Origin: Thermoanaerobacter pseudethanolicus ATCC 33223
GTDB taxonomy: Bacteria > Bacillota > Thermoanaerobacteria > Thermoanaerobacterales > Thermoanaerobacteraceae
Reading direction: 5' to 3'
Length of the DNA: 64,000 nucleotides
Assembly (NCBI RefSeq): GCF_000019085.1
Contig: NC_010321.1
Location: 1,186,501 to 1,250,500, forward strand
A program made the translations under genes and the position numbers. Numbering within the stretch: position 1 is the first letter of the stretch; the number at the start of each line of letters is the position of its first letter. The notes beneath the pieces were generated by a model that did no database searches, was not told the DNA's origin, and worked only from the letters and a program-made list of their open reading frames with translations. Positions 1-64,000 of the stretch are shown here, piece after piece.

Positions 1-2
1 CC

Positions 3-860
3 CTCGTAGGCATGAGATTAAGGCGCGTTCCGCCGGATAAGATAGTGAAACCGCTGATCAAAGCCATCAAAGCAGGGCAGGATGTGGAAATAAACAAGCT
101 TGAGGCCCATTACCTGGCCGGGGGTAATGTGGACAAGGTCATAGATGCCTTGATAGCGGCCCAGAGGGCGAACATCTCCTTGGAGTTCGAGAGGGCGGCG
201 GCCATAGACCTGGCGGGGCGGGATGTGCTGCACGCCGTTCAGATGAGTGTAAACCCTAAGGTCATCGAGACTCCGGTAGTAGCTGCTGTAGCCAAGGATG
301 GCATCGAGGTGAAGGTAAAAGCACGGGTTACCGTGAGGGCTAATATCGACCGGTTGGTGGGCGGTGCCGGTGAGGAGACCATAATAGCCCGTGTGGGCGA
401 GGGTATTGTTACTACCGTGGGCTCATCCAATAGCCATAAAGAAGTGCTGGAAAACCCGGACTCTATTTCAAGGACTGTGCTGAATAAGGGTCTTGATGCC
501 GGAACCGCCTTTGAGATTTTATCAATAGACATTGCTGACGTGGATGTGGGAAGGAATATCGGTGCGCGGCTTCAGATCGATCAGGCCGAAGCCGATAAGC
601 GGATTGCCCAGGCCAAAGCCGAGGAGCGAAGGGCTATGGCCGTGGCGAGAGAACAGGAAATGAAAGCTATGGTTCAGGAAATGAGGGCGAAGGTGGTCGA
701 GGCGGAGGCCGAAGTTCCCAAGGCTATGGCCGAAGCTCTGCGCACCGGAAAGATCGGAGTTATGGACTATTACAACATGAGAAACGTTATAGCCGATACC
801 ATGATGAGGGAATCCTTCTCAAAACTGGGGCAGGAGAGGCAGCAGGAGGAAAAAGAATAA
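3..860 (+). CDS. floA: Flotillin-like protein FloA, 5' end outside window
   Basis: Encodes most of a FloA-type bacterial flotillin, a membrane scaffold that organises ordered lipid domains. The frame is open to the window edge: codons for LVG precede MRLRRVPP, a junction typical of FloA, so the ATG at 12 is internal and the N-terminal membrane hairpin lies upstream. The visible part has the SPFH/band-7 core ([15 protein letters not shown]) and then an Ala/Glu/Lys-rich coiled-coil tail from roughly residue 190 of the visible part, with repeated AEA/EEA motifs, ending in a charged EEKE tail. GC is high (36 of 60 bases at 361-420), unlike the AT-rich genes after 2 kb. The next gene starts 15 bp later, so the two are probably co-transcribed. 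Confidence 0.93.
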
Positions 861-875
861 AGGCGGTGAGTCTTC

Positions 876-1355
876 GTGGATTTTGATAACCTTTTATCCT
901 TGATCGTTTTTGTATTTTTAGTAGCCAATTGGGTGCGCAAGCTGCTGGGCAGGAAGCAAAAGCCCGGCAGACCCCGGAAGATTCCAGTAGGAACACCTCA
1001 ATTGGGGGAAGAAATTAAATCCTTTAATGATGCCTTTCCGAAAAAGCCAGAATATGCTTCTGAACCCATTGCAGGAGTAAGTGCAGCGGACGAACCCTAT
1101 AACGGCCTTGAATCGAATATTAAAACAGAGTCTGGATCTAGTTTTGAAGATTACGAATTCGAATCCGAACTAATTGGTGAGGGCGAAATGGAAAACTATA
1201 TGCCCCATAGACAGGCGGAAGTAGGGCAGGAACCGATAGTGCTTACCAAAAAAGAAAAGCAGCTCTTCGCCCGTGAAGAGGAAATTATAAAGGGTTTCTT
1301 ATTCCATGAGCTATTCGGCAGCCCCCTTTCCAAAAGGGTTCATTCCGGCCGTTGA
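876..1355 (+). CDS. Small membrane-anchored protein, floA-linked
   Basis: Predicted 159-aa protein with a GTG start, preceded by GGCGGTGAG. Residues about 5-22 form one membrane segment (LLSLIVFVFLVANWV), followed by a basic stretch (RKLLGRKQKPGRPRK), a long acidic low-complexity middle and a C-terminal motif of the type IIKGFLFHELFGSP. A similar tail (I-x-x-x-E-x-L-G-x-P) occurs in small proteins near flotillin/NfeD genes, from memory and not checked. It likely sits in the membrane with a cytoplasmic tail next to FloA. The specific role is unknown. GC is intermediate, falling towards the 3' end. Confidence 0.7.
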   Translation: MDFDNLLSLIVFVFLVANWVRKLLGRKQKPGRPRKIPVGTPQLGEEIKSFNDAFPKKPEYASEPIAGVSAADEPYNGLESNIKTESGSSFEDYEFESELIGEGEMENYMPHRQAEVGQEPIVLTKKEKQLFAREEEIIKGFLFHELFGSPLSKRVHSGR

Positions 1356-1482
1356 AGGAGACAAGGAAAGCCTCCATACTTTACAGAGGCTGGACGTGTT
1401 CAGAAAGGTAAGGGATGAAATTAAAATCAGGTTAAAGGGTAACAACACCATGCAAAAAGAAAAAATTAAAAAAATTGTGTAA
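1306..1482 (+). pseudogene. Possible tail of an ArsC/LMW-phosphatase-like gene
   Basis: A frame overlapping the end of the previous gene is open from 1291 to the TAA at 1480-1482 and ends just before a hairpin terminator. It contains VFRKVRDEIKIRL, which resembles the last helix of arsenate reductases and low-molecular-weight tyrosine phosphatases (FR-x-VRD-x-I). Nothing of the catalytic CX5R loop is present, so this is read as a leftover 3' end and not a working gene. The match is short and could be chance. Confidence 0.3.
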
Positions 1483-1496
1483 AGTACAAGTTCGTA

Positions 1497-1525
1497 AAAA
1501 AGAGGCTTTTATAGCCTCTTTTCTG
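1497..1525 (+). terminator. Rho-independent terminator
   Basis: Stem AAAAAGAGGCT / AGCCTCTTTT with a short loop, followed by TTCT. It lies 15 bp after the TAA at 1482 and closes the floA-side transcription unit. Confidence 0.75.
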
Positions 1526-1720
1526 TGTGCGCCCAGCATGGGTGATAGCTAGACTGAGGGGATAAGATCGAGACAGTAACTTGTTAATTTTCGGCGAAGG
1601 TAGGCTTATCTTGGGAAAATAATTTTTGCCGCGATATCATAGATGACAAATATATTAGCTTTCTACATAATAATACAGCTTAGAAGTTACAGCATGAGTG
1701 ACATAGCTTATAATATATGA

Positions 1721-1898
1721 ATTTTAAAGGAAATTTTGGAGGAACAAAGTATCACTGTATCATTGTTGACTATAAAAAAATCTAAACCAAAAGCTTGAAG
1801 GGACAACAGTAAAAGAATACATTGAGCAAAAGAAAAAGCAGCTATGCAGAGATATAAAATATAACAAGTACAGCTCCTTTTTTCCCAAAGAGGTATAA
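1721..1898 (+). pseudogene. Short frameshifted gene remnant
   Basis: Two coding-looking frames meet at a run of seven A at 1774-1780. The first reads ILKEILEEQSITVSLLTIKK. The second continues NLNQKLEGTTVKEYIEQKKK and ends at the TAA at 1896-1898. Dropping one A would join them into one frame of about 58 codons. I do not recognise the family. There is no clear start or ribosome site, so a decayed fragment is the best reading. Confidence 0.3.
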
Positions 1899-1922
1899 GA
1901 TAATTAGTTTATGGGTAAAATA

Positions 1923-1977
1923 AAAACACCTCATATTCCTATTTATAACACTAGAGTTTAGTAGTATGAGGTGTTTT
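1923..1977. terminator. 13-bp hairpin with a long loop
   Basis: Perfect arms AAAACACCTCATA (1923-1935) and TATGAGGTGTTTT (1965-1977) enclose a 29-nt loop. A-rich and T-rich flanks, and a run of nine T near 1991, allow termination. The long loop is unusual for a simple terminator; it could also be the end of a lost small element. Confidence 0.5.
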
Positions 1978-2024
1978 AAACGAAGGCAAATTTTTTTTTG
2001 GTGCCCAAATATACTAAACTAAAA

Positions 2025-2039
2025 ATTGACAAAGTCAAT
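2025..2039. promoter_or_regulatory. Small dyad upstream of dacF
   Basis: ATTGAC-AAA-GTCAAT is a perfect 6-bp dyad about 55 bp before the dacF start. It contains a TTGACA -35-like hexamer, but no good -10 follows at normal spacing. It may be an operator or part of a non-sigma-A promoter; weak evidence. Confidence 0.25.
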
Positions 2040-2093
2040 ATTGATGTGGAAAAGAAGCATCATAAGTGAGGTGTAAAAAACTATAACTATAAC

Positions 2094-3242
2094 ATGTATA
2101 AAATGAAAAAATTTGTGCTTTATCTTTTTATTTTGCTGTATTTTATGTCTTCTGTAAAAGTGTATGCTGAGAGCTATCCTTCTATCTCTGCTAAAGCAGC
2201 AATTGTAATGGACCAAGAGACAGGGAGAGTGTTATATGAAAAAAATCCTCATGAAAAGCTGCCAATGGCAAGCACCACAAAAATAATGACTTTATTGGTG
2301 GCTTTAGAAAAAGGTAATTTAAATGATATTGTAACTGTCAGCAAGAGGGCTGCAAGTGTTGGAGGTTCGTCTATTTGGCTTTCGCCAGGAGAAAAAATTG
2401 ATATGGAAAGCTTGCTTTATGGACTTATGCTAAACTCAGGGAACGATGCTGCCACAGCTATTGCAGAACATATAGGTGGTAGTGTAGAAAATTTTATCGA
2501 AATTATGAACCAAAAAGCAAGGGAAATAGGGGCATATAATACACATTTTGTGACACCTTCTGGTTTAGATATTGGTATTGATGACCATTATACTACCGCT
2601 TATGATTTAGCCTTAATAACGAGGTATGCTTTTAGATATCCTAAATTTGCAGAGATTGTATCAACAAAAGAAAAGACAATTCCTTGGGAAGGGAGAGAAT
2701 GGGATAGATATTTGAGGAATAAAAATAAGCTCTTATGGATATACGAAGGAGCAGATGGAGTAAAAACTGGATTTACTAATAAAGCAGGTAGGTGTCTTGT
2801 ATCTTCTGCTTCAAGAGAGGGAAGGAGATTTATTGCAGTTGTTTTAAATAGTCCTCCTATGTGGGAAGATTCCATGAAAATATTAGATTATGCTTTTTCA
2901 AAGTACAAACCCTATAAAGTTTTAGAAAAAGGGGAATTAATTAAGAAGATAAAAGTAGAAGGTGGAAAAGAAAATAGTGTATCGGTTGTAAGTGAGAGAG
3001 AATGTATCATTCCGGCATTAGAAGATGAGAAGCAGGATGTGAATTTAGAATTTCATTTTCCCAAAAGTGTGAAAGCTCCTGTTGAAAAAGGTGAAAAAAT
3101 AGGTTATGTGACAGTAAAAATAGGAGAAGAAAAAATTTGTGATGTTAATTGTGTAGCCTTAAAGAAGGTGGAACAAGAAGATTTTGGTTACAATTTTCAA
3201 AAGATAATAAAAAATTGGTTAAAGGTGCTAAATCCCTCTTGA
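2094..3242 (+). CDS. dacF: D-alanyl-D-alanine carboxypeptidase (DacF/PBP5 type)
   Basis: Exported penicillin-binding protein that removes the terminal D-Ala from peptidoglycan stem peptides. Residues 4-25 form a signal peptide (basic start, hydrophobic core, VYA cleavage-like motif). The catalytic motifs are all present: S60-x-x-K63 (STTK), S115-G-N117 and K224-T-G226. About 110 residues after these form the beta-rich PBP5 C-terminal domain, and the tail FGYNFQKIIKNWLKVL looks like an amphipathic membrane anchor. Length 382 aa is normal. The start is uncertain: GAGGTG lies about 20 bp before the first ATG, further than usual, and ATG at 2103 is an alternative. The hairpin terminator overlaps the stop codon. 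The dacF name is by family; dacB or a vegetative paralogue is possible. Confidence 0.93.
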   Translation: MYKMKKFVLYLFILLYFMSSVKVYAESYPSISAKAAIVMDQETGRVLYEKNPHEKLPMASTTKIMTLLVALEKGNLNDIVTVSKRAASVGGSSIWLSPGEKIDMESLLYGLMLNSGNDAATAIAEHIGGSVENFIEIMNQKAREIGAYNTHFVTPSGLDIGIDDHYTTAYDLALITRYAFRYPKFAEIVSTKEKTIPWEGREWDRYLRNKNKLLWIYEGADGVKTGFTNKAGRCLVSSASREGRRFIAVVLNSPPMWEDSMKILDYAFSKYKPYKVLEKGELIKKIKVEGGKENSVSVVSERECIIPALEDEKQDVNLEFHFPKSVKAPVEKGEKIGYVTVKIGEEKICDVNCVALKKVEQEDFGYNFQKIIKNWLKVLNPS

Positions 3243-3264
3243 GTATAACTCAAGAGGGTTATTT
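3234..3264 (+). terminator. Terminator of dacF
   Basis: Perfect 11-bp stem CCCTCTTGAGT / ACTCAAGAGGG with an ATA loop, then TTATTTGTTTT. The stem includes the dacF stop codon. Confidence 0.85.
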
Positions 3265-3327
3265 GTTTTGTAATAGTTTTTAAGTTTAAAGAATATTTTA
3301 TTAGTGTGAAATTGGAGGTGAGATAAA

Positions 3328-4299
3328 TTGGCAAATAGATTAGAATGCATTGACGCAGGTACCGATTATTGCCCTTGCTATTTGGCTGAATTAAATGAGT
3401 GCATAGTATGTTCACAACTTCAAGGGAAAAATTTTTGCGATTGTAATTGGCGAGGAGTTTGTATTTTTCAGGAATTTGTTTGGGCAGGATACAAGGCTAA
3501 AGCTACCCGCAGCACGATTTTTTCTAAAGTATTAAAAAGGGAAGAAATTAACGAAGAAGTTATAATTTTGACTCTTAAAGTACCAAATAAGATGGCACGA
3601 GATTTGAATGAACCAGGTTCTTTTGTTTTTTTAAGAGGAATTTCAAGCCCACCTTTTTTTGATACTCCAATGTCAGTAATGTATGCAGACGAGCTTGAAG
3701 GAATAATCAAGATAGCTATACAAGTAAGCGGTCCAAAGACAAAATTGATTCAAAAAGCTGAGGAAGGAGAAGAGGTCTATTTAAGAGGGCCTTATTGGAA
3801 TGGACTTTTAGGTTATAGGTATATTAAAGGAACTCACAATTCTAAGGCTTTAGTTGTTTTGAGAGGAATTGCACAAGCTCCGGGGGTAATTGTTATTTCA
3901 AAACTAATAAACAACAAAAACAAAGTTATTGCTATTGTAGACAAGGGAAAAGTAGGAGTGAATTTTATAAATGACTATTTGAAAGAGTTTAATATAACGA
4001 TAATTGAAGCAGACCTTTTAAGTGAGGAAGGACAAAGAATTTTAAAGGAGTTAATTAAAGATAAAGAGATAACGGTTGTATATAGTGGAGGTTCTGATGA
4101 ACAGCATGTGAATATTTTAAATTATTTGGACTTATATAATCAAGAAGCCTATTTAGCGGTTTCAAACAATAATACCATATGCTGTGGTGAAGGAATATGT
4201 GGTTGTTGTGAAGTTCAGATAGGAGACCAAAAAGTAAGAACCTGTAAGGTTCAAGTGGATATTAGAAAAGCTTTGGAAAGGAAGATGTTACATGGTTAA
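3328..4299 (+). CDS. Iron-sulfur/FAD-NAD-binding reductase subunit (PyrK/sulfide dehydrogenase-like)
   Basis: 323-aa electron-transfer protein with a TTG start seven bases after GGAGGTGA. The N-terminus is cysteine-rich (C7, C15, C17, C25, C28, C37, C39, C45) and could bind an extra cluster. The middle follows the ferredoxin-reductase fold of PyrK and sulfide dehydrogenase (SPPFFDTPMSV for flavin, YLRGPYWNGL). The tail carries a 2Fe-2S motif, CCGEGICGCC...C, as in dihydroorotate dehydrogenase electron-transfer subunits. No pyrimidine gene is nearby, so PyrK itself is unlikely. It overlaps the next flavoprotein gene by 8 bp, so the two products probably form one complex passing electrons between NAD(P)H and an unknown partner. 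The substrate cannot be read from sequence. Confidence 0.75.
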   Translation: MANRLECIDAGTDYCPCYLAELNECIVCSQLQGKNFCDCNWRGVCIFQEFVWAGYKAKATRSTIFSKVLKREEINEEVIILTLKVPNKMARDLNEPGSFVFLRGISSPPFFDTPMSVMYADELEGIIKIAIQVSGPKTKLIQKAEEGEEVYLRGPYWNGLLGYRYIKGTHNSKALVVLRGIAQAPGVIVISKLINNKNKVIAIVDKGKVGVNFINDYLKEFNITIIEADLLSEEGQRILKELIKDKEITVVYSGGSDEQHVNILNYLDLYNQEAYLAVSNNNTICCGEGICGCCEVQIGDQKVRTCKVQVDIRKALERKMLHG

Positions 4300-5575
4300 G
4301 GTTGTTGTAATAGGTGGAGGTTGGGCTGGTTGTGCAGCTGCTTTAACAGCTCGAAAAGCAGGAGCAGAAGTAGTGCTTTTAGAAAAGACTGATATGCTTT
4401 TGGGATGTGGACTTGTGGGAGGCATAATGAGAAATAACGGGAGGTATACTGCTGCAGAAGAACTTATATATTTAGGAGGAAATGAACTTATTGAAATAAC
4501 AGACAAGGCAGCAAGACATATAAATGTAAAATTCCCTGGTCATGCTCATGCAAGTCTGTATGATGTGACAATGGTGGAACCAATGATTAGAGAGACGTTA
4601 CTTGAAAAAGGTGTTACTATTAAATTGATGGCGAGGGCTACAGATGTGGTAATGGAAAACAGCAAAAGAATAAAAGGAATAGTTTTAGCAGATGATACTA
4701 TAGAGTATGGAGATGTTTTTATAGAGACTACTGGTTCTACAGGACCTATGGGTAATTGCCTAAGATATGGAAACGGATGTGCTATGTGTATTTTAAGATG
4801 TCCTTCTTTTGGCCCTCGAATTAGCATAAGTTATAGGGCAGGTGTAGAAGACCTTTTAGGAATGAGGGCAGATGAAGTTTATGGTGCTTTTAGTGGTTCA
4901 TGTAAATTAAATAAAGAATCTTTAAGCAAAGAGATAAGAGAAAAGTTAGAAAGAGATGGAGTAGTAGTATTGCCTGTGCCTAAAGAAGATATTAACATGG
5001 AAAAATTGAATTTGAAGGTGTGTCAACAATATGCATTGCCAGAATACGCGGAAAATGTTATACTATTAGATACTGGTTATGTAAAGCTCATGACTCCTTT
5101 TTATCCATTAGAAAAACTTAGAAAAATTCCGGGCTTAGAAAGAGCACGTTATGATGACCCTTATTCTGGAGGAAAAGCTAATTCTGTAAGATATTTGTCA
5201 ATGGCACCACGAGATAATACAATGAAAGTTATAGGTTTAGATAATTTATTATGTGCAGGAGAGAAGTCTGGCTTGTTTACTGGGCATACTGAGGCAATGG
5301 TGACAGGATGTCTTGCTGGACATAACAGTGTAAGATTAGCTCTTGGCATGCCTCTTTTGGAGTTACCGAGGAATTTAGCTTCTGGTGATTTGATAGCATA
5401 TGCTAATGAAAGCATAAAGACGAAAGAAGGCTTGAAAAAGAGGTATACTTTTGCAGGGGCAGAATATTTTGAGAGGATGAAACAATTAGGCCTTTATACT
5501 ACTGATACCAACTTGATAAAAGAAAGGATCATGAGAAATAATTTATTAAAAATTTATGACGAAAAACTTGTATAA
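4292..5575 (+). CDS. FAD-dependent oxidoreductase with Cys cluster (GidA-like fold)
   Basis: 427-aa flavoprotein starting with a dinucleotide-binding motif (VVVIGGGWAGCAAA, residues 4-17) and an acidic end of beta-2 (VVLLEK). A second conserved region near the C-terminus (GLDNLLCAGEKSGLFTGHTEA) matches the FAD-contacting part of MnmG/TrmFO-type proteins. Near residue 165 is a cysteine cluster, CAMCILRC, suggesting an iron-sulfur centre or redox-active thiols not found in MnmG. It overlaps the preceding PyrK-like subunit by 8 bp and is most likely its partner. It lacks the length of MnmG (about 620 aa), so a tRNA-modifying role is not assumed. Substrate unknown. Confidence 0.75.
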   Translation: MVKVVVIGGGWAGCAAALTARKAGAEVVLLEKTDMLLGCGLVGGIMRNNGRYTAAEELIYLGGNELIEITDKAARHINVKFPGHAHASLYDVTMVEPMIRETLLEKGVTIKLMARATDVVMENSKRIKGIVLADDTIEYGDVFIETTGSTGPMGNCLRYGNGCAMCILRCPSFGPRISISYRAGVEDLLGMRADEVYGAFSGSCKLNKESLSKEIREKLERDGVVVLPVPKEDINMEKLNLKVCQQYALPEYAENVILLDTGYVKLMTPFYPLEKLRKIPGLERARYDDPYSGGKANSVRYLSMAPRDNTMKVIGLDNLLCAGEKSGLFTGHTEAMVTGCLAGHNSVRLALGMPLLELPRNLASGDLIAYANESIKTKEGLKKRYTFAGAEYFERMKQLGLYTTDTNLIKERIMRNNLLKIYDEKLV

Positions 5576-5597
5576 ACGAAAAAATGGGTGAACACAA

Positions 5598-6308
5598 ATG
5601 GAAAGGTTGCAAAAATACTTAGCAGAATGTGGAATAGCCTCACGAAGAAAGTGCGAAGAGTATATTTTACAAGGCCGTGTAAAAGTAAATGGAAAAGTAG
5701 TAAAAGAGTTGGGAGTAAAAATCAATCCTGATGTTGACATAATTGAATTTGATGATAAAATTGTGAGAAGAGAAAAGAAAAAAGTTTATATTATGTTAAA
5801 TAAGCCAACAGGATATATTACTTCCGTAAAAGACCAGTTTGGCAGGCCTACAGTGATGGACTTAGTTAAAGTTAAGGAAAGAATATATCCTGTTGGCCGC
5901 TTAGATTATGATACATCAGGGCTTCTGTTACTCACAAATGATGGGGAGATAGCCAATATCTTAATGCATCCTCGACATGAAATTGTGAAGACGTATATTG
6001 CAAAAATCAAAGGAATTCCAACACAAGAAGAGTTGGAAAGGTTTAGAAATGGACTTTTGATAGGAGATTATTTGACTTCGAAAGCAGAAATAGAGATTTT
6101 AGCAGTTAAAAATGGGACAAGTGTTGTAGAAATAAAAATTCATGAAGGGAAAAATAGACAAGTTAGAAGAATGTGTGAGGCTATTGGACATCCTGTTATT
6201 TCTCTTACAAGAACTAAAATTGGTGACTTGTCTTTAGAAGGGTTAAAACCAGGAAAGTGGAGGTATTTGACACAAAAGGAAATAGATTATTTAAAAAGCT
6301 TGAGGTGA
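5598..6308 (+). CDS. rluB: RsuA/RluB-family pseudouridine synthase
   Basis: Isomerises a uridine in rRNA to pseudouridine. Residues 1-60 form an S4 RNA-binding domain (LQKYLAECGIASRRKCEE, V-x-VNGKVV). The catalytic domain has the family motif GRLDYDTSGLLLLTNDGE, whose first Asp is the nucleophile, and a later EGKNRQVRRM motif. Length 236 aa fits RluB/RsuA of Firmicutes; RluB (23S rRNA) is the usual assignment but RsuA (16S) cannot be excluded. ATG start after GGGTGA. The GNAT gene follows 3 bp after the stop. Confidence 0.9.
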   Translation: MERLQKYLAECGIASRRKCEEYILQGRVKVNGKVVKELGVKINPDVDIIEFDDKIVRREKKKVYIMLNKPTGYITSVKDQFGRPTVMDLVKVKERIYPVGRLDYDTSGLLLLTNDGEIANILMHPRHEIVKTYIAKIKGIPTQEELERFRNGLLIGDYLTSKAEIEILAVKNGTSVVEIKIHEGKNRQVRRMCEAIGHPVISLTRTKIGDLSLEGLKPGKWRYLTQKEIDYLKSLR

Positions 6309-6311
6309 AGT

Positions 6312-6689
6312 ATGTTTTCAGTTAACTTTGCTAAAGCAGAGGATTTCGAAATTATTAAAAAAATTGCTAATGAGTGTAATTTAAAGGGAACTTTAAATTT
6401 TTTTGAAGAGATTTTCATGATTGCAAGAGAAGACAAGCCTTTTGGTTTTATTTCTATGAAAGTAGAAATTAATAATGCTATAATAACTAATTTGGCAATT
6501 TTGCCTTCCTACAGGGATAAGGGGGTTGAAAATTTAATGGTAAGAGTAGTACTTAATCATGCCCTAGATATGGGGTTAGAAAATGCTTGTGTCAATATAC
6601 CTTTTTATAAAGATTTTTTTTGTAAATTAGGTTTTAAAGAAAAAGGCGATTTTCAGATAGTTAAATTAAGAGAGTTTTTTGGAGAGTGA
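6312..6689 (+). CDS. GNAT-family acetyltransferase
   Basis: 125-aa acetyl-CoA-dependent N-acetyltransferase. Motif A is seen as NLAILPSYRDKGVENLM, with the beta-4 strand and pyrophosphate-binding loop RDKGV in place of the classical R-x-x-G-x-G/A; the second glycine is lost, so binding may be weaker. The ribosome site GAGGTGA spans the end of the upstream gene, so the two are translationally close. The substrate is unknown. Resemblance to the acetyltransferase arm of ArgA is only general. Confidence 0.7.
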   Translation: MFSVNFAKAEDFEIIKKIANECNLKGTLNFFEEIFMIAREDKPFGFISMKVEINNAIITNLAILPSYRDKGVENLMVRVVLNHALDMGLENACVNIPFYKDFFCKLGFKEKGDFQIVKLREFFGE

Positions 6690-6734
6690 GATATTTTTTT
6701 AAATATATTATTAAAAATCTTGGAGGTGTTTTCA

Positions 6735-7568
6735 ATGGAATTATGGTTTACAGAAAATCAGGATGAAAATTTGAGATTTTCTTTGAAAGTTAAAGAAACA
6801 TTGGTGGTAGAAAAAACTCCTTATCAACATTTAGCAATACTCGATACATATCAATTTGGAAGAGTATTAACTTTAGATGGTATACTTCAAACCACTGAAA
6901 AAGATGAATTTGTATATCATGAGATGATAGTACATGTACCCCTCTTTACTCATAAAAATCCAAAAAGCGTATTAATTGTTGGAGGCGGAGATGGAGGCTC
7001 AGTAAGAGAGGTCTTAAAGCACCCTTCTGTAGAAAGAGTAGTTTTGGCAGAAATTGACGAGGCAGTAGTGAGAAATTCTAAAAAATATCTTCCTACAATA
7101 AGCCAGGCATTAGATGACCCAAGAGTAGAAATAATGATTGGAGATGGAATTAAATATGTTAATGAACACAAAAATGAATTTGATGTGGTAATAGTGGATT
7201 CTACTGACCCAATTGGGCCAGCTGTAGGTCTTTTTACTTCTGATTTTTATAAAGCCGTATATGAATGCTTGAAAGAAGATGGTATTATTGTGGCTCAGAC
7301 AGAATCACCTTTTATTTATGGAAAATTGATAAACAAACTCAGCAAAATGTTCAAAGAAATATATCCTATTACAAAAGCATATATAGCAACAATACCGACT
7401 TATCCAGGAAGTTTGTGGACTTTTACCATGGGTTCAAAAAAATATGACCCTGAAGAAGTGGACATAAATTCTATTCCAAGAATAGATACTAAATACTATA
7501 CACCTGAAATTCACAAAGCGGCCTTTGTACTGCCTAAATTTGTGAAGGATATTTTTGATGAGGTGTAA
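6735..7568 (+). CDS. speE: Spermidine synthase / aminopropyltransferase
   Basis: Transfers an aminopropyl group from decarboxylated S-adenosylmethionine to putrescine or agmatine. Motifs include [27 protein letters not shown], the nucleotide-binding loop [16 protein letters not shown] and the catalytic region [12 protein letters not shown]. The start is set at ATG 6735 (MELWFTE), seven bases after GGAGGTG at 6722-6728; a TTG further upstream lies inside the ribosome site. 277 aa, normal. The stop is adjacent to speB, whose ribosome site lies inside the last codons. Together with speB and speD (31 kb) this makes a complete polyamine route. Confidence 0.95.
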
Positions 7569-7569
7569 T

Positions 7570-8436
7570 ATGATAGAAGGAAAATATTTTGTTGATCCGG
7601 GAAAGTTTTTAGGGGCTACTGAAGATTATGAAAAGGCAGAGGTAGTTATACTAGGTTTGCCTATGGATTACACAGTGAGTTTCAAAGCAGGAAGCCGCTT
7701 TGGACCTGCTGCCATAAGGCAAGCCTCTTATGGTTTAGAATATTATAGTGTGTATTTAGATAGGAGGTTGGAAGATAAGAAATTTTATGATTTAGGAGAT
7801 TTAGTACTTCCTTATGGGAATGTGAAAAAGAGTCTAGATTTAATCTCAAAAGCTACAGAAGACATTTTGAAAAGTGGAAAAAAAGGATTGTTCTTGGGTG
7901 GAGAACATTTAGTGACTTATGGAATTTTAAAAGAGTACTTAAAAAAATATGGGGATAACCTTGTAATCCTTCATTTTGATGCCCATACTGATTTAAGAGA
8001 AGAATTTTTCGGTGAAGCTTATTCTCACGCCACAGTAATGAAAAAAGTATGGGATATTGCTAAAGGTATTAAAATGTATAATTTTGGGATAAGGTCAGGT
8101 GAAAAAGAAGAATTTGAGTTTGCAGAAAAAAATACCCACATGTTTTTGTATGAAGTAGTTGAACCTTTGAAAGGTGTAATTGATGATATAAAAGATTATC
8201 CAATTTATATTAGCTGGGATATAGATGTTGTAGACCCTGCTTTTGCACCAGGCACTGGTACACCAGAACCAGGGGGAATAACCACAAAAGAGGCATTAGA
8301 GGCAATTCATATTTTAAAAGATTTAAATGTAGTTGGGATGGATTTGGTGGAAGTCTCGCCTTCTCACGATATAGCTGGTATAACCTCTATTTTAGCAGCT
8401 AAACTTATAAGGGAATCTATCCTTTCCTTCTTCTAA
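7570..8436 (+). CDS. speB: Agmatinase-family ureohydrolase
   Basis: Hydrolyses agmatine, or N1-aminopropylagmatine in some thermophiles, to the amine plus urea. The binuclear manganese ligands of the arginase fold are visible: GGEH near residue 110, HFDAHTDLR near 135 and SWDIDVVDPAFAPGTGTPEPGG near 216. Start chosen at ATG 7570 (MIEGKYF), four bases after GAGGTG; ATG 7558 and TTG 7555 sit in or before that site. 288 aa. Directly downstream of speE and ended by a small terminator, so one operon. Confidence 0.94.
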   Translation: MIEGKYFVDPGKFLGATEDYEKAEVVILGLPMDYTVSFKAGSRFGPAAIRQASYGLEYYSVYLDRRLEDKKFYDLGDLVLPYGNVKKSLDLISKATEDILKSGKKGLFLGGEHLVTYGILKEYLKKYGDNLVILHFDAHTDLREEFFGEAYSHATVMKKVWDIAKGIKMYNFGIRSGEKEEFEFAEKNTHMFLYEVVEPLKGVIDDIKDYPIYISWDIDVVDPAFAPGTGTPEPGGITTKEALEAIHILKDLNVVGMDLVEVSPSHDIAGITSILAAKLIRESILSFF

Positions 8437-8439
8437 AAA

Positions 8440-8466
8440 TTTTGAGCCTTTTGGCTCTTTTTTTAT
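8440..8466 (+). terminator. Terminator of speE-speB
   Basis: Stem GAGCC-TTTT-GGCTC followed by seven T, just after the speB stop codon. Confidence 0.7.
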
Positions 8467-8488
8467 TTTGTTTCTTTTGAAAAAATAG

Positions 8489-8494
8489 TATAAT
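8489..8494 (+). promoter_or_regulatory. -10 box before the carboxyltransferase gene
   Basis: A perfect TATAAT lies 22 bp before the ATG at 8516 and after the speB terminator. The -35 region (around 8467-8472) is poor, so the assignment is tentative. Confidence 0.35.
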
Positions 8495-8515
8495 ATATTA
8501 TGAGGAGGTATTAAT

Positions 8516-9913
8516 ATGAGTAATAAAATTAAAATTACAGAAACTGTATTAAGAGATGCCCATCAGTCACTCTTGGCTACTCGAATGTCGACGGAAGAAA
8601 TGCTCCCAATTGCAGAAAAATTGGATGCAGTAGGATATTATTCTATTGAAGCGTGGGGAGGAGCTACCTTTGATGCTTGTATGAGATTTCTTGACGAAGA
8701 CCCTTGGGAAAGATTGAGAAGATTAAAGAAGAGGATAAAAAATACCCCTCTTCAAATGCTTTTGAGAGGACAAAATCTATTAGGATATAGGCATTATCCT
8801 GATGATATAGTAGAAAAATTTGTTGAGAGGGCTGTTGCTAACGGAATAGATATAATAAGAATTTTTGATGCTTTAAATGATGTACGAAATCTTGAAGTTG
8901 CCGTTAAAGCTACTAAAAAAGCGGGAGCCCACGCTCAAGGTACCCTTGTTTATACTATAAGTCCTGTTCACAACATTGACCATTATATTAAAGTAGCAAA
9001 AGAGCTGACAGAATTAGGAGTGGATTCCATATGCATAAAGGATATGTCAGGAATATTAACTCCTTATGTTGCTTATGAGTTAGTAAAAAGCCTTAAAGAT
9101 GCAGTAAATATTCCTATACAGTTGCACAGCCATTATACGAGTGGAATGGCGGCTATGACTTATCTTAAAGCAATAGAGGCTGGAGTAGATATAATAGACA
9201 CTGCTATTTCACCTTTGGCATTAGGAACTTCTCAACCTGCTACAGAAACAATGGTAGCTATTTTAAAAGGCACTCAATATGACACTGGTTTGGATATGGA
9301 GTTATTATCAGAAATTGCTTCATACTTTAAAGAAGTAAAACAAAATCACAGTAAAGAAATAGATTTATCTATGGTTATGGGCGTAGATACAGATGTATTA
9401 ATTTATCAAGTTCCAGGAGGAATGCTATCAAATTTAATTTCCCAATTAAAACAACAAAATGCTTTAGATAAGTACCCAGAGGTTTTAAAAGAAATTCCTA
9501 AAGTTAGAGAAGAATTAGGATACCCACCTCTTGTTACTCCTATGAGTCAGATGGTAGGGACTCAAGCTGTCTTGAATGTAATAACTGGAGAAAGGTATAA
9601 AATGGTACCAAAAGAAGTAAAAGATTATGTGAAAGGACTGTATGGTAGACCACCAGCGCCAATTTCAGAAGAAATAAAGAAAAAAATAATAGGAGATGAA
9701 GAGGTAATAGATATTAGACCAGCAGACCTTTTAAAACCGCAATTTGAAGCGATTAAAGAAGAAATTAAAGAGTATTATGAACAAGAAGAAGATGTTTTAT
9801 CTTATGCTCTTTTCCCACAAGTAGCAAAGAAGTTTTTTGAATACAGAAGAGCAAAAAAATATCAAATAGATGCAACTCTTCTTAATATGGAATATATGAC
9901 ATATCCAGTTTAA
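8516..9913 (+). CDS. oadA: Oxaloacetate decarboxylase alpha / pyruvate carboxylase subunit B, carboxyltransferase part
   Basis: Biotin-dependent carboxyltransferase subunit. It begins with the family signature ITETVLRDAHQSLLATRM (residues 6-23), with D14 and H15 at the metal and substrate site, followed by AWGGATFDACMRFL and the metal-binding LHSHYTSGMA near residue 204. The protein ends at 465 aa without the biotin-carrier motif (A/V-MKM), so biotin must be on a separate polypeptide, as in transcarboxylase 5S systems. No biotin carboxylase or membrane beta subunit gene is near, so decarboxylase versus pyruvate carboxylase cannot be decided. Single gene with its own terminator. Confidence 0.9.
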   Translation: MSNKIKITETVLRDAHQSLLATRMSTEEMLPIAEKLDAVGYYSIEAWGGATFDACMRFLDEDPWERLRRLKKRIKNTPLQMLLRGQNLLGYRHYPDDIVEKFVERAVANGIDIIRIFDALNDVRNLEVAVKATKKAGAHAQGTLVYTISPVHNIDHYIKVAKELTELGVDSICIKDMSGILTPYVAYELVKSLKDAVNIPIQLHSHYTSGMAAMTYLKAIEAGVDIIDTAISPLALGTSQPATETMVAILKGTQYDTGLDMELLSEIASYFKEVKQNHSKEIDLSMVMGVDTDVLIYQVPGGMLSNLISQLKQQNALDKYPEVLKEIPKVREELGYPPLVTPMSQMVGTQAVLNVITGERYKMVPKEVKDYVKGLYGRPPAPISEEIKKKIIGDEEVIDIRPADLLKPQFEAIKEEIKEYYEQEEDVLSYALFPQVAKKFFEYRRAKKYQIDATLLNMEYMTYPV

Positions 9914-9941
9914 CAGGGAAAATTATTTCCCTGTTTTTTTG
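9912..9941 (+). terminator. Terminator of the carboxyltransferase gene
   Basis: Perfect 10-bp stem AACAGGGAAA / TTTCCCTGTT with an ATTA loop and a run of seven T. It starts within the stop codon. Confidence 0.88.
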
Positions 9942-9964
9942 TGTATATTTAAATTCCTCCTGTA

Positions 9965-9992
9965 ACATATATTTTTATCCTTCATAACATGT
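9965..9992 (+). promoter_or_regulatory. Possible sporulation-type promoter of the LysM gene
   Basis: AC at 9965-9966, a 16-bp spacer and CATAACAT at 9983-9990 resemble the late mother-cell sigma-K pattern (AC, 16 bp, CATAnnnTA), though the last A is G here. This fits a spore-coat type product but is only a pattern match. Confidence 0.3.
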
Positions 9993-10020
9993 AGTAGAAA
10001 GTTTAAAGGAGGGAAATAGG

Positions 10021-10449
10021 ATGACAATAGATGGATCTTATTATAATCCTAACTATCCTAAGTATCCTTACCATCATCCCTATTATCCACATCATCCTCA
10101 TCCGGGACATTGTAAGACTTTTTATACAGTGCAGCCAGGAGATACTATGTGGTCTATAGCGAATATGTTTGGAATAAGTCTTGACTGCTTAATAAGAGCT
10201 AATCCTCAGATATCGGATCCTAATTTGATATATCCAGGACAACAAATTTGCATACCTTTCTATTGTCCACCAGTATCTCCAGAAACCTGCAAAACAATAT
10301 ACACAGTAAAACCGGGAGATACCATGTGGTCTATAGCTAATATGTTTGGTGTAAGTCTTGATGCATTGATAAGAGCAAATCCACAAATACCAGATCCCAA
10401 TTTGATATACCCAGGACAACAAATATGTATACCTTCTGCGAATTGTTAA
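10021..10449 (+). CDS. Two-LysM protein with His/Tyr/Pro-rich N-terminus
   Basis: 142 aa. Residues 1-32 are rich in Tyr, Pro and His (repeats like YPYHHPYYPHH). Two near-identical LysM domains follow at about 37-80 and 94-138, each with the pattern Y-T-V-x-PGDTMWSIANMFG and ending NLIYPGQQICIP. LysM binds peptidoglycan or chitin-like glycans. There is no signal peptide, as in SafA and other spore morphogenetic proteins assembled from the mother cell, so a spore coat/cortex role is inferred. Strong ribosome site AAAGGAGG. The gene's last codons are one arm of a palindrome shared with the convergent neighbour. Confidence 0.85.
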   Translation: MTIDGSYYNPNYPKYPYHHPYYPHHPHPGHCKTFYTVQPGDTMWSIANMFGISLDCLIRANPQISDPNLIYPGQQICIPFYCPPVSPETCKTIYTVKPGDTMWSIANMFGVSLDALIRANPQIPDPNLIYPGQQICIPSANC

Positions 10450-10476
10450 GGCACCTTTTAAGGTGCCTTAACAATT
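10441..10476. terminator. Bidirectional terminator shared by convergent genes
   Basis: Perfect 17-bp arms AATTGTTAAGGCACCTT (10441-10457) and AAGGTGCCTTAACAATT (10460-10476) with a TT loop. It covers the final codons and stops of both the LysM gene and the minus-strand gene that ends at 10468. Confidence 0.85.
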
Positions 10477-11106
10477 AATGTGAAGATATATAGTATTAGG
10501 ATAATTGCTTGTATATTTTATAACTTTTACAGTCCCTGGTTGAATATTTTTTCCACATTTTAAGCATAGGTAATTTTTGTTTTCTTGCAAATAAGTGTAG
10601 CTTATTTCTACCTCTAATTTTCCGTATTTTTTCCAGCTATTCCACCCAGTTTTGCACAATTTGGCTCTGTTTTCATAATCGGCATATACCCATCTCAGCA
10701 ATCGATGAAAATGAAAAGGATATTTTGTGTATCTTAAAAACTTTTCTGGCAATCCTAAAGATAAAGCGTAATTTTCAAAAGAATTTTCTATTATATCCTG
10801 AAGAGGATTTAATATTTGTGTACTTTCCCAATTATACTCTTCTTGTTCTAACCATTTTCTAAAAGTGTCAAACATGTAACCTCTACAAACTTGTATTTTT
10901 TCAGTTTTACTTACTTTAAGTTTTTCTAAAAGTTTTTTCCCAATTTCACAGGCTTTTCTTAAATACAATTTATTTTTAAAGTTTTCTTCATTATAATATT
11001 CTATGGGAATTATATCATAGAAAAATTCTCCAGTTTCTACTCTCATAGCCCCAATACACGTTCCACCTACCAAACTTCCACTTCCCGCGTCGTCTATTTG
11101 TATCAC
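10468..11106 (-). CDS. Conserved-looking protein of unknown function with C-terminal zinc-ribbon-like motif
   Basis: 212 aa, GTG start preceded by AAGGAGTG with good spacing. The first residues (IQIDDAGSGSLVGGTCIGAMR) look like an RNase H-like or nucleotide-binding beta hairpin, with an early DD and a later IEYYNEE. The middle is rich in aromatic and basic residues. The C-terminus has CLKCGK...HINC, two cysteine pairs with CxxC spacing and a HxxC end, suggesting a metal site. I do not recognise the family. It is a single gene, divergent from surE and convergent with the LysM gene. Base composition matches its neighbours. Confidence 0.75.
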   Translation of the reverse strand: MIQIDDAGSGSLVGGTCIGAMRVETGEFFYDIIPIEYYNEENFKNKLYLRKACEIGKKLLEKLKVSKTEKIQVCRGYMFDTFRKWLEQEEYNWESTQILNPLQDIIENSFENYALSLGLPEKFLRYTKYPFHFHRLLRWVYADYENRAKLCKTGWNSWKKYGKLEVEISYTYLQENKNYLCLKCGKNIQPGTVKVIKYTSNYPNTIYLHINC

Positions 11107-11184
11107 TGTATCACTCCTTGCCTATATATAAATTTTGTAATAAAATCAAAGTAATTATACGTTATTAATTAGAGGAGGTAGAAA

Positions 11185-11943
11185 ATGAAAATACTTCTTA
11201 CTAATGACGATGGAGTACAAGGATTAGGGATGTTAAAATTAGCAGAATATCTTAAAGATAAGTATAAGGTAACGGTAGTAGCTCCTGAAAAAGAAAGAAG
11301 TGCTATAAGCCATGCTATAACTTTACATAAACCTTTAAGGCTTAAAAAAGTAAAGGAAGAGGATAGTTTGAAAATATATGCAATAAATGGTACACCGTCT
11401 GATTGTGTAAAATTAGGGATTGAAGTGGTGTTGAGAGAAAAACCTGATATTGTAATTTCTGGCATTAATGAAGGCTTAAATTTAGGGACAGATATACTTT
11501 ATTCTGGTACTGTTTCTGCGGCTATAGAAGCCGCAATTTACGGCATTCCTGCTATTGCAGTTTCCCGTGCAGAAACTGCTGATATTGAAGATAGGCGTAT
11601 ATATAAATTTTTGGAGAATTTAATAGAAAAAGTTTTAGAAAAAGGATTACCTAAAAACACATTATTGAATGTAAATATACCCGATTTTAAGAAGGGAATA
11701 AAGGGAGTAAAAGCTACAATACTCGGCAAGAGTATCTATATTGAGACTTTTCAAAAAAATTATGACCCAAGAGGGAAAGAGTACTATTGGATGGCAGGGA
11801 AAATTTCGGAAATAGAAAAGGATGAAAGGACAGACATTGTTTCTGTAAAAGAAGGTTATATTTCTATTACTCCAATTCATTTTGATTTAACAGAGTACAA
11901 TATGATAAACATCTTAAACTCCTGGGATATAAAAATAGAGTAA
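11185..11943 (+). CDS. surE: 5'/3'-nucleotidase SurE
   Basis: Nucleoside-monophosphate phosphatase used in stationary phase and nucleotide salvage. The metal-binding start ILLTNDDGV (D8, D9) is intact, followed by ApxKERSAISHAITLH and SGINEGLNLGTDILYSGTVSAA, the conserved Asn and Ser/Thr active-site segments. 252 aa is typical. Strong AGAGGAGGT site. It stands alone between the divergent unknown gene and the kor operon. Confidence 0.95.
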   Translation: MKILLTNDDGVQGLGMLKLAEYLKDKYKVTVVAPEKERSAISHAITLHKPLRLKKVKEEDSLKIYAINGTPSDCVKLGIEVVLREKPDIVISGINEGLNLGTDILYSGTVSAAIEAAIYGIPAIAVSRAETADIEDRRIYKFLENLIEKVLEKGLPKNTLLNVNIPDFKKGIKGVKATILGKSIYIETFQKNYDPRGKEYYWMAGKISEIEKDERTDIVSVKEGYISITPIHFDLTEYNMINILNSWDIKIE

Positions 11944-12078
11944 ATATTTGTAACATTCTATATGATGCAAGAATTGTATCAAAAATATTCATGACATTTA
12001 TTATTCATTTTATGGAGGATTTTTTATTTTTATATAGAATATTATATATTGCAAATAAAATTTAATGAGGGTGATAGA

Positions 12079-12276
12079 TTGGTAAAAAATAAAGAGCTCG
12101 TAATAATAGAAAAATGGTGCAAAGGCTGCGGTATTTGTGTAGAATTTTGCCCTGTTAAAGTATTGGAACTAAAAAATGGTAAGGTTAGGCTGATAGATGC
12201 TGATGAATGCACTAAATGTGGCCTTTGCGAGCTCAGGTGTCCTGATTTTGCCATATATTTAGAGGTGAAAGAATGA
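12079..12276 (+). CDS. korD: 2-oxoacid:ferredoxin oxidoreductase delta (ferredoxin) subunit
   Basis: 65-aa bacterial ferredoxin with two 4Fe-4S motifs: CKGCGICVEFCP and CTKCGLCELRCP. It passes electrons from the oxidoreductase catalytic subunits to free ferredoxin. The start is TTG at 12079, eight bases after GAGGGTGAT; the ATA-rich codons before it lack a start with a ribosome site. The gene ends inside the start of korA (TGA/ATG overlap). A diverged copy of its first third lies at 18658-18757. Confidence 0.92.
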   Translation: MVKNKELVIIEKWCKGCGICVEFCPVKVLELKNGKVRLIDADECTKCGLCELRCPDFAIYLEVKE

Positions 12277-13412
12277 TGCCTACGGTATTGATGCAAGGAA
12301 ATGAAGCGGTAGTGGAAGGAGCTATAGCTGCTGGACTAAAATTTTATGCAGGATATCCAATAACTCCCTCTACTGAGATTGCTGAGTTTTGTGCCGAAAA
12401 GCTTCCTTTTGTAGGAGGGAAATTTATTCAAATGGAAGATGAAATCGCCAGCATGGCAGCAGTTATAGGAGCCTCCCTTACTGGATTAAAAGCAATGACT
12501 GCTACATCGGGTCCTGGGTTTTCTTTAAAGCAGGAAAACATAGGTTTTGCTGCTATGGTAGAAATTCCTTGCGTTATAGTGGATGTTCAGCGAATGGGTC
12601 CGAGCACAGGAATGCCTACTTCTCCTGCACAAGGGGATGTAATGCAATCCAGATGGGGAACTCATGGAGACCATCCTATAATTGTTTTATCACCTTCTTC
12701 TGTAAAAGAAGCCTATTATATTACTATTCAAGCTTTTAATCTTTCTGAAAAATACAGGACACCTGTAATTCTACTTATGGATGAAGTTATAGGTCATCTA
12801 AGAGAAGCAGTTAATTTAGATGAATATAAAGATATAGAAATTTTTGAACGACCTATGCCCCAAGATAAAGATAATTACTTACCTTATGAGGATATAGAAA
12901 ATGGAGTTGTCCCTTTAGTACCCTTTGGTAAAGGTTTTAGATTTCATGTAACAGGACTTGCTCACAACGAAAAAGGATTGCCTACAAATGACCCTAAAGT
13001 AACTGAAAAACTGATAAAAAGATTGATGGAGAAAATTGAAAACAATAAAAAAGACATACTGATGTTTGAAGAAAAAGATACTGAAGAAGGAGATGTACTT
13101 CTCATATCCTTTGGTTCTTCTGCCAGAGCTTGTGAAGCGGCAATGGAAGAACTTAAAAAAGAAGGGATAAAAATTGGACTTTTCAGACCTATAACCATAT
13201 GGCCTTTCCCTGATGAAAAATTGAGGGAAATATATCCTAGATTTAAGAAAGTGTTTGTAGTTGAAATGAATACAGGGCAACTTTACTATGAAGTAGATAG
13301 AATAATCAAAGGTAATACCTATGTAGGGAAAATTAACAAATTTAATGGAGAGTTTTTCACTCCTTTTGAGATTGTAGAGAAAATAAAGGAGAGTTTTAAA
13401 AATGGCATCTGA
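12273..13412 (+). CDS. korA: 2-oxoglutarate:ferredoxin oxidoreductase alpha subunit
   Basis: 379-aa subunit with the pyrimidine-binding domain of the pyruvate:ferredoxin oxidoreductase superfamily. It opens with GNEAVVEGAIAAGLKFYAGYPITPSTEI, a signature of 2-oxoacid oxidoreductase alpha subunits, then TSGPGFSLKQENIGFA and GPSTGMPTSPAQGD. Oxidatively decarboxylates 2-oxoglutarate to succinyl-CoA with the other three subunits. Two adjacent ATGs (12273 and 12276) could start it. The 2-oxoglutarate specificity is inferred from subunit order and the adjacent gdhA; a branched-chain (Vor) role is possible. Confidence 0.9.
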   Translation: MMPTVLMQGNEAVVEGAIAAGLKFYAGYPITPSTEIAEFCAEKLPFVGGKFIQMEDEIASMAAVIGASLTGLKAMTATSGPGFSLKQENIGFAAMVEIPCVIVDVQRMGPSTGMPTSPAQGDVMQSRWGTHGDHPIIVLSPSSVKEAYYITIQAFNLSEKYRTPVILLMDEVIGHLREAVNLDEYKDIEIFERPMPQDKDNYLPYEDIENGVVPLVPFGKGFRFHVTGLAHNEKGLPTNDPKVTEKLIKRLMEKIENNKKDILMFEEKDTEEGDVLLISFGSSARACEAAMEELKKEGIKIGLFRPITIWPFPDEKLREIYPRFKKVFVVEMNTGQLYYEVDRIIKGNTYVGKINKFNGEFFTPFEIVEKIKESFKNGI

Positions 13413-14226
13413 ATTAGTAGAAAAATACATTAGGAAGGAAACGTTACCAAATATTTGGTGTCCAGGTTGCAGCAATGGAATAGTAACGGCAGCTATTGTA
13501 AGAGCAATTGACAACTTAGGACTTGACCAAGACAAGGTATGTATTGTATCTGGAATTGGTTGTTCTTCAAGGGCATCAGGATACTTGGATTTTAATACTT
13601 TGCATACTACCCATGGAAGAGCTATTGCTTTTGCAACAGGTATTAAATTTGCTAATCCTGAGCTTACAGTAATAGTTATTACTGGAGATGGAGATAATGC
13701 GGCTATTGGAGGTAATCACTTTATTCATGCTTGCAGAAGAAATATAGACTTAACTGTAGTGATGTACAACAACCATATTTATGGAATGACAGGAGGACAA
13801 TATTCTCCAACGACTCCACGGTTTGACAGAGCTACTACTGCACCTTACGGAAATATTGATAGGTATTTTGATATTTGCAAATTGGCCATTGGAGCAGGTG
13901 CGACTTATGTAGCTAGGGGTACTGCTTACCATGTTCAACAATTGACAAAACTAATTGAAAGAGGAATTTCTCATAAAGGTTTTTCCTTCATTGAAGCTTT
14001 GAGTATATGCCCTACTTACTATGGAAGAAAAAATAAAAAAGGAACACCTGCAGATATGCTAAAGTGGTTAAAAGACCATGCAGTAGACATAAAACAAGCT
14101 AGTAAAATGGACCCTGAAGAGCTTCATGACAAATTTATTATTGGAGAGCTTTTAAATATTGATGAGCCTGAATTTGTAGAAGAATATCAAAAAATGTTAA
14201 ATAATTTGAAGGTGAATTACAAATGA
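13402..14226 (+). CDS. korB: 2-oxoglutarate:ferredoxin oxidoreductase beta subunit
   Basis: 274-aa thiamine-diphosphate-binding subunit. The ThDP/Mg motif is clear: GDGDNAAIGGNHFIHACRRN (GDG...N), preceded by WCPGCSNGI with cluster-type cysteines and followed by YNNHIYGMTGGQYSPTTP. It overlaps korA by 11 bp and korC by 4 bp, so the subunits are translationally coupled. Confidence 0.92.
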   Translation: MASELVEKYIRKETLPNIWCPGCSNGIVTAAIVRAIDNLGLDQDKVCIVSGIGCSSRASGYLDFNTLHTTHGRAIAFATGIKFANPELTVIVITGDGDNAAIGGNHFIHACRRNIDLTVVMYNNHIYGMTGGQYSPTTPRFDRATTAPYGNIDRYFDICKLAIGAGATYVARGTAYHVQQLTKLIERGISHKGFSFIEALSICPTYYGRKNKKGTPADMLKWLKDHAVDIKQASKMDPEELHDKFIIGELLNIDEPEFVEEYQKMLNNLKVNYK

Positions 14227-14786
14227 GTTCAATAGAAATAAGATTAGGTGGTTCAGGAGGGCAAGGTTTAATCCTTGCAGGAATAATTTTGGCGGAAGCT
14301 GCAATATTGGATGGTAAAAATAGTGTTCAAAGTCAGTCCTATGGTCCTGAGGCAAGAGGAGGATCCAGCAAAGCAGAAGTAATAATAAGTAATGAATATA
14401 TAACGTATCCTAAGGTATTAAAACCAGACATACTACTTACTCTTGCGTCTTCTGCCTATTTATGCTATAAAAATGACATGAAAGAAAATGGGATAATTAT
14501 AATAGACGAATCAATAATTCCTAATGATGAAGATACCCAAAAAGTTGTCCGACTTCCCATAATAAAAACTGCGCAAGAGATAATTGGAAGAGCTTTTGTG
14601 GCGAATATAATATCTTTAGGTGTAATAGCAGAGTTAACTAATGTGGTAACAAAAGAATCTTTAGAAAGAGCTGTTTTAAATAGAGTACCTCCAGCCACAG
14701 AAGAGATTAACAAAAGAGCATTGAGAGAAGGCTATAATCTTGTAAAAATGAGGGGTAGTGAAATATGGCAAAAACAGATGATTTGA
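14223..14786 (+). CDS. korC: 2-oxoglutarate:ferredoxin oxidoreductase gamma subunit
   Basis: 187-aa subunit with the family start IRLGGSGGQGLILAG (residues 5-19) and SYGPEARGGSSKAEVIIS, typical of the CoA-side gamma domain. Completes the D-A-B-C four-subunit enzyme. ATGA overlap with korB; its last 22 bp overlap the regulator gene. Confidence 0.92.
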   Translation: MSSIEIRLGGSGGQGLILAGIILAEAAILDGKNSVQSQSYGPEARGGSSKAEVIISNEYITYPKVLKPDILLTLASSAYLCYKNDMKENGIIIIDESIIPNDEDTQKVVRLPIIKTAQEIIGRAFVANIISLGVIAELTNVVTKESLERAVLNRVPPATEEINKRALREGYNLVKMRGSEIWQKQMI

Positions 14787-15628
14787 TAAAAAGGATACAA
14801 GATAATTATACAAAATTAAGCAAAAGCCAAAAGATAATAGCAGAGTACATTATAAATCATTATGATAAGGCAGCTTTTATGACAGCTGCAAAATTGGGAG
14901 CCAGCATAAATATAAGTGAATCAACTGTTGTAAGATTTGCTAATACTTTAGGCTATAATGGATATCCAGAACTTCAAAATGCACTGCAAGAGCTTATAAA
15001 AAATAAACTTACAACAGTCCAAAGGTTAGAAATGACAGAAGAGACAGATGAAATTGCTATATTGAATAATGTACTAAAAGCCGACATAGAAAACATAAAA
15101 GAGACCATAAATGAAATAAATAAGGATGACTTTAGAAGAGTCGTTTCAGATATCATCAATGCTACAAAAATTTATATAATAGGTTCCAGAAGTTCTATTG
15201 TCATTGCAGAATATTTGGGATTTTATTTAAATTTAATACGGGAAAATGTGTCAGTCGTTAAAGCGGGCGTATCAGATGTTTTCGAGCAAATTCTCAGAGT
15301 TAGTGAAAATGATTTAGTGATAGGAATTGGTTTTCCGAGATACTCAAAAAGAACATTAGATGTGCTGAAATATGCAAAATCTCAGAATGCAAAAATCGTT
15401 ACAATAACAGATAGCTTGATTTCTCCTCTTACCTCTGTTGCTGATGAGATATTAATTGCGAAAAGCAACATGGCTTCTTTTGTGGATTCATTAGTGGCAC
15501 CTTTAAGTCTTGTCAATGCTCTTGTGGTAGCTGTGGGCCTTAGAGAAAAGGAAAAGATAGCCGATACTTTTGAAAAATTAGAGAGTATTTGGGATGAATA
15601 TGGGGTATATTTCTCAAAACCAAATTAA
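14765..15628 (+). CDS. RpiR/MurR-family transcriptional regulator
   Basis: 287 aa. Residues about 1-75 form the RpiR winged helix (LSKSQKIIAEYIINHYDKAA, then INISESTVVRFANTLGYNGYPELQ). Residues about 125-260 form a SIS domain (YIIGSRSSIVIAEYLGFYLN, VIGIGFPRYSKRTLDV, TDSLISPL) that normally binds a phosphosugar. Being translated from within the end of korC makes it part of the kor operon, which is odd because RpiR proteins usually control sugar or MurNAc genes. It may control this operon and gdhA; the inverted repeat before gdhA is a candidate site. Confidence 0.88.
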   Translation: MAKTDDLIKRIQDNYTKLSKSQKIIAEYIINHYDKAAFMTAAKLGASINISESTVVRFANTLGYNGYPELQNALQELIKNKLTTVQRLEMTEETDEIAILNNVLKADIENIKETINEINKDDFRRVVSDIINATKIYIIGSRSSIVIAEYLGFYLNLIRENVSVVKAGVSDVFEQILRVSENDLVIGIGFPRYSKRTLDVLKYAKSQNAKIVTITDSLISPLTSVADEILIAKSNMASFVDSLVAPLSLVNALVVAVGLREKEKIADTFEKLESIWDEYGVYFSKPN

Positions 15629-15632
15629 TTAT

Positions 15633-15705
15633 AAAATTTTGAAGGGTTATTAAAAATTTTGTAGAATATATAACATAGAAATCGATTCATTTGCTTCAAA
15701 ATTTT
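15633..15705. promoter_or_regulatory. 12-bp inverted repeat in gdhA leader
   Basis: AAAATTTTGAAG (15633-15644) and CTTCAAAATTTT (15694-15705) are perfect inverted copies 49 bp apart. They flank a central AAATCGATT dyad and an AT-rich -10-like TATAAC. The second arm ends just before the AGGAGG of gdhA. Could be an operator pair or a leader hairpin. Confidence 0.4.
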
Positions 15706-15725
15706 AAAATTAGGAGGATAATAAA

Positions 15726-16976
15726 ATGTCAAAAGAGTCATTAAATCCTTTGATTATTGCGCAAAAGCAGATTAAAAATGCTTGTGATTTGCTGGGGGTA
15801 GAAGAATTTGTTTATGAACTTTTAAAGGAACCTATGCGAGTATTAGAAGTTTCTATTCCTGTACAGATGGATGATGGTACAGTAAAAGTCTTTAAAGGTT
15901 ATAGGTCTCAACACAATGACGCATTAGGACCCACAAAAGGAGGAATAAGATTTCATCCTGACGTTACATTAGATGAGGTAAAAGCCTTATCCATGTGGAT
16001 GACATTTAAATGTGGGGTAGTAGGACTTCCTTACGGAGGAGCAAAAGGTGGAGTAGTGGTAAATCCAAAAGAATTGTCTAACGATGAGTTACAGAGGTTG
16101 AGCAGGGGCTATATAAGAGCAATAACGAGCATAATAGGTCCTAATAAAGATATACCTGCACCAGATGTAAATACTAACATGCAAATTATGGCTTGGATGG
16201 TAGATGAGTATAACAAAATTGTAGGCTACAATAGCCCTGCGGTCATTACAGGAAAACCTTTGATATATGGTGGTTCTAAGGGAAGAACTGCTGCAACTGG
16301 ATATGGAGTTGCATTGATGGCACGGGAGGCTGTAAAACGTTTACAGATGGATTTCAAAAATTGTACATCAGCTGTACAGGGCTTTGGAAATGTTGGAAGT
16401 TACACTGCTTTAAACCTTCAAAGATTAGGCGCTAAAATTGTAGCAGTAAGTGATGTGTATGGAGGTATATACAATAAAGATGGAATTGATGTTGAAAAAT
16501 TACTAGAGCATGTAAATAAGACGGGAACAGTGTGCAATTTTGAGGGAACAACCAGTATAACAAATGAAGAGCTTTTAACAATGGAGGTAGACATTTTAGC
16601 TTTAGCAGCTTTAGAAAATCAGATAACTTCTGCAAATGCGCCAGATGTAAAGGCGAAAATAATTTGCGAAGGAGCAAATGGTCCTACAACTCCTGAAGCA
16701 GATAAGATTTTAGCAGAAAGAGGTGTGTTTGTAGTTCCGGATATTTTAGCTAATTCAGGAGGAGTAATAGTTTCATATTTTGAATGGGTACAAAATCTCA
16801 TGAATTATTATTGGACAGAAAAAGAAGTAGAAGAAAGACAGGAGATTATGATGGTAAATGCTTTTAACGCTATATATGAATTAGCACAGCAGTACAAAGT
16901 TGATATGAGGACAGCAGCTTACATGATATCGATTAAACGGGTTTATGAAGCTATGAAAATTAGAGGTTGGTTATAA
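15726..16976 (+). CDS. gdhA: Glutamate dehydrogenase
   Basis: Interconverts glutamate and 2-oxoglutarate plus ammonia with NAD(P)H. Active-site motifs GPTKGGIRFHP (K71) and LPYGGAKGGV (K107) are intact, with the coenzyme fold AVQGFGNVGSYTA further on. 416 aa is typical of the hexameric bacterial/archaeal enzyme. AGGAGG ribosome site. The last 185 bp, including the stop, are repeated at 24000-24184. This intact copy is not followed by a clear terminator; the truncated copy is. Confidence 0.96.
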   Translation: MSKESLNPLIIAQKQIKNACDLLGVEEFVYELLKEPMRVLEVSIPVQMDDGTVKVFKGYRSQHNDALGPTKGGIRFHPDVTLDEVKALSMWMTFKCGVVGLPYGGAKGGVVVNPKELSNDELQRLSRGYIRAITSIIGPNKDIPAPDVNTNMQIMAWMVDEYNKIVGYNSPAVITGKPLIYGGSKGRTAATGYGVALMAREAVKRLQMDFKNCTSAVQGFGNVGSYTALNLQRLGAKIVAVSDVYGGIYNKDGIDVEKLLEHVNKTGTVCNFEGTTSITNEELLTMEVDILALAALENQITSANAPDVKAKIICEGANGPTTPEADKILAERGVFVVPDILANSGGVIVSYFEWVQNLMNYYWTEKEVEERQEIMMVNAFNAIYELAQQYKVDMRTAAYMISIKRVYEAMKIRGWL

Positions 16977-16979
16977 AGG
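16795..16979 (+). repeat. Direct repeat, gdhA 3' end, copy 1
   Basis: 185 bp, codon 357 of gdhA to 3 bp past its stop codon, repeated at 24000-24184 in the same orientation with three mismatches (T/C, G/A and G/T; the last changes Arg to Ser). Marks the left edge of the accessory island. Confidence 0.97.
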
Positions 16980-17377
16980 GTTAGTACAAAATTAGCGTAA
17001 ACATTATTCTTATAAACTTTACTGCAATTGCAATTACTGTTTGTTTTTTCTTTAATGGGCTCTCTTGTTTATGTAATTATAGGGGGCCTTAAATTTTTTG
17101 TTAGTGTTTATTAACTTGTCTTTGGATTTCTTAATGAGTTTCTCTGCAAAGATCCTTAAACACTTCTTTAAATTCAAGAAAGTACTCATCTAAAATAGCA
17201 ATTAGCTTTACTAGACAATTGATAGACAATTTAAGTCCTCTGTGTTATTATTAAAATTAGAGTGTTTATTACCATAGAGCTTAATCTATCATCTTTCCCG
17301 TTGCTAATATTTCTATTTTGCAAAAAGTCCAGTAGAAACTTTTAACAAACTAAAGAATGAAATATAGGAGGCTACAG
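16980..17377 (-). pseudogene. Decayed, mostly non-coding stretch with a possible transposase scrap
   Basis: About 400 bp with no intact gene. On the minus strand around 17140-17240 one frame reads LVKLIAILDEYFLEFKEVFK, resembling the central part of IS110-family transposases (LDxYFPEF), and a shifted frame continues with Lys-rich coding-like sequence. Stops and shifts are frequent, so it is at best a relic. Confidence 0.3.
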
Positions 17378-18646
17378 ATGAAGTTAATAGCAATATTAAT
17401 ATTTATAGCGACATATATTCTACTTCTTGTTTTACCTAAATACAGAACATATATTTCATTATTTTCAGCTTTATTATTTGTATTAATTGGAATACTTCCC
17501 TTTCAAAAAGCTCTATCTTACATTGATTGGAATGTTATATTGATGATTGGCGGAACTATGGGAATAGTAAACCTGTTTATCGAATCAAAGATGCCTGCTT
17601 TGATGGCTGATGTTATAATAGACAAAGTCGCAAGTATAAAATGGGCCATAATATCTCTTGCAGCCTTTGCTGGCATAGTTTCAGCTTTTATCGATAATGT
17701 AGCTACTGTTTTAATAATAGCACCCGTTGCTATGGATATTGCAAAGAAGCTTAATATTTCACCAGTCTATATGATTATTTCAATAGCTATTTCATCAAAC
17801 TTACAAGGTGCTGCAACCTTAGTTGGAGATACTACCTCGCTTTTATTAGGTGGTTATGCTAAAATGGATTTTATTGACTTTTTCTTTTTTAAAGGTAGGA
17901 TGGGATTGTTTTGGATAGTTCAAATTGGGGCAGTAGCTACAATACCTATTTTATTGCTCTTTTTTAGAGAATATAATCAACCCATTCATCTTGAGGAAAA
18001 GCAAGAGGTTGAGGACTATTTCCCATCATATCTTTTGATTTTGATGGTAGCATTATTAATAATTGCTTCCTTTATTCCTAATAAACCTGAAATTACAAAT
18101 GGTTTAATATGCACAACATTGCTTTTAATAGGTATAATTAAGGAGGTCGTCATAAGCAAAAATAAACATGCTTTAAATAATACTCTTTTACAAATTGATT
18201 ATGAAACAATCCTTTTGCTGATGGGGCTTTTCGTAGTAATAGGTGGAATTTCTGAGGTTGGAGTTATAAACGATATTAGTAAAATATTTTCAAGATTTGG
18301 AAAGGGCAACTTATTTTTAATCTATACTATTATAGTTTGGTTCTCAGTTTTTGTATCTGCCTTCATTGATAATATACCATATACTGCTACGATGCTTCCT
18401 GTTGTATCAAAAATTGCTCAAGAAATGGGAATACAGCCTTATCTTCTTTATTTTGGCCTACTTGTTGGGGCAACATTGGGAGGTAATATAACTCCAATAG
18501 GTGCATCTGCTAATATAACTGGATTAGGAATTCTAAGAAAAGAAGGATATGAAGTTAAGGCAAAGGACTTTATGAAGTTAAGTATTCCATTTACTTTAAC
18601 AGCAGTTATAACTGGTTATATTTTGACTTGGATTATTTGGAGGTAA
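17378..18646 (+). CDS. ArsB/NhaD (ion transporter superfamily) permease
   Basis: 422-aa integral membrane carrier with about 11 hydrophobic segments in two repeated halves. Each half carries the same re-entrant motif: SAFIDNVATVL near residue 105 and SAFIDNIPYTA near 334. A GNITPIGASAN segment near the end is typical of the ArsB/NhaD/SLC13-like superfamily. Start set at ATG 17378, after GGAGG; the earlier ATG would lie before that site. The substrate may be a dicarboxylate, another organic anion or Na+/H+. Its place beside glutamate and 5-oxoproline genes makes an organic acid attractive, but this is inference. Confidence 0.82.
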   Translation: MKLIAILIFIATYILLLVLPKYRTYISLFSALLFVLIGILPFQKALSYIDWNVILMIGGTMGIVNLFIESKMPALMADVIIDKVASIKWAIISLAAFAGIVSAFIDNVATVLIIAPVAMDIAKKLNISPVYMIISIAISSNLQGAATLVGDTTSLLLGGYAKMDFIDFFFFKGRMGLFWIVQIGAVATIPILLLFFREYNQPIHLEEKQEVEDYFPSYLLILMVALLIIASFIPNKPEITNGLICTTLLLIGIIKEVVISKNKHALNNTLLQIDYETILLLMGLFVVIGGISEVGVINDISKIFSRFGKGNLFLIYTIIVWFSVFVSAFIDNIPYTATMLPVVSKIAQEMGIQPYLLYFGLLVGATLGGNITPIGASANITGLGILRKEGYEVKAKDFMKLSIPFTLTAVITGYILTWIIWR

Positions 18647-18657
18647 TGTAAAGGGAA

Positions 18658-18757
18658 TAAGGGTGATAGATTGGTAAAAAACAAAAAACTGGTAATAATA
18701 GAGGAATGGTGCAAAGGCTGCGGCATTTGTGTGGTATTTTGTCCTGTTAAAGTATTC
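18658..18757 (+). pseudogene. korD: Truncated korD copy (5' part only)
   Basis: 100 bp matching korD from its ribosome site (AAGGGTGAT) through the TTG start to the end of the first cluster motif (CKGCGICVVFCP), with about 12 mismatches in 100. The copy stops at AAAGTATTC, where IS-like sequence begins. Too diverged to be as young as the gdhA repeat. Confidence 0.88.
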
Positions 18758-18869
18758 GTTTTTGAATTTAATTGTCTATATAAAATTCGACAAAAGTGGA
18801 TGAATTCCTTTGAAAATATATAGCAGAACCCCTTAATTTGTGAGGATTTTGGAGTTCTGCAAAGACCTA
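18758..18869 (-). mobile_element. Decayed terminal end of an IS4-type element
   Basis: The reverse complement matches the left end of the intact IS at 50736, including AGGTCTTTGCAGAA, the CTGCTATATATTTTCAAAGG segment and the stretch TTCATCCACTTTTGTCGAAT. The outer terminus is at 18869 (ACCTA), 32 bp before the Nramp-like start. Only about 110 bp survive; the transposase and the other end are missing. The terminal hairpin GCAGAAC / GTTCTGC (18823-18829, 18854-18860) is kept with compensating changes. Confidence 0.85.
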
Positions 18870-18901
18870 AATAAAAAAATGCTAAGGAGGTTATTTATGG
18901 T

Positions 18902-20140
18902 ATGGAAGATCGAAAAACTTTGTGGCAAAAAATAGCCAGCATAGGACCGGGTGCCATTGTCGCTGCAGCATTTATAGGCCCGGGTACTGTAACCACCTGC
19001 ACCCTGGCGGGCGTCAATTACAAATACACTCTGCTGTGGGCCTTACTGTTTTCAACCATAGCGACTATAATACTTCAGGAAATGTCGGCTCGCATCGGGA
19101 TAGTAGCCAATAAGGGATTAGGAAGCACCATCAGAGAAACCTTTGAGGAAAACCCAACGGCCAAAATTGTCGTAATAGCTCTTGTGATCGCAGCCCTGGG
19201 AATTGGGAACTCCGCCTTCCAGAGCGGCAATATAAGTGGCGCCTCTATGGGATTGCAGGTGATTCTTGGAGGTTCAAAACAAGTCTGGGTAGTCCTCATC
19301 GCGCTGATAGCAGGATTCCTCCTCTGGACCAGCAGTTACAAGTTAATCGAAAAGGTATTGGTCGGTATAGTTATAATGATGAGCATTGTCTTCGTCGCCA
19401 CAGCCGTAGTGATCTCTCCCAACTGGGGTGAGGTTTTTAGGGGAATCTTTGTTCCAACGATTCCACCAGGCGCCCTCATAGTAACCCTCGGACTCATAGG
19501 GACAACCGTTGTGCCGTATAACCTGTACCTTCATTCATCCATTACAGCCGAACGCTGGGGTAGTTACAAAGACAAGAGAGAAGCCATATCGGAATCAAGA
19601 GCCGATACCATGCTGTCTATAGGTCTGGGCGGAATTATATCCATGGCCATAATCATTACTTCCTCTTCCATGTTCAGCACCGGCGTACAAATTAAAACCG
19701 CCGCCGACATGGCGAGCCAGCTGGAGCCCCTGCTGGGGCCATGGGCAAAATGGTTTTTCGCAATAGGCCTGTTCTGCGCCGGGATTTCTTCGGCCATAAC
19801 GGCACCCATGGCCGCCGCCTATGCTATAACTGGCGTCCTCGGGCTGAAAAGCGACCTAAAGGAAAGGCATTTTCGTATAATATGGCTGCTGGTATTACTA
19901 ATTGGTGCCACGGTGGCCTTTTTGGGCGCCAACCCAGTACAGGTAATAGTTTTTGCCCAGGCGGTAAACGGCGTACTGCTTCCCATCTCGGCAATACTCT
20001 TGCTTGTGGTAATAAACAACCAAAAGATCATGAAAGAATTTGCAAACACCACCGTATCCAATATACTCGGGTATTTCGTCGTAGTCGTAACCGTAATTCT
20101 CGGGTTGAGGATGTTCCTGACAGCCCTAAAGATAATATAA
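18902..20140 (+). CDS. Nramp-fold transporter without canonical metal ligands (YcsG-like)
   Basis: 412-aa protein of about 11 membrane segments with the Nramp (LeuT) fold. In TM1 the metal-binding DPGN is replaced by GPGT (residues 26-29), and in TM6 the MPHN region reads VPYN (204-207) before LYLHSS. True Mn/Fe carriers need the Asp, Asn and Met, so a non-metal or different substrate is likely. B. subtilis has a similar gene, ycsG, inside its ycsF-ycsI-kipI-kipA (5-oxoprolinase) cluster, which matches the pxp genes that follow here. Start ATG 18902 lies 11 bp after AAGGAGG. GC is about half (32 of 60 at 19441-19500), against about 30% in pxpA; it lies between two IS remnants, so it was probably acquired separately. 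Confidence 0.85.
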   Translation: MEDRKTLWQKIASIGPGAIVAAAFIGPGTVTTCTLAGVNYKYTLLWALLFSTIATIILQEMSARIGIVANKGLGSTIRETFEENPTAKIVVIALVIAALGIGNSAFQSGNISGASMGLQVILGGSKQVWVVLIALIAGFLLWTSSYKLIEKVLVGIVIMMSIVFVATAVVISPNWGEVFRGIFVPTIPPGALIVTLGLIGTTVVPYNLYLHSSITAERWGSYKDKREAISESRADTMLSIGLGGIISMAIIITSSSMFSTGVQIKTAADMASQLEPLLGPWAKWFFAIGLFCAGISSAITAPMAAAYAITGVLGLKSDLKERHFRIIWLLVLLIGATVAFLGANPVQVIVFAQAVNGVLLPISAILLLVVINNQKIMKEFANTTVSNILGYFVVVVTVILGLRMFLTALKII

Positions 20141-20158
20141 TTGGTGTTAGTATAATAT

Positions 20159-20282
20159 TGTAGACACTATAACTTGAACAAGGTAAAATAGAATTACAAA
20201 GAGAGGAAGTGTCTACAAGATGTCAAAGTGACAAAGAAAATATAATGAAGAGTTCAAACACACTATAGTAGAGCTGTATAAC
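20159..20282 (+). mobile_element. Remnant of an IS3-type element, left end
   Basis: Starts TGTAGACACT and has an inverted partner AGTGTCTACA at 20208-20217. ATG at 20220 then opens MSK, a TGA, and QRKYNEEFKHTIVELYN, the usual start of an IS3-family OrfA with an in-frame stop at codon 4. Homology ends near 20282. Confidence 0.65.
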
Positions 20283-20436
20283 TTTATGTTTTATCAACCA
20301 CTACCTTCAACACCAAGAGGAGGGAATCCTTCTTTTTTTTTCTCAAATCTTTTTGTATCAAGTATTGTAAGGTTTGATATCCCCCAAAATTAGGGGTTTA
20401 TCTGACATAACTCTAAGTAAAAAAGGAGGTATGTTT
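20283..20436. other. Non-coding gap before pxpA
   Basis: About 150 bp. The minus strand has a short open reading LDTKRFEKKKEGFPPLGVEG of unknown origin, with no start. Just before pxpA, CCCCCAAAATTAGGGG could form a small hairpin (20383-20398). Confidence 0.4.
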
Positions 20437-21207
20437 ATGAAATATCGAGTGGACATAAATAGTGACATTGGTGAAAGTTTTGGGGTGTATAAAATAGGTA
20501 TGGATGAGGAAATAGTAAAATACATTTCATCAGCAAATATTGCTTGTGGATTTCATGCAGGTGATCCTATTGTAATGGCAAATACTGTTGAAAGATGTGC
20601 TAAAAATAAAGTGGCGGTAGGAGCTCATCCTGGATTTCCTGATCTATTGGGATTTGGAAGAAGAAATATAGATGTATCACCCACAGATGTAAAAAATTAT
20701 ATCATATATCAAATTGGAGCCTTACAAGCTTTTGCTATAAGTAACGGTATAAAATTGCAACATGTTAAAGCTCATGGCGCCTTGTACAACATGGCTGCAA
20801 CAGATGAAAAACTTGCTATAGCAATTGCCGAAGCAATAGCTTCAGTAAATGAAAATCTCATATGCGTTGGGATGGCCAATACAGCCATGCAGATGGCAGC
20901 TGAAAAAGTAGGGTTGAGATTTGCTTGTGAGGTTTTTGCTGATAGAAACATAAATCCTGATGGTACTTTAGTTTCTAGAAAGCTTCCAAATGCTATTATA
21001 CACGATGAAGAATTGGCTTGCAGAAGAGTGCTTCGAATGATTAAAGAGGGAGTTTGTGAGGCTATAGATGGTAGTCTAGTAAAAGTGAAAGTTGATACTA
21101 TATGTGTTCATGGTGATAATCCCCAGGCTGTAGAATTTGCTAAAAGAATAAAAAAGACTTTAGAAGAAAATGGAGTTGAAATAATACCCATGGGTGAGTT
21201 TTTATAA
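20437..21207 (+). CDS. pxpA: 5-oxoprolinase subunit A (LamB/YcsF)
   Basis: Part of the ATP-dependent 5-oxoprolinase that opens 5-oxoproline (pyroglutamate) to glutamate. Family motifs: [12 protein letters not shown] (residues 4-15), [43 protein letters not shown] and VCVHGD-like [10 protein letters not shown] at the end. Start set at ATG 20437 ([10 protein letters not shown]), seven bases after GGAGG; earlier in-frame codons precede that site. 256 aa is normal. pxpB begins 18 bp later. Confidence 0.95.
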
Positions 21208-21225
21208 TACAGGGAGTTGATTATA

Positions 21226-21957
21226 ATGTATGAAAAACCTAAAATTCTCTTATGCGGGGACAAGGCTGTTATAGTTGAATTTGGAAATGAAATAAGTGAG
21301 GAATGCAATAAAAAAGTAGTAAATCTTTATAGGACGTTAGAAAAAGAGAAGAGTGCAGGAATTATTTCTATGATTCCAACTTATAGATCTTTGCTTATTA
21401 AATATGATCCTTTAAAAATTGCTTACGATGAACTATTAAAACTAATTGAATCAAGCAATAAAGATAAGAATGAAAGTACAGAAGAATTTAGGTCTAAAAT
21501 ATATGAAATTCCGGTAGCTTATGGAGGAGAATTTGGCCCAGATTTAGATTTTGTAGCTAAATACCATAATATGACTGCTGAAGAGATAATAAGTATTCAT
21601 ACACAACCTTTTTATAGAATTTATATGGTTGGTTTCACAATGGGATTTGCGTATTTAGGAGGTATGTCTGAAAAAATTGCTACTCCACGATTAGAAAATC
21701 CGAGAACTGAGATAAAGGCAGGGTCAGTAGGCATTGCAGGTAACCAAACAGGTATCTATCCGCTTTCTAGTCCTGGTGGCTGGAGGATAATAGGGAGGAC
21801 TCCTGTAAGATTATATGATCCAGAAAGAGAGAGGCCTATTCTTTTTGAAGCAGGTAATTACATAAAGTTTGTGCCGATAACAGGAGAGGAATTTTACAAG
21901 ATTGAAAAAGAAATAGAAATGAAAAGATATCAAATTAAAATATACGATTATGAGTAA
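21226..21957 (+). CDS. pxpB: 5-oxoprolinase subunit B (KipI/Ahs1 domain)
   Basis: 243-aa subunit of 5-oxoprolinase; the B. subtilis relative was first named KipI, a sporulation-kinase inhibitor. The C-terminal half carries the Ahs1 signature: FYMVGFTMGFAYL-type (IYMVGFTMGFAYLGG), PRLENPRTEIKAGSVGIAGNQTGIYPLSSPGGW and GRTP. Start ATG 21226 after GGGAG. It works as a heteromer with PxpC. Confidence 0.95.
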   Translation: MYEKPKILLCGDKAVIVEFGNEISEECNKKVVNLYRTLEKEKSAGIISMIPTYRSLLIKYDPLKIAYDELLKLIESSNKDKNESTEEFRSKIYEIPVAYGGEFGPDLDFVAKYHNMTAEEIISIHTQPFYRIYMVGFTMGFAYLGGMSEKIATPRLENPRTEIKAGSVGIAGNQTGIYPLSSPGGWRIIGRTPVRLYDPERERPILFEAGNYIKFVPITGEEFYKIEKEIEMKRYQIKIYDYE

Positions 21958-22023
21958 CGAAACTTTCTCTAAGAACAGTAAAAAAACCAAAAATAGTAGA
22001 AACTTTGCAAGGTAGGTGAAAAA

Positions 22024-23028
22024 ATGGAGTGCTTTAGAGTATTAAGTCAGGGTCTTTTTACAACTATTCAAGATATAGGTAGATTTGGATATGAAAGTCA
22101 AGGGATACCTACATCGGGAGCAATGGATGAATTTGCTTTAAGAATTGCTAATATATTGGTGGGAAACGATGAAAATGCTCCATGTCTGGAAATAACATTG
22201 ATGGGACCTACTCTTGAGGTCCTAAGTGATGTTATGATCGCAGTAACCGGGGCTGAGATTCAACCTCTAGTGAATGGTTTTCCACGACCCTGTTGGTCTT
22301 CATTTCCTGTACAGAAGGGCGATATTGTATCCTTTGGACCAATAAAGTCGGGGTTCCGAGCATATCTTGCAGTAGCTGGAGGATTTAAAGGAAACTTGAT
22401 AATGAATAGTGTTTCTACTTACACTAGAGGGAAGTTAGGGGGTATAAAAGGAAGACGTATTGAAAAGGATGATATCCTCATAAGTGGGGTTTCTCAGTCA
22501 GGGTTAGATGCAAGGAAGGTCCGAGATGAATATATACCTTCTTATTCTAGTGAAGAAGAAATAAGAATAATATTGGGACCTCAAGATGACTATTTTGATG
22601 AAGAAGCTATAAAAGTTTTTTTGAGTTCTACGTACGTAATTACAAAAGATTCTGATAGAATGGGTTACAGGCTTGAAGGACCTGAAATTAAAGCTAAGGA
22701 AAGGCATGATATAATTACGGATGGGCTTTTACCGGGGGCTATTCAAATACCTGGGAATGGAAAACCAATTATAATATTAAAAGATGCCCAGACTACAGGC
22801 GGCTATACAAAAATAGCGACAGTTATTTCAGTTGATTTGTCAAAGCTTGCTCAATTAAAACCAGGAGACAAAGTAAGGTTTAGAGCTGTTGACCTTTTTG
22901 AGGCGCATAAAATTCTTGTAGAAACTGAAAACAAAATCAAGGAGATTAAGGAAACTTTGAAAGTCTTAAAATATTTTAAGGTAAAAGTAAATGATAGATA
23001 TTATGATGTTGGTGTTGAACCCCTTTGA
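22024..23028 (+). CDS. pxpC: 5-oxoprolinase subunit C (KipA/Ahs2 domain)
   Basis: 334-aa partner of PxpB, related to the biotin-dependent carboxyltransferase (Ahs2) domain of urea amidolyase but without biotin attachment. Signature near the start: GLFTTIQDIGRFGYESQGIPTSGAMD, and later DSDRMGYRLEGP and DGLLPGAIQIPGNGKPI. AGGTGA ribosome site. Third gene of the pxpABC operon, 66 bp after pxpB. Confidence 0.95.
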   Translation: MECFRVLSQGLFTTIQDIGRFGYESQGIPTSGAMDEFALRIANILVGNDENAPCLEITLMGPTLEVLSDVMIAVTGAEIQPLVNGFPRPCWSSFPVQKGDIVSFGPIKSGFRAYLAVAGGFKGNLIMNSVSTYTRGKLGGIKGRRIEKDDILISGVSQSGLDARKVRDEYIPSYSSEEEIRIILGPQDDYFDEEAIKVFLSSTYVITKDSDRMGYRLEGPEIKAKERHDIITDGLLPGAIQIPGNGKPIIILKDAQTTGGYTKIATVISVDLSKLAQLKPGDKVRFRAVDLFEAHKILVETENKIKEIKETLKVLKYFKVKVNDRYYDVGVEPL

Positions 23029-23117
23029 GCTATGTTTTGATACGCAAACTAACAGTATATCAAAATATTGATTAACCAAAAAATTACATAAATAAAAAAT
23101 GTTAAGGAGATGATCTT

Positions 23118-23915
23118 ATGCCGGAAAAAATAAATTATGAAAATCTCAAACCTTCGGAAGCAAGACAGCTGATTAGAGAAGGTGTTTTAACAGGGCCTAC
23201 TGCTGGTATCGCTTTGGGATATACCCAGGCTAATCTTGTAATGCTTCCCAAAGAACTTGCTTATGATTTTCTTCTATTTGCTTTTAGAAATCCAAAACCT
23301 TGTCCTATTCTCGATGTAACTGACGTAGGAAGTCCAGAACCAAAAGGAGTTGCAAAAGGAGCGGATCTGCGAACCGATATTCCCAAATACAGAATTTATA
23401 AAAAAGGTGTACTAGAAGCAGAAGTTAATGATATAAGAGATTACTGGCGCGATGATTTCGTAGCTTTTCTTTTGGGCTGTAGCTTTACGTTTGAAAAAGC
23501 TCTTCTAGAGAATGATATTCCTGTAAGACATATTGAAGAAGGTAAAAATGTCCCTATGTATATTACCAATATAGAAACAAGGCCAGCAGGAATTTTTCAT
23601 GGCTATATGGTGGTCAGTATGAGACCAATTCCTCAGAACCTTGTAGTAAGAGCTGTTCAGGTAACTTCGAGATTCCCATCAGTTCACGGCGCTCCTGTTC
23701 ATATAGGGGATCCTAAAGCTATAGGTATAGCTTCTCTTGATAAGCCGGATTTTGGCGATCCTGTTGAGATAAAAGCAGGAGAAGTACCTGTTTTTTGGGC
23801 ATGTGGAGTAACGCCACAAGCGGTGGCAATGAAATCAAAACCTGAAATTATGATAACTCATTCACCGGGACATATGTTTATTACAGATTTAAAAGATGAA
23901 ATGTTAGCATGTTAA
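23118..23915 (+). CDS. DUF1445 / YcsI-type putative hydro-lyase (D-glutamate cyclase-like)
   Basis: 265-aa protein of the DUF1445 family, the bacterial counterpart of the domain in mitochondrial D-glutamate cyclase, which makes 5-oxo-D-proline. Motifs: [11 protein letters not shown] near residue 12, [24 protein letters not shown] near 115, [15 protein letters not shown] and [18 protein letters not shown] ribosome site. It is the last gene of the pxp set, as ycsI sits with ycsF and kipI-kipA in B. subtilis. Activity on D-glutamate or 5-oxoproline is a family-level guess. Confidence 0.88.
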
Positions 23916-23999
23916 AGAAAATTGCCTTTTAAATTGAGTTTTTCATTATCCTAGATAAAAAGCTAGAGTATAACATAAATAAAACGAGCCAGATTCCGC

Positions 24000-24184
24000 A
24001 TCTCATGAATTATTACTGGACAGAAAAAGAAGTAGAAGAAAGACAGGAAATTATGATGGTAAATGCTTTTAACGCTATATATGAATTAGCACAGCAGTAC
24101 AAAGTTGATATGAGGACAGCAGCTTACATGATATCGATTAAACGGGTTTATGAAGCTATGAAAATTAGTGGTTGGTTATAAAGG
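24000..24184 (+). repeat. Direct repeat, gdhA 3' end, copy 2 (truncated gdhA)
   Basis: Second copy of the last 185 bp of gdhA, coding MNYYWTEKEVEERQ... to SGWL and the stop at 24179-24181. Only about 60 codons are present and no start with a ribosome site, so it is a pseudogene fragment. The hairpin right after it is the natural terminator missing after the intact gdhA. Confidence 0.97.
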
Positions 24185-24206
24185 CCTTCATTGAAGGTCT
24201 TTTTGT
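24181..24206 (+). terminator. Probable original gdhA terminator
   Basis: AAGGCCTTCA / TGAAGGTCTT stem (one G-U) with a single-base loop, then TTTTTG, directly after the truncated gdhA stop. Confidence 0.75.
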
Positions 24207-24251
24207 TATATGGTAAAATATTATAAAAAGCTTATTAGAGGAGGCTTCTTT

Positions 24252-24959
24252 ATGGTAAGGAGTCTTCTAACTGTAGATTGGGATTATTTTATACCTTCTA
24301 AAAAAGAGTGGTTTTTCTCTTATATAGAAAATGATAAAAATTTGACTCAACTGTGGTATAAGAGATATATAAAAGGGAAATTAGAGGGAGAAGATTTGGA
24401 AAAGACTATAAAAGTAGGTAAAGTCATAAAAGGCTTCTGGGATAAAATAAAGACACAGTTTAAGTTTGATAAAAACATTAAAATTTTTGTCTCTGAATCC
24501 CATAAAGTTGCCTATTATTTGGCAAAAAATTTTGAGTGTTCTGAAGTAGTTTCTTTTGATGCCCATTCTGATTTAGGATATGGTGGACTACCTTCACTGG
24601 ATTTTGAATTAAATTGCGCTAATTGGCTAGGTAAGCTTTTAAAAGAAAATATAGTAAAAAGAGCCAAAATTGTATATAGTCCTTACACCTTTGAAAAGCC
24701 TTTAGATTTTGAGGATTTTAACAACCTTTACAACATACAGTATTATAAATCGGTAGAAGAATTACCAAAAGAGAATTTGATAGGGGTTATACACATTTGT
24801 AGGTCGGGTACTTGGACACCTCCTTGGCTGGATGAAAGATTTGAAAAATTTATAAATGAGTTAGGCTTGCCTTTTAAGAAAATTGCAATAAAAGAGAGAA
24901 AGTGGGAGGTGTCAAAGCTTTCTTACGCAGATCAAATCTTTTACCTTAATTTCGCATAA
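24252..24959 (+). CDS. UPF0489-like protein with arginase-type metal motif
   Basis: 235 aa. Near the middle VVSFDAHSDLGYGG resembles the DAHxD metal-binding loop of the arginase/deacetylase fold, and an earlier TVDWDYFIP plus a late ADQIFYLNF fit proteins of the UPF0489 type. Start ATG 24252 (MVRSLLTVDWD) six bases after GAGGAGG. Function unknown; a metal-dependent hydrolase is inferred. It is 18 bp upstream of the phosphatase gene and the first gene after the island, so gdhA and this gene were probably neighbours before the insertion. Confidence 0.72.
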   Translation: MVRSLLTVDWDYFIPSKKEWFFSYIENDKNLTQLWYKRYIKGKLEGEDLEKTIKVGKVIKGFWDKIKTQFKFDKNIKIFVSESHKVAYYLAKNFECSEVVSFDAHSDLGYGGLPSLDFELNCANWLGKLLKENIVKRAKIVYSPYTFEKPLDFEDFNNLYNIQYYKSVEELPKENLIGVIHICRSGTWTPPWLDERFEKFINELGLPFKKIAIKERKWEVSKLSYADQIFYLNFA

Positions 24960-24977
24960 AACTTAAGGAGGAATTGT

Positions 24978-25607
24978 ATGACTACACGACTATATATAGC
25001 ACGTCACGGGCAATCAGAGTGGAATTTACACAATAAAATGCAAGGTGTGCAGGATATTGATTTGACACCTACAGGTTTAAAACAGGCTGAACTACTGGCA
25101 AGTCGATTAAAAAATGAGAAAATAGATTGTATATATTCAAGTGATTTAAAAAGAGCGTATATAACTGCACAAATAATTGCAAAAGAATTTGGATTAGAAG
25201 TTCAAAAAATTCCTGAGTTTAGAGAAATGTCCTTTGGTATATGGGAAGGGCTTACAGCGGAAGAAATCAATGAATTGTATAAAGAAATATATACATTATG
25301 GAAAATGAATCCTGTTAAAGCTAATATAGAAAAAGGAGAGACTTTAGAAGAAGTTCAAAAGAGAATGCTAAAAAAGACATTGGAGATAGTTAAAGAGAAT
25401 GATGGCAAAAGTGTATTGATTGTTTCTCATGGGACTTCTATAAAAGCACTGATTTTGGGGCTTTTAGGAATTGACTTAAGTTTTTATCCTAGATTTAGAC
25501 TTGATAATACTTCTCTTAATATAGTAGATGTTAAGGAAGATGGTAAAACTGTTCTGGTGCTATTTAACGATACTTGTCATTTAAGGAGAGATGAAAAAAT
25601 AATATGA
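24978..25607 (+). CDS. Histidine phosphatase (phosphoglycerate mutase-like)
   Basis: 209 aa. N-terminal phosphohistidine loop IARHGQSEWN (H10) and the second catalytic His in VSHGTSIKAL near residue 154, with SSDLKRAYITAQ and EFREMSFGIWEG between. Small members of this family include GpmB-, CobC- and phosphoserine phosphatase-like enzymes, so the substrate is unknown. AAGGAGG ribosome site. Overlaps the next gene by 4 bp. Confidence 0.88.
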   Translation: MTTRLYIARHGQSEWNLHNKMQGVQDIDLTPTGLKQAELLASRLKNEKIDCIYSSDLKRAYITAQIIAKEFGLEVQKIPEFREMSFGIWEGLTAEEINELYKEIYTLWKMNPVKANIEKGETLEEVQKRMLKKTLEIVKENDGKSVLIVSHGTSIKALILGLLGIDLSFYPRFRLDNTSLNIVDVKEDGKTVLVLFNDTCHLRRDEKII

Positions 25608-26824
25608 AAAAAGTATTTGTAGTAGGCGGCGGCCCAGCAGGAATGATGGCAGCTTTATCAGCAGCTATGATGGGAAAAGAAGTAAGTATATATGAGAGGA
25701 ATAACATTTTAGGTAAAAAATTATTAGTTACAGGTAATGGAAGGTGTAATATTACTAATTTTGCTGACAAAGAAGAATTTTTCGAGAATATTCCAGGAAA
25801 TAGTAAATTTTTATATAGCGCTTTTAGCAAGTTTTCTAATAAGGATTTAATAGAGTTTTTAAATAAAAATGGGCTTAAAACTAAAATAGAAAGAGGTTTA
25901 AGGGTTTTTCCGGTTTCAGATAAATCAATAGAAGTGAGAGATTTTTTTGTGAATATGCTTAAAAAATATGGAGTAAAGATAAATTATAACTGCAGAGTAA
26001 GTGATGTGATAGTGGAAAATAAACACGTAAAGGGCATAAGTGTTGATGAGAGTGCTTTAAACTGCGATAGTGTAATATTAGCAACAGGAGGAGTGTCATA
26101 TCCTACGACTGGCTCTACTGGTGATGGGTATGAAATTGCTAAGAAATTGGGGCACACAATTATAGAGCCATTTCCTTCCTTAGTGCCGATTGTTACATAT
26201 GAAAATGTAAGAGAATTGATGGGACTCACTCTTAAAAATGTCAAAGTTTCTGCTTTTTTTGGAGAGAAATTAATAAGAGAAGAGTTTGGAGAAATGCTTT
26301 TTACCCATTTTGGGTTGTCAGGCCCTGCAATACTCACCTTAAGCAGGTTTTTACATGACTACTTAGGTAAGGGAGAAGTAGTAATAAAAATTGACTTAAA
26401 GCCGGGACTTAATATTGAAAAGCTGGAGGAAAGAGTATTAAGAGATTTTAATAAGTACCAAAATAAAAATCTGAAAAATGCCTTGGAAGATTTATTGCCT
26501 CATTCATTAATCCTATATGTTATAAAAAGGGCGAATATAGACCCTGATAAAAAAGTTAGGGAAATAACCAAAAATGAAAGAAAAAAATTGGTCAATAGCT
26601 TAAAAAATCTTACTTTTAAGGTAAAAGACCTAAGGCCTATAAGAGAAGCTATTGTTACAGGTGGTGGAGTAAGTATAAAAGAAATAAATCCCTCTACAAT
26701 GGAGTCTAAAATAATAAAAGGCTTATTTTTTGCAGGTGAAATTATAGATGTGGATGGATTTACCGGTGGATTCAACTTGCAAATTGCCTTTTCTACAGGC
26801 TATGTGGCAGGAATTAATGCATAA
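25604..26824 (+). CDS. HI0933/BaiN-type FAD flavoprotein
   Basis: 406-aa flavoprotein with an N-terminal FAD fold (VVGGGPAGMMAALSAAMMG, residues 5-23), the HI0933 signature NILGKKLLVTGNGRCNITN (residues 34-52), a LATGGVSYPTTGSTGDGYEIA motif near residue 161 and a C-terminal GEIIDVDGFTGGFNLQIAFSTG. The role in the cell is not established for most members. ATGA overlap with the phosphatase gene; ends in a strong terminator. Confidence 0.9.
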   Translation: MKKVFVVGGGPAGMMAALSAAMMGKEVSIYERNNILGKKLLVTGNGRCNITNFADKEEFFENIPGNSKFLYSAFSKFSNKDLIEFLNKNGLKTKIERGLRVFPVSDKSIEVRDFFVNMLKKYGVKINYNCRVSDVIVENKHVKGISVDESALNCDSVILATGGVSYPTTGSTGDGYEIAKKLGHTIIEPFPSLVPIVTYENVRELMGLTLKNVKVSAFFGEKLIREEFGEMLFTHFGLSGPAILTLSRFLHDYLGKGEVVIKIDLKPGLNIEKLEERVLRDFNKYQNKNLKNALEDLLPHSLILYVIKRANIDPDKKVREITKNERKKLVNSLKNLTFKVKDLRPIREAIVTGGGVSIKEINPSTMESKIIKGLFFAGEIIDVDGFTGGFNLQIAFSTGYVAGINA

Positions 26825-26826
26825 GT

Positions 26827-26851
26827 AAAATGCGGTTTTCCGCATTTTTTT
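26827..26851 (+). terminator. Terminator after the flavoprotein gene
   Basis: AAAATGCGG-TTTT-CCGCATTTT stem with a T run. Confidence 0.88.
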
Positions 26852-26893
26852 ATTTGCTTTGCATAAGATATAATAAAGAAAAGGAGGATAAAC

Positions 26894-27355
26894 ATGGGAA
26901 AAAGAGTCAAAAGGAAAAAATACAGATATATTGACAGTGAAAGTATTCTTGTAGTATTGATAATATTAGGGCTTTTAAGTATAGCTATAACTCAACTTTT
27001 GATGACAAATGACGACATAAGAGTTTTTTTAAGTTCTACACAAAGATTAGAGGGCATTAATTTAAATTCTAATCTTTCACAAGAAGGCAAAGTGACAATT
27101 GAAGTTGTAGAAAAGGACAAAGCATTAAATTCCTTTGTATTGTTGAACGGAGAACCAGTTGCGAATTTTTTTACCAAGTCTATTACTATTACAGTAAGGC
27201 CCAATCAAATTCTGGAAATAGATGGCACCCGAGAAAAGGAACCTCTTCATTTTAAAGTAGTAGCAATTAGTGAAAATGTAATTGAGCCGCAAAATACTAC
27301 TGTAGTTAAAGTAGAGAAGAATATACAAAAAATATGCATGGTTAGATTGAAATGA
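26894..27355 (+). CDS. Single-pass membrane protein of unknown function
   Basis: 153 aa, start after AAAGGAGGA. A basic N-terminus (MGKRVKRKKYRY) precedes one membrane segment at about residues 18-36 (SILVVLIILGLLSIAITQLL); the remaining 115 residues would face outside and look beta-rich. No recognised domain. TATAAT at 26869-26874 and the upstream terminator suggest its own promoter. Confidence 0.7.
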   Translation: MGKRVKRKKYRYIDSESILVVLIILGLLSIAITQLLMTNDDIRVFLSSTQRLEGINLNSNLSQEGKVTIEVVEKDKALNSFVLLNGEPVANFFTKSITITVRPNQILEIDGTREKEPLHFKVVAISENVIEPQNTTVVKVEKNIQKICMVRLK

Positions 27356-27376
27356 TTTATTTGTAAAGGGTAATTA

Positions 27377-27385
27377 TGCTATAAT
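27377..27385 (+). promoter_or_regulatory. Extended -10 promoter of aroH
   Basis: TGC-TATAAT, an extended -10 element, lies 33 bp before the aroH ATG, with no good -35 at 17 bp. GGAGAGGAGA then supplies the ribosome site. Confidence 0.5.
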
Positions 27386-27417
27386 ATAAAAAAGACAAAG
27401 GATGATAGGAGAGGAGA

Positions 27418-27772
27418 ATGCCCTATAAAAGTCATAAGAGGTGCTATAACTTCCAAAAATACAAAAGAAGATATTTTAAAGGATACTACTATTCTCATTG
27501 AAGAAATTATTAAAGCAAATGAATTAGAAAAGAAAAATATCATTTCTATTTTTTTTAGCGCAACTTGTGATTTAGATGCGGTTTACCCTGCCGAAGCAGT
27601 TAGGAATATGGGTATGACCTCAATACCTATGATGTGCCTACAAGAAATGGAGGTAAAAGGCAGTCTCAGCCATTGCATAAGAGTTGCGGTTTTTACAAAT
27701 TTAAGTGAAGATAAAGAGGTTAAACACGTTTATTTGAAAGAAGCAAAAAAACTGCGTCCAGACTTAGTTTGA
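27418..27772 (+). pseudogene. aroH: Chorismate mutase (AroH type) with a frameshift at codon 2
   Basis: The frame reading IKVIRGAITSKNTKEDI, then FFSATCDLDAVYPAEAVRNM, CLQEMEVKGSLSHCIRV and VYLKEAKKLRP matches the B. subtilis-type monofunctional chorismate mutase (chorismate to prephenate) with its Arg, Glu and Cys active-site residues. The only start with a ribosome site is ATG 27418, but it reads ATG-CCC-TAT: one C too many. With ATG-CCT-ATA the protein would start MPIKVIRG. No other start is in frame, so this is a true frameshift, a sequencing error, or very weak initiation at ATA. About 117 residues otherwise intact. cmk starts 11 bp after it. Confidence 0.85.
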
Positions 27773-27782
27773 GGTGATAGTA

Positions 27783-28448
27783 TTGACTGTAAAAATAGCA
27801 ATAGATGGGCCGGCGGGGGCTGGCAAGAGCACTGTTGCAAAAAAATTAGCTAAACTTTTAAATTATACCTACATTGATACAGGTGCTATGTATAGAGCTA
27901 TTACATATAAAGCCATACAAGAGAAAGTGAATCTTATAGAAGAAAACAAAATAGCTGATATTGCGCAAAGTGCTGATATTATCTTAGAAGGAGAAAAAAT
28001 TTTTTTAGATGGAAAAGACATTTCTGAAGAAATAAGAAAACCAGGAGTTTCTGAAAAAGTATCTTTGGTATCTAAAATACCTAAAGTTAGAGAAATTTTA
28101 GTACAAAAACAAAGGAAAATTGCTGAAGGTAAAAATGTAGTAATGGATGGGAGAGATATAGGTACGGTTGTGCTGCCTGATGCACAGTTTAAGTTTTTTT
28201 TGACCGCTTCTTTAGAAGAAAGGGCAAAACGGCGTTATAGAGAACTTAAAACTAAAAATGTAAATGTAAGTTATTACGAGGTGTTAAAAGAAATAGAAAA
28301 TCGTGACACCATAGATTCACAGAGAGATACATCTCCTCTAAAAATTGCTGAAGATTCTATTGTCATTGATACTACGTATCTTTCAGAAGAAGAAGTTGTA
28401 GAAAAACTGTACAATATCATAAAGGAAGGATTAAAAGGGGAAATTTAA
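27783..28448 (+). CDS. cmk: Cytidylate kinase
   Basis: Phosphorylates CMP and dCMP. P-loop IAIDGPAGAGKSTVAKKLA near the start, then YIDTGAMYRA and the nucleoside-binding GRDIGTVVLPDA and RRYRELK with DTIDSQRDTSPL. TTG at 27783 is favoured, four bases after GAGGTGAT; GTG 27774 lies inside that site. 221 aa, normal. First of a tight run cmk-plsC-ispH-S1, a common clostridial order. Confidence 0.94.
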   Translation: MTVKIAIDGPAGAGKSTVAKKLAKLLNYTYIDTGAMYRAITYKAIQEKVNLIEENKIADIAQSADIILEGEKIFLDGKDISEEIRKPGVSEKVSLVSKIPKVREILVQKQRKIAEGKNVVMDGRDIGTVVLPDAQFKFFLTASLEERAKRRYRELKTKNVNVSYYEVLKEIENRDTIDSQRDTSPLKIAEDSIVIDTTYLSEEEVVEKLYNIIKEGLKGEI

Positions 28449-28450
28449 GT

Positions 28451-29029
28451 ATGTTTTATTATATTGCTAAAGTTATTGTACGGACAATCATAAAAGTGAT
28501 ATTTAGAATAGAAATACGAGGACTTGAAAATATCCCTAAAAAAGGTCCGGTAATCATATGTTCTAACCATATAAGTCTTTTAGATCCTCCTGTCATAGGA
28601 GCCCTTTTAAATAGGCGAATATACTTTATGGCAAAAGAAGAGCTTTTTAAAAATCCTTTTTTAAGGCTTCTTTTAGGGACAGGCTTAGGGGCTTTTCCCG
28701 TTAAAAGAGGTACTGCTGATTTATCAGCTATTAAAACTGCTTTAACTTACTTAAAAAAAGGAAGAGCAATTGGAATTTTTCCTGAAGGTACAAGAAGTAA
28801 AACTGGTCAGCTTCAAAAGGCTGAGCCAGGAGTTGCTATGTTGGCAATTAAGGGGAATGCCCCAGTAGTGCCTATAGGAATTAAAGGGAGATATCGTCTT
28901 TTTTCTAAGATTATTATAAATATCGGTAAACCAATAAGTTTTGTAAAATATGCAAATTCTAAACTTTCCTCTAAGCAACTTTCTGTTATTGGGGAAGAAA
29001 TAATGCAGGAAATTGCAAAATTGCTGTAG
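28451..29029 (+). CDS. plsC: 1-acyl-sn-glycerol-3-phosphate acyltransferase
   Basis: Makes phosphatidic acid from lysophosphatidate. 192 aa with the acyltransferase motifs NHISLLDPP (HxxxxD) near residue 38, the block II-type VKRGTAD, and FPEGTRSKTG near 113. One hydrophobic N-terminal segment anchors it to the membrane. Two bp after cmk. Confidence 0.94.
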   Translation: MFYYIAKVIVRTIIKVIFRIEIRGLENIPKKGPVIICSNHISLLDPPVIGALLNRRIYFMAKEELFKNPFLRLLLGTGLGAFPVKRGTADLSAIKTALTYLKKGRAIGIFPEGTRSKTGQLQKAEPGVAMLAIKGNAPVVPIGIKGRYRLFSKIIINIGKPISFVKYANSKLSSKQLSVIGEEIMQEIAKLL

Positions 29030-29039
29030 GAGGTAAAGA

Positions 29040-29906
29040 ATGAAAATATTGATTGCTGAGTATGCAGGTTTCTGCTTTGGAGTAAAAAGAGCTATTGAAA
29101 CTGCATATCAGGAAATTGAAAAAGGTGATGGAAAGAAAATATATACTTTAGGTGAAATTATTCATAATCCACAAGTTATATCGGACTTATCGAAAAAAGG
29201 GGTTAATGTTATTGAAGAAGAAGAGCTGGATAAATTAACTGAGGGCGATAAATTAATTATCCGAAGTCATGGGGTGTCTAAAAAATTATACGATTTTCTC
29301 GCTAAAAAAGGAGTTGAAGTCATAGATGTTACCTGCCCATTTGTAAAAAAGGTACAAAATATAGTTTATGAGTACTACCACAAGGGCTACTCTATTATCA
29401 TTGTAGGAGATAGAAATCATCCAGAAGTAATAGGAGTAAACGGATGGTGTGATGACACTGCTTATGTGGTAAATTCAATTGAAGAAGCTTATGAATTACC
29501 TCAATTAGAAAAGGCATGTGCAGTTGCTCAAACTACTCTCATTGAAAAGCATTGGAAAGATATTTTAGAAGTAATAAAGCTAAAAGTTAAAGACCTTATT
29601 TTTTTTAATACTATATGTGATGCTACACAAAAAAGACAAGATGCTGCTGATGAGCTTTCAAAAAAGGTAGATGTAATGTTTGTAATTGGGGGAAAACATA
29701 GCTCTAATACTCAAAAACTAAAAAAGATATGTGAAAAAAATTGTAAAAACACTTTTCATATAGAAGATGCAGAGGAATTGACTCTTGAGATGGTAAAAGA
29801 CCATGAGATTATAGGAGTAACAGCAGGAGCTTCAACCCCCGATTATGTGATAGAGGACGTGATAAAAAAAATTAGATTTTTAAAAGGGGAAGATGGGGAT
29901 GAGTGA
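29040..29906 (+). CDS. ispH: 4-hydroxy-3-methylbut-2-enyl diphosphate reductase
   Basis: Last step of the MEP isoprenoid pathway; oxygen-sensitive 4Fe-4S enzyme. Three conserved cysteines are present: GFCFGVKRA (C12), DVTCPFVKK (C96) and NTICDATQKR (about C190), with HNPQV and the catalytic E in AVAQTT. 288 aa. In many clostridia IspH is fused to the S1 protein; here the two genes are separate but overlap by 14 bp. Confidence 0.96.
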   Translation: MKILIAEYAGFCFGVKRAIETAYQEIEKGDGKKIYTLGEIIHNPQVISDLSKKGVNVIEEEELDKLTEGDKLIIRSHGVSKKLYDFLAKKGVEVIDVTCPFVKKVQNIVYEYYHKGYSIIIVGDRNHPEVIGVNGWCDDTAYVVNSIEEAYELPQLEKACAVAQTTLIEKHWKDILEVIKLKVKDLIFFNTICDATQKRQDAADELSKKVDVMFVIGGKHSSNTQKLKKICEKNCKNTFHIEDAEELTLEMVKDHEIIGVTAGASTPDYVIEDVIKKIRFLKGEDGDE

Positions 29907-30996
29907 TTTTTTAGAAGGTTATACTTTTAAGACGTTGCGACCTGGAGACATTGTCAAGGGAAAAGTGATAAAAGTTTCTGATGAGGGGATTATTGCAAAT
30001 ATTGACTATAAATCAGATGCTTTTGTGCCTAAAAATGAACTTTCTTTAAATCCTAATTTTGATGTAAAAAAGACCTTCAATGTTGAGGATGAGTTAAATT
30101 TATATATAATAAGTGTGGAAAATGATGAAGGAAACGTATTAGCCTCTAAAGTTATGGCTGATGATAAACTGAGCAGAGAAAAAATTGAAAAAGCCTATAA
30201 AAATGAAGAGATAATTGAAGGAGAAGTTATTGAGGTTGTAAAAGGCGGAGTGATTGCCTACTCATTAGGAGCTAAGGTTTTTATTCCTGCTTCTCAACTG
30301 GAATTACATTATGTCGATAAATTAAATGAATATTTAGGTAAAACTTTGCGGCTTCGAATAATTGAGTATATTCCCGGCAAGAAGATTGTTGGATCTCAAA
30401 AAGAAGTACTGAAACTAGAAAGAGAAAAAGTTAAAAAAGCGCTTTTATCTAATTTGAAAGAAGGAGACATAGTAGAAGGAAAAGTAAAAAACATAATAGA
30501 TAAGGGAGCTTTTGTAGACATAGGAGGTTTTGATGGTTTTATCCCTCTAAGTGAAATTAGCTGGGAAAGAATTAAAAATCCGCGAGAAGTATTGGGAATT
30601 GGAGATAAAGTCTCGGTTTATATATTAAATGTGGATGAAAAAAAAGAAAAAATTACTTTGAGCCTGAGAAAAGTATTGCCAGATCCGTGGGAGAATGCAG
30701 AAACAAAATATCACGAAGGAGACGTGCTAAAGGGAACTGTTACTAATATTACGCCTTTTGGAGTATTTGTACAGCTAGAACCAGGGATAGAAGGATTGAT
30801 TCATAAAAATGATTTAGAAAATAGTATCAAAACATACAAAATAAATGATACTATAAAAGTAGAAATATTGAATATAAACCAACAAGATAAAAAAATAAAT
30901 CTTAAAGAAGTGCCTCTTGAAGAAGAAGATATTCCAGAAATAGAGCATCAAGAGCTTAGAATCACCTTAGGAGAAATATTTAATAAAAATTTTTAA
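29893..30996 (+). CDS. rpsA: S1 RNA-binding protein (RpsA-like)
   Basis: 367 aa with four S1 domains, at about residues 15-85, 101-165, 188-258 and 273-340. The last two are best conserved (GKVKNIIDKGAFVDIGGFDGFIPLSEISW, GTVTNITPFGVFVQLEPGIEGLIHKNDL). Firmicutes use such short S1 proteins in translation or RNA turnover. Starts at ATG 29893 or 29899 within the end of ispH, so coupled to it. Confidence 0.88.
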   Translation: MGMSDFLEGYTFKTLRPGDIVKGKVIKVSDEGIIANIDYKSDAFVPKNELSLNPNFDVKKTFNVEDELNLYIISVENDEGNVLASKVMADDKLSREKIEKAYKNEEIIEGEVIEVVKGGVIAYSLGAKVFIPASQLELHYVDKLNEYLGKTLRLRIIEYIPGKKIVGSQKEVLKLEREKVKKALLSNLKEGDIVEGKVKNIIDKGAFVDIGGFDGFIPLSEISWERIKNPREVLGIGDKVSVYILNVDEKKEKITLSLRKVLPDPWENAETKYHEGDVLKGTVTNITPFGVFVQLEPGIEGLIHKNDLENSIKTYKINDTIKVEILNINQQDKKINLKEVPLEEEDIPEIEHQELRITLGEIFNKNF

Positions 30997-31014
30997 ACTG
31001 TCATGTAAAAAACC

Positions 31015-31042
31015 TTGACAAAAGAAAAAAATCTGCTAAAAT
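31015..31042 (+). promoter_or_regulatory. Promoter of speD
   Basis: -35 TTGACA (31015-31020), 16-bp spacer, -10 TAAAAT (31037-31042) with a TGC extension. The speD ATG is 51 bp further down. Confidence 0.7.
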
Positions 31043-31092
31043 TAAAATCATTGAATGTATACATTATTTTAGTAAAGGAGGCACGATACAAA

Positions 31093-31467
31093 ATGAATGC
31101 TTTGGGTCGCCACATTTTGGCAGAAATTTATGGGTGCGATAGCAATATTTTAGACAACTTGGAATTAATCGAAGACATAATGGTTCAGTCTGCAATAGTG
31201 ACAGGCGCAGAGATACGGGAAGTTGCTTTCCATAAATTTAATCCCCAGGGCGTAAGCGGAGTAGTGGTCATATCAGAATCTCATATAACTATCCATACTT
31301 GGCCAGAACTGGGTTATGCCGCGGTTGACGTATTTACTTGTGGTGATGATGTCAATCCGTGGGATGCCTGTAACTATATAGCGAAAATGTTAAGAGCACA
31401 AAACATGACTGCAACAGAGGTCAAACGTGGAGTCTTTGAAAAACCAGTGAAGGTGGTTAATTACTGA
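31093..31467 (+). CDS. speD: S-adenosylmethionine decarboxylase proenzyme
   Basis: Supplies the aminopropyl donor for polyamine synthesis. 124 aa, class 1b. The self-processing site is in ESHITIHTWPE near residue 61 (E-S-H, Ser becoming the pyruvoyl group), with FTCGDD near 80 and ALGRH near the start. ATG 31093 (MNALGRHIL) follows AAAGGAGG; the TTG at 31015 is the -35 element of the promoter and not a start. Works with speE and speB at 7 kb. Confidence 0.95.
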   Translation: MNALGRHILAEIYGCDSNILDNLELIEDIMVQSAIVTGAEIREVAFHKFNPQGVSGVVVISESHITIHTWPELGYAAVDVFTCGDDVNPWDACNYIAKMLRAQNMTATEVKRGVFEKPVKVVNY

Positions 31468-31499
31468 TTAAACTTCAAAATATGAAGGATCTGGCTTGT

Positions 31500-31528
31500 T
31501 TGTGGCTTTTAAAGCCACTTTTTTCTAT
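31500..31528 (+). terminator. Terminator of speD
   Basis: GTGGCTTT / AAAGCCAC stem followed by six T. Confidence 0.85.
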
Positions 31529-31548
31529 AATTAGGGGTGAACATATTT

Positions 31549-32328
31549 ATGGTAGGTTATGAGGACTTTGTTAAAAAAATACATAAATTGACTGGAATAG
31601 ATTTATCTTTATACAAAGAAAAGCAGATGAAAAGAAGATTAGAATCTTTAATCACTAGTCACAAATTTAGCTCTTATGAGGAATATTTTAATGAACTCTC
31701 TGTTAATAAGACATTATATGAAGAGTTTCTAAATTATATTACTATTAATGTGACAGAATTTTTTAGGAACCCTTCACAGTGGGAAATCTTAGAGAAAGAC
31801 CTTTTACCTGACATTATAAAAAAAAGTTTTAGAGTCTGGAGTGCAGCTTGTTCTACTGGAGAAGAACCTTATTCTGTAGCCATGCTTTTAACAAAGTTTA
31901 TAGATTTAAAAGATGTGACAATTATTGCTACAGACATAGATGGAAGAGTATTGGAAAAAGCTAAAAAAGGTATATATTCGGCTGAGAGTGTAAAAAAAGT
32001 ACCTCAAGAATATTTAAAAAAATTCTTTAGAAAAATTGATGACAAAAGTTATCAGATAAGTGAAGATATTAGAAAAAGCGTACAATTTGAAAAGCATGAC
32101 TTGTTAAATGATGAATATCCTAAAAATATAGATTTATTAATTTGTAGAAATGTGTTAATATATTTTAATGATACAGCTAAAGATAAAATATATAAAAAAT
32201 TTTATGAGTCTTTAAATGATAACGGTATATTTTTTGTAGGTAGCACAGAGCAGATAATATTGCCATATAGATACAATTTTGAACCAATTAAAACTTTTTT
32301 CTACAAAAAAATTATTCCACAGGGATAA
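31549..32328 (+). CDS. cheR: CheR-type protein-glutamate methyltransferase
   Basis: SAM-dependent enzyme that methylates glutamates of chemoreceptors. 259 aa: an N-terminal helical domain (to about residue 70), then [15 protein letters not shown], the SAM site [18 protein letters not shown] near residue 103, [14 protein letters not shown] near 129 and [11 protein letters not shown] near 199. ATG 31549 chosen, eight bases after AGGGGTGA. No other chemotaxis gene is nearby. Confidence 0.92.
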
Positions 32329-32345
32329 AAGAGGTGTTAATAATA

Positions 32346-33761
32346 ATGCCTACCAATATTTATGTGACTGAAGAAGAATTAAAAAAACAAGAAAAAATAA
32401 TGAAAGAAATTGCAGAAGAAAATAAGGGTAAAAACCTTTATTATCACATTGAAACTTACGGCTGCCAAATGAATGTCCATGATTCGGAGAAATTGGCAGG
32501 TATGCTAGAAAAGATGGGATATAAATATACTGAAAATCTGGAACAAGCTGATGTTTTACTTTTTAACACTTGTGCTGTAAGAGAACATGCTGAAATAAGA
32601 GTATTGGGAAGAGTATCACAAATGAAAGAATTGAAGGCTAGAAATCCTAATTTAATTATTGGTGTATCTGGCTGTATGATGCAAGAAAAAAATGTAGTAG
32701 AAGCTATTAAAGAAAAATATTCCTATATAGATATTGTTTTTGGCACTCATAATATATATAAATTTCCACAGCTTTTATGGGAGGCTTTGAACTCTCAAGA
32801 TATAGTTATAGATATTATAGAAGATACAAAAAATGTAATTGAAGAGTTACCTGTCAAAAGGGACAGCAATTTAAAGGCATGGGTTAATATTATTTATGGT
32901 TGCAATAATTTTTGCACCTATTGCATAGTACCCTATACAAGAGGCAGAGAAAAGAGCAGAAAGCCAGAAGATATAATAGCAGAAGTAAAAGAATTAGCCC
33001 AAAAAGGGTATAAGGAAATCACTTTATTAGGGCAAAATGTAAATTCTTACGGAAAAGACCTTGATGAAGATATAACTTTTGCAAAACTACTTTACAAGCT
33101 AAATGATATTGAAGGAATTGAGAGAATAAGGTTTATGACCTCTCATCCTAAAGATATTTCCGATGAATTAATATATGCCATTAGGGATTTAGATAAAGTT
33201 TGTGAACATTTGCATTTACCTGTACAAGCTGGTAGCAACAAGATTTTAAAAAAGATGAATAGAAAATACACCAAAGAACACTATTTAGAAATTATTGACA
33301 AAGTAAGAAGTAACATTCCAGATATTGCGATAACAACAGATATAATCGTAGGTTTTCCAGGTGAAACAGAAGAAGATTTTTTGGAGACGTTGGATTTAGT
33401 AGAAAGAGTGCGATTTGATGCCGCTTATACTTTTATTTACTCTAAAAGAGCAGGCACTGTTGCGGCAAATATGCCAGACCAAGTAGATGATGCTGTAAAA
33501 CATGAGCGTTTAGAAAGACTTATAGAGTTGCAAAACAAAATCAGCTTAGAAAAAAGTGCAGAATTGAGAGGAAAAATTGTGGAAGTATTGATAGAAGGAA
33601 TTAGTAAAAGAGACAGTAATAAATTGACCTCTCGAACTCGAACCAATAAAGTAGTCCACTTTGTGGGAGATGAAAGCCTTATCGGCAAACTTGCTAATGT
33701 TAAAATAACTGAAACAAAGGCTTGGACAATGCAGGGAGAATTAGTAGAAGTTATAAGATAA
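32346..33761 (+). CDS. miaB: tRNA-2-methylthio-N6-dimethylallyladenosine synthase
   Basis: Radical-SAM methylthiotransferase modifying A37 of tRNAs. N-terminal UPF0004 domain with three cysteines ([31 protein letters not shown]), the radical SAM motif [17 protein letters not shown] near residue 185 and a C-terminal TRAM domain. 471 aa; ATG 32346 after GAGGTG. Its partner miaA lies in the same cluster. Confidence 0.96.
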
Positions 33762-33765
33762 AACT

Positions 33766-33799
33766 GCGCCTATATGGGCGCTAATTTTTATGATATAAT
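33766..33799 (+). promoter_or_regulatory. miaB end hairpin with mutS -10 promoter
   Basis: GCGCC / GGCGC stem (33766-33770, 33777-33781) then TAATTTTT is a weak terminator. TGA-TATAAT at 33791-33799 is an extended -10 element 26 bp before mutS. Confidence 0.5.
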
Positions 33800-33824
33800 A
33801 AAGAGGAGTCGGAGGTGCAAAAAA

Positions 33825-36428
33825 ATGGCCGTCACTCCAATGATGGAACAATATCTTAAAATAAAAGAAAAATATAAAGATGCAATACTCTTTTTCCGCC
33901 TAGGAGATTTTTATGAGATGTTTTACGAAGATGCGGAAATTGCTGCTAAAGAGCTTGAAATAGCTTTGACAGGGAGAGACGCAGGAACGGAAGAAAGAGC
34001 CCCAATGGCTGGTGTTCCTTACCATGCAGCAGACTTTTATATAGACAAGTTGATAAAGAAAGGATATAAAGTTGCTATTTGTGAACAATTAGAAGACCCT
34101 GCAAAAGCAAAAGGATTGGTAAAAAGAGATGTAGTAAGAATATATACTCCGGGGACAATAATAAATCCTGAATCAATGGATGAAAAAACAAATAACTACC
34201 TTGTGTCTGTTTTTAAAGGAAGGGACAATTATGGAATTTGTGCTGTTGATGTAACAACGGGAGATTTATACGCTACAGAACTTAAAAATTGTAAAGACAT
34301 TAAAAGAGTTTATGATGAAATAACAAAGTATGCTCCTTCAGAAATAATCGCTAATGAAGATTTTTTAAAAAATAATAAATACATAAAAATTTTCAAGAAT
34401 AATAACTGTGCTGTAAATATCTATGAAAAGCAGCTTGACTATGAAGAAAAAATTAAATTAATAGAAACTCAATTTAATAAAAAATCCGAAGAATTAGGTA
34501 TAAAAGATAAGCCTTATATGGCTAATTCGTTAGCGGCTCTTTTTAGCTATTTACAAGAATTACAAAAAACTGCTTTAAAGCATATAAACAAATTGCTTAT
34601 ATATGAAGATAACTCCTATATGGGATTAGACAGCAATGCAATAAAAAATTTAGAAATATTAGAGTCTAATAGAAACAAGTCAAAAAAAGGCTCTTTATTA
34701 GGAGTTTTAGATAAAACTGTAACTCCTATGGGAGGAAGGCTTTTAAAAAAATGGCTGGAAGAGCCTTTGCTTAGCAAAGAGCACATTGATGCTCGACTGG
34801 AGGCAGTTGAAGAACTTTTTAATGATTATAAAAATCGCCAAGATTTAAAACAATTTTTAAACAAAATATACGATTTAGAAAGATTGGCCAGCAAAATTGT
34901 CTACCAGAGTATTAATCCAAAAGATTTTATTTCTATAAAGCTATCTCTGCAAAATTTGCCTTACATCAAAGAAATATTAGAAAAGTTCAATTCAAGGCTT
35001 TTAAAAGAGATATGCGAGAAATTTGATACTTTACAAGATATATACGAATTAATAGATAAGTCGATAAAAGATGACCCTTCTACTCAATTAAAAGAAGGAA
35101 ATATCATAAAAGGCGGGTATAATGAAATAGTAGATAAGCTAAGAAAGGCTTCAACAGAAGGTAAAAATTGGATCGCAAATCTTGAGGCTGAAGAAAGAGA
35201 AAAAACAGGCATTAAGAACTTGAGAATAGGTTACAACAAAGTTTTTGGCTATTATATTGAAGTTACAAAATCTAATATACCACAGGTTCCTGAAAGATAC
35301 ATACGAAAACAAACTTTGGCAAATGCAGAAAGGTATGTGACACCTGAGCTTAAAGAAATAGAAGAGACTATATTAGGAGCAGAAGAAAAATTAATTGAGC
35401 TTGAATATCAGCTTTTTAACGAAATAAGAGAAAAAGTAGAACTACAAATTGTAAGAATACAAAACACAGCAAAATATATAGCCACAATAGATGTACTCAT
35501 TTCCTTTGCAGAAGTTGCGGAAACAAATAGATATATAAAACCGATAGTAGATTATAGTGACAGAATAGTCATCAAGGAAGGGAGACATCCAGTAATAGAG
35601 ACTATTTCTGATGAATCTTTTGTAGCAAATGATATAGATATTGGTCCTGAAAATCCTATCATGATAATAACGGGACCTAATATGGCTGGTAAATCTACTT
35701 ACATGAGACAGGTTGCTTTAATTGTACTGATGGCGCAGATAGGCTCCTTTGTCCCTGCTTCTTACGCTAAAATTGGGATTGTAGATAAAATCTTTACAAG
35801 AGTAGGAGCATCCGATGACATCTTTGCAGGACAGAGTACTTTTATGGTTGAAATGTCTGAAGTGGCAAATATATTAAAATCTGCCACTAGTAAAAGTTTG
35901 ATAATACTAGATGAGGTAGGGAGAGGTACAAGCACTTATGATGGTATGAGTATAGCTCATGCAGTTATTGAATATATTCATGAAAAGATAAAGGCTAAAA
36001 CTTTGTTCGCTACTCACTATCATGAATTGACAAAACTTGAAGGCAAGATGAAGGGAGTCAGGAATTATAATGTTTCAGTAGAAGAAAGAGAAGATGACAT
36101 AATATTTTTACGGAAAATAGTACCTGGTGGCGCTGATAAAAGCTATGGAATACAAGTTTCAAAATTAGCAGGACTACCTTATAGCATTGTTGAAAGAGCA
36201 AAAGAGATATTGAACAGTTTGGAAAATGATAAGGTCATAAAGTCAGAATTAGAAAATGCATCACAGCAACTTGCCTTTACTCAAATAGATATTTTTTCTA
36301 CGGCAAAGGATTCGCTAATTGATGATATAGCCAATTGCGATGTGGACAACATGACTCCTATTCAAGCTCTAAATTATTTATATGAATTAAAGGAGAAGGC
36401 AATCTCCTTGAGGAGCGGAGTATTATGA
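33825..36428 (+). CDS. mutS: DNA mismatch-recognition ATPase MutS
   Basis: 867 aa. The mismatch-binding F-x-E is in FFRLGDFYEMFY near residue 28; the ATPase part has Walker A GPNMAGKSTYMRQ, Walker B LIILDEVGRGTSTYDG and the helix-turn-helix end GADKSYGIQVSKLAGLP. ATG 33825 (MAVTPMMEQYL) with GGAGGTG is the start; the longer frame includes promoter sequence. mutL overlaps by 4 bp. Confidence 0.97.
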   Translation: MAVTPMMEQYLKIKEKYKDAILFFRLGDFYEMFYEDAEIAAKELEIALTGRDAGTEERAPMAGVPYHAADFYIDKLIKKGYKVAICEQLEDPAKAKGLVKRDVVRIYTPGTIINPESMDEKTNNYLVSVFKGRDNYGICAVDVTTGDLYATELKNCKDIKRVYDEITKYAPSEIIANEDFLKNNKYIKIFKNNNCAVNIYEKQLDYEEKIKLIETQFNKKSEELGIKDKPYMANSLAALFSYLQELQKTALKHINKLLIYEDNSYMGLDSNAIKNLEILESNRNKSKKGSLLGVLDKTVTPMGGRLLKKWLEEPLLSKEHIDARLEAVEELFNDYKNRQDLKQFLNKIYDLERLASKIVYQSINPKDFISIKLSLQNLPYIKEILEKFNSRLLKEICEKFDTLQDIYELIDKSIKDDPSTQLKEGNIIKGGYNEIVDKLRKASTEGKNWIANLEAEEREKTGIKNLRIGYNKVFGYYIEVTKSNIPQVPERYIRKQTLANAERYVTPELKEIEETILGAEEKLIELEYQLFNEIREKVELQIVRIQNTAKYIATIDVLISFAEVAETNRYIKPIVDYSDRIVIKEGRHPVIETISDESFVANDIDIGPENPIMIITGPNMAGKSTYMRQVALIVLMAQIGSFVPASYAKIGIVDKIFTRVGASDDIFAGQSTFMVEMSEVANILKSATSKSLIILDEVGRGTSTYDGMSIAHAVIEYIHEKIKAKTLFATHYHELTKLEGKMKGVRNYNVSVEEREDDIIFLRKIVPGGADKSYGIQVSKLAGLPYSIVERAKEILNSLENDKVIKSELENASQQLAFTQIDIFSTAKDSLIDDIANCDVDNMTPIQALNYLYELKEKAISLRSGVL

Positions 36429-38269
36429 ATAAAATTCATCTTTTAGATGAAAAGACAATAAATAAAATTTCTGCAGGAGAAGTTGTTGAAAGACCTGCCT
36501 CTATAGTGAAAGAATTAATTGAAAATTCTATTGACGCTGGAAGCAAAAATATTACAGTGGAAATTTTAGAAGGTGGCATTCCTTATATAAAGGTATCTGA
36601 CGACGGTTGTGGAATGAATGAAATAGACGCCATTTTAGCTTTTGAAAGGCACGCCACCAGCAAGATAAAATCTGACAATGACCTTTATAGTATAGGGACA
36701 TTAGGTTTTAGAGGAGAGGCCTTAGCTAGTATTGCGGCAGTTTCCCATGTAACTTTACAGACTAAAGAAGAAGGAGCTTTATTTGGTACTAAAGTTGTTG
36801 TGGAAGGTGGGAAGGTAGTAGAAAAAACTACTTGTGGTTGTGCAAAAGGATGTAGTATTGAAGTAAGAGATGTGTTTTTTAATACGCCGGCACGAAGGAA
36901 GTTTTTGAAACGTCCTTCAACAGAGAGTATGTATATAACTGATGTTGTAACTAAATTGTGCCTTTCCCATCCTGAAGTTTCTTTTAAATATGTAAAAGAC
37001 AGGAAACTACAGTTTATAACATCAGGTAATGGAAATATAGAAGATGTAATTTTGAGGCTTTTTGGAAATGAAGTCTACTCTTCTCTTATGTCAGCTTCTT
37101 TTGAAAGTGAAGATTTGAAATTAAAGATTTTAGCAGGTAAAAATTCTTTAAATTATTCAAATAGGAATATGCAATTTTTCTATGTAAATGGAAGATACGT
37201 AAAAAATAAGACCCTCTCGGCCGCTGTAGATGAAGCTTTTAAGACTTATATACCTGTGAACCGATATCCTGCTGTTTTTTTGTACATGGAAATAGACCCA
37301 AGGCAGATTGATGTGAATATACATCCTTCAAAATTAGAGATAAAATTTTCAGATGAAAGAAGAATTTTTGAAGCTGTTTATAAAACTATAAAGGATAGCC
37401 TTCATAAATACAACTTGATACCAGAAGTAAAAATTGAAGAAAAGAAAAATATCTTTGAAATTGAAACTCCAACTATTTCAGCTGAGCAGACGAAATTATA
37501 CTTTACTTCTTCTGATAAAGAAGTAGAAAAGGAAAAAAAGAAATTTGACAATGAATTTAAAGGTAAGAATGTTTTTTTAAAAGATAATGTATTAAAAGAA
37601 AATAGTAAAAATAGTAGTTTAGATAACCATTTGGCTGTTTATGAGGAATATGAACATGAAAAAGAAGAAATAAATAAAAATGACCTTGCTAAAAAAATAA
37701 GTGATATAAGAATAGTGGGCACATTATTTTCTACTTATATAATCGTAGAAAAGGAAGATGTATTCTATATAATTGACCAACATGCTGCCCACGAAAGGAT
37801 TTTATATGAAAAATTTACTTCCCAATATGAAAAAATTCAAACAAGGCAGGTAACATTTCCTATTGTAGTAGAATTACAACCAAGAGACTTAGAACTTGTT
37901 CATCAAGAAAAAGAGCTTTTAAATAAATTAGGTTATGTATTTGAGGAATTTGGGAACAATTCTATAATATTAAGAGAAGTGCCTGTAATTTTAGGACAGC
38001 CAGAAGCAAGGCAGTTATTTATAGATATAGTGGAAAAACTTAAAGATAAGGAACTTGTCAATAAAATATCCTTAAAAGAAGAAAATATTATAATGATGGC
38101 TTGTAAAGCTGCAGTAAAAGCTATGGATAATTTATCTGAAAAAGAAATTAATAAACTTTTTGATGACTTAAAAATTACAGAAAATCCTTATACTTGTCCT
38201 CACGGAAGACCTGTTATAATCGCTATAACAAAAACTCAGTTAGAAAAGATGTTTAAAAGAATTATGTAA
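36425..38269 (+). CDS. mutL: DNA mismatch repair protein MutL
   Basis: 614 aa. N-terminal GHKL ATPase: IAAGEVV-like ISAGEVVERPASIVKELIEN, DDGCGM, GFRGEALASIAAV, then TPARRKFLK. The C-terminal domain holds the endonuclease motif DQHAAHERILYE (DQHAxxExxxxE) and CPHGRP, so this MutL is an endonuclease type, as expected without MutH. ATGA overlap with mutS. Confidence 0.97.
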   Translation: MNKIHLLDEKTINKISAGEVVERPASIVKELIENSIDAGSKNITVEILEGGIPYIKVSDDGCGMNEIDAILAFERHATSKIKSDNDLYSIGTLGFRGEALASIAAVSHVTLQTKEEGALFGTKVVVEGGKVVEKTTCGCAKGCSIEVRDVFFNTPARRKFLKRPSTESMYITDVVTKLCLSHPEVSFKYVKDRKLQFITSGNGNIEDVILRLFGNEVYSSLMSASFESEDLKLKILAGKNSLNYSNRNMQFFYVNGRYVKNKTLSAAVDEAFKTYIPVNRYPAVFLYMEIDPRQIDVNIHPSKLEIKFSDERRIFEAVYKTIKDSLHKYNLIPEVKIEEKKNIFEIETPTISAEQTKLYFTSSDKEVEKEKKKFDNEFKGKNVFLKDNVLKENSKNSSLDNHLAVYEEYEHEKEEINKNDLAKKISDIRIVGTLFSTYIIVEKEDVFYIIDQHAAHERILYEKFTSQYEKIQTRQVTFPIVVELQPRDLELVHQEKELLNKLGYVFEEFGNNSIILREVPVILGQPEARQLFIDIVEKLKDKELVNKISLKEENIIMMACKAAVKAMDNLSEKEINKLFDDLKITENPYTCPHGRPVIIAITKTQLEKMFKRIM

Positions 38270-38284
38270 TATAAGGGTGATGGG

Positions 38285-39232
38285 ATGGCTATACAAATTG
38301 TGCTTATTGTTGGGCCCACAGCCTCTGGCAAGTCTAAATTAGCAGTAGACGTGGCAAAAGAATTTAATGGAGAAATCATTTCTGCTGACTCTATGCAAGT
38401 TTATAAGTACATGGATGTTGGTACAGCAAAAATTACAAAGGAAGAAATGCAAGGCATCCCTCATTATTTGATAGATATTGTAGAGCCAGATCAAGAGTTT
38501 AGTGTAGCAGAATATGAAAAAAGAGCGAAAGAGATTATAAAGGATATTTACAAAAGAGGGAAACTTCCTATAATTGTAGGGGGAACTGGTTTATATATCA
38601 ATTCAATAATTTACATCATGCACTTTTCTGATTTTGAAGGAAGCAAAGAATTTAGAGAGAAAATGAAAGAATTAGCAAATACTTATGGCAGTCAATATCT
38701 TTATGAAAAATTAAAAAGTGTGGACCCAGAGGCGGCAAAAAAAATACATCCAAATGATATTAGAAGAATCATCAGAGCTTTAGAAGTTTATGAATTTACA
38801 GGGAAACCTATTTCTTACTATCAAAAAATGAGTGGTATGCGTTTAAATCCAGAGTATCAGCCTATAATGATAGGGCTTAATTTCAGAGACAGACAAATTT
38901 TATACGATAGAATTAATCAAAGAGTGGATGAAATGATAAAAAATAATTTGGTTGAAGAAGTGGTAAACTTGCTAAAAATCGGGTATAATAAAGACAGTAC
39001 TGCTATGCAGGCTTTAGGATATAAAGAAATTGTCGAATATTTAAAAGGAGAGATTTCTTTAGAAGAAGCTATTGAAAAAATTAAAAAAGGGACAAGGAGG
39101 TATGCAAAAAGACAGATCACCTGGTTTAAGGGTTATGACTTTATCAAATGGTTTTTTGTAGATGACTATAAAAATTATGAAGAACTCAAGAAAAATATTA
39201 TTAAATATTTAGCAGGAAAATTAAATTTTTGA
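38285..39232 (+). CDS. miaA: tRNA dimethylallyltransferase
   Basis: Adds dimethylallyl to A37 of tRNAs, the step before MiaB. P-loop IVGPTASGKSKLAVD near residue 8, then SADSMQVYKYMDVGTAK and the KKGTRRYAKRQITWFKG region near the end. 315 aa, normal. Third gene of the mutS-mutL-miaA-hfq series. Confidence 0.96.
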   Translation: MAIQIVLIVGPTASGKSKLAVDVAKEFNGEIISADSMQVYKYMDVGTAKITKEEMQGIPHYLIDIVEPDQEFSVAEYEKRAKEIIKDIYKRGKLPIIVGGTGLYINSIIYIMHFSDFEGSKEFREKMKELANTYGSQYLYEKLKSVDPEAAKKIHPNDIRRIIRALEVYEFTGKPISYYQKMSGMRLNPEYQPIMIGLNFRDRQILYDRINQRVDEMIKNNLVEEVVNLLKIGYNKDSTAMQALGYKEIVEYLKGEISLEEAIEKIKKGTRRYAKRQITWFKGYDFIKWFFVDDYKNYEELKKNIIKYLAGKLNF

Positions 39233-39274
39233 TAGAATATAACTAATGATACATATTAAAGAAGGGGGATAAAG

Positions 39275-39535
39275 ATGGCAAGTTCAAAAGCAGCTATTAA
39301 TTTACAGGATATCTTTTTAAATCAAGTGAGGAAAGAGCATGTACCAGTAACTGTCTACTTAATCAACGGATTTCAATTAAAGGGTTTAGTGAAAGGATTT
39401 GATAATTTTACAGTGGTGTTGGAGTCAGAGAACAAACAGCAACTTCTTATCTACAAACATGCTATTTCGACAATTACACCTCAAAAGCCTGTGATCTTCT
39501 CTGCTTCTGATAAAGATGAGAAGAGAGAAGAGTGA
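39275..39535 (+). CDS. hfq: RNA chaperone Hfq
   Basis: 86 aa. Sm1 motif [23 protein letters not shown]-like and Sm2 YKHAISTI (Y-K-H, the RNA-binding pocket). AAGGGGGA ribosome site. Downstream of miaA as in most bacteria; acidic short tail (DKDEKREE). Confidence 0.96.
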
Positions 39536-39545
39536 AAAAAACAAA

Positions 39546-39578
39546 AAAACAGTATTAGGGCAACTAATACTGTTTTTT
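39546..39578 (+). terminator. Terminator of the mutS-hfq block
   Basis: Perfect 13-bp stem AAAACAGTATTAG / CTAATACTGTTTT with a GGCAA loop and T run. Confidence 0.9.
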
Positions 39579-39608
39579 TGAAATAATAAAGTAAGGGAGT
39601 TTGCCAAA

Positions 39609-40403
39609 ATGAAGATTGGTTTCATAGGTGTTGGCAATATGGGCCTTGCCCTTATAAAGGGCATATTAAAAGCGGATTTTATAGAGGCAGAAGATCTAAT
39701 TCTTTACGATCCAGTGAAAGAAAAAACAGCGGGATTAGAGAAAGAATTTGGAGTTGCTATTGCAAAAGACAATATTGATTTAACTGAAAAGTCGGACATT
39801 ATCATCTTAGCAGTAAAACCTAACATCTACGACGTTGTTTTGGAGGAAATAAGAGCAAAAGTAACTGATAAAAAGATAATAATCATTATAGCTCCAGGTA
39901 TAACTATAAGCCATGTCAAAGATATTTTAAAAGCAGGAAAAATAGTGAGAACAATACCTAATACTCCTGCTTTAATAGGAGAAGGTGTTACTGCTATAAG
40001 TTACTCACAAGAGATACAACAAGAGGATAAAGAAATTGTGGAGAAGATTTTTAAAACCTGTGGGGAAATTGTAGAAGTAGAAGAAAAGTTAATTGATGCT
40101 GCAATGGCTGTCTCTAGTTGTAGTCCAGCATTTGTGTACATGTTTATTGAAGCATTGGCAGATGGTGGTGTACTATTGGGATTACCAAGAGATGTTGCGT
40201 ATAAATTAGCTTCAAAGGCTGTAGCTGGTGCAGGTAACATGGTATTAAAAACAGGTTTTCATCCTGGCCAATTAAAAGACATGGTAACATCTCCAGGTGG
40301 TACAACTATTGAAGGTATAAGGATTTTGGAAAAAAATGCAATGAGAAGTGCAGTGATTGAAGCAGTGGCTGCAGCATATCAAAAAACAAAGGGATTGAAG
40401 TAA
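39609..40403 (+). CDS. proC: Pyrroline-5-carboxylate reductase
   Basis: Last step of proline synthesis. N-terminal dinucleotide fold IGFIGVGNMGLALIKG, then VRTIPNTPALIGEGVTA and the C-terminal signature DMVTSPGGTTIEGIRILE (about residues 220-237). 264 aa. rnhA starts 2 bp after its stop. Confidence 0.96.
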   Translation: MKIGFIGVGNMGLALIKGILKADFIEAEDLILYDPVKEKTAGLEKEFGVAIAKDNIDLTEKSDIIILAVKPNIYDVVLEEIRAKVTDKKIIIIIAPGITISHVKDILKAGKIVRTIPNTPALIGEGVTAISYSQEIQQEDKEIVEKIFKTCGEIVEVEEKLIDAAMAVSSCSPAFVYMFIEALADGGVLLGLPRDVAYKLASKAVAGAGNMVLKTGFHPGQLKDMVTSPGGTTIEGIRILEKNAMRSAVIEAVAAAYQKTKGLK

Positions 40404-40405
40404 AA

Positions 40406-40873
40406 ATGTCAAATAATATCGATGTTGTTGAAATATACACAGATGGAGCTTGTAGTGGTAATCCTGGTCCAGGTGGCTGGGCAGCAGTTTTACTGTACAA
40501 AGGAACAAAAAAAGAAATATCAGGATTTGAAGAAAATACTACAAACAATAGAATGGAATTAAAAGCAGTAATAGAAGGTTTGAAAGCCTTAAAAAGGCCT
40601 TGTAAAGTTAATTTATATAGTGATAGTAGTTATGTAATAAATGCCTTTAAAGAAGGCTGGCTTGAAAAGTGGCAGAAAAACAATTGGCTAAAATCAGATA
40701 AAACTCCAGTAGAAAATCAGGACTTGTGGAAGGAGCTTTTAGAGATTTCAAAAAATCATCAAGTCAATTGGATTAAAGTAAAGGGCCATGCAGATAATGA
40801 ATACAATAATTTATGTGATAGACTGGCTACAGAGCAAATAAAAAGAAATACCAGACAAAACCCCAAGGAGTGA
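40406..40873 (+). CDS. rnhA: Ribonuclease HI
   Basis: Cleaves RNA in RNA-DNA hybrids. 155 aa with the DEDD set: IYTDGACSGNPGPGGW (D12), NRMELKAVIEG (E in MEL), YSDSSYVIN (D) and HADNEYNNLCDRLA (D). Full-length bacterial type 1 enzyme with basic protrusion (WLEKWQKNNW). Confidence 0.96.
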   Translation: MSNNIDVVEIYTDGACSGNPGPGGWAAVLLYKGTKKEISGFEENTTNNRMELKAVIEGLKALKRPCKVNLYSDSSYVINAFKEGWLEKWQKNNWLKSDKTPVENQDLWKELLEISKNHQVNWIKVKGHADNEYNNLCDRLATEQIKRNTRQNPKE

Positions 40874-40898
40874 ATTTACAAATTTCCTTTGGGGTTTT
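40860..40898 (+). terminator. Terminator of proC-rnhA
   Basis: CCCCAAGGA / TCCTTTGGGG stem with one bulge, then TTTTG; overlaps the rnhA stop region. Confidence 0.75.
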
Positions 40899-40954
40899 GT
40901 TTATATGGTGTAAAATAATTAAGGCAAGGATGCCGAAGTTATACCAAAAAATAC

Positions 40955-40984
40955 TTGATTTTGGCTCAGAAATTATGTTATGAT
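40955..40984 (+). promoter_or_regulatory. Promoter of the Xer-type recombinase gene
   Basis: -35 TTGATT (40955-40960), 18-bp spacer, -10 TATGAT (40979-40984). Transcription would start at about 40991, just before the palindrome. Confidence 0.5.
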
Positions 40985-40994
40985 ATATACAAGT

Positions 40995-41024
40995 AATTAT
41001 ACGAAATAGTTATTTCGTATAATT
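40995..41024. promoter_or_regulatory. Perfect 13-bp palindrome in recombinase leader
   Basis: AATTATACGAAAT (40995-41007) and ATTTCGTATAATT (41012-41024) around AGTT. It falls at the very 5' end of the predicted transcript, 26 bp before the start codon, with no T run. Candidate operator, recombinase-binding site or 5' stem-loop. Confidence 0.55.
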
Positions 41025-41049
41025 AGGATTGTAGAAAGGAGTTTTGAAA

Positions 41050-42042
41050 ATGTCTAATGAAATTTCTAATAATACTTCCAATAATGGTTCTATTAAATAT
41101 CCCCCTCTTCTTGAAGAATTTTTAAACTACTTCTCAACTGTAAAAGCCCGCTCTTATAATACTGTAAAAGCTTATGCCTATGATTTAGTTTTGTTTTTGC
41201 GTTTTTTAAAGCAAAGGCGCGGAAAAGTTAGTCCTGATGTTGAATTTGATGAAATAGATATCTCTGATGTGGATGTTGATTTGATAGAGTCTGTTGATTT
41301 AAACGACTTATACGCCTATCTTAACTTTGTGGCTAACGAAAGGTCTAATACTCCCCATGCTCGTGCTCGAAAAGTAGCAAGTTTAAGGTCTTTTTATAAC
41401 TATCTTTATAAAAAAGCTAAGGTGCTAAGCAAAAATCCTACTCAAGAATTAGAGTCGCCAAAACTTTCTGTAAGACAGCCTATTTACCTCACCCTTGATG
41501 AAAGTAAAAAACTTTTAAATTCCATAGATGGACCTTTTAAAGAAAGAGATTACGCAATTATCACTTTGTTTTTAAACTGTGGGCTCAGAGTTTCTGAACT
41601 GGTGAATATAAATTTAGACGACATAAAAGATGATAAACTAACTGTTATAGGAAAAGGAAATAAACAAAGAACAGTTTATTTAAATGATGCCTGTATTAAT
41701 GCAATAAATACATATTTGAAGGTAAGACCTAAAGAAGGAGTCAAAGATAAAAAGGCTTTGTTTTTGAGCAAAAGGCTTAAACGCATAAGTGTTAAAACTG
41801 TACAATATACCGTAAAAAAACATTTAAAAAATGCTAATTTAGAAGGAAAAAAATATTCTGCCCATAAATTGCGCCATACAGCCGCGACTTTGATGTACAG
41901 ATATGGTAATGTAGATATAAGGACTTTACAAAAGCTCCTAGGGCATTCTAACGTGTCTACGACGCAAATTTATACCCATGTAGATGATTCGCAATTAAAA
42001 GAAGCTGTAAATAAAAACCCTTTATCACAAAAGGAAGATTGA
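41050..42042 (+). CDS. Xer-type tyrosine recombinase
   Basis: 330 aa. N-terminal SAM-like domain (FLNYFSTVKARSYNTVKAYAYDLVLFLRFL), then the catalytic part with Arg in NCGLRVSELVNINLDDI, Lys region GKGNKQRTVYL, HKLRHTAATLM, LLGHSNVSTTQIYTHV (R...K...HxxR...H...Y all present). An acidic insert (VEFDEIDISDVDVDLIESVD) between the N-terminal helices is unusual. Could be the chromosome-dimer resolvase XerC/D type or an orphan. ATG 41050 after AAAGGAG. Codon use and context look native. Confidence 0.88.
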   Translation: MSNEISNNTSNNGSIKYPPLLEEFLNYFSTVKARSYNTVKAYAYDLVLFLRFLKQRRGKVSPDVEFDEIDISDVDVDLIESVDLNDLYAYLNFVANERSNTPHARARKVASLRSFYNYLYKKAKVLSKNPTQELESPKLSVRQPIYLTLDESKKLLNSIDGPFKERDYAIITLFLNCGLRVSELVNINLDDIKDDKLTVIGKGNKQRTVYLNDACINAINTYLKVRPKEGVKDKKALFLSKRLKRISVKTVQYTVKKHLKNANLEGKKYSAHKLRHTAATLMYRYGNVDIRTLQKLLGHSNVSTTQIYTHVDDSQLKEAVNKNPLSQKED

Positions 42043-42085
42043 AAATAAAATTCAAGAGGAAAATCTTTCCTCTTGAATTTTATTT
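42043..42085. terminator. Bidirectional terminator, perfect 20-bp stem
   Basis: AAATAAAATTCAAGAGGAAA (42043-42062) pairs perfectly with 42066-42085 around ATC. Lies between the convergent recombinase gene and the ynbB-like gene and serves both. Confidence 0.9.
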
Positions 42086-42091
42086 CGTAGC

Positions 42092-43366
42092 TTATTCTTC
42101 TTTGTAAATATTATTTAAAGCAATAGCCATTGCCAATTTTACTTGAGGATAAGTAAGACCACCTTGCACGTATGCGATATAAGGTTCTCTTATAGGGGCA
42201 TCTGCACTTAACTCTATAGAAGATCCTTGTATAAATCCTCCTGCTGCCATTATGACTTTATCCTGATATCCTGGCATGTCCCACGGCTCAGGAATTACAT
42301 GAGAGTCTACTGGGGACCCCATTTGTATTCCCTGGATAAAAGATATCAACTCTTCAGCAGTTTTAAATTTGATAGCTTGAACTATGTCAGTTCTTTCTTC
42401 GTCATATTTTGGAGTAACTTCATAGCCTAAGTCTGACATAATTTTCGCTAAAAGAACAGCTCCTTTTAAAGCTTGTCCTACCACTTGAGGTGCAAAAAAT
42501 AACCCTTGTAAAATCAATCTATTTAAATCTAAAGAAGGACCTACCTCTTTTCCTATGCCAGGGGCATATAGCCTATAAGAAGCATTTTCAACTAATTCCT
42601 TTTTTCCTACTACATATCCACCTGTAGGGGCAATTCCCCCACCTATGTTTTTTATAAGAGAACCTGCTATAATGTCGGCTCCTACTTCTGTTGGTTCTTT
42701 TATCTCAGTAAATTCTCCATAGCAATTATCTACAAATATGATTACATCTTCTTTTACCTTTTTAATTTCACTAATTGCCTTTTCTATATCTTCTATCTTC
42801 AAAGACTTTCTATAGTCATACCCTTTTGATCGTTGAATCATCACCATTTTAGTTTTTGAGGTTATTGCTTTTTTTACACTTTCTATATCTATTTTTCCAT
42901 CATTAAGGAGGGGAATTTCTTTATATATAACTCCGTATTCTTTTAAACTTCCCCTCCCCTCCCCTTTTATCCCTATTATTTCTTCTAACGTATCATAAGG
43001 CCTCCCACAAGCTGAAATTAGCTCTTCATTTGGTTTTAAATTGCCAAATAGACATAATGCTATAGCATGAGTTCCAGAAACGATTTGAGGCCTTACTAAA
43101 GCGTCTTCTGCGGCAAATATTCCTGCATATATCTTTTCGATTGTCTCTCGCCCGATGTCACCATATCCATAGCCAGTTGTGCCATTAAAATGGATATCGC
43201 TTAATTTGTTCTTTTGGAAATGATATATGACCTTATACTGATTGTACTCTACAGTCTTATCAATCTTTCTAAATACAGGATAACAATCTTTTTCTGCTTT
43301 TTCTATAACTTCGATTATTTTTGAGTTTATATGGAAATTGTTCTGCAAAAATTTTTTTGTGTCCAT
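42092..43366 (-). CDS. YnbB-like PLP enzyme (methionine gamma-lyase/aluminium-resistance family)
   Basis: 424-aa PLP enzyme of the fold-type I family named after methionine gamma-lyase. NGTTGYGYGDIGRETIEKIYAGIF near residue 58, VSGTHAIALCLF near 98, IFVDNCYGEF near 212 and the Lys site GSLIKNIGGGIAPTGGYVVG near 236. Substrate not established. It starts 4 bp after spoVK, as in Bacillus where ynbB is near spoVK and hfq. Confidence 0.87.
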   Translation of the reverse strand: MDTKKFLQNNFHINSKIIEVIEKAEKDCYPVFRKIDKTVEYNQYKVIYHFQKNKLSDIHFNGTTGYGYGDIGRETIEKIYAGIFAAEDALVRPQIVSGTHAIALCLFGNLKPNEELISACGRPYDTLEEIIGIKGEGRGSLKEYGVIYKEIPLLNDGKIDIESVKKAITSKTKMVMIQRSKGYDYRKSLKIEDIEKAISEIKKVKEDVIIFVDNCYGEFTEIKEPTEVGADIIAGSLIKNIGGGIAPTGGYVVGKKELVENASYRLYAPGIGKEVGPSLDLNRLILQGLFFAPQVVGQALKGAVLLAKIMSDLGYEVTPKYDEERTDIVQAIKFKTAEELISFIQGIQMGSPVDSHVIPEPWDMPGYQDKVIMAAGGFIQGSSIELSADAPIREPYIAYVQGGLTYPQVKLAMAIALNNIYKEE

Positions 43367-43370
43367 TTTC

Positions 43371-44267
43371 TCAGTCCTCTCTAATGTCTATACTGTCTAT
43401 TGTTATTAAATCTTCTTTGGTTATATTTATTTTGTTTAAAACTCTTACAGCCTGTTTTCTAATTGCTCTTTCTATGATATTCCTTACAAGGCGCGCGTTT
43501 CCTATTTCTCTTGAATTGTCGTCACGAATCAATATTTTCATTAATTTTCTCTTTGCACTTTCTGTAAGCTTATATTGCCTGTTTTTTACCATGACTTCCG
43601 CAATCTGAAGAAGTTCATCTATAGTATAATCAGGAAAATCTATCTGGATTGGAAACCTGGAGCGAAGTCCGGGATTGGTATTTAAAAAATATTCCATTTC
43701 GTGTTTGTAACCTGCTAATATAAGTATAAATTTATTCCTATTGTCTTCCATTTCTTTGACAAGAGTATCAATAGCTTCTTTGCCAAAGTCTTTTTCTCCA
43801 CCCCTTGCCAAAGAATAAGCTTCATCTACAAACAAAATTCCTCCCAAAGCTTTTTTTACATTTTCACGGACTCTGTGAGCAGTATGTCCTATGTATTCTC
43901 CTACTAGATCAGCTCTCTCTACTTCAACTACATGGCCTTTTTCTAAAACTCCTATACTTTTTAAAAGTTTTCCTAATATCCTTGCTACAGTAGTTTTGCC
44001 TGTTCCTGGATTACCTTTAAATATCATATGTAATACTATAGGTTCAGTGGCTAATCCTTCCTTTTTACGCTTTATTTGCAGTTGCGAGAAAGCGTAAATT
44101 TCTTGTATAATTTCTTTCACTTTATTAAGGCCTATCAAAGAATTTAGCTCTTTTAAAGCTTCTTCTTGTAATTTTTTATCATCTACAGTTGTTGTAACTT
44201 CTTTAGGTTTATCTTCTGACTTTTTTTCTATTTTATATCCTTCAAAGAAAACTGGCCATATTCCCAT
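43371..44267 (-). CDS. spoVK: Stage V sporulation protein K-like AAA ATPase
   Basis: 298 aa, CbxX/CfxQ-type AAA ATPase. ELNSLIGLNKVKEIIQEI near residue 40, Walker A FKGNPGTGKTTVARILG, Walker B ILFVDEAYSLARG, sensor region ILAGYKHEME and the Arg finger in GLRSRFPIQIDF. Required for spore maturation in Bacillus. The ribosome site is only GTGGTGG and partly lies in the hairpin upstream. Confidence 0.9.
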   Translation of the reverse strand: MGIWPVFFEGYKIEKKSEDKPKEVTTTVDDKKLQEEALKELNSLIGLNKVKEIIQEIYAFSQLQIKRKKEGLATEPIVLHMIFKGNPGTGKTTVARILGKLLKSIGVLEKGHVVEVERADLVGEYIGHTAHRVRENVKKALGGILFVDEAYSLARGGEKDFGKEAIDTLVKEMEDNRNKFILILAGYKHEMEYFLNTNPGLRSRFPIQIDFPDYTIDELLQIAEVMVKNRQYKLTESAKRKLMKILIRDDNSREIGNARLVRNIIERAIRKQAVRVLNKINITKEDLITIDSIDIRED

Positions 44268-44273
44268 CTACCA

Positions 44274-44322
44274 CCACATCCCAATACCATTTTTATTGTT
44301 ATTCTATGATATTGGGATGTGG
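44274..44322. promoter_or_regulatory. 13-bp hairpin between purB and spoVK
   Basis: CCACATCCCAATA (44274-44286) and TATTGGGATGTGG (44310-44322). Without a T run on the minus strand it is a poor terminator. Its 3' arm on the minus-strand transcript ends GGGATGTGG, directly before the spoVK start, so it could mask the ribosome site. Confidence 0.5.
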
Positions 44323-44336
44323 AAAGTGAAAAAATT

Positions 44337-45758
44337 TTACACTTCTACTTTTGCTTCTACATCTTCTTTAAAATCTGCTAAAATAGGGTTTACAATTTCC
44401 TTAATGTATTCTTCAGTCTGGCTTACAGCTCTTCCGGTAAATTTTATAGGGTCAACTAATTCTTTAATTTCTTCTTGGGAAAGTTTAAATCTTTGGTCAT
44501 TTTGTATATAATCAAGCAACCTATTTTCTTCTCCATTTTTAACTTCTTCTGCCGCTTTTAAGGAGTATACTCTTATAGCTTCATGTAACTCTTGTCTGTC
44601 CCCACCTTTAAGTACTGCTTCCATTAAAATCTTTTCTGTAGCCATAAAAGGCAATTCCTTCATCACATTTTTTTCAATTACTTTTTTGTTTACTTTTAAA
44701 CCAGACGCAATGTTTATATAAAGATTTAATATAGCATCTGTGGCAAGGAACATTTCGGGTATTACAATTCGCCTGTTAGCTGAATCATCTAAAGTTCTTT
44801 CAAACCATTGAGCAGAAGAAGTAATAGATGCATTTAAAAGTGTGACAATAACATACCTACTTAAAGCTGCCATTCTCTCGCTTCTCATAGGATTTCTTTT
44901 ATAAGCCATTGCAGAGGAGCCTATTTGTTTTTCTTCAAAGGGCTCTTCAATTTCTCTTAAATGTTGCAAAAGCCTTAGGTCGTTGCTGAATTTGTGAGCA
45001 CTTTGAGCAATACCGCTTAAAACAGACAAGAGCATAAAGTCATATTTTCTCGTATAAGTTTGTCCTGTCACAGGGAAGGACTTTTTATATCCCATTTTTT
45101 CTATTACTAATCTGTCTAGCTCTTTTACTTTTTCTTCATCACCACCAAAAAGTTCCATAAAACTTGCTTGTGTACCAGTGGTGCCTTTTACTCCTCTTAA
45201 CATTATGTTTTCTCTTCTATATCTTAAATCTTGTAAATCGAGAATTAAATCTTGTATCCAAAGGCATGCTCTTTTACCAACTGTAGTAAGTTGAGCTGGT
45301 TGAAAGTGAGTATAACCTAAAGTGGGTAAATCCTTATAAGTTAGTGCAAATTCGGATAAAATTTTTATTACTTTGAGAAGTTTCTTTTCAATTAGTTCAA
45401 GAGCTCTATCCATAAGAATTATATCAGTATTGTCATCTACAAAAGCAGAGGTAGCTCCTAAATGGATTATAGGTTTTGCTTTGGGGCACAAAAGACCATA
45501 GGCATGTATGTGAGCCATAACATCATGTCGAAATTCTCTTTCGAATTTTTCCGCATCTTCATAGTTTATGTTGTCTATATTTTCTTCCATTTCTTTAATC
45601 TGCTCATCTGTAATATTGAGCCCTAATTCTTTTTCGCTTTTTGCCAAAGCTACCCATAATCTTCGCCAAGTTTTAAATTTTTCGTCGTCAGAGAAGATTT
45701 GGGCCATTTCTTTGCTAGCATATCTTGTTATTAACGGATTCTGATAAGTATCTCGCAT
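44337..45758 (-). CDS. purB: Adenylosuccinate lyase
   Basis: Acts twice in purine synthesis, releasing fumarate. 473 aa, fumarase superfamily: [13 protein letters not shown] near 78, [14 protein letters not shown] near 98, [16 protein letters not shown] near 148 and the signature [19 protein letters not shown] near 281. ATG with AGGAGGT. It starts 13 bp after the aminotransferase stop, so co-transcribed. Confidence 0.95.
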
Positions 45759-45771
45759 ATTTACCTCCTCA

Positions 45772-46959
45772 TTATGCTTTATTTAAAAATTCTTCGATTC
45801 TATTTAAGCCTTTTTCAATATTTTCAATGGAAGTAGCATAAGAAATCCTAATGTAATTGTCCATTCCGAAGGGCAAAGCAGGAACAACTGCTACATTTGC
45901 TCCTTCAATTAAAGCATTTGCAAAATCTATGGAACCTCTAATAATTTTTCCTTTTATTTCTTTTCCAATGTATTCGTCTATATTTACCATTACATAAAAA
46001 GCCCCTTGAGGTTTATTTGATTTTAACCCCTTTATTTTATTTATCCTTTCAACCATATAAATTCTTCTTTTATTGAATTCTTCTGCCATTCTTTTAATAA
46101 CAGTTTCATCTCCTGATAAAGCGGCTACACTGGCATATTGAGCAATTGAATTGGGATTTGAGGTGGTGTGACTTTGAATGTTTGACATAACCTTTGCAAT
46201 TTCTAAAGAAGAAGCAGTATATCCAATTCTCCATCCTGTCATAGCATAAGCTTTAGACATACCGTTTACTAAAATTGTCAGTTCTTTAATTTTTTCATTT
46301 AAAGAGGCGATACTGATGTGACTGCCTTCATAAATTAATTTTTCGTATATTTCATCTGAAATGACAAAAATATTTGCTTCTTCAATAATTTTTGCAAGTT
46401 CTTCTAACTCTTCTTTAGTATACACTGAGCCAGTTGGATTGTTGGGGGTATTTAAAATTAAAGCTTTTGTCTTAGAGGTAATAGCATTTTTTAATTCTTC
46501 GGCTGTAATTTTAAAGTCATTTTCTGCTTTTGTTTTTACAAAGACAGGCTTTCCATAAGCCAGCCTTACCATCTCAGGATAGCTTAACCAATAAGGTACA
46601 GGAATTATAACTTCGTCGCCAGGATTTAAAATTGCACAAAGAGCGTTATATATAGAGTGTTTAGCACCGTTTGATATGACAATTTGTTCTGGTTGGTATT
46701 TAAGGCTGTTATCTTTTAAAAGCTTGTTGCATACTGCTTTTTTTAATTCAGAAATGCCCGAAGAAGGGGTGTATTTGGTGTAGCCTTTTTTTATAGCGTC
46801 AATTGCAGCTTCTTTTATGTAATCAGATGTATCAAAATCTGGCTCTCCTACTCCGAAGTCTATAACGTCTACGCCTTGAGCTTTTAGCTGTTTTGCCTTT
46901 GCTGTTATTTCTAATGTCATAGAAGGGGTAATTTGTAAGGCATTTTGGGATAAATCCAA
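45772..46959 (-). CDS. Aspartate aminotransferase (class I)
   Basis: 395-aa PLP enzyme of the aspartate/aromatic aminotransferase family. [11 protein letters not shown] near 95, [16 protein letters not shown] near 171, [15 protein letters not shown]-Lys in [16 protein letters not shown] near 234 and [15 protein letters not shown] near the end. TTG start seven bases after GGAGGTG. Substrate assignment (aspartate) follows family and length; aatA/aspC cannot be told apart. Confidence 0.92.
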
Positions 46960-47014
46960 TTTTTACACCTCCAGAGGATTTCGTTATATGAATCACAATA
47001 TTATTTTAACTTAA

Positions 47015-47851
47015 TTATTTTGATATTTCTACAAAATTTTTAGCTTTACTTTTCAATATTTTTACATATTCATAGTCTAACTTTATGGTTCCTAAAAGGT
47101 CTCTGCCATCTACTTCTATACCGTGAAAATCTGAGCCTCCAGTTATGATTAACTTGTATTTTTTAGCTTTGTTTAAATACTTTTCTACATCTTCAGTAGT
47201 GTGTTTTGAATGGTAAACTTCTATTCCTATTAAACCTTTTGGGGCTAATTCCTCAATAATATTATCATCTTGAAGTAAACCGGGATGAGCTAAAACAGTG
47301 ACACCTCCATTTTCTAAAATAAGGTTTATTGCTTCAAAAGGAGTGATTCTATATCTTTCTACATAAGCAGGAGCACCCACTCCTATGTATTTTTCAAAAG
47401 CTTCTTTTACACTTTCTACATAATTCTTTTTTACCATGGCTCTTGCTATATGAGGTCTTCCTATGAATTTTTCACTTGTGAATTCCAATACGTCTTCTAT
47501 AGAAATATCAATCCCTAATTCATTTAATTTTTTTAAAATCGCTTTGGCTCTATCATTTCTCAACTTTTTCATTTCTTCCAACTTTTCAAAAAATTTTTTA
47601 TCTTTGTAATTTATAAAATAACCTAAAATATGAACTTCTTGATTTTGATAATAGCAATTAAACTCAATTCCAGGAATAACTTCAATCTCATATTTAGCAG
47701 AAGCTTCCATGGCTTCTTCAAGCCCATCAACTGTATCGTGATCTGTCAGAGAAATACAGCTAAGTCCATGTTCTTTTGCCAATCGAACTACTTCAGATGG
47801 TGAATTAGTTCCATCGGAAGCTTTTGAATGCATGTGAAGGTCTGCAAACAT
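47015..47851 (-). CDS. PHP-domain phosphoesterase (RNase AM/TrpH-like)
   Basis: 278 aa. Metal-binding PHP motifs: ADLHMHSKASDGTNSP (residues 3-18), SLTDHDTVDGL near 36, IPGIEFNCYY near 60, LAHPGLL near 196 and TGGSDFHG near 238. Family members hydrolyse 3',5'-bisphosphates and trim 5' ends of rRNA. Single gene. Confidence 0.9.
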   Translation of the reverse strand: MFADLHMHSKASDGTNSPSEVVRLAKEHGLSCISLTDHDTVDGLEEAMEASAKYEIEVIPGIEFNCYYQNQEVHILGYFINYKDKKFFEKLEEMKKLRNDRAKAILKKLNELGIDISIEDVLEFTSEKFIGRPHIARAMVKKNYVESVKEAFEKYIGVGAPAYVERYRITPFEAINLILENGGVTVLAHPGLLQDDNIIEELAPKGLIGIEVYHSKHTTEDVEKYLNKAKKYKLIITGGSDFHGIEVDGRDLLGTIKLDYEYVKILKSKAKNFVEISK

Positions 47852-47891
47852 TATATCCCAACCTTTCCTCTAAATTTTACCTTTACAATTT

Positions 47892-47920
47892 AAAATAACC
47901 TGCAAAATGCAGGTTATTTT
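47892..47920 (-). terminator. Terminator of spoVS
   Basis: Perfect 13-bp stem AAAATAACCTGCA / TGCAGGTTATTTT with an AAA loop, just past the spoVS stop. Confidence 0.88.
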
Positions 47921-48181
47921 TTATCGTGGCTCTACAATTAACTTTATTGCTGTCCTCTCTTCACCGTCTATTTCAATGTCTGTAAAAGCAGGAATGCAAA
48001 TTAAGTCAATTCCGCTGGGAGCTACAAACCCTCTTGCAATTGCAACAGCTTTTACAGCTTGATTTATTGCACCTGCACCTATTGCTTGTACTTCTGCACC
48101 TCCACGCTCCCTTAACACCCCTGCCAACGCTCCTGCTACAGCATTTGGATTAGATTTTGCTGAAACTTTTAATACTTCCAT
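47921..48181 (-). CDS. spoVS: Stage V sporulation protein S
   Basis: 86 aa, very conserved small Alba-like protein: LKVSAKSNPNAVAGALAGVL, VQAIGAGAINQAVKAVAIARGF and LICIPAFTDIEIDGEERTAI. Affects septation and spore coat assembly in Bacillus. AAGGGGGA ribosome site. Confidence 0.97.
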   Translation of the reverse strand: MEVLKVSAKSNPNAVAGALAGVLRERGGAEVQAIGAGAINQAVKAVAIARGFVAPSGIDLICIPAFTDIEIDGEERTAIKLIVEPR

Positions 48182-48253
48182 TGTTTTTCCCCCTTAAAGA
48201 CAAATGATTTTCTCTTTGTTAATATTCTACATTTGTTTTAAAAATCCTCCTTT

Positions 48254-49036
48254 TTATGCATAAATTTTATTAATGCGTTCTATGCTATAGCATTTTCCTG
48301 TTATTTCATCTACAGAAATTACAATGGCATTTATCTGGGCAGGACCTTTTTTTGCAACTTCAAAGCGTACAGGTACAGAAGATGTAAATTTTTTAATTAT
48401 TAATTCTTTATCTATTCCCAATATAGAATCACTAGGACCTGTCATACCCACATCAGTTATATAAGCTGTCCCATTTTGTAATATTTTCTCATCTGCCGTT
48501 TGTACGTGAGTATGAGTGCCAAACACACAACTTACTTTTCCATCTAAAAAATATCCCATTGCTATTTTTTCAGAAGTAGCTTCTGCGTGAAAATCTACGA
48601 GGATTATATTCGTCTCTTTTTTTAGTTTTTCTACTTCTTCTAAAGCTACAAAAAAAGGATTTCTATTACAAGGCATAAAAGTAGTTCCCTGTAAATTTAT
48701 AATACCAATTTTTGAATTTTTAAAATTAAGTGCTATAGAACCTCTGCCAGGTGTTTCCTCTAAATAATTGGCAGGTCTTATAATTCGCACTTCTTCATCA
48801 ATAAATTTTAATATTTCTTTTTGATCCCACACGTGATTTCCCATTGTTAATGCAGAAATTCCCATTTCAAAAAGTTCATCAGCAACTTTGCGAGTCAGTC
48901 CATTTCCTCCGGCAGCATTTTCTCCATTCGCTATAACTATGTCAATATTGTATTCTGATATTAATTCTTGTAAGTGCTCTTTTAATATGTTTCTACCTGG
49001 TCTTCCAACTATATCGCCGATGATAAGTATCTTCAT
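48254..49036 (-). CDS. ymdB: YmdB-type metallophosphoesterase
   Basis: 260 aa. ILIIGDIVGRPGR (metal-binding D8), NGENAAGGNGLT, TMGNHVWDQKE, DFHAEATSEK and FGTHTHVQTADE. In B. subtilis YmdB is a cyclic-nucleotide phosphodiesterase affecting biofilm, and lies right after rny as here. ATG 49036 (MKILIIGD) follows GGAGGTTAAGA; the longer upstream frame lacks a ribosome site. Confidence 0.95.
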   Translation of the reverse strand: MKILIIGDIVGRPGRNILKEHLQELISEYNIDIVIANGENAAGGNGLTRKVADELFEMGISALTMGNHVWDQKEILKFIDEEVRIIRPANYLEETPGRGSIALNFKNSKIGIINLQGTTFMPCNRNPFFVALEEVEKLKKETNIILVDFHAEATSEKIAMGYFLDGKVSCVFGTHTHVQTADEKILQNGTAYITDVGMTGPSDSILGIDKELIIKKFTSSVPVRFEVAKKGPAQINAIVISVDEITGKCYSIERINKIYA

Positions 49037-49130
49037 TCTTAACCTCCAAAAAATAATTTTCTTAAACTTATTATTACACAAACCTGGCTATTAAAACAAT
49101 AGCTAATGAAAATTTATGATGAAACTTTTA

Positions 49131-49158
49131 AAGCGTGCTTATCGCACGCTTTTTTTCA
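49131..49158. terminator. Hairpin after rny
   Basis: AAGCGTGC / GCACGCTT stem (49131-49138, 49144-49151). The T run is on the plus-strand side, so for the minus-strand rny it is a weaker terminator. Confidence 0.55.
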
Positions 49159-49163
49159 ATCCT

Positions 49164-50705
49164 TTATTTTGCATAATCTACAGCTACTGTCTCTCTTATG
49201 ACAGTCACTTTGATTTGACCTGGATATTCAACTTCTTCTTCAATTTTTTTGCTTATATTTCGCGCTAAAATGACAATATCATCATCATCGACAATTTCAG
49301 GTTTTACCATTATTCTGATTTCTCTTCCTGCTTGTATAGCATAAGACTTTTCTACACCTTCAAAAGAATTAGCAATTTGTTCTAACTTATCTAAACGCTT
49401 AATATAGGCCTCTAATGCTTCTCGTCTTGCACCTGGCCTTGCAGCAGAAATAGCATCTGCTGCTTGTACTAATACTGCCTCAACAGTCTGAGGCTCTACA
49501 TCATTATGATGAGCCATTATAGCATGAATAACAGCATCAGATTCATGATATCTTTTAGCCAGTTCTGCACCTATCATGACATGAGGGCCTTCCACCTCAT
49601 GGTCTACGGCCTTACCTATATCGTGTAAAAGTCCTGCTCTTTTGGCAACTAGTGCATCTGCACCTAATTCATAAGCCATAAGTCCTGCCAAATGAGCTAC
49701 TTCGATTGAATGCTTTAAGACGTTTTGACCGTAGCTAGTTCTAAATTTAAGTCTTCCTAATAACTTAATCAGCTCGGGATGCAAACCGTGAATTCCTACT
49801 TCAAAAGCCGCTTCTTCTCCTGCTTTGAGTATCATGTTGTCTACCTCTTTTTTAGCCTTTTCCACCATTTCCTCTATTCTTGCAGGATGTATTCGCCCAT
49901 CTTCGATTAATTTTTCCAGCGCAATCCGCGCAACTTCTCTTCGTATAGGGTCAAAACCTGAAATGACAACAGCTTCAGGAGTATCATCTATTATAAGGTC
50001 AATTCCCGTCAATGTTTCTATTGTCCTTATATTTCTACCTTCCCTACCTATTATGCGACCTTTCATTTCATCATTGGGAAGGGTAACAACAGACACAGTT
50101 GTTTCTGCAGCATGATCAGCTGCACAACGTTGAATGGCATTGCCAATTATTTCTCTTGCTTTCATTTCTGCTTCTTCTTTAGCTTTGTTTTCCATTTCTT
50201 TAATCATTACAGCCATTTCATGTTGTATATCTTTTTGAACATTTTCTAATAAAATGGCTTTTGCCTCTTCACGGCTTAGTCCCGAAATTCTTTCTAATTC
50301 TTCTATTTCCTTTTGATAGAGTAAAGAAATTTGTTCCTCCAATTGTTGAATTTCTTTTTGCTTTTCTTCTAAAAAACTTTCTTTTTGTTCTAAAGTTTCA
50401 GCTCTTTTATCCAAGGTTTCTTCTTTTTGAAGGAGTCTTTTTTCTAAACGCTGTAATTCACCTCTGCGATCCCTTATTTCTTTTTCTAAATCGGTTCGCA
50501 TGCGGTGAATCTCTTCTTTAGCTTCTAATAAGAGCTCTCTTTTTTTATTTTCAGCATCTCTTTTTGCACTTTCTAATATGGTCCGCGCTAAATTTTCTGC
50601 GCTTTTTATTTTGGATTCTGCAATAATCTTTCTTGCCAAATAACCAATTAGAAAGCCGACCGCTATTGCAATAAGTGCTGTGATTATCAATTGAACATGG
50701 CTAAT
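49164..50705 (-). CDS. rny: Ribonuclease Y, probable ATT start
   Basis: Membrane-bound endoribonuclease that starts mRNA decay. N-terminal membrane segment ([19 protein letters not shown]), a long coiled coil to about residue 200, a KH domain ([19 protein letters not shown]) and an HD domain ([22 protein letters not shown]). The start is unusual: AGGAGGTGT at 50712-50720 is followed at normal spacing by ATT (50703-50705), giving (M)[10 protein letters not shown]. The first ordinary start is TTG at 50690, 21 bp from the site; ATG at 50699 is out of frame. The IS ends 16 bp upstream of the ribosome site. Confidence 0.9.
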
Positions 50706-50724
50706 ACTCTTACACCTCCTTAGT

Positions 50725-50735
50725 AGATATTCATA
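50725..50735. repeat. Target-site duplication, left copy
   Basis: AGATATTCATA immediately before the IS; identical copy at 52483-52493. The next base is T on both sides, so it may be 12 bp. Confidence 0.88.
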
Positions 50736-50863
50736 TAGGTCTTTGCAGAATCACAAAATCCTTATGGATTAAGGGATTCTGCTATATATTTTCAAAGGAA
50801 TTCCTCCACTTTCGTCGAATTTATATAAAAGACCAAATCACGAAAAGAAAGGGAGGAAATCCT

Positions 50864-52282
50864 ATGAAAATCAAAGCTAAACAACTTTCTCTCTCCGATA
50901 TTTACGATGATGTTCAATCCTTCTTTGAAGAAGATAAACCCAAGTTTATTAAACTCTTTGATTCCTTTATTGATTTATCTGAACTTATTCCACCTTCTTT
51001 TTACGCCCATTATTATTCTCACTTCGGGCGTCATAGGGATTTTTCTCTTGAATCTATGCTCACTGCTTTGATTATCCAAAAAATTCTCTCTATCCCTACT
51101 GTTCAACTCCTTGTCCATGTTCTTAAGCTATCTAAAGAATTAAGAGAGCTTTGTGGTTTTAAAAGAGTCCCTCATCCTTCTCAATTCTCTAGATTTAAAT
51201 CCATTTTCCTCAAAGATTTGGAGAATTTCTTCAATAATCTTGTTAATTTAACTGAGCCTATTTGTCAGGCTATTAATCCTTCCCTTTCTAATATCCTCAT
51301 CGCTGATACTACTGGCTTTGAACCTTATGTCAGAGAAAATAATCCTAAGTTCTTTGATTCCCTTTATAGAAATATTAAAAAGTTCTCTAAATCTAATCCT
51401 GATTTTGATGCCCACTCTTATGCTTGTTCTAAAATGCCTAAGTTCGCTCACTCTAATCCTGATGCTAAATTCTCTTATATTAATGGCCATTATTGTTACT
51501 CTATCAAAGCTACCATCCTCACTAATGGCTTAGGCATTATTCAGCATATTAGTTTCTATGACGATGATTCTTTAAATGTCAATACTGCTAAATCTGCTGC
51601 CGAGTCTAAAGATTTGTACGATTCTAAGACTTTAATCCCTTCTCTTAAGGAATTCTTTAATTTACATCCTAATTTCTCTTATAGATACTTCTTAGGTGAC
51701 GCTGGGTTTGATTCTTTTGATAATTACAAATACTTGTTCTCAAAGCTTGGCATAATCCCTATTATCCCTATTAACCCTCGAAATTCTAAAAACTTACCTC
51801 AGCCTACTTTTAACTCTGATGGTATCCCTACCTGCCCCCGTGACCCTTCTCTTAAAATGTCCTATGATGGCATCGTCCGGGAAAAAGGTAGAACTACCAG
51901 AATTAAATGGCTTTGCCCTATGTCCAAAAAAGTTAGACTAAACGGTAAAACTACTTATATCCTTCAATGTGATAACCCCTGTACCTCTTCTAAATGCGGC
52001 AGAATATTTTATACTACCCTTGATATTGATTTTAGAAAAAACACTGTTGTCCCTCGTAACTCTAAAAAGTGGTCCAAACTTTATGAAAAACGCCCTATTA
52101 TTGAAAAATCTATTTCCCTTTTAAAAAGTTCTATCGCTGTTGATAGCTTTAAACTCATAAATACCAGGTCAATCAAAGCTGATGTTTTTCTTGGGGCTAT
52201 CACTCAACATATTGGTTTAATTATTACTGCAAAGCTTGGTACTTTTGAACATCCTTTATCTTTGAAAAAACTTTTGGCTTGA
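50864..52282 (+). CDS. DDE transposase, IS4 type
   Basis: 472 aa. Catalytic residues: D148 (LIADTTGFEPY), D279 (YFLGDAGFDS) and E414 within a full Y-R-E-K signature (Y407, R410, E414, K421), the hallmark of IS4-type transposases. A cluster of four Cys around 368-378 (CDNPCTSSKC) could bind metal. Starts after GGGAGGAA. No stop or shift, so probably functional. GC and codon use are AT-rich with many C-ending codons, slightly different from neighbours. Confidence 0.93.
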   Translation: MKIKAKQLSLSDIYDDVQSFFEEDKPKFIKLFDSFIDLSELIPPSFYAHYYSHFGRHRDFSLESMLTALIIQKILSIPTVQLLVHVLKLSKELRELCGFKRVPHPSQFSRFKSIFLKDLENFFNNLVNLTEPICQAINPSLSNILIADTTGFEPYVRENNPKFFDSLYRNIKKFSKSNPDFDAHSYACSKMPKFAHSNPDAKFSYINGHYCYSIKATILTNGLGIIQHISFYDDDSLNVNTAKSAAESKDLYDSKTLIPSLKEFFNLHPNFSYRYFLGDAGFDSFDNYKYLFSKLGIIPIIPINPRNSKNLPQPTFNSDGIPTCPRDPSLKMSYDGIVREKGRTTRIKWLCPMSKKVRLNGKTTYILQCDNPCTSSKCGRIFYTTLDIDFRKNTVVPRNSKKWSKLYEKRPIIEKSISLLKSSIAVDSFKLINTRSIKADVFLGAITQHIGLIITAKLGTFEHPLSLKKLLA

Positions 52283-52482
52283 TGACTTGTTCTTATGGTT
52301 TGATTTGTTTGTCACCTTTTTACATTAAAAAGGTGTGTTAAGTATTGTCTTTTTTGAATTTGTATCTTTCTGCCATTTCTCTTTTCCCCTCTTGAACGTG
52401 CCTTTAAAATGTAATTTCTTTATTTTGTTCCTTGTAATGTAACTTTTTTACTCTAATATTTATCTCATTTTGCAATCACCTA
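52283..52482. other. IS right-end non-coding part
   Basis: 200 bp between the transposase stop and the IS terminus. Contains CACCTTTTTACATTAAAAAGGTG, a hairpin that may end transposase transcription. No gene seen. Confidence 0.6.
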
Positions 52483-52493
52483 AGATATTCATA
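52483..52493. repeat. Target-site duplication, right copy
   Basis: AGATATTCATA immediately after the IS right end ...CAATCACCTA. Confidence 0.88.
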
Positions 52494-52527
52494 TTTTATT
52501 TTAGTCCCTTTTCAAAATTATGTCAAG

Positions 52528-53124
52528 TTATAAATCCTTTTCTTTCAAGGCATCACTAATGTTTTCAATTTGAAACCCGTTGTTGTAAAGATAGTTTTTT
52601 AACTTTTTAGTGTCTTCTTGGAATTTTGATTTTTTTTCAATTATTTTTTTTATTATTTCAACTTCTTTTTCTTCAGGATAAAAATTGTTTAAACTTTCTT
52701 GGATCAGTTCTTTACTAATTCCTTTTTTTATAAGTTCGTAATAAATTTTTCGCCTACTGTATAGTTGGTTTATTTTTTGTTCTATAAATAATTTAGCGTA
52801 AACTTTGTCATTGATATAGTTATAGCTTTTCAGCTTTTCAATAACACTTTTTATAACATTTTCTTCAAAACCTTTCATTTCAAGCTTTTGAAAGAGTTCT
52901 CTTTCTGTTAACATTTTTTTTGATAAAAGTTTAAATGCGTAGTCACTCGCTTGTCTTGTTGCAATATAGTTTACATAATAATTATACTGTTCATTATCTA
53001 TTTCTTTTCCTTTTTCTATGCCTAAATAGCTCAAATCTTCTAAATTGCAACTAAAGGCATATTCTCCATCTATGTAAACATTATATTGCGTTTTTTTCTG
53101 CTTTTCGATAGTAGTTATTATCAT
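52528..53124 (-). CDS. recX: Regulatory protein RecX
   Basis: Modulates RecA filaments. 198 aa, three-helix repeats: ASDYAFKLLSKKMLTERELFQKLEMKGF, KSYNYINDKVYAKLFIEQKI and a third repeat to the end. ATG 53124 follows AAAGGAGAAATAAGC; the upstream in-frame ATG would overlap recA's end without a ribosome site. 42 bp downstream of recA. Confidence 0.92.
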   Translation of the reverse strand: MIITTIEKQKKTQYNVYIDGEYAFSCNLEDLSYLGIEKGKEIDNEQYNYYVNYIATRQASDYAFKLLSKKMLTERELFQKLEMKGFEENVIKSVIEKLKSYNYINDKVYAKLFIEQKINQLYSRRKIYYELIKKGISKELIQESLNNFYPEEKEVEIIKKIIEKKSKFQEDTKKLKNYLYNNGFQIENISDALKEKDL

Positions 53125-53166
53125 GCTTATTTCTCCTTTGTAATAAAATAACCCCACAATAAGGGG

Positions 53167-54192
53167 TCATTCTACTATTGCATCAGGGGAGGATTTTATT
53201 TTATTATAAGCTAGATTGAAATTTTCTCTAATTTTTCTTTCAATTTCATCAGCGATTTCTTTGTTTTCTTTTAAAAATTGCTTAGCGTTTTCTCTTCCTT
53301 GCCCTAATCGTATATCTCCATAGGAATACCAAGCACCACTTTTTTCAATTATATCTATACTTGTGCCAATATCCAAAATACTTCCTTCCCTTGAAATACC
53401 TTCTCCATACATTATATCGAATTCTGCTTGTTTAAAAGGCGGAGCAATTTTATTTTTTACAACTTTGACACGGGTTCTATTTCCGATTATTTCATTTCCT
53501 TGTTTTATTGCATCTACTTTTCTCACATCTAGTCTTATTGTAGCATAAAATTTCAGAGCTCTTCCTCCAGGGGTTGTTTCAGGATTTCCAAACAGAACAC
53601 CTACTTTTTCTCTAAGCTGGTTTATAAAGACCACAATAGTTTTAGACTTACTGGTGACCCCTGCTAATTTTCTCAAAGCTTGAGACATCAATCTTGCTTG
53701 AAGCCCTACATGGCTATCTCCCATTTCACCATCAATCTCCGCCTTAGGTACTAAAGCAGCAACAGAGTCTATCACAATTATGTCAACAGCACCACTTCTA
53801 ACAAGGGCTTCTGCAATTTCTAAGGCTTGTTCGCCCGTATCAGGCTGCGCCACCAATAAATCCTCAATATTGACCCCAAGATTTTTTGCATATACAGGAT
53901 CAAGAGCATGTTCTGCATCTATAAAAGCACCCGTTCCTCCCATTTTTTGTGCTTCTGCTATCATATGTAGCGCTAAGGTAGTTTTTCCTGAAGACTCAGG
54001 GCCAAAAATTTCTATTATCCTTCCCCTTGGAACTCCTCCGACACCTAAAGCAATGTCTAATTCAAGAGAACCTGTAGGTATTACTTCTACATTCAATTTT
54101 GCAGTATCTCCCAATCTCATGATAGAGCCCTTGCCAAACTGCCTCTCTATCTGACTTATAGCCATTTCTAAAGCCTTTTGTTTTTCTATCAT
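53167..54192 (-). CDS. recA: Recombinase RecA
   Basis: 341 aa. Walker [10 protein letters not shown] (64-72), Walker [14 protein letters not shown]2-type [29 protein letters not shown] and the glutamate switch E/ALVR region. C-terminus is shorter and less acidic than in E. coli. GGGAGGT ribosome site. No clear LexA (GAAC...GTTC) box was seen in the 64 bp upstream. Confidence 0.98.
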
Positions 54193-54256
54193 TTATTATT
54201 TACCTCCCAAGAATACAAGGTATTGTATTAAATTAATTATATATTAATGGACATAA

Positions 54257-55498
54257 CTAGTCAATTTTTATTCCCAGAAGATATCTTCTTACAATGTCTA
54301 AAGCATGTAGTACTGTCCTTGTCCTTATTTTACTTCTATCACCACTTAACATTAGTTTTTTTACATAGACTTTTTCATTGGTAGCAAAACCCACATACAC
54401 TAATCCTACGGGCTTTTCAGGTGTTCCACCTGTAGGTCCTGCAATTCCAGTAGTAGACAAACCAAAATCAGCATTGGCCAATTTTCTTATATTTTCTGCC
54501 ATTTCTTTTGCTGTCTCATGGCTTACTGCTCCATAAGACTCTAAAGTAGATTTTCTAACCCCTAAGATATTTTCTTTAGCTTCATTGCTGTAAGAAACAA
54601 CACCTAAATTAAAGACTTTTGAAGCCCCTGATACATCTGTTATCTTTTTTGCCAATAAACCACCTGTACAAGATTCAGAGACAGCAAGAGTTAATTTGTT
54701 TTTCTGTAGTAATTTTATCACGACTTCTTCCATTTCTTCCTCATCTACAGCGTATATATAGTCACCTATGATACCTCTAATCCTTGATTCCATATCCTCA
54801 ATCATTTCTAAAATTTCTTTGTCATCATGTCCTTTTGCAGTTATTCTCAAAGTTACGTATCCATCACCTACTAAAGGAGCAACAGTAGGATTAGAATTAA
54901 ACAAAAGAGGTTTTACCATTTCCTCTACTTTTGATTCACCTAAGCCAAATATTTTGATTACTCGAGACTTTATAGTTTCATTAGTTTTGCTTTTAAGATA
55001 AGGATATACAGATTCCTCAAACATCGGAATTAGCTCAGAAGGTGGACCAGGCAAAATTATGATGATTTTGTTATCTTTTTCTATTATACAGCCAGGAGCT
55101 GTTCCATTTTTATTTGGCAAGATTTTTGCACCTTCTGGGAAAAAGGCTTGTTTGAAGTTGTTCATGGTAGGTGTTTGTCCTATTTTTTCAAAAAATCTTA
55201 TTATCTCTTCTTTTGCTTCTATGTTTTCTACAAGAGGAAGACCTAAAAAAGAAGCCACTGTCTCTTTTGTAATGTCATCAACAGTAGGGCCTAATCCACC
55301 TGTTGTTATTATAAGGTCAGAGCGGTTAAAAGCGATATTTAAACATTCTTTTAATCTTTCTTCGTTATCTCCAACGTTAGTATGGAAATATATATCTATA
55401 CCTAAAAGAGCCAATTTTTCAGATAAATATTTGGCGTTAGTATTTAAAATTTGTCCTAATAAAAGCTCTGTGCCAACAGAAATAATTTCTCCTCTCAA
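54257..55498 (-). CDS. cinA: CinA: competence/damage-inducible nucleotide amidohydrolase
   Basis: 413 aa two-domain protein. N-terminal MoaB/MogA-like domain (SVGTELLLGQILNTNA, TTGGLGPTVDDITKE, LPGPPSELIPMFEE) and C-terminal NMN deamidase domain (AVSESCTGGLLAKKITDVSGASKVF, GIAGPTGGTPEKPVGLVYVG). Salvages pyridine nucleotides. Upstream of recA, the usual place. Confidence 0.95.
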   Translation of the reverse strand: MRGEIISVGTELLLGQILNTNAKYLSEKLALLGIDIYFHTNVGDNEERLKECLNIAFNRSDLIITTGGLGPTVDDITKETVASFLGLPLVENIEAKEEIIRFFEKIGQTPTMNNFKQAFFPEGAKILPNKNGTAPGCIIEKDNKIIIILPGPPSELIPMFEESVYPYLKSKTNETIKSRVIKIFGLGESKVEEMVKPLLFNSNPTVAPLVGDGYVTLRITAKGHDDKEILEMIEDMESRIRGIIGDYIYAVDEEEMEEVVIKLLQKNKLTLAVSESCTGGLLAKKITDVSGASKVFNLGVVSYSNEAKENILGVRKSTLESYGAVSHETAKEMAENIRKLANADFGLSTTGIAGPTGGTPEKPVGLVYVGFATNEKVYVKKLMLSGDRSKIRTRTVLHALDIVRRYLLGIKID

Positions 55499-55511
55499 TT
55501 AAAACACCTCT

Positions 55512-56048
55512 TTAATCTTTGAATAAATTTTTAGATTTTATAATATAATCTACACCCGAATAAATTGTCAAAATTAAAGCTATATACACCATTATAGTGT
55601 CGAAAGGAAAATTTATAAGGCTAAAAGGGTAATTATTAAGCATCAGTGCAATTACTGCTATCATTTGAAAAGTAGTTTTGTATTTACCGTAATTGCTGGC
55701 AGCAATGACAATTCCCTTATCAGCAGCAACTGTCCTAATACCTGTTATTAAAAATTCCCTTGCTAATATAACTACTACAATCCAACTTTGAATGCGTCCC
55801 ATTTGCACTAAGGCTATTAGAGCAGAAGAAACCATTATTTTGTCTACCAGTGGGTCCATAAATTTCCCAAAATTAGTTATTTGATTAAACTTTCTTGCCA
55901 CATATCCATCAAATTTGTCGGTCAATGCTGCAAGTGAAAATATTCCTGCAGCTATAAAATCGTTGTAGGGACCTCTGACAAGCATAAAAAACATAAAAAT
56001 AGGTATTAAAAAAAGTCTTAACATTGTAAGTTTGTTTGCTAAATTCAT
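55512..56048 (-). CDS. pgsA: CDP-diacylglycerol-glycerol-3-phosphate 3-phosphatidyltransferase
   Basis: 178-aa membrane enzyme of phosphatidylglycerol synthesis. The CDP-alcohol motif is D-G-x2-A-R-x8-G-x3-D-x3-D: DKFDGYVARKFNQITNFGKFMDPLVDK. Four or five membrane segments. One-base overlap with rimO upstream. Confidence 0.95.
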   Translation of the reverse strand: MNLANKLTMLRLFLIPIFMFFMLVRGPYNDFIAAGIFSLAALTDKFDGYVARKFNQITNFGKFMDPLVDKIMVSSALIALVQMGRIQSWIVVVILAREFLITGIRTVAADKGIVIAASNYGKYKTTFQMIAVIALMLNNYPFSLINFPFDTIMVYIALILTIYSGVDYIIKSKNLFKD

Positions 56049-57358
56049 TAATATTCCCCCACCAAATCGTACTCATAGGCATCTGTTATAGTTGCTACCA
56101 CAAAATCTCCAGCTTTGAGTTTTTTGTTGCTTTTTACATAAACAACACCATCAATCTCAGGGGCATCCATATAACTTCTGCCATAATATATTCCATCTTC
56201 AAAGCCTTCAATAAGTACCTCTAACTGCTTCCCCACTTTTGAAAGATTATGCTGATAAGAAATTTCTTTTTGTATCTCCATCAACTCTTGTTGTCTTTTA
56301 ATTTTGACACTCTTTTTAATTTGAGGCTTCATATAATACGATTTAGTTCCCTCTTCTCGAGAATATGTGAAAACTCCTACTCTCTCAAATCTTTTTTCTT
56401 TTATGAACTGTTTTAAATCCTCAAATTCTTCTTCTGTCTCTCCAGGGAAGCCTACCATAAAAGTAGTGCGTATTACCATGTTTGGAATGCTACGCAATCT
56501 ACTTATAACCTCTTCTATTTTTTGTCTATTAGTATTTCTATTCATTCTTTTTAGGACTTCATCATGAGAATGTTGTAGCGGAATATCAATATATTTTACT
56601 ATTTTTTCATTGTTTTTTATCTCTTCAACAAGTTCTTCTGTTACACTATCAGGATATGCATAAAGTAACCTAATCCACTTTAAACCATCAATCTTAGAAA
56701 TTTCTTTTAAAAGTTGGGGCAGCATAAATTTTTTATAAACGTCTACTCCATATTTTGTAGTGTCTTGAGCAATGAGTATAAGTTCTTTTGCACCTTTTTT
56801 GACGAGTTCCTCGGCTTCTCTAAGTATGTCCTCCATTTTGCGACTTCTGTATCTTCCTCTAATCTTTGGAATTATGCAAAAAGAACAAGCATTGCTGCAA
56901 CCTTCTGCAATTTTTAAATAGGCGTAATAATTTGGCGTAGTTAAAATGCGCTGTATTCCTTCATCATTTAGTAAATTAGCGTGTCCATATTCTAAAACAG
57001 TTTTTCCTTTTTCTATTTCTTCTATTACTTCTGCAATTTTGGGGAAATCTCCAGTGCCAATTACTGCATCTAATTCGGGAAGTTCTTTTAATAATTCTTT
57101 ATTATATCTTTCAGACAAGCAACCAGTTGCAATAAGGTATTTTAGCCTGCGGTTTTTGAGTTTTCCCATCTCAATGATGTACTCTATCGACTCTCTTTTT
57201 GCATCCTCTATAAAGCCACAAGTATTTATAATGAGTATGTCAGCTTTATTTTTATCATTTACTATGTTATAACCTTTTTCTTTTAAAATTGCTAACATTT
57301 TTTCCGAATCAACTGTGTTTTTGGGACATCCAAGGGATATAATTCCTACATTTTTCAT
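56048..57358 (-). CDS. rimO: Ribosomal protein uS12 methylthiotransferase RimO
   Basis: 436-aa radical-SAM methylthiotransferase for S12. N-terminal UPF0004 cysteines ([31 protein letters not shown]), radical [21 protein letters not shown], and a TRAM domain. ATG 57358 (MKNVGII) is preferred since GAAAGGAA is only two bases before ATG 57364. Confidence 0.95.
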
Positions 57359-57376
57359 CTGCATTTCCTTTCTATT

Positions 57377-59503
57377 TTAAGATTCTTCTAATATTTTTTT
57401 TATTTCTTCTTTTGATAGAAGAATTTGCCTTGGCTTAGAACCATCATAACCGCTTATAATACCTTTTTGCTCTAATTGATCTATAATTCGGGCAGCTCTC
57501 GCGTACCCAATTCTTAATCTTCTTTGTAACATTGAAATAGAAGCTTGCCCTGTTTCTAAAATTACAGAAATAGCATCTTCTAATAACTCATCCTCTTGTT
57601 GTTCAAAAATTTTTCCATTTGTCTTTTCCTCAATTTCTATTTCTTCGTACTGAGGCTTAGAATGATTTTTTAAGAAATTTACTACAGCTTCTACTTCTTC
57701 TTCAGAGATAAAAGCTCCTTGAATTCGCATAGGTTTTGCTGCTCCTATAGGGTTAAAAAGCATATCGCCTTTTCCTAAAAGTTTTTCTGCACCTGTCATA
57801 TCCAAGATTGTTCTTGAGTCAATTTGAGAAGATACAGCAAAAGAAATCCTTGAAGGGATGTTGGCTTTAATAACTCCCGTTATTACATCAACAGAGGGTC
57901 TTTGGGTAGCAATGACCAAATGAATGCCAGCAGCTCTTGCCATTTGAGCTAACCTAAATATATATTCTTCTACTTCTGCAGGAGAGACCATCATTAAGTC
58001 AGAAAGCTCATCAATTATGATTACAATTTTATATAAGCTGTTTTCTTTGTATTTTTCGTTATAGCTGTCTATATCTCTAACTCCATATTGGGCAAATAAA
58101 TTATAACGCTTAGTCATTTCTTGTACTGCCCAATTTAAGACACCGGCTGCCTTTTTAGGGTCTGTGACAACCGGAGTTAAGAGATGAGGAATGCCGTTGT
58201 AAATATTAAGTTCTACTACTTTTGGATCTATCAATATCATTTTCACCTGTTGTGGAGGGGCTTTGTATAACAAACTCACTATAAGAGAATTTATGCAAAC
58301 ACTTTTACCAGAACCTGTCGCACCTGCAATGAGCAAATGAGGCATTTTAGATAAATCTGCTATGACAATATTACCAGCGATATCCTTTCCTAAACCAATT
58401 GCTAAGCCTGATTTAAAATTTCTAAACTTTTTGCTATCTATTACTTCTCTCAAATATACTGGAGCTATTTTATCATTTGGGACTTCTATTCCAATAGCAG
58501 ATTTACCAGGAATCGGCGCTTCTATTCTCACAGAAGGCGCAGCTAGACTTAAAGCAATGTCATCTGTTAAACTCACAATTCTGCTAACTTTGACTCCTGC
58601 ACTAGGTTGCAATTCAAAACGAGTAATTGCAGGCCCCTTTGTCACTTGGATAACTTTTGCATCAACTCCGAAGTTTTTAAGGGTGTCTTCTATTTTTTTT
58701 ACTTTCTCCATTAACACTTCATTTTTTATTTTTGGTGGGGGAATTGCCTCTTTTAAAAGGGTTATAGGAGGAGGAAGATACTCGCTTTCTATAACCTCTT
58801 CTTTATCTTTTGTACCTTTTTCATAGATTTTTCTTTCTTCTTCTACTTGTTCAATTATATCGATTGTTCTATTTTTATCTGTTATATTTTCTTCAATTAA
58901 AGGTGTGAAATCCTCCTGAGAAGTAGAGGTAGAAATTACTTCCTTCTCATGGTCTGTTTTTTTTATCTTTTTTTTACGTTGTTTAAACTTCTGATAGGAA
59001 GATTCCATTAAGTTTACGATAGATACATTTGTAATAAGCACTATAAAAATTGCCAAAGAAGAAAACAATAATATATAGCTTCCTGTGATACCCAAAAGTT
59101 TTACTAGAAAATATACCAGTAAGGCAGCAACAACTCCTCCACCCATATTGTTTATACCATTAGTGTAAGCAGCTAAGATATAATTTTTTAATCCTTCATT
59201 AGAAGGGAAATAATACAAATGATCTAAACTTATGAGGGTTAGAAAAAGTCCAAAAAGTGCTGCAGCTTTATGTAATTTTATAAAATCTCGATTATTAAAA
59301 AGAAACATCAACGCAAATACTAAAAGTAAAGCAGATACAACATAAGAACCTATCCCAAAAGAACCCTTTAAAAAAATTCCTATGTTTTTACCTATAGCAC
59401 CAGTTGTATCTGTATAAAGGCTTAAAAAAGAAATAAGTGTAAAAGCCAAAAATATAATTCCAATGATTTCGTTTTTGAGAGACTTTTGTTTTTTATCAAT
59501 CAT
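57377..59503 (-). CDS. ftsK: DNA translocase FtsK/SpoIIIE
   Basis: 708 aa. Four membrane segments in residues about 15-170, a linker, the motor (residues about 250-600: Walker A IAGATGSGKSVCINSLI, Walker B VIIIDELSDLMM, ATQRPSVDVITG) and a C-terminal gamma winged-helix domain (LQRRLRIGYARAARIIDQLE). Moves chromosomal DNA through septa. ATG 59503 has AGGTGG upstream; GTG 59512 lies in that site. 18 bp upstream of rimO. Confidence 0.96.
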   Translation of the reverse strand: MIDKKQKSLKNEIIGIIFLAFTLISFLSLYTDTTGAIGKNIGIFLKGSFGIGSYVVSALLLVFALMFLFNNRDFIKLHKAAALFGLFLTLISLDHLYYFPSNEGLKNYILAAYTNGINNMGGGVVAALLVYFLVKLLGITGSYILLFSSLAIFIVLITNVSIVNLMESSYQKFKQRKKKIKKTDHEKEVISTSTSQEDFTPLIEENITDKNRTIDIIEQVEEERKIYEKGTKDKEEVIESEYLPPPITLLKEAIPPPKIKNEVLMEKVKKIEDTLKNFGVDAKVIQVTKGPAITRFELQPSAGVKVSRIVSLTDDIALSLAAPSVRIEAPIPGKSAIGIEVPNDKIAPVYLREVIDSKKFRNFKSGLAIGLGKDIAGNIVIADLSKMPHLLIAGATGSGKSVCINSLIVSLLYKAPPQQVKMILIDPKVVELNIYNGIPHLLTPVVTDPKKAAGVLNWAVQEMTKRYNLFAQYGVRDIDSYNEKYKENSLYKIVIIIDELSDLMMVSPAEVEEYIFRLAQMARAAGIHLVIATQRPSVDVITGVIKANIPSRISFAVSSQIDSRTILDMTGAEKLLGKGDMLFNPIGAAKPMRIQGAFISEEEVEAVVNFLKNHSKPQYEEIEIEEKTNGKIFEQQEDELLEDAISVILETGQASISMLQRRLRIGYARAARIIDQLEQKGIISGYDGSKPRQILLSKEEIKKILEES

Positions 59504-59572
59504 ATATACCACCTGTTTATAATTTCTTCTATAAAAATTTTAGTATTAATTATGTAAAATAGCAACAAAAAA

Positions 59573-59603
59573 ATAGATGTGCTAATTTTTTAAACACATC
59601 TAT
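59573..59603 (-). terminator. Terminator of tepA-ylzJ
   Basis: CACATCTAT / ATAGATGTG stem; on the minus strand it is followed by seven T. Confidence 0.8.
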
Positions 59604-59621
59604 TATAACACAAAAATTTTT

Positions 59622-59831
59622 CTAATAAATACTTATCATGCTTCCTGGAGTATATTTTGCGTTTAGGTAATCAAAAGGATTAGTAGAATACATTCTTTGA
59701 ATTATATAATTTCCATTTGAGAGTTTTTCTACTACTAACTGTTTATTCCCCATCTTTAGTTCTATATAATTGGTGGGTATATCTTCTCTTTTTTCAAAAA
59801 TTAATTCATAGGGAATTATTGTATATAACAT
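59622..59831 (-). CDS. ylzJ: YlzJ-like small protein
   Basis: 69 aa beginning LYTIIPYELIFEKREDIP, with a C-terminal LNAKYTPGSMI. Resembles YlzJ, which follows tepA in B. subtilis. Its start overlaps the tepA stop by one base. Function unknown. Confidence 0.78.
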   Translation of the reverse strand: MLYTIIPYELIFEKREDIPTNYIELKMGNKQLVVEKLSNGNYIIQRMYSTNPFDYLNAKYTPGSMISIY

Positions 59832-60547
59832 TATTCTTCACCTTTCTTTTTTTCTCTTTCTTCTATCATATTGTGTAACCTCTTTAAAGCTTCTTTGATA
59901 CCCCCTATTTCGTCAATCAAACCGTAATCTACTGCTTCTTTTCCAACTAAGATTGTTCCTATGTCGTTGGCTAATTCTCCAGTTTTAAGCATAAGCTTCA
60001 TAAAAGTATCTCTTTTTATTTTTGAATTTCGCACAATAAACTCTACTATTCTATCTTGCATTTTGTTGAAATAATCAAAAGTTTGGGGAACTCCTACTAT
60101 TAATCCTGTCATTCTGATAGGGTGTATTGTCATGGTAGCACTTGGCACTATGTAAGAATAATTTGCTGAAACTGCTAAAGGCACCCCGATACTGTGACCT
60201 CCACCTAATACTATAGATACAGTAGGCTTAGAAAGGCTTGCTATCATTTCTGCAATAGCAAGACCTGCTTCCACATCTCCTCCTACAGTATTTAATAAAA
60301 TCAAAACTCCTTTTATATTAGGGTTTTCTTCTATTGCTACCAATTGTGGTATTATGTGTTCATATTTTGTGGTTTTGTTTTGTGGAGGCAGTATCATGTG
60401 GCCTTCAATTTGCCCTATTATAGTAAGACAATGAATATTGCTTTCAAAATTAGGTACGTTTGTCTGGCCTAAATTTTTTAAATTCTCCTGAACATGTGGT
60501 AAAGTCTGAGGTTGTTCTGTTTCTTCATTTTTTAAAAAATTGCTCAT
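59831..60547 (-). CDS. tepA: ClpP-class protease TepA
   Basis: 238 aa, translocation-enhancing protein of the ClpP/crotonase fold: [22 protein letters not shown] (oxyanion GGD), [16 protein letters not shown] with the Ser nucleophile in GHSIG, and [13 protein letters not shown] with the His. ATG 60547 (MSNFLKNEE) follows GGAGCGTGA. Sits between ylzJ and aspartokinase as in Bacillus. Confidence 0.9.
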
Positions 60548-60572
60548 CTTTATCACGCTCCTAATAATTAGT

Positions 60573-60601
60573 ATAAAAAAAAAGCGCAATAGTATGCGCT
60601 T
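60573..60601 (-). terminator. Terminator of the aspartokinase gene
   Basis: AAGCGCA / TGCGCTT stem followed on the minus strand by nine T. Confidence 0.85.
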
Positions 60602-60606
60602 CCCTT

Positions 60607-61803
60607 TTAAAGATTAAATTCGTCATGTAGAACTCTAACTGCTTCTTCAGCTTTATCTTGACTTACAAGGCAAGAAATAGTATTATGAGAGTCAGCTGTT
60701 TGATAAATTTCTATATTATGCCTTGATAATGCCTTTATTACTCTTGCCATTACTCCTGGAACGCCTCTTATTCTATTACCAATTATAGAGACTTTTGAGC
60801 AATTAGTTCTGTAGGAATATTTTATATTGTTTTCTTCAAGAAGTTTTTGTAACTTTTTAAAATCCATCTCTGATATTGTAAAAACTTGTTTTTCAGGAAA
60901 AATATTAATAAGGTCAATGCTTATTTTTTCTTCTGCAATTTTTTCGAATATACTTTCTGTATTTTCACTGTTTTCTAGCACGATTTGAACTCTATGGTCC
61001 ATATTGGCAATTCCAGTGACTAATTTGTCTATATCGTAAATATTATCGTAAGCCTCATTATATTGAGTTATAATGGTACCTGGACTGTCTGACATGGTAT
61101 TTTTTATAACAAGGGGTATATTACCTCTCATTGCTATTTCTACCGCTCTAGGATGTACTACCTTTGCTCCTTGTTCTGCAAATTGGAATACTTCATTATA
61201 ACTTATTTTTTTCAAAATATGAGCTTTTGAAACAATGCGAGGATCTGCTGTCATTATTCCATCTACATCTGTATATATTTCTACCGCGGAAGCTTTTAGA
61301 GCTTCACCTAAAAGAGCAGCAGTTGTATCACTGCCTCCTCGCCCTAACGTAGTTAAATCTCCTTCTTCTGTGATACCTTGAAAACCTGCTACTACAGGAA
61401 TAATTCCCTCTTTTAAACTTTCTAAAAGTCTTGTTGGTTCTACTTTTATAATTTCCGCATTGCCAAAATTATCATCTGTTATAATGCCTGCTTGTCCTCC
61501 GGTAAATACTTTTGCTTTATAACCCTTCTTTGATAGGGTTGCAGCAAAAGTCACACTGGAGATTATTTCACCACAATTCATCAATAAATCTAATTCTCGT
61601 TTTGAAATATTGCTATCTATTGATTTAACCATGTTTATTAGAGTGTCTGTGGCATAAGGATCTCCATTTCTTCCCATTGCAGAAACTACTACTACCACGC
61701 TAAAACCGTTTTTAACTGCCTCAATTACTTTTGATGTAGCCATTTCTCTTCTCTCAGGTGTTGATACAGAAGTTCCACCAAATTTTTGTACCAATATTTT
61801 CAC
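60607..61803 (-). CDS. dapG: Aspartokinase (DapG type)
   Basis: First step of the lysine/threonine/methionine family. 398 aa: [57 protein letters not shown], and two C-terminal ACT domains ([20 protein letters not shown]) that bind feedback inhibitors. The place beside tepA and ymxH matches DapG. No lysine riboswitch fits the short leader. Confidence 0.94.
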
Positions 61804-61890
61804 GTTCTCATCCTTTCCTTTTGAAGGTATCTAAGTTGAGACATTTTATATTATTATACTTCATTAAAGTGATAAAGAAAAGTAATATTT

Positions 61891-62142
61891 TTAATAAAAC
61901 CGTCTTTTCTTTTCTTCGAATTCCACAATAAGCATATCGTCACCAATTTTTCTTATAGAGTCCCAACTTATTTCAATATAGTTTGTCTTTCCTCTAAATA
62001 AACCTTTTGATTCATATACTATTATTGAATGAATCCTTCCTGTTTCTTCATCAATAACTAAATCTGAATCTTCTACTAATCCCCATCTTCTTCCATCCGT
62101 TAAATTTACAATTTCTTTATTTCCAAATTCGCTTAACCGCAT
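61891..62142 (-). CDS. ymxH: YlmC/YmxH-type PRC-barrel protein
   Basis: 83 aa: MRLSEFGNKEIVNLTDGRRWG then DSDLVIDEETGRIHSIIV and ISWDSIRKIGDDMLIVEF. Small PRC-barrel protein widespread in sporulating Firmicutes; role unknown. 11 bp after dut. Confidence 0.88.
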   Translation of the reverse strand: MRLSEFGNKEIVNLTDGRRWGLVEDSDLVIDEETGRIHSIIVYESKGLFRGKTNYIEISWDSIRKIGDDMLIVEFEEKKRRFY

Positions 62143-62153
62143 AGAACCCCTCC

Positions 62154-62600
62154 TTATATACCGGTATGGCCAAATCCTCCTTCATCTCTTTTAGTTTCTG
62201 AAAGGATTTCTGCCTCTACTATTGTTGGTCTTACTATTTGATTGATTACCATTTGAGCAATTCTTTGTCCCCTTGCGATTTTGACTGCTTCTTTTCCTAA
62301 ATTGATGACTATCAATTTTATTTCTCCTCTGTAATCGGAATCAATTGTACCAGGAGTATTTAAAAGAGTTATTCCGTAGTTTAAAGCTAGGCCGCTTCTT
62401 GGCCTTATTTGGGCCTCAAAATTTGGAGGAAGTTCAATTTGTATACCTGTTGGAATTAGTTTTATTTCGCCAGGTTGTAATATGACTTCCTCTTTAACAT
62501 TAGCATATAAATCCATGCCAGCGGCTCCTTCACTCATATAAGCAGGCAAAGGTAAGTCTTTAGCATCATCAGTTTTTTTAATCTTAAGTATTATGGACAT
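62154..62600 (-). CDS. dut: dUTP diphosphatase
   Basis: 148-aa trimeric dUTPase. All five motifs: [37 protein letters not shown] and [10 protein letters not shown]. Overlaps the M16 peptidase gene by 17 bp. Confidence 0.96.
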
Positions 62601-63840
62601 TTTCTAACCACCCTTTATCTCTTTTGTTTAGTTTTCCAACCACGGCTATGCTCATGTCATCAGGATTTATAATTTTTTTAGCTAAGTCATTTATTTCCTC
62701 GTAAGTTAAGTTATCTATTGTTTGAAGTATTTCCTCTACAGTATGCACTTTATTAAATAAAAGCATGGATTTTCCTATTGTGCTCATTCTACTGCTTATA
62801 CTGTCTAAATCCATTAATACATTTATGCGAAGTTGCTCTTTAAATTTATCAATCTCTTCTTTTGCTAAGCCTTTTGAATGCACTTCTTCCATTTCTTGCA
62901 AAATTAAGTCATATACCTTTCTAAAATTATTAGCGTTCATACTAGCAAAAATAGAAAAAACCCCAGCATGGTGATAGGTAGAAGGATAAGAATAAATCGA
63001 GTAAACCAATCCCTTATCTTCTCTTATTTTTTGAAATAGTCTTGAACTCATTCCTCCACCAAAAGCATTATTAATGACGGCTAAAGCATATACTTTCCTT
63101 AAGTCATAAGTTATCCCAGGTAAACCAATACATAAATTTACCTGTTCAAAATCTTTTTCATAAAAAGCTTTGTTTTTATGCCAAATTGGAGAAGTTAATT
63201 GAGAAATAACATTAGTTTTTTGAATTTTTGATAAATATTTTTGCAGTATTTCATAGATATCATCGCCAAAATTTCCTGCTATAGAAATGACTATGTTATC
63301 TTTGTTATAATGGGCATTATAATAATTTACAATTTGTTCTTTGTTTAGCTTTTTAATAGTAGAAAAAGTACCAAGTACAGGGAAAGACAAGGGATGTCCT
63401 TTCCATATTGTTTTTGCTAAAAGATTATAAGCTACGTCTTCAGGAGAATCTAATTCTGTCAATATTTCTTCAAAGATGACTTGCTTTTCCTTTTCTATGT
63501 CTTCTTCTTTAAAGGCAGGGTTAAATACCATATCAAAAAGTATATCAAGACCTTGTTTTACGTGAGTATTTAAGACTTTTATATAAAAACAGGTACTTTC
63601 TTTTTCAGTAAAGCCGTTTAACTGTCCACCAATACTATCCATTTCTTCCGCAATTTGCTTTGCACTTCTTAGCTTAGAACCTTTAAAAACCATGTGTTCT
63701 ATAAAATGAGATATTCCGTTTATAGCTTTATGTTCGTACATAGAGCCTGCTTTAATCCATATCCCTATGTATACAGAATATGCGTGAGGAATTTTACAAG
63801 TTACAACTTTTACTCCTTCAATAATCTTTTGTTCGTACAT
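62584..63840 (-). CDS. M16-family zinc peptidase (YmxG/MlpA)
   Basis: 418 aa. Inverted zinc motif HFIEHMVF (HxxEH) near residue 46 with the distal glutamate in KQVIFEEIL near 123, and the R/Y substrate segment [22 protein letters not shown] near 254. Corresponds in place to mlpA (ymxG) of Bacillus. Start ATG after AAAGGAGGA. Confidence 0.92.
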
Positions 63841-63880
63841 TTTATCCTCCTTTGCAAATTTAATTATTATTATAGCAAAT

Positions 63881-64000
63881 TTAATTGTTATCTACAATTA
63901 CTTCCGATACTTTAGTTATTTTATAACCTTTTTCTTTAAGTTGTTTTATTATCTGTGGCAATGCTTCCACAGTATTTTGAGTAGGGTGCATTAACACAAT
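63881..64000 (-). CDS. Polysaccharide deacetylase C-terminus (YlxY-like), cut by window end
   Basis: 39 codons at the window edge: IVLMHPTQNTVEALPQIIKQ then LKEKGYKITKVSEVIVDNN. This is the typical end of NodB-type deacetylases (LMHP, LPxIIxxLKxxGY). Its place before the M16 peptidase matches ylxY, which follows pnpA in Bacillus. Confidence 0.85.
   Translation of the reverse strand: MVLMHPTQNTVEALPQIIKQLKEKGYKITKVSEVIVDNN

Follow-up and report, generated by a model that had tools for sequence, protein, structure and literature searches.

The window, a stretch of 64,000 nucleotides from Thermoanaerobacter pseudethanolicus ATCC 33223, encodes at 18902-20140 on the forward strand (exact open reading frame, 412 aa) an Nramp-fold (PF01566) transporter without metal ligands. 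We consider it probable that this protein imports 5-oxoproline (pyroglutamate) by means of an Nramp/LeuT fold and represents a second subfamily of such importers. Import of pyroglutamate rather than metal appeared most likely because the metal-holding residues are lost and two unrelated pyroglutamate enzymes adjoin transporters of this type in bacteria and archaea alike; we infer the uptake from this linkage and from the genetics of PxpT. The kind has already been described, only just, in PxpT, and the window-type subfamily is a new variant branch beside it. In a search of the openly accessible literature, no earlier description of the window-type subfamily was found.

Proposed substrate site of the window protein

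The PF01566 Nramp profile matched the window protein over the whole domain with 336.8 bits (cut-off 29.8), and the AF2 model of the protein had a pLDDT of 92.8. When this model was searched with Foldseek, Nramps were ranked first and APC amino-acid transporters second. The fold was like that of the MntH/SLC11 proteins DraNramp and BfraNramp (TM-score ~0.8 by query length; ~26-32% identity), but their DPGN, MPH and TM3 Glu are all absent from the window protein. The APC transporters ApcT and AdiC, the next-best structural matches (E ~1e-6), have the LeuT fold in common with it and carry substrates similar in kind to the one proposed here; however, they are only 12-17% identical and belong to another family. 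Profile alignments with NSS/APC transporters gave weak matches in a different register and did not support an equation of GPGT with their GxG carboxylate motif.

In TM1, which reads FIGPGTVTT from residue 24, the motif GPGT (residues 26-29; 18977-18988, forward strand) was found instead of DPGN, and in TM6, which reads GTTVVPYN (residues 200-207), VPYN (residues 204-207; 19511-19522, forward strand) stood in place of MPHN. Both replacements had been proposed in the initial annotation and were borne out; by alignment with MntH, the conserved Glu of TM3 was lost too, its position being taken by Asn110 (19229-19231, forward strand). The protein thus lacked all three sequence features of canonical MntH, namely DPGN, TM6 MPH and TM3 Glu, and the TM1, TM3 and TM6 sites together retained zero acidic or sulfur ligands. 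The absence of Asp, Asn and Met, as first described, therefore stood, with the correction that the Asn ligand of Nramps is that of the TM1 DPGN and not the Asn seen in VPYN.

It was clear from 35 window-type relatives that the replacement residues are kept: G26, T29 and Y206 were present in 100% and N110 in 97%, whereas MntH proteins had D, N, H and Glu at these positions in 100%. Such conservation argues for a maintained, different site and not for decay. When 159 distinct PF01566 proteins were compared, a set gathered partly by motif (GTTVVPYN or AFIGxGT) so that apparent conservation is inflated, the window type showed GPGT, V[PGT]YN and TM3 Asn (Asp in two), MntH showed DPGN, MPHx (MSHN in one) and TM3 Glu, and NRMT mostly showed DxGG and [AT]P[WY]M with a mostly acidic TM3 residue. 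The same window-type signature was obtained from a phylum sample collected by whole protein and not by motif, with G-T-G-T in one member. The host genome (2.36 Mb) contains two more PF01566 genes, and since DPGN and MPHN are intact in both, the substitutions in the window protein are neither lineage-wide nor an alignment effect.

An importer of Mn or a similar divalent metal, working through non-canonical ligands and supplying the oxoprolinase with metal, was weighed against these data and judged unlikely. The NCBIfam model NF037982, which the window protein matched with 115.8 bits (cut-off 50), would name it a divalent metal transporter. Against this, neither an acidic nor a sulfur ligand is left at its metal site, and exchange of the TM3 Glu for Ala abolished transport in BfraNramp (PMC12873925). 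Even the NRMT Mg transporters (EleNRMT), which are likewise Nramp-related with an altered ion site, keep the TM1 Asp (DxGG) and mostly the TM3 acid, whereas the window type has neither; the window protein did not show the NRMT features (DxxG in TM1, a TxxA/T-type TM6) and fell on a separate tree branch. The host, moreover, already has its two canonical MntH genes. An Rfam scan of window positions 12000-25000 gave zero matches near the transporter gene, so no Mn riboswitch was detected there.

Other ligand-less PF01566 proteins were also seen. One group in Bacilli (L128, L134, L135, L137) has GPGS in TM1 and S[IV]VG or TVVG in TM6, and neither pxp nor Hyu genes were found nearby in the loci checked. 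A lone long-branch protein (L177, 9233-10840; gene also in L129) has IGPGTVTT in TM1 and PPNT in TM6, and a D-glutamate cyclase-like fragment (43 aa, 58%) lies just 5′ of its gene in L177.

Linkage with pxp genes and exchange of the partner enzyme

The 5-oxoprolinase setting described in the initial annotation was confirmed. Downstream of the transporter gene and on the same strand lie pxpA for 5-oxoprolinase subunit A (LamB/YcsF; 20437-21207, with an ATG at 20437 after a ribosome-binding site and a start at 20374 in the open reading frame list), pxpB for subunit B (21217-21957), a gene for a PxpC-type carboxyltransferase-domain subunit (22024-23028) and one for a D-glutamate cyclase or putative hydro-lyase of the YcsI family (23118-23915). 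Upstream, also on the forward strand, is a glutamate dehydrogenase gene (15726-16976), a plausible next step once 5-oxoproline has been converted to glutamate, together with the genes of three subunits of a 2-oxoacid (2-oxoglutarate type) ferredoxin oxidoreductase. Glutamate dehydrogenase was also found near relatives in loci L083, L116, L198 and L199. Between the transporter gene and pxpA there is an insertion-sequence-like remnant (20161-20284, forward strand; five genome copies, 79-100%), which is outside the system, and a terminator-like site; co-transcription with pxpA in the host genome is therefore uncertain. The CitMHS/DASS-like transporter gene directly upstream (17357-18646) was rejected as a member of the system, being present in 0 of 80 relative loci. 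At about 18671-18830, just 5′ of the transporter gene, we observed an orphan fragment, EWCKGCGICVVFCPVKVF, which resembles a 4Fe-4S ferredoxin.

At least 586 window-type relatives were confirmed in one scan, and the linkage was surveyed in 80 relatives from GTDB genomes of Bacillota, Bacteroidota, Pseudomonadota, haloarchaea, Actinomycetota and others. In 61 of them pxpA was located within 10 kb of the transporter gene (same strand in 60; median gap 30 bp), whereas it was near none of 40 other Nramp loci, comprising 36 MntH/NRMT and four ligand-less genes of other types; canonical members were thus not near pxp, and a distant HyuA/HyuB pair was nearby in one of the 40. The initial annotation had suggested that the association of pxp genes with a ligand-less Nramp is conserved and had named a wider survey without such a link as the finding that would speak against it; these counts exclude that outcome. 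In motif-blind samples with the starting genomes left out, pxp adjacency was seen for 6 of 11 window-type genes versus 0 of 40 (Fisher p = 2.6e-5, a value that is only indicative because related genomes are not independent).

PxpA was encoded elsewhere in 12 of the 14 genomes in which the window-type gene stands apart from pxp. As a point against the proposal, some members are without pxp linkage, namely those of Alteromonadales and those of the staphylococcus-sized genomes L198 and L199. In L198 (locus 7021-10797) and L199 a glutamate dehydrogenase gene and an arginase-family gene are followed by a divergent window-type gene, PxpA again being encoded elsewhere in the genome. One relative adjoins a gamma-glutamyltranspeptidase gene in convergent orientation.

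The 19 relatives without a nearby pxpA were examined for other partners. In all eight haloarchaeal loci of this set HyuA-HyuB lay directly 3′ of the transporter gene, with a gap of 19-101 bp by alignment, and the same order was found on annotated plasmids of Haloferax, Haloarcula, Halorussus, Haladaptatus and Halocatena; Natrononativus was the exception, its transporter gene not being followed by HyuA-HyuB. In two Bacteroidota loci (L035 and L036) a fused 1252-aa oxoprolinase-family (Hyu-A/B) protein was encoded 23-25 bp downstream of the transporter. PxpABC and these Hyu/OXP partner enzymes share no Pfam family, and PxpABC has been described as being without similarity to the ATP-dependent carboxylase group (PMC8453981); their common trait is the ring opening of a cyclic amide. 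In a quick tree with SH-aLRT support only, the Hyu- and OXP-linked transporters nested among the pxp-linked ones. The strongest evidence comes from these relatives with Hyu/OXP partners and no pxp gene nearby. With regard to the substrate, 5-oxoproline had been named with a perhaps in the initial annotation, and its standing as the likeliest candidate is strengthened by this swap to unrelated enzymes. PxpA and HyuAB do not strictly exclude each other, since four of the eight Hyu-linked haloarchaea also encoded PxpA elsewhere. In several of the haloarchaeal loci (L114, L116, L118, L211-L213, L215) a CopG-type ribbon-helix-helix gene, likely a regulator, is present just 5′ of the transporter gene, and an Asp/Glu racemase-family gene often comes after HyuB.

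It is quite unlikely, in our view, that instead of L-5-oxoproline the protein imports another amide of this kind, cyclic or acidic (hydantoin, an N-carbamoyl compound, D-5-oxoproline or glutamine). HyuA/HyuB are related to hydantoinases, caprolactamase and 5-oxoprolinases, and their substrates may be hydantoins or other lactams; a gene of the racemase family (Amdase or Asp/Glu racemase) follows HyuB in several haloarchaea, and D-glutamate cyclase accompanies the pxp genes in the window. Nevertheless, the commonest partner, PxpABC, is a 5-oxoprolinase, the partner in L035 and L036 is fused as oxoprolinases are (PMC8453981), and glutamate dehydrogenase is nearby in several loci. The metal reading bears on the linkage as well: the active site of the CapB type contains a divalent metal, PxpA has been described as probably metal dependent (PMC8453981), and a metal supplier could give the same linkage because both kinds of enzyme may use a divalent metal. 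We still favour 5-oxoproline because no acidic or sulfur ligand is left, two canonical MntH proteins are encoded in the same genome and the linkage outlasts replacement of the enzyme.

The related YcsG/PxpT/MumT subfamily

The YcsG-type search seed was taken by us as a presumed representative, a lead only; the matches themselves are the evidence. This search recovered a subfamily separate from that of the window gene. The likeness to B. subtilis ycsG drawn in the initial annotation did not hold in this respect, as the window gene lies outside the YcsG subfamily, which is also linked to pxp yet separate: the two types were 23-28% identical and formed separate groups in the tree, and the YcsG model PDB 9a52 was only 23% identical in Foldseek, so that orthology with ycsG was rejected. 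The YcsG type is alike in its PF01566 fold, its lack of metal ligands and the residues Gly26, Asn110, Tyr206 and Asn356, four sites that differ in MntH; it is unlike the window type in having GPGF in TM1 and GGYI in TM6 against GPGT and V[PG]YN (full signature SAIGPGF, GNI and GGTVGGYI). A profile-profile alignment of both types gave E = 2e-25, and a tree uniting them was not rejected (p-AU 0.71).

YcsG-type genes were found beside pxp genes on plasmid records of Bacillus badius, Moraxella, Shinella, Lactiplantibacillus and Klebsiella, and near 12 of another 40 PxpA loci surveyed in the phylum of the window, two of the 12 being partial; the Ilyobacter gene was not beside pxp genes. The order in Bacillus badius was pxpA-NRAMP-hydro-lyase, and pxpA-ycsG is reported likewise for B. 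subtilis. No Hyu/OXP partner of the YcsG type was seen in the loci examined. In A. baumannii (NZ_CP064203.1, L309, 4116-11573) a LysR gene was followed by NRAMP-PxpA-hydro-lyase-PxpBC-biotin carboxylase, in which the NRAMP is of the YcsG type, the hydro-lyase is a D-Glu cyclase/hydro-lyase and PxpB-PxpC are fused; this 3.97-Mb record is filed among PLSDB plasmids and looks like a chromosome. The gene order fits the published mumR-mumTLUHC order, and because of this gene content the 'urea carboxylase' mum operon of A. baumannii resembles an operon for 5-oxoprolinase. As judged from gene order, the seed and the identity between PxpT and YcsG, which is given as 50% in the PxpT report (PMC13274462), MumT, PxpT and B. 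subtilis YcsG would all belong to the YcsG type.

The phenotypes published for this subfamily point in two directions. Overexpression of YcsG in B. subtilis raised cell Mn, MntR bound the ycsG promoter and the Mn-importer report also rests on a failed triple mutant (PMC10448178), and deletion of mumT in A. baumannii lowered cell Mn by ICP-MS and was complemented (PMC5050338); the passages on YcsG, MumT and PxpT do not discuss the missing metal ligands. Measured metal transport had been named at the outset as evidence against a non-metal substrate, and it has been claimed for YcsG and MumT. These Mn claims favour a metal importer to some extent; since both proteins appear to lie in the other, also ligand-less subfamily, the claims neither refute uptake of 5-oxoproline nor can be ignored. 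On the other side, PxpT was specifically required by C. glutamicum for growth on 5-oxoproline, with complementation (PMC13274462).

The same growth defect on external 5-oxoproline fits import and bears on another role behind the linkage, in which the protein would export 5-oxoproline or glutamate or act as a sensor. Transport direction is not evident from sequence, and 5-oxoproline is stated in the same report to arise spontaneously in cells (PMC13274462), but to pair an exporter with a catabolic enzyme would be futile, and we regard this role as very improbable.

Proposed route of 5-oxoproline and meaning for the family

For an importer of 5-oxoproline, the substrate would sit between TM1 and TM6 where these helices are broken, close to Gly-Pro-Gly-Thr of TM1, Asn110 of TM3, Tyr206 of TM6 and Asn356 of TM10. 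Backbone amides, together with side chains of Asn, Tyr and Thr, would hold its lactam and carboxylate, whereas the metal of a canonical Nramp is held by Asp, Asn, Met and Glu. The comparison of register with APC transporters lent this arrangement no support. Inside the cell, PxpABC with ATP would open the ring to give glutamate, glutamate dehydrogenase would convert glutamate to 2-oxoglutarate and D-glutamate cyclase may handle the D-form.

A joint reading of all these proteins is possible, although we hold it tentatively and would not call it probable. The ligand-less PF01566 proteins (window type, YcsG type and perhaps GPGS type) would form an organic-acid/lactam branch, split from the MntH and NRMT side by one site change; the published effects of YcsG and MumT on Mn would be indirect, and the mum operon would serve uptake and hydrolysis of 5-oxoproline. 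The HyuAB-linked haloarchaeal members offer a clean test case for the substrate, as the enzyme that accompanies them has no relation to PxpABC.

Metal transport is what textbooks illustrate with the Nramp family, and window-type proteins are entered in databases as 'Nramp family divalent metal transporter'. Should the proposal be true, two PF01566 subfamilies carry a small organic acid and many annotations are misleading, and the dispute between Mn (YcsG/MumT) and 5-oxoproline (PxpT) becomes testable. One family would then transport both a metal and an amino-acid derivative.
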